DNA from: Bacteroidota bacterium
GTDB lineage: Bacteria; Bacteroidota; Bacteroidia; Bacteroidales; Lentimicrobiaceae
Direction: 5' to 3'
Assembly: GCA_009773455.1 (NCBI GenBank)
Contig: WSXU01000002.1
Span: 124,001 to 188,000, forward strand
DNA: 64,000 bases
The notes below the pieces were generated by a model that saw nothing but the letters and a program-made list of their open reading frames with translations, ran no database searches and had not been told where the DNA came from. Numbering within the stretch: the stretch's first letter is position 1; each line of letters begins with the position of its first letter. This document shows positions 1 to 64,000 of the stretch, one piece after another. A program made the translations under genes and the position numbers.

Positions 1-2
1 TT

Positions 3-2159
3 CCTCCTTTGCAGCTTTACAGCAATTATTCCTGCACCCTGGAGGCATCGGGTGGAACAGCCCCTTACCGCTGGTCACTTGTGGAGGATTATGCCCGTTT
101 CGATTCGACCTCGGTAATGCCACAGATTACAGCACAACTGCTTCAACTATCTTCCAACAGCAACGGAAAGGCAAAAGTTGAACTCCCGTTCTCATTTCCA
201 TATTTCGGTCAAAACTTCACAGAAGTATATGCGACTTCAGACGGGTACCTGATGTTTGAAAATTCTTTGCTCCCCTGGCCATATTATATCGAAGGGCGGA
301 CCTATTTTATTCAGACCCCGATGATTGCCCCATCTATGTCGAATCCTTTTCTGGTGGATGCCGGACAGGGAGATGGTGTATGGTATGAGGAAGGTGCCGG
401 TTATGTTACATTCCGTTGGAAGTTAAGCGTAAGCGGATCATCCGGGTCAACTTTCAACGCCACAGCCAGGCTATACAACAATGGAAGAATAGAAATCAAT
501 TACGGCACCTGCAATGTTCCTTCGTACATTGAAAGGTATGCCGGTATTTCAGCAGGCGATGGAGAAAACTATGAAATCATGACCTATGACCCTGATTTCT
601 CTCCGACAACCGATCAACTGGTCAGGTTTACCCCGGCTACCTATCACCAGGGAATTACATTATCGACAGAAGGAGTTCTCTCCGGACAAACCAATGAACT
701 GTTCGATAACCTGCCTGTAACCGCCTGTGTTACCGACAAAAACAATATGAAGGATTATAAAACACTGTATCTGAATACCGAAGGCCTGATGATGGAATAT
801 GAAATCCTGGCCGAAGGAGATGACATCATTGGGTTTGGTGAAGAGTGTTTTATGACGCTACATCTTACCAATCTCAACAGTTTTGCTGTCGGAGCGACCA
901 ACTTTACCCTTAACTCCTTTGATCCTTATTTCGGAATAATTAACAGCCAGGTTTCACTTTCAGGAATCCAGCCGGGGGAAACAATCACGATTGACAGCGC
1001 TTTCAGGTTCGTTGCGGATGAATTGGTTCCCAACGCCCATGAGGCTTCATTCATCCTCAATGGCACAGCTGCTGAAGGCAACTGGACCCGGGCACTGACG
1101 CTTACAGCATGGCGCGCTGAGACTGAAATAGCATCAGCCCTGGTGATTGACGGGAACAATGGCATACTGGAACCGGGTGAAACAGCCCAGCTGGCCATCA
1201 AACTGAAGAATACCGGTGGTGCCGGTCTTACCAATGCCACTGCCGTAATTTCATCATGGGATCCGTATCTGACCATTACCACCAACAGTGGGTCTAAAGA
1301 TACCCTGAATCCGGAAGAAATCTGGCCTCTGGTGTTCGAAGTAAGCCTTGCACCGGAAACTCCTTTATATCATCTTATCGAAATCAATCTGGAGGTAACC
1401 GGTGATCATCAGTTCAGCTACCTGAAAACCATCCCTTTCTTTACCGGAATCCTTGTTGAGAATTTTGAAAACGGAAACTTCACCACGTTTGACTGGGAAA
1501 CAGGTGGCAACGCCCCCTGGGCACCCGAAGAAGGTTTTGCCTGGGAAGGTAACTGGTGTGCGCGTTCAGGCATTATTACCGACAACCAGTTATCCACATT
1601 TTCCATTAACTGGAATGTAGCTTTTGCCGACAGTGTTTCATTCTGGTTTAAAGTTTCGTCTGAACCAGGGTATGATTATCTGCATTTCTTCACCAAAGAC
1701 GGTGAGGTTGCCAAATGGGCCGGTGACTGGAACTGGACCCGTGCGAATTTCGCCGTTTCAGCAGGAGAACATCCCTTCGCCTGGAAATATATCAAGGATT
1801 ACAGCGTTTCAACCGGTGAAGATTGTTCACGCCTCGATTACATTGTGCTTCCTGTTTTTGCTGTACCCACACCTACAGTAAACGGAAACGATATTCAGGC
1901 AAAACTTTCGGTATATCCGAATCCCGGCCGTGATGAAATGAGGATTGTATATTCGCTGGATGAGCCATCGGCTGTTCAGATTTCGGTTTGCGATATGCAC
2001 GGCAGGGTGCTGTATATTTGTGATGAGAATAATATTCTGCCTGAAGGCGAGTACTCACTTAAACCTGTGTTAACGCAATCAGGACCTGGTGTTTTTAACG
2101 TAATTCTCAGAACCAACAGAGGAATCCTTGTTAAAAAAATCGTCAGGATTGCTGACTAA
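3..2159 (+). CDS. T9SS-sorted surface protein, 5' end outside window
   Basis: The frame is open from base 3, so the N-terminus lies left of the window; 718 residues are visible. The first visible residues, a putative Ig-like segment ending in APYRWSL, match the domain that follows the protease part of the C1-protease gene at 3723. The lost part may therefore also be a secreted enzyme, which is inference. After it come a beta-rich segment with FPYFG, two CARDB/adhesin-like repeats (about residues 260-480) and a segment with EDCSRLDYIVLP, like those near the C-terminus of gingipain-type proteins. The last 90 residues are a type A sorting domain with VYPNPG and a basic end, which directs export by T9SS. 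The next gene is 58 bp downstream with its own -7 element. Confidence 0.85.
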   Translation, partial: PPLQLYSNYSCTLEASGGTAPYRWSLVEDYARFDSTSVMPQITAQLLQLSSNSNGKAKVELPFSFPYFGQNFTEVYATSDGYLMFENSLLPWPYYIEGRTYFIQTPMIAPSMSNPFLVDAGQGDGVWYEEGAGYVTFRWKLSVSGSSGSTFNATARLYNNGRIEINYGTCNVPSYIERYAGISAGDGENYEIMTYDPDFSPTTDQLVRFTPATYHQGITLSTEGVLSGQTNELFDNLPVTACVTDKNNMKDYKTLYLNTEGLMMEYEILAEGDDIIGFGEECFMTLHLTNLNSFAVGATNFTLNSFDPYFGIINSQVSLSGIQPGETITIDSAFRFVADELVPNAHEASFILNGTAAEGNWTRALTLTAWRAETEIASALVIDGNNGILEPGETAQLAIKLKNTGGAGLTNATAVISSWDPYLTITTNSGSKDTLNPEEIWPLVFEVSLAPETPLYHLIEINLEVTGDHQFSYLKTIPFFTGILVENFENGNFTTFDWETGGNAPWAPEEGFAWEGNWCARSGIITDNQLSTFSINWNVAFADSVSFWFKVSSEPGYDYLHFFTKDGEVAKWAGDWNWTRANFAVSAGEHPFAWKYIKDYSVSTGEDCSRLDYIVLPVFAVPTPTVNGNDIQAKLSVYPNPGRDEMRIVYSLDEPSAVQISVCDMHGRVLYICDENNILPEGEYSLKPVLTQSGPGVFNVILRTNRGILVKKIVRIAD

Positions 2160-2195
2160 ATGATGCGCAGCCCTGTCAATCATGTCCGGGTGTTG

Positions 2196-2203
2196 TAACT
2201 TTG
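2196..2203 (+). promoter_or_regulatory. Candidate -7 promoter element
   Basis: TAACTTTG fits the Bacteroidota consensus TAnnTTTG and lies 14 nt before the start codon at 2218. I see no convincing -33 TTTG partner. Confidence 0.45.
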
Positions 2204-2217
2204 CAAAAAAGTACTGA

Positions 2218-3711
2218 ATGAAACGTTCCTCCGGCAACAACCAGGGCTGGTTAAAGTATTTTCTGTTTACAGTAATAATGCTGTTCCTGATCCTTCCGGC
2301 ACTTCAGGGTAAGTTCGGGCTGGTGGATGAGAAAAAGTTGACCGGTGCTTTTAAAACACCGGAAGAGCCTGATTTTGGCGAATTTACATGGAAATCATGG
2401 TTCGACGGAACATTTCAGGAGGATTACAACAGCCGGCTTGAACAACACATCGGGTTCAGAAACTCAATGGTAAGGGTCAACAATCAGCTTGGTTACAGTA
2501 TTTTCAGACAGGCTAATGCTGAAGGCGTAGTTATCGGAAAAAACAATGAGCTTTTCGAGGAAGACTACATCAGGGAGTACCTGGGTCAGTATTTTATTGG
2601 TGACACTGTGTGGCTGCACAAAGCCCGGAAACTAAAAGCAGTTCAGGATACACTGGCGAGACTTGGAAAAACACTTGTGGTAATCTTTGAGCCCGGGAAG
2701 GGGGAATTTAATGCCGACCTGTTACCTCCCACCTATGCCAATTCGGTCAAAACTGTTTCGAATTACGAATCTCTGAGCAATCATCTTAAAAAATCAGGTG
2801 TCAATGTACTTGACCTGAACCGGTATTTCATTTCCATTAAAGGGAAAACCGAATATCCACTGTTCCCCCAATGTGGTACACACTGGAGTTATTACGGAGC
2901 AGCTCTGGCAGCTGATACCACACTCAGGTACCTCGAATCGCTGAAAGGAATCGATGTTCCGGACATGAAGATTGTCAGGAATGAAGTGCTTGATACTACC
3001 CGACATCCCGATTACGACATTGGCCTGGCCATGAACCTGATTTTTAAAATACCGCATCCAAAAACTGCCAATCCGGTGATTCAATTCACCCAGGGAAACA
3101 ATAAAGTAAGACCTAAAGTCCTTATTGTAGGAGATAGTTTCTACTTCAACTGGCTGAACAACCGCATTCCGGCCGAAGCTTTCAGCACCTGCGACTTCTG
3201 GTATTACAACAAGAATATTACCCGCAGCGATGGTTCAACTCCAGGTGAAGCGACCAGCCTTGATTTCCGCGATGAAATACTAAAGCGCGATATTATTCTT
3301 ATAATGATTACAGGAAGATTTATTCATTCCTTCGCCTGGGGCTTCGACGAACAACTTTACGACCTCTTTTTCCCGGGATACCGCGACCCTGTTGAATATT
3401 TCTCGAACAAAATCAGGGTTTACGGTGATGAATTTCAACGAATGTATAAAGAATCGGTGGCTATGAACATTAGTTTGCCTAACCGAATAAACCAGGAGGC
3501 GAAATTTTTGTTTTATGAAGACTCGAAGAACCATCCGGAGAAATACACCACCAAAAAAGACCTTGTGATGATTTTTGAGCTGGGCATCCGAGGGACTCCT
3601 GAGTGGATGGATGAAATAAAACGCAAAGCAAAAATCAATAAAATAAGTGTTGATGAACAGGTCCGCACTGATGCGGAATGGATTTACAAGGATAAATACG
3701 AAAAAAAATAA
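2218..3711 (+). CDS. AlgX/AlgJ-like SGNH domain membrane protein
   Basis: This 497-residue protein has one N-terminal membrane segment (about residues 14-31), probably a signal anchor, and a periplasmic SGNH-hydrolase-like body. Visible landmarks are the GDSF block with the presumed serine nucleophile (near residue 306) and a CGTHWSYYG block (near residue 221). The latter corresponds to the Asp-x-His-Trp motif of the AlgX/AlgJ family, whose members O-acetylate exported polysaccharide, usually with an MBOAT partner. The Asp position is Gly here, so activity is uncertain, although Bacteroidota homologues may commonly vary there. No MBOAT gene is visible; it could lie left of the window. The C1-protease gene follows after 11 bp, so the two are probably co-transcribed. 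The substrate is unknown. Confidence 0.75.
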   Translation: MKRSSGNNQGWLKYFLFTVIMLFLILPALQGKFGLVDEKKLTGAFKTPEEPDFGEFTWKSWFDGTFQEDYNSRLEQHIGFRNSMVRVNNQLGYSIFRQANAEGVVIGKNNELFEEDYIREYLGQYFIGDTVWLHKARKLKAVQDTLARLGKTLVVIFEPGKGEFNADLLPPTYANSVKTVSNYESLSNHLKKSGVNVLDLNRYFISIKGKTEYPLFPQCGTHWSYYGAALAADTTLRYLESLKGIDVPDMKIVRNEVLDTTRHPDYDIGLAMNLIFKIPHPKTANPVIQFTQGNNKVRPKVLIVGDSFYFNWLNNRIPAEAFSTCDFWYYNKNITRSDGSTPGEATSLDFRDEILKRDIILIMITGRFIHSFAWGFDEQLYDLFFPGYRDPVEYFSNKIRVYGDEFQRMYKESVAMNISLPNRINQEAKFLFYEDSKNHPEKYTTKKDLVMIFELGIRGTPEWMDEIKRKAKINKISVDEQVRTDAEWIYKDKYEKK

Positions 3712-3722
3712 CTAAAGTCACC

Positions 3723-6593
3723 ATGAAAAACCTTTTTACACTGTTAGCTGTATTCGCGTTCGCTATGATTGCCAATGCACAGGGGATTATCAATGTTAAC
3801 CCCGATCCCAATGGTGAACCCTGGCTGGCTGGCGGTCTTCGTGAGCTTACTGCAGATGACTACAGCCGGATAGCATCCACACCTGCACTGACACTTACTG
3901 AAGCTCAGCGAAGCAGAAGCCTTCCGGCAATGCTCGACAATTCGACATTGCCATGGTTCAGACCTGTATTCAGTCAGGATGGAGGGAGTTGCGGTCAGGC
4001 GAGTGGCATCGGCTATAATTTTACCTACGAGATGGATTATGTTCGCGGGGTAAGTGCAAATACTGCCGAAAATCAGTATCCAACCCATTACACATGGGAC
4101 TTCCTGAATGGAGGTGAAGGCGGTGGATCATGGTATTTCGACGGATGGCAGATTATTGCTGCCAATGGCTGCCCCAATGTTGAAACATATGGTGGCACAC
4201 CCTGGGCTGGTGGTGACCGTCGTTGGATGAGCGGATACGACAATTATATTTCCGGAATGAACAATCGCATGCTTGAGGTTATGACGATTGATGTTTCCAA
4301 TGAAGAAGGACTGCTTACCCTCAAGCAATGGTTGTACGACCGGCTTGACGGATCCGCTACAGGAGGTCTTGCCAACTTTTCGGCCGGAGTTTCAGATGTT
4401 TTCAGTATGAATTACCTCCCTGCCGGAACCCCCAATGCCGGAAAACTGGTCATCACCGGATGGGGCGAAGTGGTGAACCATGCCATGACCTTTGTAGGTT
4501 ATGACGATAATATCCGATATGATTTCAACAATGACGGACAGTATACGAATAACCTCGATATAACTGGTGATGGACAGGTAGATCTCCGTGACTGGGAAAT
4601 CGGTGGTCTGCTGATGGTAAACAGCTGGGGTGAGACCTTCGGCAACGGCGGCAAGGTATATGTTATGTACCGCACCCTGGCCCTTGGCGTATCGGAAGGT
4701 GGTATCTGGAATAATCTGCTGCATGTAATCCGCACCCGCTCCGATTATGAACCGCAATTGACCTTGAAAACTGTGATTAAACATACTTCGAGAAACAAAA
4801 TAAAAATTGCCGCCGGAGTATCAACCAATACGACCGACACCGGGCCCGCACATATTCTTGAATTCCCCATGTTCAGCAATCAGGGAGGTGATTATTATAT
4901 GCAGGGAGGGTATTCTGAAACAGACAAATCGCTCGAAATGGGTCTGGACATAACCCCGCTTCTAAGCTATGTTACACCAGGGCAGACCTCAAGGTTCTTT
5001 CTGCAGGTTGTTGAACAGGATCCTGACAATTATGCCATCGGACAGGTTACAAACCTTTCGCTGAATGTGATCAACCAGTCACTTGAATTCCAGAGTGTAA
5101 TGTCGAATGTTCAGCTCGAAAACAACGATACTACCTGGGTATGGGCAGATGCCCCGGTCGACTTTGTACCGGCCCAGATAGTCACCGAAGAATTGCCTGC
5201 AGCGCATATAGGAACTCCTTACAGTTTCCAGCTTGAAGCTTCCGGTGCTCCGGCACCGTATACCTGGTCTATACTTCAGGAGTATAACGAAAGTGATAAC
5301 CAGGCTGCATTCCCTACCATAACTTCAAATCCATTGATTCCAAACAACAATGATGACGGGTTTGCCACCCAGGCCATCGATTTTTCTTTCCCGTTTTTTG
5401 GTGAATACTATGATAATCTGGCAATAACAACCGATGGATCCATTGCTTTTGGTGGTCAGTTTGAGTATATCCGGAGTGAATCCGATTTGAGATCAGCCAG
5501 GGCTATTACGCCATATGGTGCTGACCTTATGATATATCCTGAATACAACGATGGTATTTATTACCAGGGTGATGCTACCCATGCCACGTTCCGCTGGAAA
5601 ATTTCAAAATTCGAAGATCCCTCTTTTGACAATGATTTTGCAGTAACCCTTTATCCTGACGGTTCCATCATTTTCTATTACGGAAATGGCATTACCTCGT
5701 CTACTGACTGGGCTGCCGGTATTTCAGCCGGCGACGGCAGCAACTATCTTGTTGCAGGTATTTCCGGATCATCCGTTATCATCCCCGGCTCATCGTTCCG
5801 TTTCGAATGCCCTCCCCTGCCTGCAGGATTAAGTCTCAGCAGCGACGGAATATACAGCGGCACACCGGGACAGGATGGCGGAACCTGGAACGTCACCTTC
5901 AAGGCAACTGCTTCCAATTATATTTTTGCCACCGTTACACTTCCATTTATAATTACAGAATCGCAATTACAGGTTGCTCCGGATACCCTGATTTTTGAAG
6001 ACGATGCTCAGGCTTATGAAGGTAAGTTTTTTATGATCAGAAATACCACAGACACTGATGTTATAATTACTGCTTTCGAAACCGGCGGAATGCTTCATCT
6101 TCAGGATGGTGACTGGCCATGGGAAGCCTGGTTCTGGGATCCTTTGCCAAGAACCGTTGCCCCGGGTGAGGAGATACAGGTAGTTGTTGCTCTTGTCTTT
6201 CCGGTCATGATGCAGCCAATGGCAGGTTTCGCCATTGACACCCTGCACTTTACAACAACCACTGAAAATTATGAGGTGCTGCTTATGTTCAATGATACCA
6301 TCAATATATACAGCAATACCGGTCTGATTTCCGGCACCGGGAATTCACTTTCAATTTCTCCGAATCCGGCATCCACATCCACGACACTCAGATTTATTGC
6401 TGAAGAAGCGGGTACTGCAGGGTTGTTTCTTTACAACAGTTCAGGCCGGCTTATTCGCCGTGAAACTTTCACAGGCATTAACCGGGGAGAAAATGTCCGT
6501 TCGATCGACATCCATAATCTCAGCCAAGGCCTTTATGTGGTTAACCTCCGGACCGATTCAGGATCTGTTTCAGCCCGGTTGGTGATCAGGTAA
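3723..6593 (+). CDS. Secreted papain-like (C1) cysteine protease with T9SS domain
   Basis: The signal peptide (residues 1-19, ending NAQ) and the C-terminal sorting domain (about 870-956, with SPNPAS) indicate T9SS export. The protease domain shows Cys90 in GGSCGQAS, His253 in NHAMTFVGY and Asn300 in VNSWGE, the C1A catalytic triad in the expected order. Between His and Asn lies an acidic Asp/Asn-rich loop (about 264-290) that resembles a calcium-binding insertion. A putative Ig-like domain (about 490-710) follows and resembles the start of the truncated protein at the left edge. An Ig-like/beta segment leads to the sorting domain. It lies between the SGNH gene and a subtilisin-like protease gene, so the block looks like an extracellular protein-degradation set. 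The exact substrate is unknown. Confidence 0.88.
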   Translation: MKNLFTLLAVFAFAMIANAQGIINVNPDPNGEPWLAGGLRELTADDYSRIASTPALTLTEAQRSRSLPAMLDNSTLPWFRPVFSQDGGSCGQASGIGYNFTYEMDYVRGVSANTAENQYPTHYTWDFLNGGEGGGSWYFDGWQIIAANGCPNVETYGGTPWAGGDRRWMSGYDNYISGMNNRMLEVMTIDVSNEEGLLTLKQWLYDRLDGSATGGLANFSAGVSDVFSMNYLPAGTPNAGKLVITGWGEVVNHAMTFVGYDDNIRYDFNNDGQYTNNLDITGDGQVDLRDWEIGGLLMVNSWGETFGNGGKVYVMYRTLALGVSEGGIWNNLLHVIRTRSDYEPQLTLKTVIKHTSRNKIKIAAGVSTNTTDTGPAHILEFPMFSNQGGDYYMQGGYSETDKSLEMGLDITPLLSYVTPGQTSRFFLQVVEQDPDNYAIGQVTNLSLNVINQSLEFQSVMSNVQLENNDTTWVWADAPVDFVPAQIVTEELPAAHIGTPYSFQLEASGAPAPYTWSILQEYNESDNQAAFPTITSNPLIPNNNDDGFATQAIDFSFPFFGEYYDNLAITTDGSIAFGGQFEYIRSESDLRSARAITPYGADLMIYPEYNDGIYYQGDATHATFRWKISKFEDPSFDNDFAVTLYPDGSIIFYYGNGITSSTDWAAGISAGDGSNYLVAGISGSSVIIPGSSFRFECPPLPAGLSLSSDGIYSGTPGQDGGTWNVTFKATASNYIFATVTLPFIITESQLQVAPDTLIFEDDAQAYEGKFFMIRNTTDTDVIITAFETGGMLHLQDGDWPWEAWFWDPLPRTVAPGEEIQVVVALVFPVMMQPMAGFAIDTLHFTTTTENYEVLLMFNDTINIYSNTGLISGTGNSLSISPNPASTSTTLRFIAEEAGTAGLFLYNSSGRLIRRETFTGINRGENVRSIDIHNLSQGLYVVNLRTDSGSVSARLVIR

Positions 6594-6664
6594 TAATCTG
6601 GTTATAGAGAACAGGGTTCATTTAAACTTACCTACATCATATATAACCAAGAAATCCGAATCAG

Positions 6665-8623
6665 ATGAAGGGTTTTACTGTACTTGTTTTACTGCTGGTT
6701 TCTACAATTACCGTAGTTTGCCAGTCTTCAGTTCCCGACAGGGAACCCGGTCAGCTACTCATACAATTGAAGTCTTCCGGTAGCGATCATCAGATACCCG
6801 GATTAACAGCCGGTTTTTCGAACGCCGGGTTGAAAGCCGTAAAGCAATTGTCGAAACGGATGAATATCTGGTTGTTTACATTTGACCCATCATTCCCGGA
6901 ACAGGAAGCATTACTGGCAAAAATCAGACTTCATCCATCCGTGAGTCTGGCACAATTCAACCACAAAGTTCAGGAGCGGGAAATTATTCCCGATGACCCA
7001 TCGTTTGTGAATGAGTGGGCACTTAAAAACACCGGACAGATGAATGGCACGCCCGGTGCCGATATCAGGGCAACCTATGCCTGGGATATTACAACCAGCG
7101 GAATTACAGCCAATGGAGATACCATTGTGGTGGCCATGGTTGATGGAGGTGTTGATCTTGGACACTCCGACCTGAAGCTCTGGAAAAACAGGCTTGAAAC
7201 TCCATTCAATGGTGTTGACGATGATGAAAACGGCTATATTGATGACTACAACGGCTGGAATGCCTATATGAACAGTGGCAACATGCAGCAGAGTGATCAC
7301 GGCACCCATGTTGCAGGGATCGCAACAGCAAAGGGCAACAACAATACCGGTGTTGCAGGAGTAGCTTACAACACCTACCTGATGCCAGTTGCCGGATCAA
7401 GTACAGATGAAGCAGTGGTTGTAATCGCTTATGACTATGTTTTTGAGATGCGCAAAAGGTATAACGAAACCAATGGCGCAGCCGGGGCTTTTATCGTTGT
7501 ATCCAATTCTTCCTTTGGGGTTGATGCCGGAAACCCGGCCAATTACCCACTCTGGGGGGCTATGTATGATTCACTCGGGTCTGCAGGGATTCTGAATGTT
7601 GCCTCAACAGCCAACCGTGGCTGGGATGTAGATGTCAACGGAGACATTCCCACAGCGATGACTAATGAATCGATTGTTGCAGTGACCAATACGACCAATA
7701 CGGATATCCTGAATACACAGGCAGGCTGGGGTCTGAACAGCATCGACCTGGGAGCGCCGGGTACAAGTATCTATTCAACCCGGCAGGGTGATACTTATGG
7801 TTACAAAAGCGGCACTTCCATGTCATCCCCCTTTGTTTCAGGATCCATAGCCCTGATGTATGCCGCTGCCAACCAGGCCACATTACAGTTGTATGATGAA
7901 AATCCCCCGCTTGTCGCATCAAGATTCAAACGTTACCTGATTGCCTCCGTTGATTCACTGGATGCACTCGAGGGGAAATCAGTAAGCGGGGGCAGATTAA
8001 ATCTGTTCAATGCCCTTCAGATGGTCCAGAATCCGCCATTCATCACTTCCGACCCTCCCGAAGTAACAGTGGTAATGGAACAGAATACAGCCGATACCGT
8101 GACTGTCCTGCTTACTTCACATAATTCAGAAATCAATCCTTACACCGTGGAAATCGCGGATACCATCCACTGGGTTTTTGCAGAAGTTCCGGGAGGATTG
8201 CTTGTCGGATCGAACCCCGGTACATTGAAAATCATCTTCAACACCACAGGATTGAATCTGGGCATATACAGAACAACCATGACCATCAAAGACTACTTCC
8301 TGAACGATCTTGTGGTCAATCTTGAAGTTAAGGTTGAAGAGGATGTCCACACACGCCTGATCACCTCTTCCAAAGCAACGCTAACAGCCAGGCCCAATCC
8401 TTTCATTACAGGAACATCAATAAGTGTAATTCTTAAACAGGCTTCAGATATCTCGCTTACCGCATACGACATGAACGGCAGGCAGGTCTCGGGCATCTTT
8501 GATGGTTTTTTGTCTGCCGGAGCCCATGAAGTAAAGTGGAATTCCATGATTAAACCAGGCATTTACCTGATAAAGCTGGTCTGTAATGAAGATGTACAGG
8601 TGATGAAGGTTGTAAAAAAATAG
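6665..8623 (+). CDS. Secreted subtilisin-like (S8) serine protease with T9SS domain
   Basis: The protein has 652 residues and a signal peptide ending near residue 20 (VVCQ). An inhibitor-like propeptide spans about residues 25-105. The peptidase S8 domain carries Asp160 in MVDGGVD, His212 in DHGTHVAG and Ser385 in SGTSMSSP, with the oxyanion Asn in the SNSSFG segment. An acidic DDDENG run (about 185-195) suggests calcium binding. After the protease domain comes a beta-rich segment (about 470-560) and a sorting-type C-terminus (about 570-652) with ARPNPF and a basic end. Transcription may continue from the C1-protease gene (71 bp gap, no hairpin seen). It probably acts as an extracellular endopeptidase. 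Confidence 0.9.
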   Translation: MKGFTVLVLLLVSTITVVCQSSVPDREPGQLLIQLKSSGSDHQIPGLTAGFSNAGLKAVKQLSKRMNIWLFTFDPSFPEQEALLAKIRLHPSVSLAQFNHKVQEREIIPDDPSFVNEWALKNTGQMNGTPGADIRATYAWDITTSGITANGDTIVVAMVDGGVDLGHSDLKLWKNRLETPFNGVDDDENGYIDDYNGWNAYMNSGNMQQSDHGTHVAGIATAKGNNNTGVAGVAYNTYLMPVAGSSTDEAVVVIAYDYVFEMRKRYNETNGAAGAFIVVSNSSFGVDAGNPANYPLWGAMYDSLGSAGILNVASTANRGWDVDVNGDIPTAMTNESIVAVTNTTNTDILNTQAGWGLNSIDLGAPGTSIYSTRQGDTYGYKSGTSMSSPFVSGSIALMYAAANQATLQLYDENPPLVASRFKRYLIASVDSLDALEGKSVSGGRLNLFNALQMVQNPPFITSDPPEVTVVMEQNTADTVTVLLTSHNSEINPYTVEIADTIHWVFAEVPGGLLVGSNPGTLKIIFNTTGLNLGIYRTTMTIKDYFLNDLVVNLEVKVEEDVHTRLITSSKATLTARPNPFITGTSISVILKQASDISLTAYDMNGRQVSGIFDGFLSAGAHEVKWNSMIKPGIYLIKLVCNEDVQVMKVVKK

Positions 8624-8754
8624 AAATCCGCACCAATGCGGGGCGGCTGAAAATTTGTCTCAACAATTACCATTTCTGATCTTATTGCGTCAATTCCCGT
8701 GTACTATCCACCGGGAAGCATACGTTTTATTGTAAACAGCGAACCACTCTCCGG

Positions 8755-9942
8755 CTAATCCACCATCAGTACCAATCCTTTAAGGTAAGCTCCTTCAGGA
8801 TGAAAAATGCTGACAGGATGGTCGGCCGAATGGCCCATATGATGCAGTATGCGTACATTCCGCCGGGCTTCAATGGCCGATGACATGATCATGGACACAA
8901 ACATATCATTGTCGATAGCCTGTGAACAGGAAAAGGTGAAAAGTAGCCCCCCGGACCGGATATTTCTTATGGCTGCCGTATTTATGAATTTATACCCCTG
9001 CAGTCCTTTGTGCCTGTCAGAATGACGTTTGGCAAAAGCAGGCGGATCAAGCACGATCAGGTCAAAATCATCTGAAAGGGTCGAAAGGTAAACCTTGGCG
9101 TCAGCAACAATGCTTTCGTGGTTTGCCATTGAAATATTATTGAGCGTAAGGTTTCGTCCAAGAGCTTCCATGGCTTTCGCCGAACTATCAAGTGAGGTAA
9201 CATGGGTGGCGCCTTCTGCAAGTGCATATACCGAAAAGCCGCCAGTATAGCAGAAAGCGTTCAGCACTTTGCGGCCTTTTGCATACTTTGCCAATAAAGC
9301 GCGGTTATCACGCTGGTCGAGAAAGAAACCGGTTTTCTGCCCCTGAATGAAATCAATGATAAAACGTCGGCCGTTCTCAATAATTTCTGTATTGACAGCG
9401 GTTCCGAACAGAAAGCCATCCCCACCAGATTTTCCGCCCGATTTGCTCAATGCCTCTGAGCTTTTGTCATAAATGGCTGTCAGGCCTTTACCATAAACCT
9501 TTTTCAGGGCTTCAGCCAGATCTGTCCTTAAAAGGTACATACCGGTAGAATGTGCCTGAATTACAGCAACATCGTTATAAATATCTGTAACCAATCCCGG
9601 CAGTCCGTCACCTTCGCTGAAAATCAACCGGTAGGCGTTGCTTCTTCGATTGCTTGTAAAACCAAGGGCCTTACGCAACTTATAAGCATCTGACAGTTTC
9701 CTTTCCCAGAAATCAATCCCTGGTTTGTCCGGACCAAAATGGAATATTTTCACGGCAATGGAACCAGCGCAGGCATGACCGGTTGCAAGATAATTGCCGG
9801 AATCATCAAAAACTTCAACAATATCGCCATCTTCAGGTTTCCCCACAATTCTGTTTATGGCACCTGAAAAAACCCAGGGATGAAAACGTCTGACAGCCTC
9901 ATCACGGCCTTTGCTGAGGAAAATAGTGGCGGAAATGTTCAT
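8755..9942 (-). CDS. rlmI: 23S rRNA (cytosine-C5) methyltransferase, RlmI-type
   Basis: A class I SAM-dependent rRNA methyltransferase of about 395 residues. An N-terminal PUA domain contains HPWVFSGAI. The Rossmann methyltransferase part shows the family block FFLDQRDNR, the SAM-binding LNAFCYTGGF, the catalytic-loop VLDPPAFAK and a late SCS motif that would supply the cysteine. The family methylates C1962 of 23S rRNA in E. coli numbering. I place the start at 9942 (MNISATIF) rather than the upstream in-frame start at 9978, because a TAnnTTTG element at 9958-9965 would lie inside the longer version and because PUA homology begins just after the shorter start. The gene stands alone, convergent with the S8 protease gene and divergent from the GH31 gene. 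Confidence 0.9.
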   Translation of the reverse strand: MNISATIFLSKGRDEAVRRFHPWVFSGAINRIVGKPEDGDIVEVFDDSGNYLATGHACAGSIAVKIFHFGPDKPGIDFWERKLSDAYKLRKALGFTSNRRSNAYRLIFSEGDGLPGLVTDIYNDVAVIQAHSTGMYLLRTDLAEALKKVYGKGLTAIYDKSSEALSKSGGKSGGDGFLFGTAVNTEIIENGRRFIIDFIQGQKTGFFLDQRDNRALLAKYAKGRKVLNAFCYTGGFSVYALAEGATHVTSLDSSAKAMEALGRNLTLNNISMANHESIVADAKVYLSTLSDDFDLIVLDPPAFAKRHSDRHKGLQGYKFINTAAIRNIRSGGLLFTFSCSQAIDNDMFVSMIMSSAIEARRNVRILHHMGHSADHPVSIFHPEGAYLKGLVLMVD

Positions 9943-9957
9943 CTGATATATTTTTGG

Positions 9958-9965
9958 CAAATGTA
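9958..9965 (-). promoter_or_regulatory. Candidate -7 element of rlmI
   Basis: On the minus strand this reads TACATTTG (TAnnTTTG). It lies 15 nt before the ATG at 9942, giving a very short leader, and it decides between two possible starts. Confidence 0.45.
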
Positions 9966-10068
9966 GGTATAAAGGCATTCATCATTCACCCTGAAACATA
10001 TGGTCATGGTGAACAGCATTTTTTACTATTTTTATACCGAATGAATATAAACCCATAGATGTTATATT

Positions 10069-12489
10069 ATGAAATCCCACCGCCTGTTACATTTTCCGGC
10101 TATTCTTTCATTGATTATATTTTCTTTCACCGCTTCAGGACAGCAATTAAACCGTCAGTTCAACAGTATAAAAGTTCTTGGTGAGAATATCGAAATTCAG
10201 GTCAGTGACGGCAAATACCTGATTTCGCCGCTGAATGATTTTACCATCCACACCATTTTTTATCCCACTGGGAAAGCCCTGAAAAATTTCTCCTTTGCCG
10301 CCGGTATGAAGACTGAAAAGGTTGATTTTACCTTAGTTGAGGAAGGGAACAATATCTCTGTCAAGTCAAAGGGCATCAGTTTGAAAATCACCAAAGTACC
10401 CTTCAGAATTGCCTATTATTATAACGATAAACTGTTGATCAGTGAAAACAGGGGATACACTGGTTCAGATTCATTGCAATCTCTCAATTTTTCAATTGAA
10501 AAGGAGGAAGTACTTTATGGTGGTGGTGCCAGGGTATTGGGTATGAACCGTCGGGGAAACAGGCTCCGTTTATACAACAGGGCGCATTATGGATATGAAA
10601 CAAGGTCAGAACTGATGAATTATACCCTTCCGCTGTTCCTTTCCTCGAAGCAATATGCTGTACTTTTTGACAATGCCAGCGATGGCTACCTTGACCTCGA
10701 CAGTCAGAAAAACAATGAAATCACTTATGAAACCGGGAGCGGTTCACCGAATTACCATGTGATTGCAGGTGATAACTGGTATGACCTTGTTCAGCACTAT
10801 ACACACCTCACCGGCCGTCAGCCGCTGCCCCCACGATGGGCCTTCGGCAATTTCAGCAGCAGGTTTGGTTATCATTCCCAGGCAGAAACCGAAGCGACTG
10901 TTGATCGGTTCTTTGATTATAAAATTCCGCTGGATGCCGTCATCATTGATATTTACTGGTTTGGCAAAGATATAAAAGGGACCATGGGCAATCTGAATTG
11001 GTTTACCGACAGTTTCCCTAAACCGGACCGGATGATTAAAAAATTTAACAAAAAAGGGGTAAAAACCATTCTTGTAACTGAGCCTTTTATTCTGACAACT
11101 TCCGATCGTTGGCAGGAATCAGTCGAAAATAATATTCTGGCTACTGACGGCAAGGGAAATCCTTTCACCTATGACTTTTACTTCGGGAACACCGGACTGA
11201 TTGACATTTATGACCCGAAAGCAAGGGCCTGGTTCTGGGATATCTATAAAAAATTTACAGATCAGGGCATCGGCGGATGGTGGGGTGACCTGGGAGAACC
11301 AGAGGTTCATCCTTCCGGCCTCAGGCATGTCAATGGCTCTGCTGACGAATTACACAATTCATACGGGCACGAATGGTGCCGGCTGATTTATGAAGGGTAC
11401 CGCAAGGACTTCCCTGATATAAGGCCATTTATTTTAATGCGGGCAGGTTATGCAGGTTCACAGCGTTATGGTATCATTCCGTGGACCGGGGATGTAAGCC
11501 GGAGCTGGGGTGGGTTGGTTCCGCAACCTGAAATTTCACTGCAGATGGGTATGCAGGGACTTGCCTATATGCATTCCGACCTGGGGGGGTTCGCAGGAGG
11601 CGATACGATCAACAACGAGCTTTATACCCGTTGGTTGCAGTATGGTGTTTTTCAGCCTGTTTACAGGCCTCATGCACAGGAACACATTCCTGCGGAGCCG
11701 GTTTTCCAGAACGAAACAACCCGTGAGAGGGCAAAAAAAGCAATAGATTTAAGGTATAGGCTGATGCCTTATATCTACAATATGGCATTTGAAAATAACC
11801 AGACTGGTAAACCTTTGATGATTCCTCTTTTTTTCAATGAAAGCAATAACAGGGACCTGCTCACTTATGATAAAGCCTATATGTGGGGAGACGCGTTCCT
11901 GGTCTCACCCGTAAAAGCACCGGGTCTTACAGAGCAGACAGTCTATCTTCCCAGTGGCTCAAACTGGACCGATTTCAATACCGGAAAAATATTTGAAGGC
12001 GGGTCTGAAATCACCATTCCGTTATCAATTGATTATATCCCTGTATTTGTCAAAGGAGGTTCTTTCATCCCAATGTCACAAAAGGCTGTAAGTTCAGTCG
12101 ATTATTCACTCGAAACATTTGACCTGCATTACTATTCTGACACTACTGTAAAAGAAAGCCATTACAAACTTTTTAACGATGACGGCGAAAGTCCGTTTGC
12201 CTTTGAAAAGGGAGATTATGAGCTTTTTGAATTCACTGCCGGTGAAGAAGGAAAATCGCTCAACCTGAATGTAAGGAAGATAAAGAACAATAGATTTTTC
12301 GGCTATCCGATAAACCACATAACCGTGAAGGTTCATAATCTTTTATCGAAACCTGCCGGCATAAGGGTGGGCAGTTCATATGCCGGTCCTGGAGAATGGA
12401 CATGGGATGAGCAGAATAAGTTGCTTTCAATCACTGTCAAATGCAACGGAACTGGTGAAAGGATCGGAATTCTCAGGGAACTTTACTGA
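10069..12489 (+). CDS. Secreted GH31 alpha-glycosidase
   Basis: The protein has 806 residues with a signal peptide ending near residue 25 (TASGQ), so it is exported to the periplasm or outer membrane. The GH31 N-terminal beta-sandwich is followed by the (beta/alpha)8 barrel. Signature blocks are VIIDIYWFG, the nucleophile region GGWWGDLGEPE (nucleophile Asp in WGD) and the acid/base region PWTGDVSRSW. Distal beta domains contain YLPSGSNWTDFNTG, typical of alpha-glucosidases and alpha-xylosidases. The family hydrolyses terminal alpha-linked glucose or xylose. Substrate preference cannot be read from the sequence, and no SusC/SusD pair or other glycosidase adjoins it, so it is not part of an obvious polysaccharide utilisation locus here. 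Confidence 0.9.
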   Translation: MKSHRLLHFPAILSLIIFSFTASGQQLNRQFNSIKVLGENIEIQVSDGKYLISPLNDFTIHTIFYPTGKALKNFSFAAGMKTEKVDFTLVEEGNNISVKSKGISLKITKVPFRIAYYYNDKLLISENRGYTGSDSLQSLNFSIEKEEVLYGGGARVLGMNRRGNRLRLYNRAHYGYETRSELMNYTLPLFLSSKQYAVLFDNASDGYLDLDSQKNNEITYETGSGSPNYHVIAGDNWYDLVQHYTHLTGRQPLPPRWAFGNFSSRFGYHSQAETEATVDRFFDYKIPLDAVIIDIYWFGKDIKGTMGNLNWFTDSFPKPDRMIKKFNKKGVKTILVTEPFILTTSDRWQESVENNILATDGKGNPFTYDFYFGNTGLIDIYDPKARAWFWDIYKKFTDQGIGGWWGDLGEPEVHPSGLRHVNGSADELHNSYGHEWCRLIYEGYRKDFPDIRPFILMRAGYAGSQRYGIIPWTGDVSRSWGGLVPQPEISLQMGMQGLAYMHSDLGGFAGGDTINNELYTRWLQYGVFQPVYRPHAQEHIPAEPVFQNETTRERAKKAIDLRYRLMPYIYNMAFENNQTGKPLMIPLFFNESNNRDLLTYDKAYMWGDAFLVSPVKAPGLTEQTVYLPSGSNWTDFNTGKIFEGGSEITIPLSIDYIPVFVKGGSFIPMSQKAVSSVDYSLETFDLHYYSDTTVKESHYKLFNDDGESPFAFEKGDYELFEFTAGEEGKSLNLNVRKIKNNRFFGYPINHITVKVHNLLSKPAGIRVGSSYAGPGEWTWDEQNKLLSITVKCNGTGERIGILRELY

Positions 12490-12551
12490 TCCCTGCTACT
12501 ACCGGTGAAGAGTACGTTGAATTGATAAAAACCTCAAATCACAATTTATTG

Positions 12552-12559
12552 TAACTTTG
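12552..12559 (+). promoter_or_regulatory. Candidate -7 promoter element
   Basis: TAACTTTG (TAnnTTTG) lies 27 nt before the ATG at 12587. It supports that start over an in-frame TTG at 12557 that overlaps the element. Confidence 0.5.
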
Positions 12560-12586
12560 CACTTTCATTTCAAAAAAACCTGCAAT

Positions 12587-13444
12587 ATGAAAAAACTGAT
12601 TTTCATTGCTTTAATGATCCCTTTTCTACTTTCCTGCAATGGCAAGAAGAAGGAATATGAGGCCCTTCAGGCACGTTACGACAGTTTACTGACCATTGGA
12701 TTTACCAAGGACACCACGATTCTCGATTATCTGACATCGTTCAATGCCATTCAGGCAAACCTCGACTCTATCAAACAGGCCGAGATGATCATTACCCAGA
12801 GTACTTCAGCAGATGGGGAATTACAACCGGACCAGAAAGAACAGATCAATCGTGATATCAACATGATTTACGAGATGCTTCAGAAAAACAAGCAGACCAT
12901 TGCTGAACTGAAGTCGAAGCTCAGAAAATCGAACGGCAAGGTAGCCGCGCTTGAGCAGATGGTTGAGCGCATGACCCGTCAGATTGAAGAAAAAGACGGA
13001 CAAATCGCCCAATTGCGTGAGCAACTGGAGAAGATGAATATTCAGATTGAAATCCTGAACACCAATGTTGAGAACCTTGCTTCAGAAGGAAAGGCTAAAT
13101 CGCAGACCATCAGTGAAAAAACCGAAGAACTGAACACAGCCTATTATGTCATCGGTACAAAAAAAGAACTGCGCGATCAGAAGATTATAACCATGGAAGG
13201 TGGTTTTGCCGGAATAGGAAGAAACAAGAAACTTAAAGAAGACTTTAACCGCGACTATTTTACGCGTATCGATATAACAAAACTAAGGTCGATTCCTGTG
13301 CTGAAGAAAAAAGCCAGTATCATTACCACCCATCCTTCACAATCGTACAAAATTTACGGTGAAAAAACTGTTGACAGTATAGTGATTAAAAACGGTAAAG
13401 AGTTCTGGTCAGCATCCAAGTATCTGGTAATTATTGTTGATTAA
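12587..13444 (+). CDS. Coiled-coil lipoprotein of unknown function
   Basis: A 285-residue protein that begins with a lipoprotein signal (MIPFLLSC, lipidated Cys about residue 17). A long, charged helical region rich in Lys, Glu and Gln (about 80-180) is predicted to form a coiled coil; it includes QIEEKDGQIAQLREQLEKMN. The C-terminal 90 residues look globular and beta-rich. Similar small coiled-coil lipoproteins are common in Bacteroidota and have no assigned role. I do not recognise a named family. The gene is followed by a strong bidirectional hairpin and has its own promoter, so it is probably monocistronic. Confidence 0.75.
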   Translation: MKKLIFIALMIPFLLSCNGKKKEYEALQARYDSLLTIGFTKDTTILDYLTSFNAIQANLDSIKQAEMIITQSTSADGELQPDQKEQINRDINMIYEMLQKNKQTIAELKSKLRKSNGKVAALEQMVERMTRQIEEKDGQIAQLREQLEKMNIQIEILNTNVENLASEGKAKSQTISEKTEELNTAYYVIGTKKELRDQKIITMEGGFAGIGRNKKLKEDFNRDYFTRIDITKLRSIPVLKKKASIITTHPSQSYKIYGEKTVDSIVIKNGKEFWSASKYLVIIVD

Positions 13445-13480
13445 ATGACATTAAACCGCTGATTCAGCGAAGTATAAGAT

Positions 13481-13508
13481 AAAAGCCGGAGGAAAACCTC
13501 CGGCTTTT
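13481..13508. terminator. Bidirectional intrinsic terminator
   Basis: A perfect 12-bp stem AAAAGCCGGAGG / CCTCCGGCTTTT with an AAAA loop sits between two convergent genes. The A/T ends give a T-run in either direction. Confidence 0.85.
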
Positions 13509-13546
13509 CTTCAATAATCTGCATTTGAATTAAAATTCACAGTATA

Positions 13547-13981
13547 TCAGGGTTGTGCTGACCCGGTACTGTAATTGATTTCTTTAACCTTCATCCCGGC
13601 TTCATCATAAAACAACCAGACACCAATGCGTTTACCCATATCGAAGCTGCCTTCATAGTATTTTTTCCCATTCGGGTGGTAAACCGTTCGTTTCCCATGA
13701 CTTTTTCCATCCCTGAATTCGCCTTCACTCCATATTTTACCATCTTCATACCAGGAAGCCCAATGGCCATTACGGAGTTCATTCTTATAACCACCCTCAA
13801 CGTATTTCTGGCCATTGTGGTGAAATTTAACTTCTTTTACCAGTTGTTCCCTGCCGTTGATTTTCTGATAGGTCTTTTCTGACTTTATTTTGCCGTCATC
13901 ATATTTCTCTTTTTTTACGGTCGTATTTGAACAGGAAGCCAATAAGATTGAGGCAAGCAGAAAGAAACACAGTTTTTGCAT
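13547..13981 (-). CDS. MORN-like repeat lipoprotein (YwqK-type)
   Basis: A 144-residue lipoprotein with signal ending LLASC. It carries at least four short repeats of the MORN/YwqK type, with Gly-containing cores such as YEDGKIWSEGEF and YHPNGKKYYEGSF spaced about 22-25 residues apart. Proteins of this family are often annotated as toxin-antitoxin YwqK-like or MORN repeat proteins, but the repeat alone does not give a function. It lies 24 bp downstream of the dihydroorotase gene in the same direction and may be co-transcribed with it. Confidence 0.78.
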   Translation of the reverse strand: MQKLCFFLLASILLASCSNTTVKKEKYDDGKIKSEKTYQKINGREQLVKEVKFHHNGQKYVEGGYKNELRNGHWASWYEDGKIWSEGEFRDGKSHGKRTVYHPNGKKYYEGSFDMGKRIGVWLFYDEAGMKVKEINYSTGSAQP

Positions 13982-14005
13982 GGTAGTCAGATAAAATCAG
14001 GTTAG

Positions 14006-15364
14006 TTAACGGTTAAATAAAAGGCGCTCACCCATATGAGATTCGTCGAACCGATCGTTTTGCCAGGCCAGATGACCACCGATGAAGGTATGGGTTATCC
14101 TGGAATGGAAGGTCTGCCCTTCGAACGGTGACCATCCACATTTATAAAGGATATTGTCAGGCCTGACTGTCCAGGCAGCATTGGGGTCAATCAATACCAG
14201 ATCGGCATGATAACCCTGACGAATAAACCCCCTGCGGTCGATCCCGAAAATGCGTGCCGGGGCATGGCACATTTTTTCAATGACTTTTGCCGGAGAAAGT
14301 TTCTCATCGCGGCTCATCTCAAGCATTGCAACCAATGAATGCTGCACCAGTGGCCCCCCGGAAGGGCAGGCAAAGTAAGATCTGCGTTTTTCCTCGGAGG
14401 TATGCGGTGCGTGATCGGTTGCCACTACATCTATGCGTCCGTCGAGTAAGGCTTTGAGCAATGCGTCACGGTCTGCTAATGATTTTATCGACGGGTTCCA
14501 TTTGATGGCCGATCCCAGCCGGGCATAATCCTCATCGGAAAACCACAGGTGATGAACACATACTTCCGCAGTAATCCGTTTGCTCCCGTTCGATGGCTTA
14601 TTGGAGAGCAGAACCAGTTCATCGGCCGTGGACAAATGCAGAATGTGAAGCCTTGTGTTGTATTTTGTGGCAAGTTGTACTGCCAGGGTACTCGATTTCA
14701 GGCAGGCCTCACGACTGCGGATCAGGGGATGGGCACTTACAGGAACCATCTCACCAAAACGTTCCCTGAACTGCGAAGTGTTTGAACGAATGGTTTCCTC
14801 ATCTTCGCAATGCACAGCCACCAGCGTTGGTGAATGCTTAAAAATCCCTTCGAGTGTAGCAGGGTTATCTACCAGCATATCACCCGTTGAAGCGCCCATG
14901 AATACCTTGACACCGCATACTGTCCTTGGATCGGTCTTCACTATCTCAGCAAGGTTCCCGTTAGAGGCACCCATATAAAAGGAATAATTCGCCAGTGATT
15001 TTTCAGCGGCCATCCTGTATTTCTGCTCAAGCAGTTCCTGTGTCAGGGTATTCGGAACAGTATTGGGCATTTCCATATAGGAGGTCACACCACCTGCCAC
15101 TGCTGCCCTGCTTTCGGTATAAAGGTCTCCCTTATGGGTAAGTCCCGGATCACGGAAATGTACCTGGTCATCAATTACTCCGGGTATCAGCCATTTGCCG
15201 TCAGCATCAATAATTTCGGCACCTTCAACCCCTTCAATACTATCGGGGTGATGTATGCCCTCTGCAACCAGGCTGATAAGACCTTTATTGATCAGTACAC
15301 TGCCGATGAAAGCACGGCCTTCATTTACAATGGTAGCTCCGGAAATCAGAAATTTTTTTTTCAT
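14006..15364 (-). CDS. pyrC: Dihydroorotase
   Basis: An amidohydrolase-superfamily enzyme of 452 residues that closes carbamoyl-aspartate to dihydroorotate in pyrimidine synthesis. Visible motifs are IDDQVHFRDPG, KVFMGAST (metal-bridging Lys), VAVHCEDE, HILHLST and VVATDHAPHT. In the first motif the usual His-x-His metal pair reads Gln-x-His, as I recall for Bacteroidota dihydroorotases, so this does not mean loss of function. The start at 15364 (MKKKFLIS) is preferred over an in-frame TTG three codons upstream; a -7 element lies at 15406-15413. An allantoinase or hydantoinase is the alternative, but MEMPNTVPN and the Bacteroidota context favour pyrC. Confidence 0.88.
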   Translation of the reverse strand: MKKKFLISGATIVNEGRAFIGSVLINKGLISLVAEGIHHPDSIEGVEGAEIIDADGKWLIPGVIDDQVHFRDPGLTHKGDLYTESRAAVAGGVTSYMEMPNTVPNTLTQELLEQKYRMAAEKSLANYSFYMGASNGNLAEIVKTDPRTVCGVKVFMGASTGDMLVDNPATLEGIFKHSPTLVAVHCEDEETIRSNTSQFRERFGEMVPVSAHPLIRSREACLKSSTLAVQLATKYNTRLHILHLSTADELVLLSNKPSNGSKRITAEVCVHHLWFSDEDYARLGSAIKWNPSIKSLADRDALLKALLDGRIDVVATDHAPHTSEEKRRSYFACPSGGPLVQHSLVAMLEMSRDEKLSPAKVIEKMCHAPARIFGIDRRGFIRQGYHADLVLIDPNAAWTVRPDNILYKCGWSPFEGQTFHSRITHTFIGGHLAWQNDRFDESHMGERLLFNR

Positions 15365-15405
15365 GGGAAACAATCAACCACCCGACAACCATCGGGTATA
15401 TAATG

Positions 15406-15413
15406 CAAAGGTA
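15406..15413 (-). promoter_or_regulatory. Candidate -7 element of dihydroorotase gene
   Basis: Minus strand TACCTTTG (TAnnTTTG), 42 nt before the ATG at 15364. Confidence 0.5.
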
Positions 15414-15441
15414 AGAATAAATGTAGGAAAAGTATTCCGGG

Positions 15442-16173
15442 TCAGGCAGCCTTTCTGGGCCTGATCCGCTTGAACCGTAGCTGTATAACACCCAGTATTG
15501 CTTCACGGAAAATGCCCCTGCTCATTTTTGATTCGCCTTCGGTACGATCGGTAAAAATGATCGGAACTTCAATGATATTAAAACCAAGTTTCCAGGCTGT
15601 ATACTTCATTTCGATCTGGAAGGCATATCCTGTAAATTTGATACGATCGAAATCAATGGTTTCGAGTAATTTCCTTCTGTAACATTTAAACCCGGCCGTA
15701 GTATCCATAATCTTCATCCGGGTAACCAACCGAACATAATAAGAGGCAAAGTACGACATCAGTACCCGGCCCATAGGCCAGTTAACCACATTAACGCCTT
15801 TGATGTAACGGGATCCAATGGCAACATCGCCTCCCTGGCTGGCACAGGCATCATATAGTTTCAGCAGATCTTCCGGATTGTGGGAGAAATCGGCATCCAT
15901 TTCAAAAATAAAGGAATACTCATTGTTCAATGCCCACCTGAATCCATGGATGTAAGCAGTTCCCAGTCCCAGTTTTCCTTTACGTTCCTCCATATGCAAA
16001 CGACCGGGGAATTCAGCCATCAGGGAACGAACAATGGCAGCAGTGCCATCGGGCGAGTTGTCCTCAACAACCAGAACATCAAACTCTTTATTTAACGAGA
16101 ATACTTTGCGTATGATCCGCTCTATATTCTCTTTCTCGTTGAAGGTTGGGATTACTACCAGACTGTCTTTCAC
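15442..16173 (-). CDS. Polyprenol-phosphate mannosyltransferase-like GT2
   Basis: A 243-residue family 2 glycosyltransferase. It opens with VVIPTFNEKENI and has VVEDNSPDGT (nucleotide-sugar binding), FEMDADFSHNPEDL (DxD-type metal site) and DRTEGESKM near the C-terminus, all typical of dolichol- or polyprenol-phosphate mannose synthases. It should transfer a hexose from a nucleotide sugar to polyprenol phosphate on the cytoplasmic membrane face. No C-terminal membrane segment is visible, so it resembles the short soluble-type enzymes. It lies between the dihydroorotase and endonuclease/phosphatase genes, all on the minus strand with gaps of 77 bp, and may be part of a loose operon. Confidence 0.85.
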   Translation of the reverse strand: MKDSLVVIPTFNEKENIERIIRKVFSLNKEFDVLVVEDNSPDGTAAIVRSLMAEFPGRLHMEERKGKLGLGTAYIHGFRWALNNEYSFIFEMDADFSHNPEDLLKLYDACASQGGDVAIGSRYIKGVNVVNWPMGRVLMSYFASYYVRLVTRMKIMDTTAGFKCYRRKLLETIDFDRIKFTGYAFQIEMKYTAWKLGFNIIEVPIIFTDRTEGESKMSRGIFREAILGVIQLRFKRIRPRKAA

Positions 16174-16249
16174 AAAATATCGGATTTAGATGCGAAATTA
16201 TAGCTATTTCATTAAAATAAAAACCCAAAAGATGTTAATCCGGGATTCA

Positions 16250-17299
16250 TCAGTTCTTCTCTTTAACCAGAAAAACATACGTCGGAAAATGGTCACTGTA
16301 ACCTCCGGCATAGGCCCCTCCTGCAAAGGTCCTGAATGGATATCCGGCATACGGCCCATCCTTCTGTAACAGGAATTTCTCATTATAAACCCGGGCTTTG
16401 TAAAACTTCCATCCTTTTCCTGATTCAGACAACAAGGGTTCTGAAATAATAATCTGATCGAAAAGATTCCAGGAATCCCGGTAAGCCAGGGAGCCAATGC
16501 CATCGCGATGCAGCTGCCACATCGGGTTAAACAATTCACCTTTACCCACATCTTCCTTTTTCCCTTTGGCTCCGAGGAACTTTGCAACGCTTTTATCGGT
16601 AGGGTCATCGTTCAGGTCACCCATGATTAAAATTTTGGCATTTTTATTCACACGCGAGACCGAATCACTCAGATGACGGCTCATCAGGGCCGCAGCTTCG
16701 CGATATTCGGGACCATTACCCCTGGATGGCCAGTGATTGACAATAACACTGATCAATTCACCGTCGAGTTCACCGCTGACAACAAGCTGATCCCTTGTAA
16801 ACCAGTCGGGCTGACCTTCAATTCTGACACGGTTTGAAGTGGCATTCACAACTTTGAAAACTGCAGGATTATAGAGAAGCCCGACATCAACGCCACGTTT
16901 GTCGGGTGAATCGAAATGTACAATCTGATAACCGGTATTTTTTAAAGCCGGTGTTTTCACCAGGTCTTCAAGTACGCCACGGTTCTCAATTTCCGAAACG
17001 CCGATGATTGACGGACCACCCTTAACCATATCCGAACCTATTCCGGCAATTACTTTCGACATGTTGGCAAGTTTGGCTTCATAGCGCTGGCGTGACCAGC
17101 GATTGCCGCCTCCGGGCAAAAATTCCGCATCGTCGGTATTGGGATCATCGATGGTGTCGAAAAGATTTTCAAGATTATAAAATGCAATGCAGGAGGCTTT
17201 ATAGGTTTTTTCCTGTGCATTGACAATGAAAGCGGCAAAAAACAGGGCAAAAGCCAGAATTATCTTAACATGGCCGGAATTCGGAGAGGCAGATTTCAT
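16250..17299 (-). CDS. Secreted endonuclease/exonuclease/phosphatase family enzyme
   Basis: About 349 residues with a signal peptide ending FIVNAQ; the start is set at 17299 (MKSASPNSG) because the hydrophobic core then follows directly and a TAnnTTTG element lies at 17345-17352. EEP-superfamily landmarks are FYNLENLFDT, SEIENR (metal-binding Glu), VNHWPSRG, MGDLNDDP and YSDHFPTYV. The fold hydrolyses phosphodiester or phosphomonoester bonds of DNA, RNA or lipids. The gene is divergent from a TonB receptor and a DUF5689/OB-fold lipoprotein, which supports a role in degrading extracellular nucleic acid. That role is inference. Confidence 0.87.
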   Translation of the reverse strand: MKSASPNSGHVKIILAFALFFAAFIVNAQEKTYKASCIAFYNLENLFDTIDDPNTDDAEFLPGGGNRWSRQRYEAKLANMSKVIAGIGSDMVKGGPSIIGVSEIENRGVLEDLVKTPALKNTGYQIVHFDSPDKRGVDVGLLYNPAVFKVVNATSNRVRIEGQPDWFTRDQLVVSGELDGELISVIVNHWPSRGNGPEYREAAALMSRHLSDSVSRVNKNAKILIMGDLNDDPTDKSVAKFLGAKGKKEDVGKGELFNPMWQLHRDGIGSLAYRDSWNLFDQIIISEPLLSESGKGWKFYKARVYNEKFLLQKDGPYAGYPFRTFAGGAYAGGYSDHFPTYVFLVKEKN

Positions 17300-17344
17300 T
17301 TCGTGAAAATTTTTATACCGGATATCCCTAAAAAGAAGGGGCAG

Positions 17345-17352
17345 CAAATATA
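17345..17352 (-). promoter_or_regulatory. Candidate -7 element of the EEP nuclease gene
   Basis: Minus strand TATATTTG (TAnnTTTG), 46 nt upstream of the ATG at 17299. Confidence 0.4.
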
Positions 17353-17420
17353 TTTATAATCTTACATTAATCTGTAGAACAAGCGCATAATTCTTTTATT
17401 TTATTAATATGTTAATTTTT

Positions 17421-17451
17421 TTTTGAGCAGCCACATTTTTTCGTTCATTTG
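17421..17451 (+). promoter_or_regulatory. Candidate promoter of the TonB receptor operon
   Basis: TTTTG (17421-17425), 18 nt, then TTCATTTG (17444-17451). This matches the Bacteroidota -33/-7 arrangement with one mismatch in the -7 element. The leader to the ATG at 17534 would be about 75 nt. Confidence 0.45.
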
Positions 17452-17533
17452 CAAAAATTTGTTAAAATGCCGGTTTCTACCCCATAATGAAATGACATCA
17501 AAATACAATATTACTTTTTCTAAAATAACCCAC

Positions 17534-20269
17534 ATGAAACAAAAGCTTTTAATCCTGCTGCTGGCCCTTAGCCCGCTGCTGGGGTTGTATGCTCAGACCG
17601 GCAGTATCACTGGCCGTGTAACCGATTCGGAAAGCGGGAAGAACCTGCCTTCTGTAACTGTTAAAGTAGCAACCCTTCAGACAGTAACCGATGTTGACGG
17701 GATGTTCAGCCTTACCGGCGTTGCCCTTGGCGAAGCCATGGTTGAATTTTCAGCATCCGGCTACCAGAACGTTGTCCGGCAGATCTCCATTTCAGAAACA
17801 ACAAATCTTGGCACCCTGAAACTGCTGCCTGAAGGGACGGATGATGCCATCAGCGGCGGCTTGTCAGAAGTAAGTGTTACATCGCTGGACACAGATGATG
17901 ATTCCAATGGTCAGAACATTTCGGGCCTGTTAAGTTCGGGCAACGATGTGTTTGAATCTGTTGCATCATACACCTTCGGAGCTGCATATTTCAGAATGCG
18001 CGGTTATGATAACGACCTGAGCGGCACCTATATCGGGAATACCCCCATCAGTGATGTTGAAACCGGACGTACCACCTGGGCTTTGTGGGGCGGTCTGAAC
18101 GACGCAACCCGCAACAAGGTATCAGAAAACGGCCTTGCTCCCTCTTCATTCTCTTTCGGTAACCTGGGGGGAGTTACCAATATTATCATCAGGGCCTCAC
18201 AACAGCGGGCCCAGACAAAGCTTACCTATAGCCTGACCAACCGCACCAACACCAACCGCCTGATGCTCACCCATTCAACCGGAATGATGGAAAACGGATG
18301 GGCATTCACTTTCACTGGATCGAGAAGGTGGGGACAGGAAGGATACATAGAGGGTACCTCCTATGATGCCTGGTCCTGGTTTGTCGGTATCGAAAAGAAA
18401 TTAAACGATAAACACAGCTTATCATTTACCGCATTTGCAGCTCCTGTACGCCGTGGCATGCAGGGAGGATCGGTTCAGGAAACCTATGACCTTACCGGAA
18501 GCAATTTCTACAATCCTAACTGGGGTTACCAGAACGGTGAAAAACGAAATGCCAAGATGCGTATCATGAATCAGCCGGTGGTAATGTTAAACCATTACTG
18601 GAAAATCAGTGAGAAGACCATGTTAACCAGCGCTGCTTCCTTCCTTTTCGGAAAAACAGGAACCACTGCACTCAACTGGTATAACTCATCTGACCCAAGA
18701 CCCGATTATTACCGGTATCTGCCAAGTTATTATCCTTCGGTGAGTACTTATCCAAACAGTGCCGTTTATGACCCTGCCATTGCTGAGGCCATTACAAATG
18801 GATGGAAAAATGATCAGTCGGTCAGCCAGATTAACTGGGACAAACTTTATCAAACGAATTACCTTGCCAATCTCGAAGGCAAGCAGGCACGCTATATCAT
18901 TGAAAACCGCCATACCGACCAGCAACAGATCAATCTTACCTCTGTGCTGAACCACGAGCTGAGTGATAAGATTAAAATTGACGGGGGAATTGACCTGACT
19001 AAAAATACCGGTATCTATTACAAGACCATGGATGACCTGCTTGGTGGAAATTACTGGGTCGATATTGATCAGTTTGCAGAGCGTGATTTCCCCGGAAACG
19101 ATGCCACCGCACAGAACGACCTGAACAACCCCAATAAAGTAATCAAAGTTGACGATAAATTCGGCTATGATTACAAACTTCACCAGACCAACGGAAACCT
19201 TTGGGGTGTTGCCAATTTTTCATCACAGAAAGTTGATTATTATGCCGGACTCCAGTTGTCCTATACATCTTTCTGGCGTGAAGGTTTTATGCGCAATGGC
19301 CGTTATCCGGATGCATCCGACGGCATTGGTGAAAAACACAACTTCTTCGATTATGCGCTTAAAGCAGGTGCAACCTACAAAATTACAGGACGTCATTTTG
19401 TTGAAGGCAATGCCACCTATATGACCCGTGCACCTTATATCAGGAATTCCTATCTGTCTTCCAGGGTTCGCGACGGGGTTGTTCCTGATCTGAAGAGTGA
19501 AGATATCGTCAGTGGTGAGTTGAGTTATCACCTGCGCGCACCTATGGTGAAAGCCCGTATCACGGTTTATCACACCATTTTCAATAACCAGAGCGAAATC
19601 AACAGCTTCTACCACGATTCCCTCCGCACCTTTGTCAATCAGGCTATGTATAACATCAGCAAGGTTCACCAGGGCATTGAAGCCGGTGCAGAAGTTAAAC
19701 TGAGCCCTGCCTTCGCCGTTGTGGCTGCTGCCAACATTGGCAATTACCGTTATACCAACAGGCCCGCTTCAGTAACTACCGTTGAAAACGGTTCAACGCC
19801 CGATAAATACGGCACCATTTACTGTAAGAATTTCTATGTTTCAGGAACACCCCAAACGGCAACTTCTCTTGGTCTTAAGTACGCAGGACCGGATTACCTG
19901 TTTATCGATGTCAATGTAAATTACTATGACAATATTTACCTTGATTTTAATCCTGAGAGACGTACTTCGATGGCCATTTCAAATCTTGGTGATGGTGATC
20001 CGATGATCAGCGAGATAACCAAACAGGAGAAACTGCCGGGTGGATTGAGCCTGGATGCCTCTGTCGGAAAGTCATTCCGTTTACAGGGTAAATACTATCT
20101 GAACCTTAATTTCAGTGTCTCCAACATTCTCAATAATATGGAAATCATCACAGGGGGTTACGAGCAAATGCGTTTTGATTTCGTAAACAAAGACCTGAAT
20201 AAATTTCCACCAAAATACTTTTACATGAACGGAAGGACTTTCTTCCTGAACATCGGATTCCGTTTCTAA
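17534..20269 (+). CDS. TonB-dependent outer-membrane receptor
   Basis: About 911 residues from the start MKQKLLIL, which is followed at once by a signal peptide ending GLYAQ. Next come a carboxypeptidase-regulatory-like domain (TGSITGRVTDSESGKNLPSV), a plug with MRGYDN and NIIIRAS, and a long beta-barrel that ends in an aromatic residue (NIGFRF), the usual outer-membrane signature. It is shorter than SusC and no SusD gene follows; a DUF5689 lipoprotein gene follows after 33 bp instead. It should import a ligand energised by TonB. With the secreted EEP enzyme next door, nucleic-acid fragments or phosphorylated compounds are candidate cargo. The 37 in-frame codons upstream of 17534 have no signal-peptide logic and are left out. 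Confidence 0.87.
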   Translation: MKQKLLILLLALSPLLGLYAQTGSITGRVTDSESGKNLPSVTVKVATLQTVTDVDGMFSLTGVALGEAMVEFSASGYQNVVRQISISETTNLGTLKLLPEGTDDAISGGLSEVSVTSLDTDDDSNGQNISGLLSSGNDVFESVASYTFGAAYFRMRGYDNDLSGTYIGNTPISDVETGRTTWALWGGLNDATRNKVSENGLAPSSFSFGNLGGVTNIIIRASQQRAQTKLTYSLTNRTNTNRLMLTHSTGMMENGWAFTFTGSRRWGQEGYIEGTSYDAWSWFVGIEKKLNDKHSLSFTAFAAPVRRGMQGGSVQETYDLTGSNFYNPNWGYQNGEKRNAKMRIMNQPVVMLNHYWKISEKTMLTSAASFLFGKTGTTALNWYNSSDPRPDYYRYLPSYYPSVSTYPNSAVYDPAIAEAITNGWKNDQSVSQINWDKLYQTNYLANLEGKQARYIIENRHTDQQQINLTSVLNHELSDKIKIDGGIDLTKNTGIYYKTMDDLLGGNYWVDIDQFAERDFPGNDATAQNDLNNPNKVIKVDDKFGYDYKLHQTNGNLWGVANFSSQKVDYYAGLQLSYTSFWREGFMRNGRYPDASDGIGEKHNFFDYALKAGATYKITGRHFVEGNATYMTRAPYIRNSYLSSRVRDGVVPDLKSEDIVSGELSYHLRAPMVKARITVYHTIFNNQSEINSFYHDSLRTFVNQAMYNISKVHQGIEAGAEVKLSPAFAVVAAANIGNYRYTNRPASVTTVENGSTPDKYGTIYCKNFYVSGTPQTATSLGLKYAGPDYLFIDVNVNYYDNIYLDFNPERRTSMAISNLGDGDPMISEITKQEKLPGGLSLDASVGKSFRLQGKYYLNLNFSVSNILNNMEIITGGYEQMRFDFVNKDLNKFPPKYFYMNGRTFFLNIGFRF

Positions 20270-20302
20270 TAACCAACCACCAAGAAAAAACAATCAAATC
20301 AT

Positions 20303-21967
20303 ATGAAAAAAATCTGGCAACTTTTCGCAGGACTTTTCCTTATTCTTGCATCAACCACATTTACCGCCTGTGTTGACGGTGAATTTGACGAACCCCCCAT
20401 CAACATCCCTACCGTTGATTTCGACAGAAACACCACCATCGCTGAGCTGAAAGCATCTTATACTGCATTTACCATCATTGAAGATGATATCATCATCAGC
20501 GGGATTGTAACTGCCAATGATGAAAGCGGCAATCTTTACAAAAAGATGGAAATCCAGGATGAAACCGGAGGTATCGAGCTTTCAATTGACAAAACTTCCC
20601 TTTATAATGAATATAAGCTGGGACAGCGTATTTTCATCAAGTGTAAAGGAATGTACATCGGCGATTATAACAACCTGATCCAGTTGGGTTACCTTTACAA
20701 TGGGGATATCGGCCGTTTGCCGGAAATCTACATTGCAGAGCATATTTTCCGCGACAGCCTTCCGGGCGAAAAAGTACAACCTGAACTGATTACCCTGAAT
20801 GATCTCAGCATGGATCGGGTAAGCACACTCGTCACTTTTGAAAATGTTCGCTTTGCCGAAGTCGGTGAATTATTTGCTCCTCAAGGCGTTTCTGCAACCG
20901 ACCGCACCCTGATGGATCAGGCCGGAAAAACAATGGTTGTCAGAACAAGCAGCTATGCCAATTTTGCCAGTGATACCATTCCCGGAGGTTATGGGAAAGT
21001 AACAGGAATTCTTTCCGTTTTCGGAACTACCTGGCAGTTGACAGTCCGCGACACCGCTGATCTGAAGGATTTCGGTGGTGATGTTCCTCCTCCTCCCGGA
21101 GGTGGTGAAGGCACCTTCGAAGAGCCTTATGACATTGCCTATGCCATGGGTAATACCGGCGAAACTGCAGTATGGGTTGAAGGTTACATCGTTGGTGTAA
21201 TGGAAACCGATGTTGATCCATTTGTTGCCAGTTTTACAGCACCGTTCAGAACCAATTCAAATATGCTGATTGCTGCTTCTCCGGATGAAACCAATGTATT
21301 GAATTGTGTACCTGTTCAGCTACCCGCCGGAGCCATCCGCGATGCATTGAATCTGGTCACAGTTGCAGGAAACAAAGGTAAACTGGTGAAAGTGCTTGGA
21401 AATCTAGAACCCTATTTCAGCCAGGCAGGTGTAAAAGGCCTGACGGGTTATTGGTTGGATGGCTCTGGTATTATCCCGGTTACCGGATTCTTTACTGAAG
21501 AATTTGCTACCACCCTGGGCCAGTTCACCGGAACCAGCGTTACCGGTGATCAGGTATGGGAATGGGCCAGTTTTGACGGCGGGTGTGCAAAAATGTCGGG
21601 CTATGCCAATACTGTAAACAATGCCAATGAGGACTGGCTGATTTCTTCACAGATTTCTCTCACCGGCCTTACCGGGGTTAAAATCAGTTTCAAGGAAGCC
21701 ATCAACTATATTACTACCATTGATGATTGCAAGGTTCTTGTTTCTTCAAACTACGATGGAACCAGCAACCCGAATACGGCAACCTGGACCGAGCTTACGG
21801 GATTCACCCGTGCTGCAGGAAACAACTGGACATTTGTTGAAAGCGGTGAAGTAAGTCTTTCTGCTTTTGAGGGTCAGAATATCCGTGTTGCATTCAAATA
21901 TGTCAGTTCAGCTACCGCCGGTGCTACCTGGGAGGTAGGCCGTGTTGTTCTGACCTCTGCAAAATAA
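20303..21967 (+). CDS. DUF5689/OB-fold surface lipoprotein with cleaved-adhesin domain
   Basis: 554 residues. Lipoprotein signal with Cys near residue 23 (TFTAC) followed by an acidic VDGEFDEPP stretch, as in surface-exposed Bacteroidota lipoproteins. Three regions follow: DUF5689, an OB-fold-like domain (about 40-255, with IISGIVTANDESGN); a second OB-like domain of the DUF6359 type after a Pro/Gly linker (about 262-395, with VEGYIVGVM); and a C-terminal choice-of-anchor J domain (about 400-554, with EDWLISSQISL). OB folds plus the neighbouring EEP nuclease suggest nucleic-acid capture for the TonB receptor encoded upstream in the same operon; this is inference from domain types. A strong terminator follows. 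Confidence 0.82.
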   Translation: MKKIWQLFAGLFLILASTTFTACVDGEFDEPPINIPTVDFDRNTTIAELKASYTAFTIIEDDIIISGIVTANDESGNLYKKMEIQDETGGIELSIDKTSLYNEYKLGQRIFIKCKGMYIGDYNNLIQLGYLYNGDIGRLPEIYIAEHIFRDSLPGEKVQPELITLNDLSMDRVSTLVTFENVRFAEVGELFAPQGVSATDRTLMDQAGKTMVVRTSSYANFASDTIPGGYGKVTGILSVFGTTWQLTVRDTADLKDFGGDVPPPPGGGEGTFEEPYDIAYAMGNTGETAVWVEGYIVGVMETDVDPFVASFTAPFRTNSNMLIAASPDETNVLNCVPVQLPAGAIRDALNLVTVAGNKGKLVKVLGNLEPYFSQAGVKGLTGYWLDGSGIIPVTGFFTEEFATTLGQFTGTSVTGDQVWEWASFDGGCAKMSGYANTVNNANEDWLISSQISLTGLTGVKISFKEAINYITTIDDCKVLVSSNYDGTSNPNTATWTELTGFTRAAGNNWTFVESGEVSLSAFEGQNIRVAFKYVSSATAGATWEVGRVVLTSAK

Positions 21968-21985
21968 TAAACTCAGGTTTTCTAT

Positions 21986-22024
21986 AACAAAGAAAGGCTG
22001 CCCGATGGGCAGCCTTTCTTTGTT
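21986..22024. terminator. Bidirectional intrinsic terminator
   Basis: An 18-bp perfect stem (AACAAAGAAAGGCTGCCC and its complement) around a GAT loop. It separates the convergent DUF5689 and mfd genes. Confidence 0.9.
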
Positions 22025-22046
22025 ATGAGGGCAGAATAACTTCGAA

Positions 22047-25000
22047 TCAGGCGGTTATATCATCGGACAAAACCATCTCTTCCAGTGGAACCATTGCCAT
22101 AATGGCTTTCGAAACGGAATCAATTTCACGGAAGGTAAGACTCAACTTGTCGTTCACTTCTTTCATACGGCAGCTTTTATGGTATAGCTGAATAAACTGC
22201 AGCACCACCGAAAAGATATTGCTCTGATAGAACGGCGATTCTTTATTGGTAATAAATGTGGCTGTGAGCAGGCCGTTGCGCAGGCTGATCTTTTCAAAAC
22301 CCAGACTGCGGGCCAAACGACGGAGCCGGATCGTATTTAACAGTTCCTGGGTTTGCTGGGGAACCGGCCCAAAACGGTCGATCAGCTTCTCCTGAAATTT
22401 CAGCAGGTCTTCTTCTGCATTGATGCTGTCGAGTTCTTTATACAGGCTAAGCCTTTCGGTGATGTTGGTCACATATTGGTCAGGGAGCATGATCTCAAGA
22501 TCCGTTTCAATCAGGCATTCCCTTACAAATTCCTGGTGAACAGGAATTTTTTCATCGTATAATCCTTTAAAGTCCGATTCCTTCAGTTCCATGATGGCTT
22601 CATCAAGGATACGCTGATACATTTCAAATCCTATTTCAGAGATAAAACCACTCTGTTCTGCCCCGAGGATATTTCCAGCTCCCCGGATATCAAGGTCGCG
22701 CATGGCTATGTTGAATCCACTGCCCAGTTCTGAAAACTCCTCAATGGCCTTCAGGCGTTTCCGTGCCTCATCGGTCAGCACCGAGAGTGGCGGTGCAAGC
22801 AGGTAACAAAATGCCTTTTTGTTCGTACGTCCTACCCTGCCCCTCAATTGATGCAGGTCGCTTAGACCATAGTTCTGGGCTTCGTTGATCAGGATTGTGT
22901 TGACATTTGAAATATCCAGCCCCGATTCAATGATGGTCGTAGCAACCAGTACATCGAAATGACCATCGATGAACTCGACCATCACTTTCTCGAGTTTATG
23001 CCCATCCATCTGTCCGTGACCGATGGCTACCCGTGCATCCGGCACCAGCCGCTGAATCATTCCGGCGACTTCCATGATGTTGTTAATCCGGTTATGCACC
23101 ATAAAGACCTGTCCACCCCGCGATAATTCAAAGTGAATGGCATCCCTTATCACCTCCTCATCAAAAGCATGCAGTTCTGTCTGGACCGGATACCGGTTGG
23201 GTGGCGGGGTATTGATCACACTCAGGTCGCGGGCGCCCATCAGCGAAAACTGAAGGGTGCGGGGAATGGGTGTGGCAGTTAGAGTCAGCGTATCCACGTT
23301 AACTTTGAGCTTTCTTAACTTTTCCTTGGTTGATACCCCGAATTTCTGCTCTTCATCTATGATCATCAGTCCAAGATCCCTGAATTTCACATCCTGGCTC
23401 ACCAGACGGTGGGTCCCGATCAGGATGTCGATCTTTCCATCGGCAAGATCCTTCAGGGTTTTATTCTGCTCTTTAGCACTTTTGAACCGGTTAATATAAT
23501 CAACCCTGCAGGGAAACTCCTTCAGACGGTCGCTGAAGGTATGATAATGCTGAAGGGCAAGAATGGTTGTAGGCACCAGCACCGCCACCTGTTTGCTGTC
23601 GGCAACGGCCTTAAAGGCGGCGCGTATGGCTATTTCGGTCTTTCCGAATCCGACATCCCCGCAAACCAGCCGGTCCATCGGATAAGATTTTTCAAGGTCA
23701 CGCTTGACATCGGCGGTTGATTTTACCTGATCCGGGGTATCTTCATAGATAAATGAGGCCTCCAGTTCATGCTGCATATAGGTATCCGGTGAAAAAGCAA
23801 AACCATCGGCTGCTTTACGCTCTGCATATAGCTTTATCAGGTCGCGGGCTATGTCTTTTACCCTCTGCTTGGTCTTGCTCTTGAGTTTATTCCATGCGTT
23901 GGATCCAAGCCTGTTCAGTCCGGGAATGGTACCTTCCTTGCCAACATATTTGGAGATCCGGTGCAGGGAATGGATACTGACATACAGAATATCCTGATTC
24001 TGATAAATCAGCCGGATGGCTTCCTGCTGACGTCCGTTGTTCTCTATTTTCTCTAACCCGTCGAACCTGCCAACCCCATGGTCGATGTGGGTTACATAAT
24101 CGCCCGGCTGCAGGTCATATATCTCCTTCATGGTAATGGCCTGCTTACCGGCAAACCCATCCCTGATCCTGTATTTGTGGTAACGCTCAAAAATCTGATG
24201 ATCGGTATAACAGGCCAGCTTCCCCTCACGATCGATAAAGCCTTCGTGCAGTGACAGGTTTATAACACTATATTCCAAATCTTTATCAGTCAATCCTCGA
24301 TTCTCCTTCAGATCGTTCAGAATACCCTGAATGCGCTCAGTCTGTTTTGGGTTATCGGAAAGAATCAGGTTGCTGATGCCGGACTTTGTGTTATCATCCA
24401 GATCTTTCAGCAGCAGGTCAAAATTCTTGTTGAACGAAGGCTGTGGTGCCATGCTGAAATCAAACAGCTTGCCCTCCTTCATCAGGAAATGGCTGCCGAA
24501 TTCTATCAGGCTGTGATTCAGCAGGTCGGACCGGAACTGATCGGACGTGCTGAATAAAGCGGATGGCTCAAGGTGCCTGATGTCGGGTGACAGGGTTGAA
24601 AAAGCCTTTTCAGCTTTATCATACTCTTTGGCTATGATATCGGTTGCGAGGGAGAAATCCCTGATCCAGACAACAGAATTACGGTTGATGTATGAGAGGA
24701 ATGATTCACGCTTCTCCAGCAACGAGCGGTCCTGGATGTTAGGCGTAATTGTAACATGGTCGAGTCTGTCGATGGAGAGCTGATCCGAAGGGTTGAAGGT
24801 GCGTATGGATTCAACATCATCGCCAAAAAACTCGATTCGGTAAGGCCTGTCGTTGGTAAAGGAAAATACATCCACGATACCTCCCCGAATGGAAAATTGC
24901 CCGGGCTCCACCACAAAATCAACCCGCTCGAAATTGTATTCCATCAGCAGGTCAATCACGAAGTCTACCGAAAGGCTCTCGCCCAGACCAAGGCGAAGTG

Positions 25001-25448
25001 TATTCTTTTTCAGGTAGGCTTTGCTGACCACCTTCTCGGCCAGGGCTTCGGGATAGGTAACCACCAGGGTCCCGCCTTCACGGGTACCAATCCTTTTCAT
25101 GACTTCGGTACGCGAAAGCACATTGGTATTATCGGTCTTTTCTATTTCATAGGGCCGCCGATAGGTGGTTGGAAAGAACAGGACCCTCTTTTTATGAAAC
25201 GGCGTTTCCTGCTCGCCCAAAAGATTCTCCAGATCGTTAAAGAAATAGGCAGCTTCTTCTTTTTCGGGAAGTACGAGCAGATGCAAAGGGCCTGCATTCG
25301 CGAAAACCGACGCTGCAACCACTGATGTTGCGGAACCGGTTAGTCCTTTCAGGTGAATTCTGAATGGTTCCTTTGAATTGCACAAAGCAGCGATAGCCGC
25401 AACAGTCTCATTGTTGCGGTAGCGTTCAATCAGTTGCGAAGCTTTCAC
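22047..25448 (-). CDS. mfd: Transcription-repair coupling factor Mfd
   Basis: 1133 residues, close to the usual length. The N-terminal UvrB-like region contains KRVLFFPTTYRRPYE. A CarD-like RNA-polymerase interaction domain (about 440-510) has YVTHIDHGVGRF. The RecG-like translocase carries Walker A GDVGFGKTE, DEEQ, TATPIPRTL and the TRG region with HQLRGRVGRT. A C-terminal autoinhibitory domain completes it. Mfd displaces stalled RNA polymerase and recruits UvrABC. The gene is apparently monocistronic with a TAnnTTTG element at 25474-25481. Confidence 0.96.
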   Translation of the reverse strand: MKASQLIERYRNNETVAAIAALCNSKEPFRIHLKGLTGSATSVVAASVFANAGPLHLLVLPEKEEAAYFFNDLENLLGEQETPFHKKRVLFFPTTYRRPYEIEKTDNTNVLSRTEVMKRIGTREGGTLVVTYPEALAEKVVSKAYLKKNTLRLGLGESLSVDFVIDLLMEYNFERVDFVVEPGQFSIRGGIVDVFSFTNDRPYRIEFFGDDVESIRTFNPSDQLSIDRLDHVTITPNIQDRSLLEKRESFLSYINRNSVVWIRDFSLATDIIAKEYDKAEKAFSTLSPDIRHLEPSALFSTSDQFRSDLLNHSLIEFGSHFLMKEGKLFDFSMAPQPSFNKNFDLLLKDLDDNTKSGISNLILSDNPKQTERIQGILNDLKENRGLTDKDLEYSVINLSLHEGFIDREGKLACYTDHQIFERYHKYRIRDGFAGKQAITMKEIYDLQPGDYVTHIDHGVGRFDGLEKIENNGRQQEAIRLIYQNQDILYVSIHSLHRISKYVGKEGTIPGLNRLGSNAWNKLKSKTKQRVKDIARDLIKLYAERKAADGFAFSPDTYMQHELEASFIYEDTPDQVKSTADVKRDLEKSYPMDRLVCGDVGFGKTEIAIRAAFKAVADSKQVAVLVPTTILALQHYHTFSDRLKEFPCRVDYINRFKSAKEQNKTLKDLADGKIDILIGTHRLVSQDVKFRDLGLMIIDEEQKFGVSTKEKLRKLKVNVDTLTLTATPIPRTLQFSLMGARDLSVINTPPPNRYPVQTELHAFDEEVIRDAIHFELSRGGQVFMVHNRINNIMEVAGMIQRLVPDARVAIGHGQMDGHKLEKVMVEFIDGHFDVLVATTIIESGLDISNVNTILINEAQNYGLSDLHQLRGRVGRTNKKAFCYLLAPPLSVLTDEARKRLKAIEEFSELGSGFNIAMRDLDIRGAGNILGAEQSGFISEIGFEMYQRILDEAIMELKESDFKGLYDEKIPVHQEFVRECLIETDLEIMLPDQYVTNITERLSLYKELDSINAEEDLLKFQEKLIDRFGPVPQQTQELLNTIRLRRLARSLGFEKISLRNGLLTATFITNKESPFYQSNIFSVVLQFIQLYHKSCRMKEVNDKLSLTFREIDSVSKAIMAMVPLEEMVLSDDITA

Positions 25449-25473
25449 GGCTTGCCTTTTTAGTAAGAGATTG

Positions 25474-25481
25474 CAAAGGTA
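25474..25481 (-). promoter_or_regulatory. Candidate -7 element of mfd
   Basis: Minus strand TACCTTTG (TAnnTTTG), 25 nt before the ATG at 25448. Confidence 0.5.
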
Positions 25482-25545
25482 AGTGTAATGTAGATATCAG
25501 CCTACACCGGATTTCATGGCTAAAGGGACATGAATAATGACAATA

Positions 25546-25703
25546 GAGGCTGTCTCATAAGTTAGAAAAGGCTTCGACTTTCCCGCCTTAAGGGCGGGAC
25601 AAGCTACTCAGCCTGACATCTGATAATCAATATATTGTCATATTGAGTCCCGATAGTTATCGGGATCGAAAATTAGACAATTCCTGGCTTATGAGACAGC
25701 CTC
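25546..25703. mobile_element. MITE-like non-coding element, 158 bp
   Basis: Perfect 16-bp terminal inverted repeats GAGGCTGTCTCATAAG / CTTATGAGACAGCCTC are flanked on both sides by TA, which could be a 2-bp target duplication. The interior holds no gene but two hairpins: TCCCGCC-TTAAG-GGCGGGA at 25581-25599 and TCCCGATA-GT-TATCGGGA at 25648-25665. It fills most of the mfd-fbp gap. No transposase is present, so an autonomous parent must be elsewhere or lost. Confidence 0.75.
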
Positions 25704-25724
25704 TACATTAAAGATGTTCAAATC

Positions 25725-26726
25725 CTATTCCGAATATACCCGCATAAGCTCTTCGGCCTTTTCAACCATTGATTTTGAGCCGACAAAGAAAGGCGCCCGC
25801 TGGTGCAACTCAGATGGCATGATATCAAGTATCCGTTCAAACCCGGTAGATGCCTTTCCTCCGGCCTGTTCGGCCAGGAAAGCAATCGGATTACACTCAT
25901 AAAGAAGTCTCAGTTTTCCGTTCGGGTTTTTCTGTGTTCCCGGATAAATATAGATGCCACCGAGAATCAGATTGCGGTGGAAATCAGCTACCAGCGAACC
26001 GATGTAACGGGTTGTATATGGCCTGAGTGTGGACGGATCGTCCTGCTGGCAATATTTGATATACTGTTTGACTCCCTCATGAAAGTAGATGTAATTCGCC
26101 TCGTTGATCGAGTAGATTTTGCCTCCATCCGGAATTTTCATTTCGGGATGTGACAGGATAAATAGGCCTACTGACGGGTCAAGTGTAAAACCATTGACTC
26201 CATTCCCTGTGGTATATACCATCATGGTTGAGGTCCCATAGATGATGTACCCTGCAGCAACCTGTCTGTTTCCCGGCTGAAGCAGATCACCGATGGTACC
26301 CGGTCCTGAATCGCTAATCCGGCGGTAGATTGAGAAAATGGTACCTATCGGGACATTCACCTCTATGTTGGAAGAACCATCGAGCGGATCCATAGCCACC
26401 ACATATTTTCCTTTCTGCGAAAAGGCATTCTCATAAACGAAAATCCCTTCATTTTCTTCTGAAGCAATGGCACAAACCATTCCACCATGGCGCATTGCCG
26501 CTATAAAATGATCGTTGGCAAACACATCCAGCTTTTTCTGATCCTCTCCCTGAATGTTCTGCTGGCCAAAATAACCGTTGATATCGGCGAGGCCGGCCTT
26601 GTTGATCTCGCGGTTGACAATCTTGGCAGCAATGCCGATATCGTTGAGCAATCGGGTAAACTCACCGGAAGCATACGGAAAATCTGCCTGTTTTTCGCTA
26701 ATAAATTCAACCAGGGTTTTCATCAT
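25725..26726 (-). CDS. fbp: Class I fructose-1,6-bisphosphatase
   Basis: 333 residues, the usual length for the type I enzyme. Metal and substrate motifs are visible: [27 protein letters not shown] (metal-binding Asp and Glu residues) and [11 protein letters not shown] near the C-terminus. It hydrolyses fructose-1,6-bisphosphate to fructose-6-phosphate in gluconeogenesis. Two adjacent Met codons (26726, 26723) are possible starts. A 120-bp octamer repeat begins only 8 bp upstream of the start codon, so the gene's promoter must lie within or beyond the repeat. The pyrophosphate-type phosphofructokinase at 30458 acts on the same step in the other direction. Confidence 0.95.
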
Positions 26727-26734
26727 AAATAAAA

Positions 26735-26854
26735 GGGTTACAGGGTTACAGAGTTACAGAGTTACAGGGTTACAGGGTTACAGGGTTACAGAATTACAGA
26801 ATTGCAGAGTTACAGAATTGTAGAGTTACAGAATTTCAGGATTTCAGGATTTCA
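26735..26854. repeat. 15-copy octamer tandem repeat (GGGTTACA family)
   Basis: Fifteen consecutive 8-bp units follow RRRTTACA with drift: GGGTTACA, GAGTTACA, GAATTACA, GAATTGCA, GGATTTCA. The array lies between fbp and the four-helix-bundle gene. Units of the opposite orientation lie on the far side of that gene. It happens to be open in one plus-strand frame but is not a plausible gene. Confidence 0.9.
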
Positions 26855-26873
26855 GTTTTTATTAAGGAAGATC

Positions 26874-27266
26874 TCAAATCTGTTTCTTCTTATGGCCGGG
26901 ATAATCAGATCTGTTTAAATAATTGATAAATCCTTTTATCTGACCTGAAAGATTAAAACAATCTTCAGGTAATTCTTTATATTTTGCTTCATCAATGAAT
27001 TGAGCATCGTATGTTCTGTGAATCTGAGATCTTGTTTCACCCAATGATCCTTTGGAATAATAGAGAAAATTAAGGAATTCTTTCTTGCCATCCCTTTCAA
27101 ACCCTTCAACAATATTGTCCATCACCGAACCACTCGAATCAAGGATCTGATTCTTTAAACCAAAATCTTTAGAAAGTAAAGTGGTATCGGCAATCAACCT
27201 GACCTTCCTGCATAATTCCCTGGCTTTCTGCCAGATTTCAAGTTCTTCAAAATGTCTGATCGTCAT
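26874..27266 (-). CDS. Four-helix-bundle protein (S23/IVP family)
   Basis: About 130 residues from the start MTIRHFEEL. The family pattern is clear: LEIWQKARELCRKV in helix 1, LSKDFGLKNQI before helix 2, NIVEGFERDGKKEFLNFLYYSKGSLGET spanning helices 2-3, and a C-terminal helix ending in basic residues. The family (TIGR02436, named after the 23S rRNA intervening-sequence protein) is abundant in Bacteroidota and its role is not settled; binding to ribosomes or nucleic acid has been suggested. No rRNA gene is nearby. The gene is bracketed by low-complexity octamer repeats in opposite orientation, which suggests that gene plus repeats may have moved as a unit. Confidence 0.85.
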   Translation of the reverse strand: MTIRHFEELEIWQKARELCRKVRLIADTTLLSKDFGLKNQILDSSGSVMDNIVEGFERDGKKEFLNFLYYSKGSLGETRSQIHRTYDAQFIDEAKYKELPEDCFNLSGQIKGFINYLNRSDYPGHKKKQI

Positions 27267-27390
27267 ATTTGAAAATATTTCTTTAAACAATGTGAATATA
27301 AAACTTCCATTGAAAAACCCGGTAAGTCAGGGTGATCTGATCAGCGATCATACAGATAAATATTCAAGTATCTCTGAAACTTCGTAATTT

Positions 27391-27406
27391 TGTAACCTTG
27401 AAACCT
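27391..27406. repeat. Two TGTAACCT/TGAAACCT octamers
   Basis: TGTAACCT followed by TGAAACCT. These are reverse-complement relatives of the GGGTTACA units at 26735-26854, on the other side of the four-helix-bundle gene. Confidence 0.55.
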
Positions 27407-27510
27407 TTCGGTAAAGAACTCACACAGGCTGGTGTTGTCAGTACATTTGTGAATCAGAATTTCAATCTTAAACCCGGTTAATTCGCAATACAACCAGTCA
27501 CCAGAAACTT

Positions 27511-27558
27511 TGAAACCCTGTAACCCCGGAAATTCAGAACCTTGTATCCGGGAAACCC
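27511..27558. repeat. Six degenerate octamers, inverted relative to 26735-26854
   Basis: In register: TGAAACCC, TGTAACCC, CGGAAATT, CAGAACCT, TGTATCCG, GGAAACCC. The 8-bp period is kept although the units have drifted. Together with 27391-27406 this is the main content of the 27267-27605 gap; the remainder shows nothing else apart from the aspartate kinase -7 element. Confidence 0.55.
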
Positions 27559-27578
27559 AATAACAATAACAAATATAT

Positions 27579-27586
27579 TAATTTTG
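27579..27586 (+). promoter_or_regulatory. Candidate -7 element of aspartate kinase gene
   Basis: TAATTTTG (TAnnTTTG), 19 nt before the ATG at 27606. Confidence 0.45.
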
Positions 27587-27605
27587 TATTGCTAAATATC
27601 GGTTC

Positions 27606-28868
27606 ATGAAAGTTTTCAAGTTTGGCGGGGCATCAGTTAAAGATGCAGCAGCTGTCAGGAATGTCAGGGACATTTTGCTTCGTTACTCCGGGGAATCTCT
27701 CTGTATCATTATTTCGGCCATGGGTAAGACCACCAATGCGCTCGAGAAGGTAGCCGAAGCCTGGATAAAGCAGGATGTCGGGGCTTTTAGTCTGCTTACT
27801 GATGTTGAGAACTATCATCAGGAGATTGCAAACGAACTGATGAAAAGTAGACTGAGCCCGGTGAAGATGATTATCGACGACATCCGCCTGATGCTTCAAT
27901 CCGCACCACCTGAGCTTCCCGATGCCGCTTACGACCGGATCGTGTCACAGGGCGAACTCCTATCTACCGCGATTGTCAGCGCTTACCTCAACCAGGAAGA
28001 AATTCACAACAGGCTGCTTGATGCCAGACTTTGTGTAATAACCAACGAATGCTTCAGGAACGGACGGGTATCATGGAATGAAACCGGAAACCGGATTCAA
28101 CTGGCCTTTAGTGATGAAGCAAACGCTGAGATACCTGAAATCACCATCACACAAGGCTTTATCGGAAGTACAACTTCAGGCTACCCAGTCACCCTGGGTC
28201 GCGAAGGGTCGGATTTCAGTGCTGCCATTTTTGCCTGGGCGCTCGATGCCAGTGAAATGGTTATCTGGAAAGATGTTCCGGGTGTACTGAATGCAGACCC
28301 CCGGTATTTTAAGGACACAGTGAAACTTGACCGCATCAGCTACCGTGATGCCATCGAACTGGCCTATTTCGGCGCTTCGGTGATCCACCCCAAGACCATT
28401 CAGCCGCTTCAGAACAAAAACATTCCCCTGTATGTGAAATCGTTTGCTCAACCGGAAGAACCCGGCACACTGATCAGTAACTTCACCGATGAACACAAAC
28501 AGATACCCTGTTATATCTTTAAACCCGGTCAGGTTCTGATGAGTATCTCCCCCAAAGATTTCTCATTTATTGCAGAAGACGGATTGCACAACATTTTCGG
28601 GCTGTTATCGCATATGGGTATCCGCACTAACCTGATGCAGAATTCTGCCATCAGTTTTTCCATATGTATTGATGAAAATCCCGAAAAACTTCACCGCCTC
28701 ATTACCGCGCTCAGCGGAGAATTCAGGGTTAAATACAATCAGGGACTCGAATTGATTACCATTCGTCACTACAACCAGAAAACCATTGATAAAGTGGTGA
28801 ACAAACGGAAAATCCTGCTGGAACAGAAGAGCAGGCTCACTGTTCAACTGGTGGTTGAAGGGTCCTGA
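27606..28868 (+). CDS. Aspartate kinase (monofunctional)
   Basis: 420 residues. The amino-acid kinase domain begins MKVFKFGGASV (the usual KFGGTSV with Ala for Thr) and contains SQGELLST, FIGSTTSGYPVTLGREGSDFSAA and WKDVPGVLNADPR. The C-terminal regulatory part includes an ACT-type segment (LLSHMGIRTNLMQNSAISFSICID). It phosphorylates aspartate in the first step of the lysine, threonine and methionine branch. It is not fused to homoserine dehydrogenase, and no other gene of the pathway adjoins it. The ACT region implies feedback control, but the effector cannot be read. The 188 bp after it hold no gene, only the next promoter. Confidence 0.93.
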   Translation: MKVFKFGGASVKDAAAVRNVRDILLRYSGESLCIIISAMGKTTNALEKVAEAWIKQDVGAFSLLTDVENYHQEIANELMKSRLSPVKMIIDDIRLMLQSAPPELPDAAYDRIVSQGELLSTAIVSAYLNQEEIHNRLLDARLCVITNECFRNGRVSWNETGNRIQLAFSDEANAEIPEITITQGFIGSTTSGYPVTLGREGSDFSAAIFAWALDASEMVIWKDVPGVLNADPRYFKDTVKLDRISYRDAIELAYFGASVIHPKTIQPLQNKNIPLYVKSFAQPEEPGTLISNFTDEHKQIPCYIFKPGQVLMSISPKDFSFIAEDGLHNIFGLLSHMGIRTNLMQNSAISFSICIDENPEKLHRLITALSGEFRVKYNQGLELITIRHYNQKTIDKVVNKRKILLEQKSRLTVQLVVEGS

Positions 28869-29026
28869 AACAACAAATTATAACCTGTCGGCAGCTTGAT
28901 TAATCTTACGCTGGCCGGTAAGTATTCCCCGGGACGAAGAGAATCAATAAAGTCCCACAGGTTAGCCTGATGAATCAGCATTTGCTTCTCTTAAAACAGT
29001 TGAGCACTTTATGTGACTGAATTACC

Positions 29027-29034
29027 TATTTTTG
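29027..29034 (+). promoter_or_regulatory. Candidate -7 element of the POT-like transporter gene
   Basis: TATTTTTG (TAnnTTTG), 22 nt before the ATG at 29057. The nearest TTG upstream (29000-29002) is 24 nt away, slightly wider than usual. Confidence 0.4.
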
Positions 29035-29056
29035 CCCAAAACTACATCCGAAACCC

Positions 29057-30352
29057 ATGAGCAAAGCCGCTGAAACAAAATCAGGTTACAAGTCTTTTCC
29101 GCGCAATTTCTGGACGGTTATTGTTATGGAATTTTTTGAACGGGGCTCTTACTATGGGGTGATGTCGGTTCTTTCCATCTACCTGATCACGTCGCCGGGC
29201 GAGGGTGGACTCGGCTTCTCAAAAGAGGGTGTCGGAGCTATCAAGAGCACCATCACGCCCCTGCTTTATCTGCTTCCCATTCTTGCAGGTGCACTGGCTG
29301 ACCGTTTCGGCTACCGGCGAACGCTTATGATGGCATTTACGGTAATGAGCACCGGCTACTTCCTCACCAGCTTGTCGTCGTCCTACAGCCTGGTATTTCT
29401 CAGTCTGGTCCTGATGGCTGTTGGTGCAGGATTTTTCAAACCGGTGATTTCGGGAACCATTGCCCGGGTAACCGATGAGAGTAATTCCACCCTTGGTTTC
29501 GGCATTTTTTACTGGTCGATCAACCTTGGCGCTTTCATCTTCCCCCTGATCCTGGTACCATACCTGAAAGGCATCGGATGGAATTATATTTTCATTATGG
29601 CCGCTGTGGGAACCGGCTCCATGTTGCTGCTCAACCTTTTTGTATACGAGGAACCACCCCGCCCGGCCAGCACAAAGCCACTTTCTGAAGTATTGAAAGG
29701 CATCCTGATGGTACTTAAGGACTACCGCTTTGTACTGATGATTGTGATTTACAGTGGATTCTGGATATTGTATTTCCAGATGTTCGATACGGTACTCTGG
29801 TATCTGAAGGAATATATGGACATGACCCCGGTCAACAACTTTGTCAACCGCTTCCTCAGCCTTTTTGTGGAGAACCCATCATGGAAATTCGATACCGAAC
29901 ATGTAACCGTCATCAACGCCGGAGCCATCATTGCCCTGCAATTGGTTGTTTCATCCATTGTGAAGAAAACCCCGGCCCTGCCTACCATGATCGCGGGCAT
30001 TGCCATGGGAACCCTGGGAATGGGCATTCTTGCCATCTCCACCTATGCCTGGGTTTTCATCGCCGGGTTGATTGTTTTCTCTATCGGTGAAATGACAGCA
30101 CATCCCAAGTTTATCTCTTACATCGGATTGATTGCCCCTCCCGATAAAAAGGCGCTTTACCTTGGTTACTCATTCCTTTACGGTGTGATCGGCTCTGGTA
30201 TCGGCGGCATACTGGGTGCAACCCTATATGTAAAGTTTGTTGATGAAATGGGGCGGCCGGGTCTGCTTTGGTTTATCTTCAGTATGATCGGGGTGGCAAC
30301 CATCATCGGACTGCTGCTTTTTAACCGTTACCTGAAACCTAAGGCAGTGTGA
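29057..30352 (+). CDS. MFS transporter, POT/PTR2-like
   Basis: 431 residues with about 12 hydrophobic segments. The N-terminal MEFFERGSYYGVMSVL resembles the proton-dependent oligopeptide transporter signature (ExxERFxYYG), and LADRFGYRRTL is the MFS loop 2-3 motif. FFKPVISGTIARVTDE and FGIFYWSINLGAF match the PTR2 signature region around helices 4-5. It is probably a proton-coupled importer of peptides, which would fit the secreted proteases elsewhere in the window, but the substrate is inference. It is monocistronic as judged by its own promoter-like element and by that of the following gene. Confidence 0.82.
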   Translation: MSKAAETKSGYKSFPRNFWTVIVMEFFERGSYYGVMSVLSIYLITSPGEGGLGFSKEGVGAIKSTITPLLYLLPILAGALADRFGYRRTLMMAFTVMSTGYFLTSLSSSYSLVFLSLVLMAVGAGFFKPVISGTIARVTDESNSTLGFGIFYWSINLGAFIFPLILVPYLKGIGWNYIFIMAAVGTGSMLLLNLFVYEEPPRPASTKPLSEVLKGILMVLKDYRFVLMIVIYSGFWILYFQMFDTVLWYLKEYMDMTPVNNFVNRFLSLFVENPSWKFDTEHVTVINAGAIIALQLVVSSIVKKTPALPTMIAGIAMGTLGMGILAISTYAWVFIAGLIVFSIGEMTAHPKFISYIGLIAPPDKKALYLGYSFLYGVIGSGIGGILGATLYVKFVDEMGRPGLLWFIFSMIGVATIIGLLLFNRYLKPKAV

Positions 30353-30393
30353 CAACAGGCTACGAATTCTGTATAAAAAACAGGAAATCTTGT

Positions 30394-30401
30394 TAAATTT
30401 G
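30394..30401 (+). promoter_or_regulatory. Candidate -7 element of the phosphofructokinase gene
   Basis: TAAATTTG (TAnnTTTG), 56 nt before the ATG at 30458. Confidence 0.45.
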
Positions 30402-30457
30402 CGCTTCGTCCGAAAACCGGACCTCATCCTTAAGTCAACATTAAATCCCTTAATACA

Positions 30458-31675
30458 ATGAAAGGTTCTATTGCGATTCTGGCAGGCGGCGGTCCTGCTC
30501 CCGGCATCAATTCAGTGATTGCTTCGGTTGCCAAGGTTTTTATTAAAGATGGTTACAGAATCATCGGATTGCATGAAGGGTACAAAACCCTGTTTACCGA
30601 TAAGCCCAACATGATGGAGATTGATTTTGCCATGGCCGATCGCATCCACAACCAGGGTGGTTCCTTCCTCATCATGAGCCGTCACAAACCTAAAGATGCA
30701 GACTTCAACACGGGATTTTTTGTAAATAACAATGTAAAACTGCTGGTAACCATCGGTGGTGACGATACTGCCTCTACCGCCAACCGTATATCCAAGTTTT
30801 TGGCTGCCAACAATGTAAAGATCCAGAACATTCACGTTCCTAAAACCATCGACAACGACCTGCCACTTCCCGACGGCATCCCTACGTTTGGTTACCAGAG
30901 CGCCAAACAGGAAGGTGTCCGCCTGGCTACCACGGTATATGAGGATGCCCGCACCAGCGGAAACTGGTTTGTGGTCTCGGCCATGGGCCGTGAAGCCGGT
31001 CACCTGGCTTTCGGTATAGGTGCTGCCTGCCATTACCCGATGATCATCATCCCAGAGATGTTCAACAAAACCGAAGTTACTTTCGACCGCATCCTGAGGC
31101 TGGTGATCTCTTCGATGATCAAGCGCAGGATCCTCGGCATCAGCTATGGTGTTGCCATCATCAGTGAAGGAGTTTTCCACTTCATGACCGACCAGGAGAT
31201 CACCTCTTCAGGTATTCAGTTCTCATTTGACGATCATGGCCACCCCGAACTTGGAAATGTTAGCAAAGCTCATATTTTCAACACTTTACTTCAGAATAAA
31301 AACAAAGCTATCGGTCTGGGTGTAAAAAGCCGTCCCGTTGAACTTGGTTACGAGCTGCGTTGTGTTCAACCCATCGCTTTCGATATGCTTTACTGTGCGC
31401 TGATGGGGATAGGAGTCAAACATCTCTTCGACCAGGGCCTGACAAGCTGCATGGTTGTAAGTGGCCCAAACGGCGACATCAGCCCGCTCTACCTGAAGGA
31501 TGTGGAAGATGAGAACGGAAAAGTGAAACCACGATTGGTGAATATGGAAGGCCAGAAATCAAAGATGGTATTTGAAGACAGCCTGCAATACATTGAGCCG
31601 GCCGATTATGAAGCCGCACGGAAGTATGTACCCGATCCGGAGAATTATGATTTCAGGAAAATCCTTAACTGGTAA
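30458..31675 (+). CDS. 6-phosphofructokinase, probably pyrophosphate-dependent
   Basis: 405 residues with the PFK fold: ILAGGGPAPGINSV, TIGGDDTAST (residues 98-107), VPKTIDNDLP (127-136) and SAMGREAGHLAFG. Two positions separate PPi from ATP users. After GGD there is Asp103 where ATP enzymes have Gly, and PKTIDND has Lys129 where ATP enzymes have Gly. Both are of the pyrophosphate type. The enzyme would then act reversibly between fructose-6-phosphate and fructose-1,6-bisphosphate. It has its own -7 element upstream and a terminator downstream, so it is monocistronic. Confidence 0.9.
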   Translation: MKGSIAILAGGGPAPGINSVIASVAKVFIKDGYRIIGLHEGYKTLFTDKPNMMEIDFAMADRIHNQGGSFLIMSRHKPKDADFNTGFFVNNNVKLLVTIGGDDTASTANRISKFLAANNVKIQNIHVPKTIDNDLPLPDGIPTFGYQSAKQEGVRLATTVYEDARTSGNWFVVSAMGREAGHLAFGIGAACHYPMIIIPEMFNKTEVTFDRILRLVISSMIKRRILGISYGVAIISEGVFHFMTDQEITSSGIQFSFDDHGHPELGNVSKAHIFNTLLQNKNKAIGLGVKSRPVELGYELRCVQPIAFDMLYCALMGIGVKHLFDQGLTSCMVVSGPNGDISPLYLKDVEDENGKVKPRLVNMEGQKSKMVFEDSLQYIEPADYEAARKYVPDPENYDFRKILNW

Positions 31676-31685
31676 CAGCGTAATC

Positions 31686-31716
31686 AAAAAGGGACGTATA
31701 TTAAATGTCCCTTTTT
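31686..31716. terminator. Intrinsic terminator between convergent genes
   Basis: A 10-bp stem AAAAAGGGAC / GTCCCTTTTT with an 11-nt A/T-rich loop. The stem ends in T5 in both directions. Confidence 0.85.
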
Positions 31717-31738
31717 AATTAAGGGCTGGTATACAGGC

Positions 31739-32686
31739 TTATGCTAAGAGTAATTTTATTATTTTTTCTGCGAGTTTCCTGGCCATTTTAATATGGGATT
31801 CATGTGTCCACCCTGCGATATGGGGTGATAAAATTATTTTATCGCTGCCAATCAGACGCTTGAATGAATCCGGGAGTTTGTCAGCATCCAGGTTTTCGAA
31901 TGAGAATTTTTCATATTCAATTACGTCCAGTGCAGCCCCTGTGACTTTTCCAGTATCAATAGCATCCATCAGGGCAGCAGTATCAACACACTGGCCGCGT
32001 GCAGTATTCAACAGATAAACCGGCTTACTGAATTTTTCAAGATAGGATTGATTTACCATCTGACGGGTCTCATCGGTCAGGGGTACATGCAGGCTCACAA
32101 CATCAGCATCACTGTATACCTCTTCCATCTGTACCTCTTTCACATACAATTCGCTGAACCCTGTTTTGTATTTGTCATAGGCAATCACATTGGCCCCGAA
32201 GCCACTCAGTTTCTCAGCGAAGGCACTTCCCATGTTTCCATAACCAATGATGGCAATGGTTTTTCCCTGAATCTCTGTTCCCCGGTTTCCTTCCCTGATC
32301 CAGATTCCTTTGCGTACTTCAGCATTAACTCTGCAAAGGTGATTAAACAACGAAAGCAGCATCCCAATGGCATGTTCCCCTACAGCATCCCGGTTGCCTT
32401 CCGGAGCATTCAGGCAAACAATGCCTTTTGATTCGGCATAGGCCTGATCAATGTTCTCCATTCCGGCTCCGACGCGGGCAATGAACCTCAGTTTTGAAGC
32501 CCGGTCAATGGCGTCCCGGTCAATCTTTATTTTACTCCTTATGATGATGCCCTCCACAGTTTCCATTTGCAACAGAATCTCTTCTCGGTCTGTTCCCGGA
32601 GCCTGATGGCAGACGAATCCCTTCCCGGTGAGTTCTTCTTCAAGAAAAGGATGAGCAGTGTCAATAAACAGAACCGATGCGCCCAT
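31739..32686 (-). CDS. D-2-hydroxyacid dehydrogenase, NAD-dependent
   Basis: About 315 residues. The Rossmann motif GYGNMGSAFAEKL is followed by an acidic residue (AYDKYK), indicating NAD. Catalytic residues are recognisable: Arg in LNTARGQCVD, Glu in DVIEYE and His in LSPHIAGWT. The family reduces 2-keto acids or oxidises D-2-hydroxy acids; phosphoglycerate dehydrogenase (SerA) is one possibility, but no ACT domain is present and no serC is nearby. The start is set at 32686 (MGASVLFID) because the TAnnTTTG element at 32705-32712 overlaps the longer in-frame start at 32707. Confidence 0.87.
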   Translation of the reverse strand: MGASVLFIDTAHPFLEEELTGKGFVCHQAPGTDREEILLQMETVEGIIIRSKIKIDRDAIDRASKLRFIARVGAGMENIDQAYAESKGIVCLNAPEGNRDAVGEHAIGMLLSLFNHLCRVNAEVRKGIWIREGNRGTEIQGKTIAIIGYGNMGSAFAEKLSGFGANVIAYDKYKTGFSELYVKEVQMEEVYSDADVVSLHVPLTDETRQMVNQSYLEKFSKPVYLLNTARGQCVDTAALMDAIDTGKVTGAALDVIEYEKFSFENLDADKLPDSFKRLIGSDKIILSPHIAGWTHESHIKMARKLAEKIIKLLLA

Positions 32687-32704
32687 ATTGCTTAAATTAT
32701 CCTG

Positions 32705-32712
32705 CAAAGGTA
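32705..32712 (-). promoter_or_regulatory. Candidate -7 element of the hydroxyacid dehydrogenase gene
   Basis: Minus strand TACCTTTG (TAnnTTTG), 18 nt before the ATG at 32686. It rules out the longer start that would overlap it. Confidence 0.5.
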
Positions 32713-32821
32713 ATCAGCCACACCCGATAATACGTAAGATTTATCGAAGGTTTTCACTGCTTTAGCCTGAATTGTCGTAACTTCGCCGGTCAATTCAAAG
32801 AAGTAAAAGAAAACAATTGAT

Positions 32822-35227
32822 ATGTGGAATATACTGGTACGGCTGATTCTCAGGAACAGACCCGGTATTCTGGTCGTGATCGGATTAATTACGGTTGCGA
32901 TGGCCTGGCAGGGGTTTGGGGTAAAACTTTCGTACGACATGGTCAGGATGCTGCCTTCCACCGATTCAGCGGTCATTGATTATGATGCTTTCAAAAAACG
33001 GTTTGGGGAAGACGGCAGTGTACTGGTTATCGGTGTGAAAAACCCCGATATGTTCAGACTGGGAGAACTGAACGATTGGTTTGATCTGACTTCCGATATG
33101 GGTAGTATTGAAGGTGTTGCCGGTGTCACTTCTATCACCAAAGCAGCGAATATTGTAAAAAACGACAGTTTACGGAAGTTTGAATTCCTGCCTGTAATTC
33201 AGGAGAAACCCACCACCCAGGCCCAGGCTGATTCACTGAAAAACAAGATACATTCGCTTAAATTCTATGAAGGTCTGCTATATAATTCAAAGACTGATGC
33301 GTACCTGCTGGCTGTTACTCTTGATAAATCCAAACTAAACGACAAAAGCCGTCTAACCGTAACTGATAATATTGTTAAACGTGCACAAGCTTATTCTGAA
33401 AAAACCGGCCATGAGCTGCACTATTCCGGCCTACCCTACATCAGATCGGTAATGACCCGCAAGATAAAAAGCGAATTGTTCCTGTTTATCTTCCTTTCCA
33501 TCGGTATTGCTGCCATTATTTTGTTTCTGTTCTTCCGTTCGTATAAAGTTGTACTGAGTTCACTTGTTGTTGTTGCGATCAGCATTGTATTTACCCTTGG
33601 TTTAATCGGATTATTCGGTTATAAAATCAGCATCCTTACCGGGGTTATTCCTTCGCTTATTGTTGTGATCGCTATCGAAAACTGTATCTATATCCTGAAC
33701 AAATACCACTGGGAATACCGTCAGCACGGCAACAAGATCAAGGCGTTGTCAAGAGTTGTACAACGCATCGGTTTTGCTTCGCTAATGGTAAACACTGCCA
33801 CCGCTGCAGGTTTCGCTGCCTTTATCCTGGTTTCGAACCAACTGCTTCGTGAGTTTGGAATCATTGCCTCCATCAGTATCATGCTCGAATACCTTCTTTG
33901 TATATTGCTACTTCCGATCATCTTCAGTTATATGAAGCCACCAACCGAAAAACACCTGGCACATTTAGACAACAGGATATTCGGAACAGTGCTTGATAAA
34001 ATCATTTACTTTATACAGTTCAAAAGAAAGGTCATCTTCTCAATTGCAGGCTTGTCGCTTATCGCAGGTATCATAGGCATGCTGATGATGAAGACTTCAG
34101 GAAAAGTTGTCGACGACATCAGTGAATCCAATGTTTTATATAAAGATCTGAAATTCTTTGAAAAAGAGTTTGGCGGTGTGATGCCGTTTGAGATCTCCAT
34201 AGATACAAAGAAGAAGAAAGGTGTGATGAAGCTATCTACCATTGAGAAGATTGATGAGCTTCAGACCGAAATCCTGAAAAACAAGGAATTCTCAAAACCC
34301 CTTTCGGTCGCCGAACTGGCCAAATTCGCGAAACAGGCCTATTTTAACGGAAATCCTGATATGTATGAGTTGCCGAATTCACAGGAACGCAACTTTGTCT
34401 TTTCATACTTTCCCAGGAAAGCTGCAAACCAGAAAGGATTGCTTAATTCTTTTATCGACAGTACACAGCAGTTCACCCGGGTCAGTTTTCAGATGGCAGA
34501 TATAGGAACCAAAGAGATGAACCGCCTGCTCGACAGTATCAGGCCGAAAGTGGCCGAAATATTCCCTGCTGATAAGTACGATGTGAATATCACCGGAAAC
34601 AGTGTGGTTTATACCAGGGGGACTGAATTCCTGATCAAACATCTTTTCGAAAGCGTTCTGATTGCCATTGGCTTTATTTCATTGTTGATGGCCCTGATGT
34701 TTTCGAGTGTCAGGATGATTGCAGTCTCTATGCTGCCTAACATTATACCACTCATCATTACCGCTGCCATTATGGGTTTCGTCGGAGTACCGGTTAAGCC
34801 TTCAACCATCATTGTTTTCAGTATCGCCCTGGGAATTTCGGTGGATAATGCCATTCAGTACCTGTCGAGATACCGGCATGAGTTAAAGATAACCGGTAAC
34901 GATATAAAACTATCAACCATCAATGCATTACGTGAAGCTGGTTTTAGTATGATTTATACGTCAATCGTGCTTGTGCTGGGGTTCAGTGTTTTTATGGTTT
35001 CAAGTTTCGGTGGTACCAAAGCTTTGGGGATGCTGGTTTCGACCACCCTCTTTATTGCCATGTTTTTCAATATCATGGTTCTGCCATCACTTCTGTTGGT
35101 CCTTGATAAATATCTGGTAACCAAAGCTTTTGCTTCAGAACCATTGATTGAAATTTATGATGGAGATGATGCTGCCCATGACCAGGAAGATGATCAGGAA
35201 GATGATAAGGAGGATGGTAAGCAATAA
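32822..35227 (+). CDS. MMPL/RND-superfamily transporter
   Basis: 801 residues arranged as two RND halves. Each half has one membrane helix, a large extracytoplasmic loop and five more helices: helices near residues 14-32 and 215-380, then about 400-420 and 610-760. Characteristic stretches are [35 protein letters not shown] in half 1 and [19 protein letters not shown] in half 2, corresponding to the proton-relay helix region. The C-terminal tail is very acidic (Asp/Glu repeats, last 20 residues). Relatives move lipids, hopanoids or sterols. No periplasmic adaptor or outer-membrane channel gene adjoins it. It is probably transcribed alone. Confidence 0.87.
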
Positions 35228-35313
35228 AGGGGTTACAATTTGACAGTTCAATCAATATATCAATATGCAACAGGAATTGCGGACTAAGTATTGAATTGCT
35301 AAAACGATACCAT

Positions 35314-36171
35314 ATGAAAGGAATCATTCTTGCCGGAGGATCCGGAACCCGGTTACACCCTTTAACCCTTGCTGTCAGCAAACAGCTAATGCCTGTTTAC
35401 GACAAGCCGATGATCTACTATCCATTATCGGTTCTGATGATGGCCGGGATCAACGAAATACTGATTATATCCACTCCACACGACCTCCCGAATTTCGAAA
35501 AGCTACTTGGCGACGGAACAACACTTGGCTGCAAGTTCAGTTATGCAGTTCAGCATGTGCCCAATGGCCTGGCACAGGCATTTGTAATCGGTGCACCCTT
35601 CATCGGCAGCGATGACGCCGCCCTCATTCTGGGTGATAATATCTTCTATAGTTCCGGACTTCAGCATCTGCTTAACGAATGTAGAAAACCAGAAGGAGGT
35701 ATAGTTTTTGCCTATCATGTGGCCGATCCTGAGAGATATGGGGTAGTTGAGTTCGATCATTCCGGCACTGCCATCTCCATTGAGGAAAAACCCAAAGCGC
35801 CCAAATCAAACTATGCTGTTCCTGGCTTATATTTCTATGATAACAGCGTGGTGAAAGTGGCAGCCAATATTAAACCAAGCGCAAGGGGTGAGTACGAAAT
35901 CACTGATGTTAACCGTTACTACCTTGAGCAGGGTAAACTGAAGGTGAAAGTCATGAGCCGGGGGACCGCCTGGCTTGACACAGGGACGTTTTCATCGCTC
36001 ACCCAGGCATCTCAGTTCGTTGAAGTGATTGAGACGCGCCAGGGGCTTAAAATCGGCTGTATTGAAGAAGTGGCTTACCGCATGGGCTATATCAGCAAAG
36101 CCCGGTTACATGAACTAGCCGCACCGCTGCTGAAAAGTGGATACGGCGAATACCTTATGCATTTATCATAG
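35314..36171 (+). CDS. rfbA: Glucose-1-phosphate thymidylyltransferase
   Basis: 285 residues starting [16 protein letters not shown]. The family blocks [39 protein letters not shown] and [11 protein letters not shown] are present. It makes dTDP-glucose from glucose-1-phosphate and dTTP, the first step towards dTDP-rhamnose. rfbBCD are not adjacent. The internal ATG at 35314 is chosen over an in-frame codon at 35296 because the conserved sequence starts right there. It is followed after 10 bp by the polyprenyl synthase gene, so both are probably in one transcript linked to envelope glycan synthesis (lipid carrier and nucleotide sugar). Confidence 0.94.
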
Positions 36172-36181
36172 TTAATTGCGG

Positions 36182-37156
36182 ATGTTCCCAATTGAAGATT
36201 TACAGGAAAAAATTACACACTCGATCAGTCAATTGCGGGTTTATGATGAACCGGCAGGATTGTATGAGCCAATAAGCTATACCCTGGGGTTGGGAGGCAA
36301 ACGCCTTCGCCCTTTGCTGGCCCTGATTTCGACCCAGATGTTTGGCGGAGATCCTGACAAAGCCCTCCCCGCTGCCATTGCCATTGAGATCTTCCACAAT
36401 TTCACCCTGCTGCATGACGACATCATCGACCAGGCGCCAATCCGCCGTGGGCGTGAGACGGTCTATAAAAAGTGGAACATCAATACAGCCATTCTTTCGG
36501 GCGATACCATGTTTGCCATCGCTTACGGTGAGCTGGCAAAATCTGACCCGGATAAACTCTCTGCCCTGATGAAGGTTTTCACCAAAACAGCAATCGAGGT
36601 TTGTGAAGGTCAGCAATATGACATTGATTTTGAAGAATCGGATGATGTCGACATCAACGGGTACATCAATATGATCCGTTTGAAAACCGCCGTTCTTCTG
36701 GCAGCCAGCCTGAAAATCGGTGCCATCATAGCCGGTGTTCCCGATGAGGATGCAGAGAAAATATACAATTTCGGCGAGAATCTGGGTATCGCTTTTCAAC
36801 TGCAGGATGACCTGCTTGATGCATTCGGGAATGAAGCACTTTTCGGTAAAAAAACCGGTGGGGATATCGTAAGCAACAAAAAAACATTCCTCTATCTGAA
36901 AGCCCTGGAATGTGCAGACAAGGATGATGCTGAGAAACTGAAATCGCTGTACAGCAATAAAAGTCAGGATGAAGATCAGAAAATAAAGGAAGTGCTTGAT
37001 ATTTTCAGGCGGACCGGCATTGAGGACTATACCGGTAAAGCAATCCTGGAGTACTACAATAAATCCATGGGATTTCTGAGGCAACTGAAGCTCGATGAAA
37101 ACGCCCTTGCCCCCCTGCTGAAACTGTCAAACGGGATGCTGAACAGAAATTACTGA
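36182..37156 (+). CDS. Polyprenyl diphosphate synthase
   Basis: 324 residues from the ATG at 36182 (a TTG six bases earlier is possible). First aspartate-rich motif LLHDDIIDQAPIRRG, second LQDDLLDAFG, plus GGKRLRP near the N-terminus and GQQYDIDFE, all expected of E-type prenyltransferases. It condenses isopentenyl diphosphate with allylic diphosphates to make farnesyl, geranylgeranyl or longer chains, for example the quinone side chain; chain length cannot be told reliably. The stop codon abuts the stop of the convergent ABC-F gene with no spacer and no terminator between them. Confidence 0.9.
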   Translation: MFPIEDLQEKITHSISQLRVYDEPAGLYEPISYTLGLGGKRLRPLLALISTQMFGGDPDKALPAAIAIEIFHNFTLLHDDIIDQAPIRRGRETVYKKWNINTAILSGDTMFAIAYGELAKSDPDKLSALMKVFTKTAIEVCEGQQYDIDFEESDDVDINGYINMIRLKTAVLLAASLKIGAIIAGVPDEDAEKIYNFGENLGIAFQLQDDLLDAFGNEALFGKKTGGDIVSNKKTFLYLKALECADKDDAEKLKSLYSNKSQDEDQKIKEVLDIFRRTGIEDYTGKAILEYYNKSMGFLRQLKLDENALAPLLKLSNGMLNRNY

Positions 37157-39115
37157 TCAGGATTCGGAACCCTGATTTCCTTTCATCTCTTCATATTCAA
37201 GATGAAGCATTTCCCAGTTGTCCATCTCGGATTTCAGACACTTTTTCAATTCTTCATATTTCTGATAGATTGAACCATCAGACAATTCCTTCAGGTGGTT
37301 TTCAGGCGAGGCCAGTATGCGGTCGATGCCGGCTATTTCTGATTCAATGCGATGGATTTCGGTTTCTGATTTCTCAATACGGCCTGCTATTTTCCTGAGT
37401 TCTTTATCAAGCAGCTTCTTTTTCTCGTAGTTGACCTTCTGCTGCGATACTGGCTCAGCCGGCTCATTTTTCGCATTGGCACGCTGGAGGTTCAGCTGAT
37501 CGAGTGTGGCCAGCCTTCTTTTATCAAGAAAATCGTAGATATCGCCCAGATGTTGTTTTACCTTCCCTCCCCTGAACTCAAACACCTTGTTGGTCAGCCC
37601 CTGCAAGAAATCGCGGTCATGCGAAACCACGATCAGGGTGCCGTCATACATCAGCAGAGCATTCTTAAGTATATCCTTCGACATCATATCCAGGTGATTG
37701 GTCGGTTCATCCAGTACCAGGAGGTTAACCGGCGAAAGAAGCAGTTTGGCCAGGGCCAGCCTCGATTTTTCACCACCTGAAAGCACTTTTACCTTCTTTT
37801 CAATATCCTCACCTGCAAACAGAAAACTACCCAGGATACCGCGAACTTTAGGCCTGATGTCTCCTACAGCCACATCATCGATGGTCTGAAACACCGTTCT
37901 TTCAGGATCAAGCAGGTCGGCCTGATTCTGGGCGTAATAACCCAGTTTTACATTATAGCCGATTTTACATTCACCGGTATGATCAAGCCCCTCGGTAATT
38001 ATCTTTGCCAGGGTTGTTTTTCCTTCCCCGTTTTTACCTACAAAAGCAACAAAATCGTTGCGTTCAATGGCAAAATCCACATCGCTGAAAACACGGTGCG
38101 CGCCATAGACTTTTCCAAGTCCGTTGGCTTCAATAACCAGTTTCCCTGAAGGTGGTGCCGGTGGAAACCTAAAGTGAATGGAGGATTTATCCACATCATC
38201 CACTTCAACCCTTTCGATTTTCTCAAGCAGCTTCTGCTTTGACTGTACCTGACGCGCTTTGGTGGCTTTATAACGGAACCTTTCGATAAACCTTTCGATA
38301 TCGGCCAGTTGCCGCTGCTGGTTGTTAAAGGCGGCCAGCTGTTGCTCCTGCAGCTCACTCCGCTGTTCAACATAACCCGAATAGGAAGTTTTAAAGTCAA
38401 AGATCCTTCCCAGAGAAATTTCAATGGTGCGGTTGGTCACATTGTCAAGAAAAGCCCGGTCGTGTGATACAATCACAACCGCCCCCCTGAACGATTCAAG
38501 GTATTCTTCAAGCCATTGAATGGATTCGATGTCAAGGTGGTTGGTCGGCTCATCAAGCAGCAGGAGTCCGGGTTTCTGAAGCAACAGTTTGGCAAGCTCA
38601 ACACGCATGCGCCACCCGCCACTGAATTCACTGAGCTTACGGTTAAAGTCTGAAGCAGAAAATCCCAGCCCGATCAGCACTTTTTCGGTTTCGCCTTCCA
38701 TCTCATGACCACCCGACAACCTGAACTGTTCGTTGCATTCATTCAGTCGCTCAATCAGCTTCAGGTATTCCTTGCTGTGAAAGTCGTCGCGTTCGGTCAA
38801 TTCATGGCTCAGCCGTTCCCCTTCGCTTTTCAGGGCCAGAACCCGGTCAAAGGCACGCATGGTTTCAACGAAAACCGTATCCCTGCCGGTGGTCACCACT
38901 TCCTGTGGCAGATATCCGATCAGCAGGTCCGAGGGTTTGGCTATGGTACCATTTTCGGGCAACTGTTCACCGTTGATGATCCTGAGAAGAGTCGTCTTGC
39001 CTGCCCCGTTTTTCCCGACCAGTCCTACCCTGTCCCTTTCGGTGATCAGGAAATTGATGTCGTCGAAAAGGTATTTCCCGGTGAAATAGACTGAGAGGTT
39101 GTTGATTGAAAGCAT
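37157..39115 (-). CDS. ABC-F family ATPase
   Basis: 652 residues with two ATP-binding domains and no membrane segments. Domain 1: Walker A GKNGAGKTT, signature FSGGWRMRVELAKLL, Walker B LLLLDEPTNHLD. Domain 2: GKNGEGKTT, LSGGEKSRLALAKLL, LLVLDEPTNHLD. They are joined by a charged linker of about 80 residues rich in Arg, Lys and Gln, typical of the ABC-F class that binds the ribosomal E site. A C-terminal coiled coil (about 555-645, rich in Lys and Glu) resembles that of Uup/YheS-type members. It probably acts in translation or ribosome rescue, and antibiotic resistance is not implied. Confidence 0.93.
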   Translation of the reverse strand: MLSINNLSVYFTGKYLFDDINFLITERDRVGLVGKNGAGKTTLLRIINGEQLPENGTIAKPSDLLIGYLPQEVVTTGRDTVFVETMRAFDRVLALKSEGERLSHELTERDDFHSKEYLKLIERLNECNEQFRLSGGHEMEGETEKVLIGLGFSASDFNRKLSEFSGGWRMRVELAKLLLQKPGLLLLDEPTNHLDIESIQWLEEYLESFRGAVVIVSHDRAFLDNVTNRTIEISLGRIFDFKTSYSGYVEQRSELQEQQLAAFNNQQRQLADIERFIERFRYKATKARQVQSKQKLLEKIERVEVDDVDKSSIHFRFPPAPPSGKLVIEANGLGKVYGAHRVFSDVDFAIERNDFVAFVGKNGEGKTTLAKIITEGLDHTGECKIGYNVKLGYYAQNQADLLDPERTVFQTIDDVAVGDIRPKVRGILGSFLFAGEDIEKKVKVLSGGEKSRLALAKLLLSPVNLLVLDEPTNHLDMMSKDILKNALLMYDGTLIVVSHDRDFLQGLTNKVFEFRGGKVKQHLGDIYDFLDKRRLATLDQLNLQRANAKNEPAEPVSQQKVNYEKKKLLDKELRKIAGRIEKSETEIHRIESEIAGIDRILASPENHLKELSDGSIYQKYEELKKCLKSEMDNWEMLHLEYEEMKGNQGSES

Positions 39116-39143
39116 AGGTTCCCGGGCTGTTTATTCGGGTGTG

Positions 39144-39151
39144 CAAAGGTA
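39144..39151 (-). promoter_or_regulatory. Candidate -7 element of the ABC-F gene
   Basis: Minus strand TACCTTTG (TAnnTTTG), 29 nt before the ATG at 39115. Confidence 0.5.
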
Positions 39152-39192
39152 TCATTTTCCGGCCATTTATTCCAGAAGGGTTCATAGTCAAA

Positions 39193-39220
39193 AAAAGGGG
39201 CCCCCTTCGGAGCCCCTTTT
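39193..39220 (-). terminator. Terminator of the first giant surface-protein gene
   Basis: On the minus strand AAAAGGGGCTCC, loop GAAG, GGGGCCCCTTTT, then more T. The stem is 12 bp with one T-G pair. A nearly identical hairpin follows the paralogous gene at 48931-48958. Confidence 0.85.
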
Positions 39221-39240
39221 CATGTATATCGATTTAACGA

Positions 39241-42200
39241 TTAGTGTGCAACAGCAACTTTTTTGGTGAAGCTCTCGCCTGAGTTGGTAATGAATTTAAC
39301 CAGGTAAGCACCGGATTCGTAGTTGCGTACATTCAGCTGAATGTTCTTGTCCTTGGTTATGATCTGCTCATAAACAACCTGGCCAACATAGTTGTAAACA
39401 ACAATCTGGCTGATGTCGTTGGTGAGTGAGATATTAACCACACTGTTCGAAGGATTCGGATAAACGCTTACTGCAGAAGCATCGATAACCGGAGTAGAGG
39501 TGAGGGTTTCACAATCTTCGTTCGAAGGAAGTGATTCGCAATCCTCATAAACAGCAGTTACCACATAGCAATAGGTGCTTCCGATGGCAAGTGTTTCATC
39601 AGCGTCAACATAGGTAGTCTCAGCGGTGTTTCCGATGAGAGCTCCATCGCGCCATACATTGTATCCAACGAGTTCACGGCCGGCATCGGCAGTGGTGTTG
39701 GTTACAGTTGCGCCCGGAAGCATCGGAAGGTTACCACGTACCAGCTTGGAAACAGGTCCGTAAACGGTATTGTCGGCAATTGGCTGCAGAGCAGTTACAC
39801 CATCAACACTTTCTACATAACCATTGAGGTTCCAGTTATAGTCGAGACCATAAGCAGTTGACATTGATTCCCAAACAGAACCGTCGAGTGAAATCATATC
39901 GCCAAATCCTGCTACAGCCGGACCAGCATCGCAACCTGCGATGTAAGAACCAGCGGCATGTGTAACGGTATAACCAAACCAAAGTTCGGTAGCACCGGTT
40001 ACAGCAACAGGAGAAGTAAGGGCGAATTCATTCCATTCACCGGAGGTGTAGGATGCAACAGGCTGGGTCAGCACAAGTGTACTTGCGTTGGCACCTGTCC
40101 AAACCTTAAGAACGATGGTTCCGCCGTCAGCGTATGGGAACATACGGATTTTGGTAAGACTGGTTCCGGCATATTCAGCCAGCTGGGCAGGAGTAAACCT
40201 TACAGCAACACTGAAGGTACCACCATTGGTGAGACCGATAGCATCGTTGTTGGTTCCGTTGTCCCAACCAAGCCATGCAGAAACGCCACCGCCGCCGCCG
40301 CCTTCAGGAGCTTCCCAGTTCAGGATAACCTGATCAAGATTCGGGAAGTTTACATCAGCAACGAGGTTTGTCGGAGGAGCACATACACGGTAGATATTGA
40401 TGTTGTCAATCTGCCAGTTGAAGATATCAAGGGTATTGGCACCCTTGGCATTGAAACGAATGCGGAATACCTTGTTCTTGGCCTGATTTGTAATATCAAC
40501 ATGTTTCATTTCCCATGCCATGTCACCTTCAGCGGTGTAGGTAGCAACGTTAACCCATGCGGCTCCGTTGTATACTTCAACCAGAAGGGTCTCTTCACCG
40601 GTAGCATTCACGTCGTCAAGTTTCAGGTCGAAATCGAGGAAGAATTTACCATCGATGTAACCTGTACCATTGATCCATGAACTGGTGAGTGAGAGGGCAT
40701 AGTCGGTCTGAATCGGACTGTAGGTGAATTCAACCGAAGGAGCAGGATTTCCTGCCTGGCCGGCGATTCTCCAGTTGGTTCCTTCAACTGTCCACTGGTT
40801 GGTTTCAAATAAACCTGTATTCCAGTTTTCGGTAAACGGAAGATCATAACCGTAGGTAACGGTAACTTCAACCGGACCTTCAATCATTGATTCACCGGTC
40901 TGACCTGCAAATCCGTAAGGAGTGAGGTCATAAACAGCGGTAACATGATAACTGTAGGTACCTGGATCGAGGTTAAGGTCGAAGTATTCGGTTGTCGGAT
41001 GTTCTACATAGGCGGTAAGTGCATTGTCCCTGTAGAGGTTGTAACCGATCAGGCCCATTGCGGTCCTGTTGGCGCGCATGGTTTCACCGGATACACGTGC
41101 GGTATTGCCGTCACGGGCTATACGGTCACCTGAAGTACGGTTGGTGCTGTTGCTGATCTTGGTAAGCGAGCTGGCCGGGAACATAGTTACTCCGTCAGTG
41201 CTGCCAAAGGCGATATTGTCAACAAACCAGATGTACCACAGACCGGCTCCGTCACCGTCAATTGCCTGGAAGGCAATCTTGATGTCTTCACCAGCGTAAG
41301 CGCTGAGGTCGATCGAATAAGGATAGTCGTAATAGTTCCAGCCGGCACCTGTTAAGGTTGAAGCATCCCATACAACATCCCAGTTGGTTCCACCATCGGT
41401 GGAAACTTTTACATAATAATGGTCAAGGTAAGTTGAACCTTCATATACTGTTGATTCAAATGACAGGGTTGATGCAGCACCGCAGGCGACTTCAGGTGTA
41501 ATTAACCATTCGTCCTGGTGATCATAATCCCACCACAGACCTGCATGATACACACCAAACGGTGCAAAATCAGCAGATGAGTAGTCATTAACAGTCCAGT
41601 GAGAAGGAGTTCCACCACCGGCAGATGTATTGGTCTGAATAATTTCCCAACCTTCGCTGAGAACGCCAGCTTCGAAGTCTTCGGTTAAACTACCACCGGC
41701 TCCGCCGCCTCCACCTGGCTGCTCCCACCACAGGTGAGCGTAGTCGGTATTGGCCGGGCTTTCACCCTGTAAGTTTAACGGAGGGAAGAGGAACAGTGAA
41801 CGGAAGAGATAGGTATCAAGTTCTGAATAGCCTGAGCTATAGAGCGCTGCAACACCTGCCAGATATTCCTGACCGTAGTTCAGATCCTGATAGGTATAAG
41901 TCCTTTCAGGTGTATTGTCAACCAATGTACCATCGAGGAATACGCCGTAACCCTGGAGGGGAACGCCACCCGATGAAATCTGTACATCGTCAACAGCCCA
42001 ACCTGAGGCCCATGCACCATTGTCGTCGGCATGGAAGGCAAGCCATACGCTGCCTAAACCATTGGCGCCTGAGAACTGTGCAAGGTCGATTTCAAGATCA
42101 ACCCATGATGAAGATGGTGACAGTGAGTTAATAACTGTCCAGGTTGCACCGGCATCTGTACTGATTTCTACATAAGCACTCTGGCTGAATGCGCCATCGT

Positions 42201-45200
42201 AGAAGCTTGCAAAATTCAGTCTGTAAGATGGAAGATCGGTCCAATCCATTTCAGGAGTGATCAGATAATCGCAGCATCCATCACCATTATCAGCGTCGTC
42301 GTTGGTAACAGCATATTTTGAATGCGGAGGAATGGTCCAGCTGCCACTGCTTCCGTTGGTAGTTGCATACCATCCGGTAGTGTTCTGGGTGAGTGCCTGC
42401 CATCCGGCCGGCGGGAATACAGAACCTTCGAAATCTTCTATCACTGCGATAGCAAGAGGCTCATCCCATGTAGCTACAAGGGTAAGGGCATCAACATACA
42501 GATTACGTGGTTTGTATTTTTTCTCAAGAAGGATAATATCGATGGTACGATCGCCGGTGATGTTTACATTAATGGTGTAATCATCGAAACCAACTTTCAT
42601 AGCGTCTAATACATAATGTCCGAACCATACTTCCGGGAATATGACCTGTCCGCTTTCAGGAACAGTGGCCATATAGTGCTCGTAAGGATAATCCTGACCG
42701 GTAAGCATAACAACAGCACCAGCAGGACTGCCGCCGGTTGTGAGGCTTACATTAACGGTAATTTCAGCAAGAATTCCATGACCAACAATATTTGAAACAA
42801 TGGTGTCAGAAATAAAGTTGCCCGGATAATTGGCTGCTACTCCGTAAGCATACCATCCGCCGGGGAGGCCTGCCCATGTGGCGCCACCATCGGTATAGGT
42901 ATTGGCATCAACGGCATTGGCCAGACCGGTAGCTGTACCTGAAGTAGGATCGCCGTTCGGGTCAAAGTTACTGTAGCGAACTACCCTGTAACTTGAAACT
43001 GCTCTTGAACCATCTTCAAAATCAACAGCTGCTTTGTAAGTAGCCTTGCCTTCAATGCCACCTAATGCAAGCGGTGAATTGGCAGAGATCATTCCCCTCT
43101 GTTTCAGTACGAGATGAGCCTGAGCATTGTCAGTAGTTGTGCCGGTTGCGCTTGGTGAACCAAACAAAATAGCACGCATCATCATATCCTGGTAAGGAGA
43201 CAATCCCCAGTTTCCACCGGTACCTACATTACGTGAGTAACTGCGATACAGGGTCGGCAGGGTTTCGTCAATACCGATCGGAGCACAGTTGGGTGACAGG
43301 CTGCCCTGAACCATAACGAGGTAGAAACTACCATCGGTGATCTCGGCATTCAGACCCTGGAATGTTACCCAACCATAATTGGTAACGGTAACTGAGATAG
43401 AATCTAAAGTTGTACCAGGAAGGCCGTTTGCACCGTCATCATCCTTCACCATGGCACCAAATGATGTACCAAGGAATCCGGTGTTGTTGTTCGGGAAAGT
43501 ACCATCGCCTACATAGAATTTACCACCGATAACAGTGGCAGGATATTCGGCAGGAACAAATTTTACAGCATTCATGTTGCCTGGTAATGCCCATGCAGCA
43601 TAGTTTTCAGCTGAACCGTCGTCGTAAACAACTTCATAAGGACCACTTCCGTCGCCCCATGTAACAACGCATTCAGTGTCTGTTGCATTAACTTCGGCAT
43701 AAACGAATGAAGGAGGATATGCTTCTTCCCAAAGTTCTGCATCAAGCGGAGTAACAATACCTGCCAGAGCAGTGGTATCCATCTCAACATAAGTCTGGAA
43801 ACCGGTTTTCTCAAAACTGACATTGTAAACACCCGGATCAACATAGAGGGTATATTCACCTTCTTCGTTGGTCATAGCCTGGAAACTCATATCGCGTTCA
43901 CCACTGTGCCTTACACCCATTCTCGGAGTGTTAAATGCGTGGTTACAGGCAACGAGGTTAGCTGGTGCAAATGATTTCGAAGGGGTAGTATTCTGACCTG
44001 GGGCCATCATAACGGTTGTTCCTTCTACGAAAGCAGAAACATGCTGTCCGAATACACCAATAAACCCAAAGCCAGTCAGATTTGACCATACGGCACCATC
44101 ATAATAGAATGATAATCCGGCACCGGAATTTGGACCATTCTGATCGAAGCCCTGATAACGGGTAGTTCCTGCATTATTCCATTTACACATTGCATAGAAA
44201 GTGCCGTTGAATGGAATTGAAGGAAGGGTGAATGTGTACCATCCAACACTTGTTACAAGAACCGGATCAGAAGAACCCAGAGAAACACCTGCATTGTCAA
44301 ATATTTCCATGGTTAAAGGCACAGTCATTGCAGCACCAAAGTCAAAATATGCGCTGACAGAATTCAATGTACCAAAATCTGAAGTGATGAACTTGTTACC
44401 TAACCATCCAATACCGCTTGTTAAAGCAATACCGTCTTCGTAAGATCCGTCATCAAGAACATAATCTGTAAAGTAACCTGTCGGATTTGCTGTAACAAGC
44501 ACACCATTGAGTGGTTCACCGGTGTTACCGTTGGTTACAGTTCCGGCAAACTGTGCAGGAACGTAAACATACATTTCGTTGGTGATGGTTACACTCGGGT
44601 TTGCAAGGTCATTTGACTCAACTACAAGGTCCTGAAGATATGAGAAACCAGGAGCGAAATCTGTTGCATCCCAGGTAATGGTAACTGTCTGGCTTCCGCC
44701 CTGAGGTACCTGGCCTTCGGCAGGAACGACAGAAACAATAAATCCGCCGCCACCTACTTCAAGGGTATAATCCTCAACATCTCCATATGAAGTAGTTCCA
44801 CAGGAGGCAAGGGTACCACCCCACTGCAGCCTGACCCTCATACGTGTTTCTCCGGCAACTGCATCGTCCGGAACAAGGATGGTTCCTGTGAAGGAAGCAC
44901 CGCCACCTGATTGTGTGGTTGTATAATATTCGCCCGGATCATCAAAGCTTTCGTTCTGGTTCCAGTCGCACCATACACCAGCGATGTCGCTTGAATAAGG
45001 AACCGGGTTGGTAATGGTAATTACATAAGCTTCTTCCGGATCCACTGAAGTTGAAATGGATGTGAAATCAGCATAACCACCGCAATTGGAGGTGTTATCG
45101 ATATCGGCAAACTGAATGCGCGAGATATACTCATCGCATCCGCCACTGGCTGCACAATAAGCCAGAGGAGCACGGTTACCGTCTTCTTCTACCCATTCGG

Positions 45201-47811
45201 GGAAGCTGAATGCAAGGGTGCCTTCACCGGTATTGTTGATGGTAACGGTCTGTACGGCCTGGTTGTTTACCCATACTTCATCATAGATGTAAGTAGGATC
45301 AACCATAATGGTCGGATTGGGCCATTCAAGTTCAACTGGTCCGGCAGGAGCAGACTGACCTTCGTCATAAACTGCCTGAACGGTATATTCATATACACCA
45401 TAGGTAGGCAGAATATCTGTCATCGTGTAACCGGTGGTTGTTCCAATGGAAACACCGTCACGTTTTACGATGAAATTGATGAAGTTGTCGGCAGGGGCAA
45501 ATGTCCAGCTCACGGCAACCTGTCCTGTGATGGGGTTAGTCAGCACAGCTGTCAGGTCTTCAGGAACTGACAATGCAGGGCCAGCAACAACCATAGTAAC
45601 AGGAACAGTAACAGTTCCAACGTCAGGATCAGAAGTAAACACAACATCAGCTGTATAAACTTCGCCTGCTTCGGTACCTGATGCATTGAAGAATGCAGGG
45701 TTATCGAAGTTGGTGTATGGATTTACTATTCCTTCATACTGAGCCAGGGTCAGCCATCCGCCGGAAGCTGCACCAGAACCTGACAAACACATAGCCAGTT
45801 TTTCCGGCAGTGCGGTTGCATTCTGATAGGCATTGCCTGTTCCGGTAAATGTATTCAGCCAGTAGAAAGTCGGTGAGGCGGTTGTAGCCTGAACCGAGAT
45901 CCAGCCCGAAGCCATGGATGTTGAAGGCAGCTCTACCGTGAAGTAGTAGGTATTGTAACCTATTACCTGGGTGCCGGTATTAACCGGAGCAGCATCAACG
46001 TTCAGCGATGAAACCACTGTTCCGGGAGTTGCTCCTGGATTCAGGATTTCAATGTTGAAGTTCATGGTAGCAGGCGGTGCAGCTGTAAAAATGGCCCAGA
46101 AAGTCAATGTGTTGAAGTTATCGCTCACACCTACGAATTCCTGGTAGCATTTATAACCTGCTGATATTGTACTGGTATAACCATTGTTTGAACCAACCGG
46201 TGCGTTACTGAACAAACTGCCGTCGGGGCAGAACATTCCTTCACGCGAACTCAGTGCCTGGCCGTTACCTGGTCCGATTACTGAAACCGGTCCGGCAGGC
46301 AGTGTACTGAAGTCAACCTGTGGAATGGTCGGGTCGATGCCAGGAGCTACAGAAGTCTCCGGATATACAACCTCGGCAGTCCAGGTAAGCGTACCGTCGC
46401 CGTTATTGTTAATGTTGAGGGCTCCTTCGTACTGCTCGTTCGGGTTAACTGTTACACTGTAAGGATTCGGTGTAACCGCCATCGACGGACGGGGCAGTTC
46501 GAAGTTCCGATAGGTTGTGCCACCGTCGGTAACCAACACATTCTCAATTGTGGTTGTGTTGTATCCGTCTTTGGCAGCAGCCATATCATAGGTACCTATA
46601 TTGACATCGGCCAGTGTATAGGAACCATTGGCAGCAGAGGTGGTGTAATAAGTACCATTGTCACCCTGGGCAGCAACAGTAGCATCTCCCAGCGGAACAC
46701 CAAAGCCATTGGTTACATAACCCTGAATCGTTCCGGTGGGTAGAACGCCGGAAGGCTGGATGGTCAGATACAGGTTGGCCCGTGTTGTGTAGGAAGCTCC
46801 GGGGGCTGTGATATCAACACATCCATCGCCTGTCGGGAGATCGGTATGCTGATGTACCACGAGGCCTGGAAGAATTCCGCCATAAACATTAGAATTATAA
46901 TCAGCATAATTAGCATTATTGAAACAAATGCTGACCAGCAGGCTTGAAGTACCATCCCAAGCGAACGGAGTCGTCAGGTTGATGGTTTGAACTCCGGTTG
47001 CTGTTACAGAATATGTTCCACTATATACTGTGGTCCATCCTGAATTTTCAAATGCTGAAATGGTTGTACCTGCGTAGTTCATCATTGAGATGGTAAAACC
47101 ATTCATTACATAGGGATCAAATGATGAAACATTAAATCCGATGGAGGTAATATCACCGGGAAGTCCGCCTGAAGCAAGAATCTCGCTTGCAGGATAGAGC
47201 ATCTGGGTGCGGCTGTCCATGTAATAGGTGTAGAAAGGATAGCCCGCAGTGGCTGTGCCTGCTCCAACCTGGCACGTAATAGGTGCTGGTCCGGTAGAAG
47301 TTCCACTGATGGTTACATCATCCATATAGCAATCGTTACCATAAGCCGAGGTAAACAGGAATGCCACATAGAGGGTAGGCTGATTTTCAGCACCGGCAGG
47401 AAGTACGTCGGTCTTTACAGTCCAGGCATTGGCAGCGCCGGGTCTGTTGTAGGTTCCGCCATTGTTCCAGGTAGCACCATCGGTTGACCATTGTACAACA
47501 ACATTGTCATACGATGTGGCGTATGAGGTACTCTCCAGCCACGCAAACTCAACTGAAATACCCTCATATCCCACGGTGGAAAATGAAGCAGTTTGTTTAA
47601 GTCTGTTGGAAGTTCCTGTAGATGCATTATAGGATTACAGATAATCTGAGCCGGAAACAACTTCCTCAGCCCAACCTGTCGGCCAGCTTCCACCATTTTC
47701 AAAACTTTCGGTAACCAGCACATCCTGTGCCGATACACTGAAAGCAAAAAGCAGGGCTGTCATAGCAACAAGCCAGGCACGCCAACTTTTTCTCTTTGTA
47801 ATGTTTTGCAT
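39241..47811 (-). CDS. Giant T9SS surface protein with in-frame stop at codon 59
   Basis: From the ATG at 47811 a signal peptide ([10 protein letters not shown] to VSAQD) and the first part of a choice-of-anchor J domain run to TAA at 47635-47637. The same frame then continues open for 2798 codons. Either the gene is broken or the stop is a sequencing error; a GTG start at 47574 would lack a signal peptide. Downstream domains are carboxypeptidase-regulatory-like ([18 protein letters not shown]), beta-sandwich/FN3 repeats, a GEVED domain ([10 protein letters not shown], about 44757-44790), a second regulatory-like repeat, two choice-of-anchor J domains (about 42000-42440 and 41066-41714), more FN3 and a sorting domain (YPNPSNSV, about 39241-39480). 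It is probably an adhesin-like cell-surface protein. No catalytic motif is seen. Confidence 0.85.
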
Positions 47812-48522
47812 AGTGTAGGGTTTTAAATGAATACTAAAGCATTAAATAATTGTATTCTGATTTTTAATCGTTATCACACTTCGTAAGCTGTGTGGGGGTC
47901 ATATTCTGATCCCGGTTAAAACCAGGACTATAATTCTATGGTTATTTACGCTATCTCTCCCCTGCAACACCTCCTTTCTTCAGAATTGAATATTATACAA
48001 TAAGGCGATATATTGATTGTTGTGTTTAATTTCATATCAAAAATGCAGGAACCCAATGACCGGATGCCGGGTAAAGCAGCTTTGTGCAAAAACGGGTCAT
48101 TGGAAAAAGAAAAAAAGCCAGAGCTGGAAATAATATTGAGGAACCGAATTAAAAAAAAAGGAAGAGAAGCAATTACAAACAGAAAAGGCAGACAGTAGAG
48201 GAGTCTGTCTGCTATACATACCCGTGTTTTTGCCACGGAAAGAATTGATCCGGCATTCACTTTACTCATGTAACTTCCATTTTACCATTCTGAATTGCCT
48301 GGGGAAAGGGTTCAGAATGTATTGGTCAAGCAAAATAAATGGTCAATCCAAAGAAATCCGTACTCGAGTAATACCGGCAATTTATGGGCGTGGATCGGAT
48401 AGCAGAAAATAACGCACCCTGATTACCTTATAATTACGCTAATCTAAAACCTCAATTCTCCCTGATTCTTTTTAACTTCTCAGGATTTTAGCATAGCAGT
48501 GTAATGCGAAGATATAATAATA
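47812..48522 (-). other. Gene-free leader region of the first giant gene
   Basis: About 700 bp with no credible gene; short open frames here lack codon bias and initiation context. It lies between the candidate ECF promoter at 48523 and the ATG at 47811, so it would be a long untranslated leader if that promoter is used. One 16S-tail-like motif is inside (47970-47985). No TAnnTTTG element is obvious close to the ATG. Confidence 0.5.
47970..47985 (-). promoter_or_regulatory. 16S-tail-complementary element in the leader
   Basis: Minus strand TTCTGAAGAAAGGAGG followed by TG. AGAAAGGAGGTG is the exact complement of the conserved 3' end of 16S rRNA (CACCTCCTTTCT). No start codon follows at normal distance; the gene's ATG is about 160 nt downstream. 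A near copy is in the leader of the paralogue at 56922-56938. Confidence 0.45.
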
Positions 48523-48549
48523 GACAATTAAAAACCAGTTTACCCCTAT
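48523..48549 (-). promoter_or_regulatory. Candidate ECF-sigma promoter, copy 1
   Basis: In transcription direction: ATAGGGGTAAA, 10 nt, ATTGTC. A T-tract lies 8 nt upstream of the first box. The same composite with identical spacing occurs at 57339-57365 and 63365-63391. GGGG to TGTC is 16 nt, in the usual ECF -35/-10 range. The intervening 48550-48930 contains nothing recognisable. Confidence 0.6.
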
Positions 48550-48930
48550 TCAATTTCAAAAAAAAATCAACACAAGATTGTTTGCAGACGCTTCTTTTGT
48601 CAGGATTATAAAATCTAACGTTTTACCGGAAATTTGATAAAATTTACAATGCCAATATCATATCATTGATTATTAATTCATTACAAAATTGTTTTCAATA
48701 TATTTCATATCATAGAGCCCGATCAGTAAATGTAAGGATTTGCCTGAAAAAAGGCGCATTGATGAAAATGCGCCGGATATTAACCCGTCATTGTTAATAA
48801 ACCCGCAGGCTCATACCATGTTAATTCATTGAAATACTACAGCCATGTATTGAAGATCTGTGCATTACGTATTTATTAGAGCATAAATTGAGTTATCAGT
48901 TACCCGCAGTACTAAAATATAAGCAAAAAT

Positions 48931-48958
48931 AAAAGGGGCCCCTTCCGGAGCCCCTTTT
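48931..48958 (-). terminator. Terminator of the second giant surface-protein gene
   Basis: Minus strand AAAAGGGGCTCC, loop GGAA, GGGGCCCCTTTT, then ATTTTTG. It is a near copy of the hairpin at 39193-39220. Confidence 0.85.
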
Positions 48959-48978
48959 GAGAAAAACCGATTGAACGA

Positions 48979-51900
48979 TTATTTGGTCACAACAACTTTC
49001 TTGGTGAAGCTTTCGCCGGCGCTGGTGATGAATTTCACCAGGTAAGCACCAGATTCGTAGTTGCGTACATTCAGCTGAATGGTCTGAGCTTTGGTAACAT
49101 TCTGCTCATAAACAACCTGACCAACATAGTTGTAAACAACTACCTGGCTGATGTCGTTGGTGAGGGCAATGTTTACAACGCTGTTAGACGGGTTCGGATA
49201 AACTGAAACGGCATCTTTGTCAAGGTTGTTTACGTTGCTTACGAAAATACATTCTTCATTTGAAGGAAGTGATTCGCAATCTTCATAAACAGCAGTTACA
49301 ACGTAGCAATATTCGTTTCCGATTTCAACGGTTGCATCAACGTATTCAGTTTCAGCAGTGTTGCCGATGAGGGCACCGTCACGCCATACATTGTATCCAA
49401 CGAGTTCACGACCGGCAACGGTAGTGTTGTTGGTTACAGTTGCGCCCGGAAGCATCGGGAGGTTACCGCGGACAAGCTGTGAAGCAGGTCCGTATACGGT
49501 GTTGTCAGTAATTGGCTGCAGAGCAGTTACACCATCAACACTTTCTACATAACCATTGAGGTTCCAGTTATAGTCAAGACCGTAAGCGGTTGACATTGAT
49601 TCCCAAACAGAACCGTCGAGTGAAATCATATCACCAAATCCGGCTACTGCAGGACCAGCATCACAACCTGCTACGTATGAACCTGCAGCGTGAGTAACGG
49701 TATAACCAAACCACAGTTCGGTAGCACCGGTTACAGCAACAGGAGAAGTAAGGGCGAATTCATTCCATACACCTTCGGTATAGGAAGCAACCGGCTGGGT
49801 AAGAACGAGGGTGCTTGCATTGGCACCAGTCCATACTTTCAGTGCGATGGTTCCACCTGCAGCATATGGGAACATGCGGATCTTGGTAAGACTTGTTCCG
49901 GCATACTGAGCTAACTGGGCAGGAGTAAACCTTACAGCAACACTGAAGGTACCACCATTGGTGAGACCGATAGCATCGTTGTTGGTTCCGTTATCCCATC
50001 CAAGCCATGCTGAAACACCACCACCACCACCGGTAGGAGCTTCCCATGTAAGGAGAACCTCATCAACTGCCGGGAAATTAATGGCAGCTACGAGATCAAC
50101 CGGAGGAGCACATACGCGATAGATGCTGATATTGTCAACGAGCCAGTTGAAAATGTCGAGTGTGTTTGCACCGTTGGCGGTGAAACGTACGCGGAATACA
50201 TTACCCTTGGCTAAGCTGGTCAGGTCTACAGTCTCGGTTGTCCAGTCGAAAGTGGCTGTATTCTTGAATTCGCCAACTTTAACCCAGGCACCACCATTGG
50301 AAATTTCAACTGCGAGGAATTCCTCTTCGGTTGCATTTACAAGAGTGTGTTTGAGATCGAAGTCCATCATAATCTTACCATCAATAATACCACTACCAAT
50401 CATATAGAAGCTGGTGAGCGACTGTGTATAATCGGTTACAGCAGGATTGTAGTAGAATTCAACTGAAGGAGCATCGTTGCCAACCTGGCCGGCGATTCTC
50501 CAGTTACCACCGTCAACAGTCCACTGGTTTGTTTCGAACAATCCGGTGTTGAAGTTTTCGGTGAAAGGCAGTTCATAACCATAGGAAATGGTAACATCAA
50601 CCGGACCTTCGATCATTGATTCACCGGTCTGACCAGCAAATCCGTAAGGAGTCAGGTCATAAACAGCAGTAATATGATAGCTGTAGGTACCTGGCATCAG
50701 GTTAAGATCGAAATACTCAAGCGCTGGTTTTTCAACATAAGCGGTAAGAGCATTGTCGCGATAGATATTGTAACCAAGGAGGTTAGCAGGGGTAAGTCCA
50801 CCACCTGAACCGGCATCGCCGAGTTCGAAAGCTACGATGAAGTTAGGATCCTGCTGAATGTTTGCAAGAAGTACGAATTTGCCCGGTACAAGGTTGTTGA
50901 AAGTGGCAAGACCACCGGCAAGACCTGCGTTGAAACCAGGAACTGTAGAAGCATCATGCATAACACCGGTAAGAGCAAGTGTCTCAGTGCTGAACTGATG
51001 AATGTCGGCACCGTTTCCACCCTGATCAAAGATCCAGAGGAAAGGACCACCTTCAGTATTGCCGTCCCATGCTGAACCGTACATTCCGGTAAACGGAAGA
51101 CCGCTTACTGTCTGCAGGGTAGCACCTGTCATGCTGATCTGTGCAAGGTCTGACCAGTTACCTGCCCAGAAACCTCCGTTACCACCGTCGGCGGTAGGAT
51201 CGAATGCAATGTGACGTACACTAACGCCTGAGGTAGTAATTGTACCGGCAAGTGTCTGAGTGTTGAAGTCCATTTTGTAAATGGTTGTACCGGCGGCACC
51301 ACCATAGAAGAATTCACCATCATAAGCCATATCACGGACGTTGGCTGCACCTGAAACGGTGAAGTCTTCAACCCATGTACCATCAATCTGGTATTTACCG
51401 AAATTGGTACCCTGCCAGTTTGAAATATAGATGAATTCACCGTCAGTTTCGATACCTGGTAAGCTGGCAGCCTGTGCGTTGAATGAGAAGAGAACATCCC
51501 ACAATTCGCGTGAACCACTGTTGTTGGCATAAGTTACATTGGTAACCATCGGGCTGTATTCAACTGAGCTCAAAGGCATTTCTGTACGTGCAACAGGAGT
51601 AGAAGCTGTGTAGTCAGCAGGAGTTACAGGAGCAACCCAGGTAAGGTGAGCATAGTCGGTCTGAGCCGGGCTTTCACCTGCGAGGTTGGTCGGAGGAATG
51701 AGGTAAGTGCAGGTAAACCTGTATGTGTCAAGTTCTGAGTAGCCTGAGCTGAACAGAGCGGCAACACCGGCGAGGTATTCCTGACCGTAGTTCAAACCTG
51801 AATAGGTATAAGTTCTTTCAGGAGTATTGTCAACGAGGGTACCATCAAGGAATACGCCGTAACCCTGTAAAGGAACGCCGCCTGATGCGATCTGAACATC

Positions 51901-54900
51901 GTCAACTGCCCAACCTGAAGCCCATTCACCATTGTCATCAGCGTGGAATGCCAACCAGACACTGCCTAAACCGGCAGCACCCGAGAACTGTGCGAGGTCA
52001 ATTTCAAGATTCTGCCATGCACCAGGTGCAGGGGTCAGAGAGTTGATAACTGTCCATGTAGCACCAGCATCTGTACTGATTTCAACATAAGCACTCTGGC
52101 TGTATGAACCATCATAGTAACTGGCAAAATTCAGTCTGTATGAAGGAAGGTTTGTCCAATCCATTTCCGGAGTAATGAGGTAATCGCAGCAACCGTCACC
52201 ATTATCGGCGTCGTCGTTGGTTACAGCATACTTGGTATGAGCAGGAATAGCAAATGCAGAGCTGCTTCCGTTGGTAGTTGCATACCATCCGGTAGTGTTC
52301 TGGGTAAGTGCCTGCCATCCGGCCGGTGGGAATACAGCACCTTCGAAATCTTCGGCAACTGCAATTGCAAGAGGCTCGTCCCATGTAGCTACAAGGGTAA
52401 GACCATCAACATAAAGGTTGCGAGGCATGTATTTACGCTCGAGAAGCAGAATGTCGAAAGTACGGTTTGAAGTGATGTTCGGGGTAAGTACGTAATCATC
52501 GAATCCAACTTTGCTGGCTTCAAGGATATAGTTACCTTTCCATACGTCTTCAAATACAACGGTACCTGATTCAGGAACAGTCTGTGTGTAAACAGCATAA
52601 GGATAATCCTGACCAGCGAGGCTTACTACAGCACCTGCAGGGCTGCCACCGGTAGTGAGGCTTACATTACATGTTACATCAACAAGAAGTTTATGACCAA
52701 CGATGTTTGAGAATACTTTTACAGACTCACCGCCATTGGTATAGTTGGCTGCAACTGCATAAGCATACCAGCCCTGGGCCAATGGGCCATAAGCTGCATC
52801 GGTGTAGTTGGTATTGGCAACAGTTCCGCTGAGCAGGGTAAGTGTGCCGAGTTCGGGACCATCATTAGGATCGAAACCGGAAACACGCCATACTTTATAA
52901 CTGGTAAGGTCGCGGGTTGAAGCGCCATCCTGAATTGCCAGGAAACGGCCTTGTCCTTCAACACCTGACTGAGCCAGGGCGGGAGTCTGAGAAATGAGAC
53001 CACGCTGTTTCAGCGGAGACCTGCTAACGTTAGCTGCAAGAGTTGCATCGTCACTGTCAACCGGTCCGCTCATAAAGGCGCGGATCATCATATCCTGGTA
53101 TGGAGAGAGACCCCAGTTGCCACCGGTACCCACGTTGCGTGAATAGCTGCGGTAAACAGTCGGGAGAGTCTGGTCGATACCTACAGGAGCGCAGTTTGGT
53201 GAAACAGCACCCTGAACCATTCCAAGATAGAAACTACCACTTGCAACAACTGCATCCAGTCCGGTGAAATCAACCCAACCGAGGTTGTTTACAGTAACTG
53301 AAATTGAATCAAGTGTAGTACCTGGTAAACCATTGGCGCCATCAGCTGCATAAACAACTGCACCAAAAGTGGTTCCGAGGAAGCCGGTATTGTTGTTCGG
53401 GAAAGTACCGTCGCCTACGAAAATCCTGCCACCGTAAACGTGGGCGGGATAACCGGCAGGGGTAAATTTCACTGCATTTACGTTGCCGGGGAGTGCCCAT
53501 GCAGCATAGTTTTCAGCTGTTCCGTCATCATAGAGAGCTTCATAAGAAGGTTCGGGAACACCCCAGGTAACGTCGGTCTGTGTATCGTCAGCATTTACAA
53601 CTGCATTTACAAGGGTCGGAGCATAGAAGATTTCCTCAAGCTCAGCGTTAACGACTGTGGTGTTGGTTTCGGTAACCTCAACTTCAGACTCATATACTGA
53701 AGTATAACCAGTCTTAGAGAAAGACATGCTATAGGTACCGGCATCAACGATGATTGAATAGTTACCTTCTTCATCTGTACTGGCAGTGTAAGGACCGGCA
53801 GTTACAATAGCGCCATGGATAGGAGCATTGTCATCAGCAGCAGTTACATTACCTGAAATCATACCCGGGTTGTAAACCACCATGGTAGCAGGAATCATAA
53901 CGGTCTCATTGGCGAGGTCGTTGGTTGAGAGTTCGAGCTCATTGGTGTATGTTCCAACAGGGAAATCTTCGTCATCAGAAGTGAAAGTAGCAACAACGTC
54001 AACAAATTCGCCCGGGGCAACCTGGCCCTGAGCAGGAACTACTGAAGAGATAAAGCTAGGAGTGGGAAGTCCAATCCAAACAGCTTTATTGTTTGCTACA
54101 TAAGCACTGTTGTAATTGATGTTGGTTGCGATGGTTCCATCAGCGTTCTCAATTCCAACGGTTGCGCTGAGGATATCCAGACCACCGGTGATTGAGTTGT
54201 AATAGATAGAAACATCACCATTCTGGTTCAGACGAACCTGAGCGGTAATCTGGCCTGTTCCGCCATATTCATTGTAATTGTTGAACTGGATGACAAACTC
54301 ATTACCAATGGTCTGATAACGAACGGTACCGGAAACTCCGGGGTTAAGGTCATCCCAGAACCATGCGATCACATCATTCGGAGTTGATGAACTCGGGATG
54401 TTCTGGTTGCTCAGTGATGTACTGCCGCTTCCGAATGAAAGGAATCCATTGGAACCAACATATACCTGGCTGTAAGTGTTAGCATAGAACGGGAAGTTGA
54501 TACCGAGGCTGATCGGGCCAACATAACTGTCGTCGGTTAAACCGGTGAGCAGGGTTCCTGTTGCGCTGATGTCATTCCATACGTAAGCTGGTCCGCCATC
54601 TTCGTCACTGTCGATCCACATGTAGCCGAATCCGTCAGGTCCGCCGGCACCACGAAGGTTACGGTTACCCATGTTATCGGTAGGATCAACTTCGCCCTTA
54701 CCTACTTCAACTTCTTTAACAGTTGAACGTACGTTCGGTGTGAAACCAGGTGAACTTACAAGCTGACGTGCAGCATATTCAGGGAATGTATAAGCCAGTG
54801 TTCCTTCACCGGTGTTTGAAACGCGGAAAGTAACAGCTTCACTTGTATTGGGATATTGTTCGTTGTAGAGAGAAGTTGGGTTCAACACGAGGGTCGGGTT

Positions 54901-56811
54901 AGCCCATTCTATGATAACAGGTCCTGCAGGTGCAGAGTTTCCTTCATCATAAACAGCCTGAACGGTGTATGAATAAACACCATAAGCAGGAAGTGTTTCA
55001 GTGAAAACAGTATTGGCAGTTGTACCAACCTGAACACCGTTACGTTTTACGATGAAGAACTGGAAAGCACGGTTAGCATTAAATGACCATGCAAGACTTA
55101 CATCACCTGAAATAGGGTTGGTAATGTTGGCTTCAAGTTCGAAAGGAACTGCAAGGGCTACGCCGCTTACGGTCATCGAAACCGGAACAACAACTGTACC
55201 TACGTTAGGAGTAGATGTGAAAGTAATTTCGGCAGTTTTTACAGTACCGGTAGTAAGTCCGGTAGCATTGAATGCCAAAGGAACATTGAAGTTGGTATAT
55301 GCAGCAACGCTTCCTGTAGCCTGACCGAGGGTTAACCATGAGTTAGGACCTGGTGAGGTATAGTTTACAGAAGCAGTCCATCCAAGAACACCGTCACCGT
55401 TGTTGGCGATATTGAGGGCGCCATCAACAAGTTCATTCGGGTTAGCGGCTACACTGTATGGATTCGGTGTAACAGCCATAGAAGGACGAAGCATCAGAAT
55501 ATTCTGGTAAGTTGTTACACTCGGAGCAACAGTTACATTCATAACGGTATTGTTATAAGTTGCCAGAGAAGCGGTCAACTGATAATTACCGGCTGAAATC
55601 AGTGAGAACTGATAGAAACCATTGGCAGCTGAGGTAGTTGAAAGGGTGGTAAGTCCGTTATAGAGAGAAACATTAACACCTCCCAAAGGAATACCAAAAC
55701 CATTGGTTGTGTAACCTTCAAGTGAACCAATACCAAGGGTAGTGGTAAAATTGTATGTTGCATTTCCAGTAGCATTACCCACTGTGTTGTAAGGAACAAT
55801 CTGCCAGTTATACAGTGTGGCTGTATTCAGCGGAGCAGCCGGAGTATAGGAAAGTACATTTCCTAAATCGGTTCCATTAGCGATATTGGTCGGGGGTAAA
55901 TCAGTTCCCATATAAACCCTGTAACCCTGGGGAGCACCACCACCGTCGCCGGTATTGGGAGCCCAGTTAAGGCTTACTGTTGTTGGCATACCAGAAGCAC
56001 CATTGGTTGGTGAGCTGTAAACAGCTGCCAGCGGCGCCATTGGGCCAAAGGTATAGGTAAGACCATCAGCAGGATAAATGGTATTCAGGAAAGTCATCGT
56101 AGCTGTATTGACAGTACCTGGGGTTGAGGCTGCCCAGCTTGTGGTTGATGACCTGTTGATGAATTCAGTAGCAGCAGCACCACCTAAGCCAACCTGACAG
56201 GTTGAAGAGGTTGTGTTGAAAGTTGCAGGACCATAAACGAACTGAACCATATTGGTGGTTTCGTTCAGCCTGATCTGGAAGTTGAAAGCATCACCGGTGG
56301 CGGCATATTTGCGGAAGTTTTTCCACTGGATAACGCAAACCCTGTTGGGAGCGCTGCCAATGGTTTCGATGCGCAAAGTAGAGCCTGTCTGACCAGCGAG
56401 GTCACGTCCAAATCCGGCAGCCCTGTTACGGTGAATCGGATTGGTAGGAATGGTTGTTGAACTCAGCGGGGTATATGAGCTTGAAGTAGCCATATCCACT
56501 GCAGGTGTCAACGCACTCTGACCAAAGGTGATCCAACCGTTGTTGTTGATACCGATACGGTCAAATGTAACTCCGTTGAAAACGAAGCTAAATCCGATAG
56601 GAAAACCGACACCGGTTAATGTTGTACCTCCAGCCGGAACGGCGGGGTCAACATAACGCTGATCGTCGGAAGTCTCTGACCCAAGCGACGTACCTCCGGA
56701 AATTTCAGTATAGGTTCCGTTTGAAGGCATGAACCCATAAGAAACAAACTGAGCATACGAGTTTCCGGCAAATAATAGAGCCAGAAGCATAAGCGTAAGT
56801 AGTTTTCTCAT
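48979..56811 (-). CDS. Giant T9SS surface protein, paralogue 2
   Basis: 2610 residues, intact. Signal peptide MRKLLTLMLL to NSYAQ. N-terminal beta domain (about 25-260) with NNNGWITFG, then FN3, a carboxypeptidase-regulatory-like repeat (GSLEGYTTNGFGIPLGGV), FN3-like repeats, a second NGFLSFGSG-type beta domain, another regulatory-like repeat (MISGNVTAADDNAPIHGA), and a block ending [12 protein letters not shown] shared with paralogue 1. Next are a choice-of-anchor J domain ([10 protein letters not shown]), a propeller-like module in place of paralogue 1's second anchor domain (about 50786-51625), FN3 and a sorting domain (YPNPSNSV). DNA identity to paralogue 1 is very high in the C-terminal third, with a 78-nt perfect match. 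It is probably an adhesin or scaffold on the outer surface; no enzyme motif was found. Confidence 0.9.
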   Translation of the reverse strand: MRKLLTLMLLALLFAGNSYAQFVSYGFMPSNGTYTEISGGTSLGSETSDDQRYVDPAVPAGGTTLTGVGFPIGFSFVFNGVTFDRIGINNNGWITFGQSALTPAVDMATSSSYTPLSSTTIPTNPIHRNRAAGFGRDLAGQTGSTLRIETIGSAPNRVCVIQWKNFRKYAATGDAFNFQIRLNETTNMVQFVYGPATFNTTSSTCQVGLGGAAATEFINRSSTTSWAASTPGTVNTATMTFLNTIYPADGLTYTFGPMAPLAAVYSSPTNGASGMPTTVSLNWAPNTGDGGGAPQGYRVYMGTDLPPTNIANGTDLGNVLSYTPAAPLNTATLYNWQIVPYNTVGNATGNATYNFTTTLGIGSLEGYTTNGFGIPLGGVNVSLYNGLTTLSTTSAANGFYQFSLISAGNYQLTASLATYNNTVMNVTVAPSVTTYQNILMLRPSMAVTPNPYSVAANPNELVDGALNIANNGDGVLGWTASVNYTSPGPNSWLTLGQATGSVAAYTNFNVPLAFNATGLTTGTVKTAEITFTSTPNVGTVVVPVSMTVSGVALAVPFELEANITNPISGDVSLAWSFNANRAFQFFIVKRNGVQVGTTANTVFTETLPAYGVYSYTVQAVYDEGNSAPAGPVIIEWANPTLVLNPTSLYNEQYPNTSEAVTFRVSNTGEGTLAYTFPEYAARQLVSSPGFTPNVRSTVKEVEVGKGEVDPTDNMGNRNLRGAGGPDGFGYMWIDSDEDGGPAYVWNDISATGTLLTGLTDDSYVGPISLGINFPFYANTYSQVYVGSNGFLSFGSGSTSLSNQNIPSSSTPNDVIAWFWDDLNPGVSGTVRYQTIGNEFVIQFNNYNEYGGTGQITAQVRLNQNGDVSIYYNSITGGLDILSATVGIENADGTIATNINYNSAYVANNKAVWIGLPTPSFISSVVPAQGQVAPGEFVDVVATFTSDDEDFPVGTYTNELELSTNDLANETVMIPATMVVYNPGMISGNVTAADDNAPIHGAIVTAGPYTASTDEEGNYSIIVDAGTYSMSFSKTGYTSVYESEVEVTETNTTVVNAELEEIFYAPTLVNAVVNADDTQTDVTWGVPEPSYEALYDDGTAENYAAWALPGNVNAVKFTPAGYPAHVYGGRIFVGDGTFPNNNTGFLGTTFGAVVYAADGANGLPGTTLDSISVTVNNLGWVDFTGLDAVVASGSFYLGMVQGAVSPNCAPVGIDQTLPTVYRSYSRNVGTGGNWGLSPYQDMMIRAFMSGPVDSDDATLAANVSRSPLKQRGLISQTPALAQSGVEGQGRFLAIQDGASTRDLTSYKVWRVSGFDPNDGPELGTLTLLSGTVANTNYTDAAYGPLAQGWYAYAVAANYTNGGESVKVFSNIVGHKLLVDVTCNVSLTTGGSPAGAVVSLAGQDYPYAVYTQTVPESGTVVFEDVWKGNYILEASKVGFDDYVLTPNITSNRTFDILLLERKYMPRNLYVDGLTLVATWDEPLAIAVAEDFEGAVFPPAGWQALTQNTTGWYATTNGSSSAFAIPAHTKYAVTNDDADNGDGCCDYLITPEMDWTNLPSYRLNFASYYDGSYSQSAYVEISTDAGATWTVINSLTPAPGAWQNLEIDLAQFSGAAGLGSVWLAFHADDNGEWASGWAVDDVQIASGGVPLQGYGVFLDGTLVDNTPERTYTYSGLNYGQEYLAGVAALFSSGYSELDTYRFTCTYLIPPTNLAGESPAQTDYAHLTWVAPVTPADYTASTPVARTEMPLSSVEYSPMVTNVTYANNSGSRELWDVLFSFNAQAASLPGIETDGEFIYISNWQGTNFGKYQIDGTWVEDFTVSGAANVRDMAYDGEFFYGGAAGTTIYKMDFNTQTLAGTITTSGVSVRHIAFDPTADGGNGGFWAGNWSDLAQISMTGATLQTVSGLPFTGMYGSAWDGNTEGGPFLWIFDQGGNGADIHQFSTETLALTGVMHDASTVPGFNAGLAGGLATFNNLVPGKFVLLANIQQDPNFIVAFELGDAGSGGGLTPANLLGYNIYRDNALTAYVEKPALEYFDLNLMPGTYSYHITAVYDLTPYGFAGQTGESMIEGPVDVTISYGYELPFTENFNTGLFETNQWTVDGGNWRIAGQVGNDAPSVEFYYNPAVTDYTQSLTSFYMIGSGIIDGKIMMDFDLKHTLVNATEEEFLAVEISNGGAWVKVGEFKNTATFDWTTETVDLTSLAKGNVFRVRFTANGANTLDIFNWLVDNISIYRVCAPPVDLVAAINFPAVDEVLLTWEAPTGGGGGVSAWLGWDNGTNNDAIGLTNGGTFSVAVRFTPAQLAQYAGTSLTKIRMFPYAAGGTIALKVWTGANASTLVLTQPVASYTEGVWNEFALTSPVAVTGATELWFGYTVTHAAGSYVAGCDAGPAVAGFGDMISLDGSVWESMSTAYGLDYNWNLNGYVESVDGVTALQPITDNTVYGPASQLVRGNLPMLPGATVTNNTTVAGRELVGYNVWRDGALIGNTAETEYVDATVEIGNEYCYVVTAVYEDCESLPSNEECIFVSNVNNLDKDAVSVYPNPSNSVVNIALTNDISQVVVYNYVGQVVYEQNVTKAQTIQLNVRNYESGAYLVKFITSAGESFTKKVVVTK

Positions 56812-57338
56812 TTTTGTTGTTTTACTTGATTTAATTAAACATTAAATTTAAAGTTAATCTATTCCATTACCGCCGAAACGGCACTATGAAATGCTTTGAT
56901 TCGTTCGTCTTGTAAGCTTTTCCTCCTTTCTGTCAGAACGACAATTAATTGTTTGTATTTCTATCTGAGTTGTTTCTATCCTTTTGACCACCCCATTAAC
57001 CAATCTGCTATGGAAAAATTAATGTTTTCAGTGGTCGGCAATTTCAAATACCATAAAAAAAATAACCGGTAACCCTGCTTGATTCAGGCTTACTGGTTAA
57101 TGTCTTATTCTGCAATGATGGTAAAAATGTTTGCCAAGTTAAACAAGTTTTACTGGTATTGGCGCAATGGTCAGATAACGGATCAACACTCAGGTGTTGT
57201 TTCTTTACCTCAACGACAGGCCCCTTTATCATCAATCGGCAATTATGTTAATAATACCCGGAGATACTTCCCCGGGCTTGAATTAATCTTGAATCCAGGC
57301 ATTCTTTACAACTGGTAAACTAACCTTCTGTATCTATA
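56812..57338 (-). other. Gene-free leader region of the second giant gene
   Basis: Roughly 520 bp without a credible gene, between the candidate ECF promoter at 57339 and the ATG at 56811. It contains the 16S-tail-complementary element at 56922-56938. Short open frames here are judged spurious. Confidence 0.5.
56922..56938 (-). promoter_or_regulatory. 16S-tail-complementary element in the leader, copy 2
   Basis: Minus strand TTCTGACAGAAAGGAGG. It shares TTCTGA-(C)AGAAAGGAGG with 47970-47985, and both leaders have AGCTTACRA further downstream. No ATG follows within about 20 nt. Confidence 0.4.
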
Positions 57339-57365
57339 GACAATCGAAAGTGGATTTACCCCTAT
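57339..57365 (-). promoter_or_regulatory. Candidate ECF-sigma promoter, copy 2
   Basis: In transcription direction: ATAGGGGTAAA, 10 nt, ATTGTC, with a T-tract about 9 nt upstream. It would drive the giant gene starting at 56811 with a leader of about 520 nt. The rest of the gap to 57733 shows nothing further. Confidence 0.6.
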
Positions 57366-57733
57366 CCCAAACCGAAAAAAAATCATTTTTTTACATCGGC
57401 CTGTCTGGTTACTTGATTCCGTTCAGGATTAATGACAAAAATCACAAAAAGTCATTCAGAAATCGCAGAATCTGCGAGGTTCTCACAACGTTATTACGCA
57501 AAAATCGCTGTAATATACATGAACCCCCTGAAAAATCAGCACAAACAGCACTATTTCCGTATGAAAAGTCCGGATTTCAGGCGCAAATATAATAATTTAC
57601 TGATATCTCAGGCAGGGTAAGTAAAATTTAACAACTTTTATAAATACTGAATGCCCGAATCCTGAAAAATGACCGGTGGAAATGAAATTGGATGCAGCAG
57701 AGCTGAAAAAAGCAACAAAGAGGATTGCAGAAG

Positions 57734-60700
57734 TTACCTAACTACGGTAAGTCTTGCGGTTAATTTCCTGCCACTAGCGGTCGAGATCACAACCATATAA
57801 AATCCGGCCTTCAGACCGGAAATATCCGATTCACAACATCCGCCGGTTATACTCGATTGCATTGTACTTACCTTAACTAGCCTGCCATCTGTTGTAAAGA
57901 ATTTTATTTCAAACTGCTCAAGTGGATCAGTTATCAGAGGATTAAGCCATACTTTATCTCTTGCCGGATTGGGAAACAATACCACATTTTCCAAAGCGGC
58001 CCCGGTCTCCTGAAGTGTGATTTCGATGGCTTTCTGATTCACTGTCAGCTGAATTCCTTCTATCCCGCTGTTGGCGGGTGATAGGGTGATCAGCGGCGAC
58101 AGACTGTTTGTATATCCGGCCTTTTCCCCCCATAACCTGTAATTTCCGAAAGGTAACTGATTAAAATGGAAAGATCCGTCCGAAGCAGTGAGTGTCCATC
58201 CAAAAATCCTGCTAAAGTCCGGATTCATAAGCAGAACAACATGATTGGCGGCCGGAAGTCCGTTTATACCGTCACCTTCGAAAAAACCACCTGTAAACCA
58301 TGGTTTACTGTATATACTGTCATCATCTCCGGCTTTTCCAAGATAACTGAAAAATCCACTGATAGACCCTACTCCCGGAGGCAGCTGATCCCCCGTTTTT
58401 AAAAGGTCAATATCCACATCAAATACATCCGTTTCAAGCGGTAACAGATATGCATTCTGCCAGGAATAACTCCCGGCATAATAGGTTGGCAGATAATCCG
58501 GATAGGAGGAAGGTTCGTTCAGGGCAAAAAGGTAATAATGGCCGGTTGCCAGATTTATAAATCTGAATGAGCCATCAGGCATCGTGGTAACCGTTGATAC
58601 AGCTTTCGCACCTGCAGCACCTGCTTTAATTGCTACAATTACACCATCGGAAACCGGATTCCCATCGCGGTGAATTCTGCCGTTGATGCTGTAACTGGGG
58701 ATGATAACCAGCAACATGGTATCATTCAGGTTGCCGCAATCCGACTGAAGGGATAAAATCAGCTGAACAGCACCGGCAGCAATATCTTCTATGCCAGGCT
58801 GATACAGGGTATGCACGGCATCGGGCGTTGTAAAAACCCCGTCACCCTGCGATATCCAGTTTACCAAATTAAAATTGCCGGCAATGGCAGAATCAGTTGA
58901 GTATGCGTCATGTTGATTTACCGTGGTATCATTTCCAGCGAATGCATAGGGTTCACCATTTATGTCTAATTCAATTTCATCTGAAATTACCAGACCGGAA
59001 GTAAAAAGGCTAATATTCAGCACCACTGAACCGGTAGCATTATCAACCTCACCGGGGGTATAGGTTGTGTTTAACATTTCAGGGTTGTCGAATATCCCAT
59101 CGCCCGATGTGGTCCAGATCAGCGTCTGATCACCCAGTGAGGTCGCATATACCGCCGTATAAGCAACTCCCTGACATACAGAAGTGTCGGCTCCTGCATA
59201 AGGTCCGGCTAGTGCAGGGCTGTATGCACTTTCATGACCTTCAGGCTGATCGGTATACCCATCTGCATCATCATCATAGGCAGTTACCGCTATCGGGTCG
59301 AACAACGACAAGTTCTCAAAGACATAAGAAGTGTCTGCCCCTGCATCAACAAATCCGCTGAATCCGTTCCCTGCCTGGTTACCAAAATACACCCTGTAGC
59401 CTGCAAGATCAGCTTCAGTATTGTTAATCCAATCAACTTTAACCTTAGTTCCGATAAGTCTCTTTACCACATTCCGCGGTTTGCTGATCGGAGATTCAGG
59501 ATCAGGATCATCAAGCATCGGTTTATAAATGACCTCTCCATAAAAGTCATTGTCGTGTGAATCAAAGATCAGGCTGTCAATCGCAGTAGTGTCATTTGTG
59601 CCCCACCAGTTGCCTGTGGCCAGAATATCATCGTCAAAATGGTTGACAAAGACGTTGGTATCCCGGCTACCTGTGATTGAATTGGAAACCAGCGGTTGCT
59701 GAGGACCAGCCTCAAACAAAAAGGCTTCATTCTGATTACCATACAGGGAATTATAAGAAAAAGTATTGTCAATAGAATACTTGAAATCCTTATGAGTTAC
59801 CCTGATCCCGCTTGTATTATTATAAAGCCCGTTGGTTGAAATGAGGTTGCCATCCGAACCATCGGTAAGGGTGAGCCCCCAGGCTGTATTGTTCTGTATA
59901 AGATTGTTTATCACATGATTACTACTTGCTTTTGTCAATAGTAATCCTGTTACATTCATTTCAATCAGGTTTGCTCTCAGGGTATCGGCATCCTGGGAAA
60001 GTTTAATGCCAATATCATTGTTTTGAACAACATTGGATTCTATCAGGTTAAAACCGATATCAGATGTTCCGCCATTTCCTATGTGAAGGCCAATGTTGTT
60101 ATAGGATACGGTATTACCGCGTATGATGTTGTATTGAAGGCTACTTTGCCCCATACTCATAAAAAGGGCAATGTTGGTGTTATAACTCAGATTATTGTTG
60201 GTAATCCTGTTATGCCGGCTGATATTGTTGGAAGGAAAGAAAATTCCGATATCACAGTTGCTCACCATACAGTTGTCAACCACATTGTATCCGGAATTCT
60301 TAACATACATCCCGTAACTGCACTGGTCAATGGTCGAATTGAGAAGGTGGAGTTCGGCTCCCGTCTGCAGGTATACCCCGTAATCACCGTTGGTGATGCT
60401 GAGATACTCAGTATACAATTTTGCTGAATCACCAAGAACAAGTGCGGTTGTAGTCTGGTTTACAGAGGCATATTCAAGAATGCTGCCACTTACGTAGTTC
60501 CCGTTATTATCAATCACTGTTTTGGAAAATGTGAAATTGATTCCGTCCCATTTTTTATCTGTCTGGGCATCAAACAACACCGGTAGAGCAGCCTGCCCAC
60601 GGGCGATGATGGTTCCACCTTCTGCTTTAAGGGATGTCCGGATCATGAAAAAAACGTGGGTACCCGGTTCAATCGTAAGGGTGATACCTTCCGGAACAAT

Positions 60701-60856
60701 CAGAGGCTCGATAACGATATAAGGATTAAGCGAAGGGGAAAAAACGGTATTTTCCGTAAGCAGACCACCCACATATTCCTGGGCAGACAACCGGGGAACC
60801 AGGCAAACTACCGCAACAGCAACGATCGCAATAAGCTTTCTTACCGATTTTACCAT
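57734..60856 (-). CDS. T9SS protein with parallel beta-helix and Ig-like domains
   Basis: About 1040 residues from the start MVKSVRKLIA (60856), which gives a clear signal peptide ending RLSAQ; a longer in-frame start at 60964 adds 36 residues before it and is rejected. The N-terminal half is a right-handed parallel beta-helix (PbH1/NosD-like) with repeated short strands such as SYNNIGLHIGN and ESNVVQNNDIGIKL. An FN3-like segment follows (NTEADLAGYRVYFGN), then two Ig-like repeats (ADTSVCQGVAYT and DTTVNQHDAYS), carboxypeptidase-regulatory-like segments and a sorting domain (LFPNPARDKVW). The function is unknown; beta-helix folds often bind or cleave polysaccharide, but no catalytic residues can be assigned. 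Confidence 0.85.
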   Translation of the reverse strand: MVKSVRKLIAIVAVAVVCLVPRLSAQEYVGGLLTENTVFSPSLNPYIVIEPLIVPEGITLTIEPGTHVFFMIRTSLKAEGGTIIARGQAALPVLFDAQTDKKWDGINFTFSKTVIDNNGNYVSGSILEYASVNQTTTALVLGDSAKLYTEYLSITNGDYGVYLQTGAELHLLNSTIDQCSYGMYVKNSGYNVVDNCMVSNCDIGIFFPSNNISRHNRITNNNLSYNTNIALFMSMGQSSLQYNIIRGNTVSYNNIGLHIGNGGTSDIGFNLIESNVVQNNDIGIKLSQDADTLRANLIEMNVTGLLLTKASSNHVINNLIQNNTAWGLTLTDGSDGNLISTNGLYNNTSGIRVTHKDFKYSIDNTFSYNSLYGNQNEAFLFEAGPQQPLVSNSITGSRDTNVFVNHFDDDILATGNWWGTNDTTAIDSLIFDSHDNDFYGEVIYKPMLDDPDPESPISKPRNVVKRLIGTKVKVDWINNTEADLAGYRVYFGNQAGNGFSGFVDAGADTSYVFENLSLFDPIAVTAYDDDADGYTDQPEGHESAYSPALAGPYAGADTSVCQGVAYTAVYATSLGDQTLIWTTSGDGIFDNPEMLNTTYTPGEVDNATGSVVLNISLFTSGLVISDEIELDINGEPYAFAGNDTTVNQHDAYSTDSAIAGNFNLVNWISQGDGVFTTPDAVHTLYQPGIEDIAAGAVQLILSLQSDCGNLNDTMLLVIIPSYSINGRIHRDGNPVSDGVIVAIKAGAAGAKAVSTVTTMPDGSFRFINLATGHYYLFALNEPSSYPDYLPTYYAGSYSWQNAYLLPLETDVFDVDIDLLKTGDQLPPGVGSISGFFSYLGKAGDDDSIYSKPWFTGGFFEGDGINGLPAANHVVLLMNPDFSRIFGWTLTASDGSFHFNQLPFGNYRLWGEKAGYTNSLSPLITLSPANSGIEGIQLTVNQKAIEITLQETGAALENVVLFPNPARDKVWLNPLITDPLEQFEIKFFTTDGRLVKVSTMQSSITGGCCESDISGLKAGFYMVVISTASGRKLTARLTVVR

Positions 60857-60980
60857 CCGTTGGTTAACTAAGTGGCCCGGAAACACGGGTTTTAAAACTT
60901 TGCCTGATCCCGGATCAGGACACAATCTGCTATAACGGCATCTGGTCTTCTGAAAGAAAAACACATTGGCCGGACAAGTG

Positions 60981-60988
60981 CAAAGTTA
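60981..60988 (-). promoter_or_regulatory. Candidate -7 element of the beta-helix gene
   Basis: Minus strand TAACTTTG (TAnnTTTG) starts directly after the TAG stop of the upstream STN-barrel gene, 125 nt before the ATG at 60856. It suggests the gene can be transcribed independently of the sigma/fecR operon. Confidence 0.45.
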
Positions 60989-62284
60989 CTAAAATTTATA
61001 GACCAAACCGGCTCTGATGCCGAAAGAGCGGTTACGAACATCAACCGGAAAGTCGGAAAGCACCGAACTAAAGTGCTGTCTGTAAGTCAATCCCGCGTCG
61101 AAAGTAAGCCTTCCGTTTACCGGGACCAGGATTCCGGCTCCGAACAGGTATGAAAATACAACGGGCCTGAAATTGACTTCACTCATTTCCGTGACACCAT
61201 CCCCTTCAGGTAAAATCATCAACCCTTCACTTCCTGCATGAAAGCCGGCAATTATACCGGCCTTGACATAAACCAGGCTTCTGCCGGCAGGATGGCTGTA
61301 TTGCAGATATACCGGAATTTCAAAAAACCGGTGTTTTACAGAAGTTTTATATCTGTTTGCCTGGATATCTTCAGGAATATAGGAAGAGTCAATAACATAA
61401 TACCAGGCAGTATCGGCTTCAATCAGTGTATAGTAAGCATCCAGGGTATCCTTCCGGAAGAAGCCCCCCGTTGAAGTTTCGTAGCTGTAATCAAATTTAC
61501 CCTTGAAGGCAGTAAAGGTTAAGCCTGTGCCTAATGAAAACCGGGCGTAATGTAACTTCAGATCGACGCCAATCGAACCGGAAATCTGACTTCCCGAGTT
61601 GGAGTTCCTGTATTTTTCCAGCTTCTGCTGATACTTTTCCGGGCCATCGTAAATGGGATCGACCATAAGCCAGGAAAGGGAAAATCCGGGTTCAAACTTC
61701 AGTGTCTTTGTCTGTTCCTTTGACAGGTTTGTCTGGTTTGAAAAAATATCCTTTCCTGTTATCGGGTTATCACGGAGAATTGTACGCATCATATAAACCG
61801 TATCGAATTTCGTGATGGTATCTCTCAGGGCAATGGTATCGTGCCGGATGCTGGTTTTTGTAATGAAGACTGTATCAGGGGCCGGCTGCCCGGCATCTTC
61901 GCTGCCGGATGTCTCCTTTTGAGCAGATTGTGGCAATGGAAGTGTTGACGGGATTGATTTGCGGAAAATGACCACCTGCTTTCCTGAAAACCTGAAACCA
62001 AAATTATCGGGTGGAAGGATTACATTGAGTGCCTCTGCAAGGGTTTTATCCTTCATATTGAGGGATATGGGCTTTGATGCTTCAATGTGATCGGGGTTAT
62101 AGGAGAAAGTGATTCCGGTAATTCTCGATAATTTGTCGAGTACCAGGGAAATCGGTTCATTCACCGCTGAAATGGAAATATTATGGTCCGGATTCTTTTG
62201 CTGCGCTGCAGAAAGCAGTGGCAGATGGCAGCAAAGCCACAAAAACAAAATGAACAACTTCTGGTTCTTCAATGATGACTTCAT
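60989..62284 (-). CDS. STN-domain outer-membrane beta-barrel protein
   Basis: 431 residues with a signal peptide ending LLSAAQ. An STN (secretin/TonB short N-terminal) domain spans about 35-110, with SLVLDKLSRITGITFSYNP and LAEALNVIL. After a Pro/Ser/Thr-rich linker comes a C-terminal beta-barrel of the OMP_b-brl/PorT type (about 200-431) ending in Phe (AGLVYKF). In FecA-type signalling the STN domain of the receptor contacts the periplasmic part of FecR. Here the STN sits on a barrel with no TonB plug or TonB box, directly downstream of fecR (45 bp gap). It therefore looks like the signal receiver of this sigma/anti-sigma system. The ligand is unknown. Confidence 0.83.
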   Translation of the reverse strand: MKSSLKNQKLFILFLWLCCHLPLLSAAQQKNPDHNISISAVNEPISLVLDKLSRITGITFSYNPDHIEASKPISLNMKDKTLAEALNVILPPDNFGFRFSGKQVVIFRKSIPSTLPLPQSAQKETSGSEDAGQPAPDTVFITKTSIRHDTIALRDTITKFDTVYMMRTILRDNPITGKDIFSNQTNLSKEQTKTLKFEPGFSLSWLMVDPIYDGPEKYQQKLEKYRNSNSGSQISGSIGVDLKLHYARFSLGTGLTFTAFKGKFDYSYETSTGGFFRKDTLDAYYTLIEADTAWYYVIDSSYIPEDIQANRYKTSVKHRFFEIPVYLQYSHPAGRSLVYVKAGIIAGFHAGSEGLMILPEGDGVTEMSEVNFRPVVFSYLFGAGILVPVNGRLTFDAGLTYRQHFSSVLSDFPVDVRNRSFGIRAGLVYKF

Positions 62285-62329
62285 CTGGGAAAAACCACCG
62301 GTCTGACTCGGGGAAAAAATACGGATGGG

Positions 62330-63334
62330 CTAGTGCAGGATGATCAATTGGCCATTCTTTTCAGCTTTAATGCTGAAAATCAGGGAAATGGTCTCCAGTA
62401 CTTCATCCAGGGATTCTTTCTCAAAGCGGGCAGTCAATCTTTGGTTCAACACTTCCCGGTTATCAACGATAAACCTGGTTTGATACTTGTTTTCAAGCGC
62501 TTTGAGAACATCGGCCAATCTGGATTCCCTGAAAGTAAGGATACCTGTTTTCCAGCTGAGTACATTCAGATCATCATTGACACCTCTGACAATACGCCCG
62601 GATTCAGGGCTGAAAGTAGCCATTTCACCAGCTGAAAGCAAAAGACCTGAACTTTCAATGTTCAGTTCACTGGTTCCGGTAGGATAAACCAATACCTGTC
62701 CGGTATTGACTGTAACCCTCACAAACCCGGAACCTTTCTTTGCTTCTACATTAAAAGAAGTACCAACAACCCTGACATCGAGTCCTGATGCGTGAATCAG
62801 GAACGGCATTTCGCGATCAGGGCTGATTTCAAAAAACGCTTCACCAAAAATAGATATTTCCCTGGAATTACCTGAAAAATGATCAGGATATTTAACAGTG
62901 GAGTTTTTATTCAGAACAACTGAAGAACCATCGGGGAGGTAAAAGGGAGCAGATATTTTTTCAACTGAAGTAAACTGTTTCAGCACGGGTTCTTTCTGAA
63001 AAACAGAAAAAATACCGAAAGCAATCAGCAGAACTGCGGCAATACCAACAGCCACAGAATAGCGGGGAAAGAGTATCTTTCCGGCACCGCTGACAGGTTT
63101 CAAACCCTGACCTGATTCAATTCTTTCATGTAGCTTATTCCAGGCCTTATCTGCATCAAAAGAGACTTTTTTCCTGTCTGTAAGTAATAAAAGGCCCTTA
63201 TAATTCTCATACAAACGACGGTTGGTTGCATTTTTTGCAATCCAGGCTTCAGCCAATTTTTGCTCTTCAGAGGTTGTCTCCCCCTGAATGTGCTTAATAA
63301 TCAGTCGCTTATATTTATTGGTAGAATTGAACAT
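62330..63334 (-). CDS. FecR-type anti-sigma factor with DUF4974
   Basis: 334 residues. A cytoplasmic N-terminal part (about 1-88) has the leading helix with EEQKLAEAWIAKN. One membrane segment follows at about 92-112. The periplasmic FecR domain (about 120-240) contains FYLPDGSSVVLNKNS, FGEAFFEIS and VVGTSFNVEA, and a C-terminal DUF4974 domain (about 262-334) contains LKALENKYQTRF. DUF4974 itself resembles STN folds. FecR-type proteins hold the ECF sigma factor until a surface receptor signals. The gene lies 85 bp after the sigma gene and before the STN-barrel gene. The ECF-like promoter at 63365-63391 lies in that gap, implying autoregulation. Confidence 0.94.
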   Translation of the reverse strand: MFNSTNKYKRLIIKHIQGETTSEEQKLAEAWIAKNATNRRLYENYKGLLLLTDRKKVSFDADKAWNKLHERIESGQGLKPVSGAGKILFPRYSVAVGIAAVLLIAFGIFSVFQKEPVLKQFTSVEKISAPFYLPDGSSVVLNKNSTVKYPDHFSGNSREISIFGEAFFEISPDREMPFLIHASGLDVRVVGTSFNVEAKKGSGFVRVTVNTGQVLVYPTGTSELNIESSGLLLSAGEMATFSPESGRIVRGVNDDLNVLSWKTGILTFRESRLADVLKALENKYQTRFIVDNREVLNQRLTARFEKESLDEVLETISLIFSIKAEKNGQLIILH

Positions 63335-63364
63335 TTAATTTCCGGATATTTTCCTTAACATAAG

Positions 63365-63391
63365 GACAATCAAAATGGCTTTTACCCCTAT
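63365..63391 (-). promoter_or_regulatory. Candidate ECF-sigma promoter upstream of fecR
   Basis: In transcription direction: ATAGGGGTAAA, 10 nt, ATTGTC, about 31 nt before the fecR ATG at 63334. A tract of A/T bases lies upstream of the GGGG box. It is the copy closest to its gene and anchors the motif to the sigma/anti-sigma pair. Confidence 0.6.
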
Positions 63392-63419
63392 CTGGTTTGT
63401 AAAAATATTTTTAAACTTA

Positions 63420-64000
63420 TCAACAAAGCATATTCAGCATGCTGAAAATCAGCCAAAGAGTAGGTAAATAATCGCGAAGCCGTTCTCTCATGAATTCCAG
63501 CGCCTTCGACATCTGAATTTCAACTGTTTTCAGGCTGATTCCAAGTTTCTCTGCAATGTCATGATAGCGCAATCCTTCCAGCCGGCTCATTTCAAAAATC
63601 ATCCTTCGGCGCTCGGGCATGGATTTTACCAGGCTGATCAGCTGCTTTTCCAGATCACTGTGGACCAGGGCATCATGAACAGAAACCGATTGATGGTCCT
63701 CTGTGCGGAATCCCACATATTCCTGGTATTTCCTGAGGTGACTCTGATATTTAATATGGTTCAGTGAGTGATTTGTTACCGACTTATAGAGGTATGCCGC
63801 CAGAGAGCTGGTAATGATCAGGGCATCGCGGCGTTCCCACATCTTGAAAAACATATCCTGAACCACCTCTTCTGCCACATCAGGATCAATCAGATACCTG
63901 CGGGCATGAACACACAACGGGGCATAGAATTCCCGGAAGACAGATTCAAATACCTTCACATCGCCCTGCTTCAGTGCCAGTAATTTGACTTTGTCCGATT
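63420..64000 (-). CDS. ECF sigma factor, FecI-like, cut by window edge
   Basis: The frame is open to the right edge, so the start codon lies beyond the window; an internal GTG at 63959 is not the likely start, because the residues before it (KVKLLALKQGD) match the usual N-terminus of the family. Region 2 includes VAEEVVQDMFFKMWERRD (core binding and -10 recognition). Region 4 has MPERRRMIFEMSRLEGLRYHDIAEKLGISLKTVEIQMSKAL with the helix-turn-helix for -35 contacts. This is the Bacteroidota sigma-70 family 1 of extracytoplasmic-function factors. The gene is followed by fecR and an STN-barrel gene in the same direction. Confidence 0.93.
   Translation of the reverse strand, partial: SDKVKLLALKQGDVKVFESVFREFYAPLCVHARRYLIDPDVAEEVVQDMFFKMWERRDALIITSSLAAYLYKSVTNHSLNHIKYQSHLRKYQEYVGFRTEDHQSVSVHDALVHSDLEKQLISLVKSMPERRRMIFEMSRLEGLRYHDIAEKLGISLKTVEIQMSKALEFMRERLRDYLPTLWLIFSMLNMLC

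What the first reader, a model, noticed from the sequence alone, without database searches (positions are those of the whole stretch)
48523..63391. Three identical-spacing ECF-like promoters link sigma/fecR to two giant surface-protein genes
ATAGGGGTAAA-N10-ATTGTC occurs three times, all on the minus strand: 48523-48549, 57339-57365 and 63365-63391. The 10-nt spacer length is invariant while its sequence differs, and each copy has an A/T tract 8-9 nt beyond the GGGG box. I saw no other copy when reading the window. One copy is just upstream of fecR, next to an ECF sigma gene; the other two are the first promoter-like signals upstream of the two giant T9SS genes. GGGG-N16-TGTC fits ECF -35/-10 spacing. 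This suggests a small regulon in which a surface-signalling sigma controls itself and both giant surface proteins.
Basis: partly seen in the sequence, partly recalled or inferred. Interest (0 to 1): 0.8.

Follow-up and report, generated by a model that had tools for sequence, protein, structure and literature searches.

The report
Sigma regulon: surface proteins plus RNA
Three repeated DNA signals look like start sites read by one envelope-sensing sigma factor, and in related genomes the same signal also precedes other secreted surface proteins and a probable small RNA, so the regulon seems real and wider than first thought.

Summary
Confirmed: three exact copies of ATAGGGGTAAA-N10-ATTGTC, more than chance gives. 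The own genome has seven clear copies; 16 of 19 same-genus genomes (a Lentimicrobium lineage) hold 70 at ≤1 mismatch, with no reversed-pattern control hits.

All 13 genomes with a sigma ortholog of ≥62% identity have the motif directly after the sigma gene; three diverged ones have variants there. It lies 24-32 nt before fecR in 14 of 14 copies. Other copies precede secreted proteins: 27 of 30 tails scanned match the T9SS sorting domain. Ten precede no evident protein gene but a conserved element of about 70 nt ending in a terminator-like hairpin, usually near argS: a probable small RNA, with no Rfam hit.

Best reading: a FecI-type ECF sigma, signalled through an STN-domain outer-membrane barrel, drives its anti-sigma operon, giant T9SS proteins, a few other T9SS cargo genes and one small RNA. 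'Controls itself' is not supported: the sigma gene lies upstream of the motif. Similar gap promoters occur in other Bacteroidota. No expression data; RNA targets unknown, in-regulon pairing test negative.

The parts
63365..63391 (-). ECF-type promoter in the sigma-fecR gap, expected to drive fecR, STN-barrel gene and beta-helix T9SS gene
   Evidence: Exact; 30 nt before the fecR ATG; same place in 13 genomes with a close sigma ortholog
57339..57365 (-). ECF-type promoter of giant gene 1
   Evidence: Exact; 527 nt before the ATG
48523..48549 (-). ECF-type promoter of giant gene 2
   Evidence: Exact; 711 nt before the signal-peptide ATG
63420..64000 (-). ECF sigma gene, FecI-type; 5' end outside the window (ORF to 64037 in window numbering)
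   Evidence: Pfam r2 and r4; TIGR02985 159.3 vs cut-off 126.4 bits
62330..63334 (-). fecR, anti-sigma factor
   Evidence: Pfam FecR and FecR_C over cut-off
60989..62284 (-). STN domain plus outer-membrane barrel, likely transducer
   Evidence: Pfam STN over cut-off; OMP_b-brl_2 below its cut-off; model with eight long strands; OmpA-like fold matches
57734..60964 (-). Beta-helix protein with T9SS sorting domain
   Evidence: Pfam NosD, Beta_helix, Por_Secre_tail
48979..56811 (-). Giant T9SS protein 1, 2610 aa
   Evidence: choice-of-anchor J and Por_Secre_tail
39241..47811 (-). Giant T9SS protein 2; long ORF 39241-47574, signal-peptide start at 47811, in-frame TAA at 47637-47635
   Evidence: Por_Secre_tail at G000:C98:163253-163465
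56922..56930 (-). GAAAGGAGG in the leader of giant 1
47970..47978 (-). GAAAGGAGG in the leader of giant 2

Best explanation
The motif is the promoter of the adjacent FecI-type ECF sigma factor: -35 region AGGGGTAAA, -10 region ATTGTC, with an A/T tract upstream that may act as an UP element. FecR holds the sigma; a signal on the STN domain of an outer-membrane barrel is relayed to the C-terminal domain of FecR and frees the sigma. The sigma then transcribes (a) fecR, the barrel and a beta-helix T9SS protein, which gives feedback through the anti-sigma; (b) the giant T9SS proteins; (c) a few other T9SS cargo genes; (d) a small RNA, about 110-120 nt if it starts near the promoter and ends at the hairpin. 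Shown here: the motif, its places and conservation, the kind of genes downstream, the RNA's conserved core and its usual neighbour. Inferred: that this sigma reads the motif, the signalling path, and that the RNA is made and acts in trans.
For: Seven copies clear of the noise in the own genome; 70 copies at ≤1 mismatch in 16 of 19 genus genomes and no control hits in the 19. 13 of 13 genomes with a sigma of ≥62% identity have it directly after the sigma gene. Three diverged loci have variants there; in G009 similar variants also stand before the giant gene and the RNA. Distance to fecR is 24-32 nt in 14 of 14. Flanks not used for the search are conserved. 27 of 30 target tails match Por_Secre_tail at E ≤0.01. 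Sigma over the TIGR02985 cut-off. Two RNA loci found by the RNA model alone (G014, G016) carry ATAGGGGTG...GTGTC at the right place. GGGGT-N16-GTC spacing fits ECF promoters (recalled).
Against: No transcription data. G007 has two motif copies, one before the RNA, but no close sigma was found (best E 8.6e-15; 89% complete). Before the giant genes of G014 and G016 only weak matches remain. Genus genomes are related, so counts are not independent. A paralogous sigma of this genome has a similar gap element with another -10, so cross-talk is possible. Two of 71 places have no ORF found downstream (G010:C370, G017:C68). Pairing of the RNA with regulon leaders is no better than chance.
Confidence: 0.85

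Rival explanations
1. The motif is a promoter class read by several FecI-type sigma factors of the cell, so the set is a union of overlapping regulons.
For: Similar elements lie around the end of the sigma gene in 10 of 29 outgroup FecI loci examined (≤3 mismatches of 16) and, with a different -10, at a paralogous sigma locus of the own genome. The F. psychrophilum authors suspected several ECFs behind one motif (PMC9723704, passages). G007 has the motif without a close sigma.
Against: Only one of the seven own-genome copies precedes a fecR; the paralog's -10 differs; G009's promoters changed in a similar way at fecR, giant gene and RNA.
Confidence: 0.2
2. The motif is a binding site for another regulator (activator or repressor) and the promoters proper lie elsewhere.
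For: Giant-gene leaders are long (333-715 nt with the start codon), so another promoter could lie nearer the gene.
Against: Two-block layout with fixed spacing and ECF-like geometry, a fixed 24-32 nt to the fecR ATG, T/A-rich start region, and a place inside sigma-fecR gaps across Bacteroidota.
Confidence: 0.07
3. The argS-side element is only a conserved terminator or a riboswitch-like leader of an unseen gene, not a trans-acting small RNA.
For: It ends in a hairpin with T-run and lies convergent to argS; its pairing partners are unknown.
Against: It follows its own sigma-type promoter by 45-60 nt; the C-rich unpaired core is as conserved as the hairpin; no gene follows on that strand in most loci.
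Confidence: 0.25

Closest known systems
HasI/HasS/HasR of Serratia (review PMC9249621, passages)
   Same: Sigma drives its anti-sigma gene but not itself; the reported -35 region TTTACGGGTTT is GGG-centred; signalling through an STN-type transducer.
   Different: Transducer is a TonB-dependent haem receptor; no T9SS cargo or small RNA is described in the passages seen.
E. coli FecI/FecR/FecA (PMC9249621, passages)
   Same: FecI-type sigma, FecR, outer-membrane transducer with signalling domain; fecIR not autoregulated.
   Different: fecR has no promoter of its own in the account seen; target is an iron transporter.
SigP/PorXY of Porphyromonas gingivalis (PMC4800418, passages)
   Same: ECF sigma tied to type IX secretion.
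   Different: Controls T9SS machinery genes rather than cargo, through a two-component system; no FecR in that text; other proposed motif.
SM6 promoters of Flavobacterium psychrophilum (PMC9723704, passages)
   Same: ECF-type promoter set including a sigma/anti-sigma operon and T9SS genes.
   Different: -10 box CGT; machinery genes; the sRNA Rfp18 of that paper is not said to be sigma-dependent in the passages seen.
B. thetaiotaomicron SigW-1 and SigH-1 iModulons (PMC12596196, passages)
   Same: ECF regulons of Bacteroidota; some promoters with a TGTT-type -10.
   Different: PUL or stress targets; other ECF families; no FecR-gap promoter in the passages seen.
sigma-E small RNAs MicA and RybB of E. 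coli (recalled)
   Same: Envelope-stress ECF sigma that also makes small RNAs.
   Different: Different sigma family; no sequence relation; here no target is known.

Membership tests
FecI-type ECF sigma of Bacteroidota (TIGR02985) | Scores over the curated cut-off | tested here: met
   159.3 vs 126.4 bits
FecI-FecR surface signalling | Adjacent FecR with FecR and FecR_C domains | tested here: met
   for the window; 12 orthologs aligned
FecI-FecR surface signalling | TonB-dependent transducer with STN, plug and TonB barrel | tested here: not met
   STN found; no plug or TonB barrel; model shows a small barrel
FecI-FecR surface signalling | STN domain contacts FecR C-terminal domain | not testable with these tools
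   No complex was modelled
ECF-dependent promoter | Two boxes with fixed ECF spacing, conserved before the sigma's own locus and distant targets | tested here: met
ECF-dependent promoter | Transcription starts just after the -10 and needs the sigma | not testable with these tools
   No expression data
T9SS cargo | C-terminal sorting domain (Por_Secre_tail) | tested here: met
   27 of 30 tails at E ≤0.01; 16 further targets cut by contig ends not tested
Sigma-dependent small RNA | Conserved noncoding unit with own promoter and terminator | tested here: met
   no ORF of 10 or more codons in 4 of 13 loci, G000 among them
Sigma-dependent small RNA | Covarying hairpin | tested here: inconclusive
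   Covariation score above 500 of 500 shuffles, but the number of pairs with two-sided change (3 of 12) was reached in 143 of 500; structure came from the same alignment
Sigma-dependent small RNA | Pairs with mRNAs of the regulon | tested here: not met
   3 of 44 leaders beat all 20 shuffles, about 2 expected; targets outside the regulon not tested except by one strict pattern
Described Rfam RNA families | Match at gathering score | tested here: not met
   0 matches in 9 loci

The most novel reading that the evidence does not exclude
One envelope-sensing sigma runs a two-layer surface programme: it switches on giant T9SS proteins whose long leaders carry a GAAAGGAGG ribosome-docking (STAB-SD-like) element, and also makes a C-rich small RNA (CCCUCCUC) that mimics the anti-Shine-Dalgarno and competes for that element, a built-in brake in a phylum thought not to use Shine-Dalgarno pairing. 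Only 6 base pairs are possible by eye, and the duplex test gave no support.
Probability: 0.08. Interest if true: 0.85.

Novelty: new variant of a known kind. Interest (0 to 1): 0.62.

Why it matters
FecI-type sigmas are numerous in Bacteroidota (B. thetaiotaomicron has 50 ECFs, PMC12596196), and in 2020 no recognition motif was known for any ECF of that species (PMC7366714; by 2025 two were linked to a non-canonical motif, PMC12596196). Here comparative genomics ties a sharp motif to one sigma, and the regulon is T9SS surface cargo plus a probable small RNA, with a plug-less STN barrel as likely sensor. Since similar elements lie at the sigma-fecR gap of other FecI loci, reading that gap and then scanning the genome could decode other sigmas of this family.

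Tried and rejected
Chance: rejected. Strict motif outside the genus: taken as noise; 4 of 22 same-order genomes have one 1-mismatch hit each, and 2 of the 22 have 3 control hits together. A looser pattern in the own genome (GGGTAAA-N9-13-TTGTC) gave 16 matches vs 6 controls; the extra ones were not followed except one near a paralogous sigma. Regulon mRNAs as RNA targets: no signal. A near-full complement of the RNA core: in G000 only the RNA's own site; 3-mismatch sites in other genomes were not examined. Weak RNA-model hits in G008 (E 9e-4) and G010 (E 0.001), better than the G009 hit (E 0.002), have no motif upstream and look like other terminators; I kept G009 because it has the motif variant and argS beside it. 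The 3' end of 16S rRNA could not be confirmed: 0 of 4 genomes had the typed end, and a second pattern in 2 genomes did not settle it.

Rows left out before counts: the four out-of-genus genomes with a hit; from the T9SS tail test, the 14 fecR copies, the 10 RNA copies, 2 places without ORF and targets cut by contig ends (16; one of them, giant 1, and giant 2 were put back from the window). For G000:C20 I used the nearest 135-aa ORF, not the longer one the script chose. Of 80 loci, 5 are of the genus; of the other 75 I examined 29, mostly the best-scoring, and the third gene of 10.
Full report
OBSERVATION. In the whole assembly (4.81 Mb, 159 contigs) there are 24 matches at up to three mismatches: 5 exact, 2 with one, none with two, 17 with three; the reversed-pattern control gives 23. 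At ≤1 mismatch the control gives none. So seven copies stand clear of the noise.

COMPARISON. Of 41 genomes (own, 18 same genus, 22 same order), 16 of the 19 in the genus have the motif at ≤1 mismatch, 70 places in all, and none of the 19 has a control hit. In the fetched DNA I followed 71 genus places (the 70 and one with two mismatches): 14 before fecR, 10 in the RNA cluster, 28 before a complete ORF, 16 before an ORF cut by the end of the fetched stretch or contig, 3 without an ORF found. One of those 3 is giant gene 2 of the window, whose frame is interrupted. The genus is Lentimicrobium by record titles: G013:C102 has the length of JAMLHF010000006.1 (96,493) and G006:C137 that of JANJXJ010000088.1 (6,552), both titled Lentimicrobium sp. 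(G006:C137 length).

SIGMA LOCUS. The order sigma - motif or variant - fecR - STN barrel - protein of 1000-1107 aa - giant gene is seen in 14 of the 17 loci listed, taking the window for G000; the other three are cut. Beyond the window the 1000-1107-aa protein is named by place and size only. All 13 genomes with a sigma of ≥62% identity have a ≤1-mismatch copy directly after the sigma gene (the G018 match has one TGA). In G010 the contig ends before the sigma, but fecR has the motif. In G008, G009 and G015 (sigma 47-53% identical) the gap has TAGGGTAAAA or ATAGGGGTAGG variants with nearly the same spacing. In G009 similar TAGGGTAAA variants stand before the giant gene and the RNA; in G018 three of four copies read ATAAGGG. 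Such shared change is what one common reader would cause. Against this: before the giant genes of G014 and G016 the best match has 4 mismatches of 16, and G015 has none better than 5 there. G003 has neither sigma nor motif (78% complete); G007 has two motifs and no close sigma (89% complete).

PROMOTER ANATOMY. Over 69 of the 70 copies, positions not used to find them are conserved: A+T 87-99% at -16 to -11, T at 76-82% in three spacer positions, a purine at 99% at spacer end, T or A after the -10. The fecR start is 24-32 nt after the motif in 14 of 14. The 20 giant or large-gene leaders I extracted are 333-715 nt long with the start codon. TACATTTG stands just upstream of the sigma ORF and fits the TAnnTTTG box of the Bacteroidota housekeeping sigma (PMC7366714, passages). 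So the sigma is probably not under its own promoter. [quoted passage not shown] and fecIR is not autoregulated.

TARGETS. Of 30 target tails (last 250 residues, or the whole short protein), 27 match Por_Secre_tail at E ≤0.01. The table does not name the three misses; one is likely the 135-aa protein, which matched no family. The own genome has at least 150 such domains, so this is a small part of its T9SS cargo. Among targets are Receptor-L, YCF48/BNR and beta-helix proteins. All 16 cut targets have a hydrophobic, signal-like N-terminus by a crude score (2.2 or more).

SENSOR. The third gene product has an STN domain; its barrel domain scores just below the Pfam cut-off. The model (15 sequences, mean pLDDT 74, pTM 0.51) shows the STN fold, a low-confidence linker (112-170) and eight long strands (my count from the strand list). 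The best Foldseek matches are OmpA-type barrels (E 2.8e-7, TM by target length 0.66). No plug or TonB barrel was found. In 10 outgroup loci the gene taken as equivalent is a TonB plug protein (4), a CarboxypepD_reg protein without plug hit (2), an aspartyl protease-PDZ protein (2) or without family at that cut-off (2). That STN talks to FecR here is inferred from the Fec system.

SMALL RNA. Ten motif copies fall into one cluster without a protein gene evident downstream. After 45-60 nt comes a core: GGATAA, then a C-rich stretch ending in CCCTGATT (in all ten), then a hairpin and T-run. The covariance model finds it at E<1e-7 in 12 of 19 genus genomes, 10 of which trained it; the two new ones, G014 and G016, have ATAGGGGTG...GTGTC upstream. 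A weak hit in G009 (E 0.002) has the motif variant upstream and argS beside it; two other weak hits, in G008 and G010, have neither shown. argS lies on the other strand within 2.5 kb downstream in 10 of 13 loci, nine of them within 0.1-0.5 kb and G006 at 2.4 kb; G005 has only 189 nt held, and G014 and G016 show none in 1.6 kb. Hairpin: covariation score above all 500 shuffles, but pairs changed on both sides (3 of 12) reached by 143 of 500. Short ORFs of 10 or more codons occur in 9 of 13 loci, none common to all, none in G000. No Rfam hit in nine loci. Best hit in 22 order genomes is E 0.017 (stricter filters were used). Pairing with 44 regulon leaders: 3 beat all 20 shuffles, about 2 expected.

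BREADTH. In 10 of 29 outgroup FecI loci an element within 3 mismatches of TAGGGGTAAA-N10-ATTGTC starts between 31 nt before and 144 nt after the sigma stop; a Marinifilaceae MAG and a Bacteroidetes MAG have 1 mismatch, Fulvivirga marina 2. My own estimate of chance is about 0.01 per locus, assuming equal bases. A paralogous sigma of the own genome has TAAGGGTAAA with another -10 before its fecR. So the architecture looks older than the genus, and the -10 may carry specificity.

LITERATURE. Seven searches bear on novelty. Their listings showed no such motif, no FecR-linked regulon of T9SS cargo and no ECF-dependent small RNA of this kind; the held library lacks most subscription papers. Passages only were read of PMC9723704 (with abstract and outline), PMC12596196, PMC7366714, PMC9249621, PMC8103513, PMC4113751 and PMC4800418. 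PMC9976891 was seen as an abstract start in a listing.

SIDE FINDING. All 20 leaders extracted contain GAAAGGAGG with GGAGG at -86 to -164 from the start codon. Genome-wide the 9-mer is near chance (45 vs 38 control). I examined 30 of the 45 own-genome sites; by the script only the giant 1 site precedes a long signal-peptide ORF at that distance, and the giant 2 site does so by coordinates, its frame being interrupted. It resembles STAB-SD, an mRNA stabiliser of Bacillus cry3A that can bind 16S rRNA (PMC4113751, passages; exact STAB-SD letters are recalled). It is odd because Bacteroidia ribosomes are said not to recognise Shine-Dalgarno sequences (PMC9976891).

VERDICT. A well-supported ECF-type promoter set: known in kind, new in make-up (plug-less STN barrel, T9SS cargo, probable small RNA). 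The main gap is expression evidence.

Noticed in passing
window 56922-56930 and 47970-47978 (minus); leaders in relatives: GAAAGGAGG, a full Shine-Dalgarno-like 9-mer, in 20 of 20 giant or large-gene leaders of the genus, 86-164 nt before the start codon; STAB-SD-like and unexpected in Bacteroidota.
   Followed up: partly
window 47635-47637 (minus): In-frame TAA between the signal peptide and the long ORF of giant gene 2: nonsense mutation, special decoding or assembly error.
   Followed up: no
L101 about 2085-2115 (G000:C34): A paralogous sigma-fecR gap has TAAGGGTAAA with a different -10 (GGTGTA), which suggests that the -10 sets specificity among FecI-type sigmas.
   Followed up: partly
window 47946-48269 (minus); L132, L105: An ORF of 103-107 aa in giant-2 leaders of three genomes (MSKVNAGSILS or MSKKYIGSSLS) is alike at its start only: leader peptide or conserved RNA element.
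   Followed up: no
L027 1495-5073 (G000:C141): A T9SS protein gene of 1192 aa lies just upstream of the probable small RNA on the same strand.
   Followed up: no
window 37157-39115 (minus): An ABC-F family ATPase gene follows giant gene 2; an ABC-F-like ORF with a similar N-terminus follows the giant gene in G001 (L108 17059-19005).
   Followed up: no
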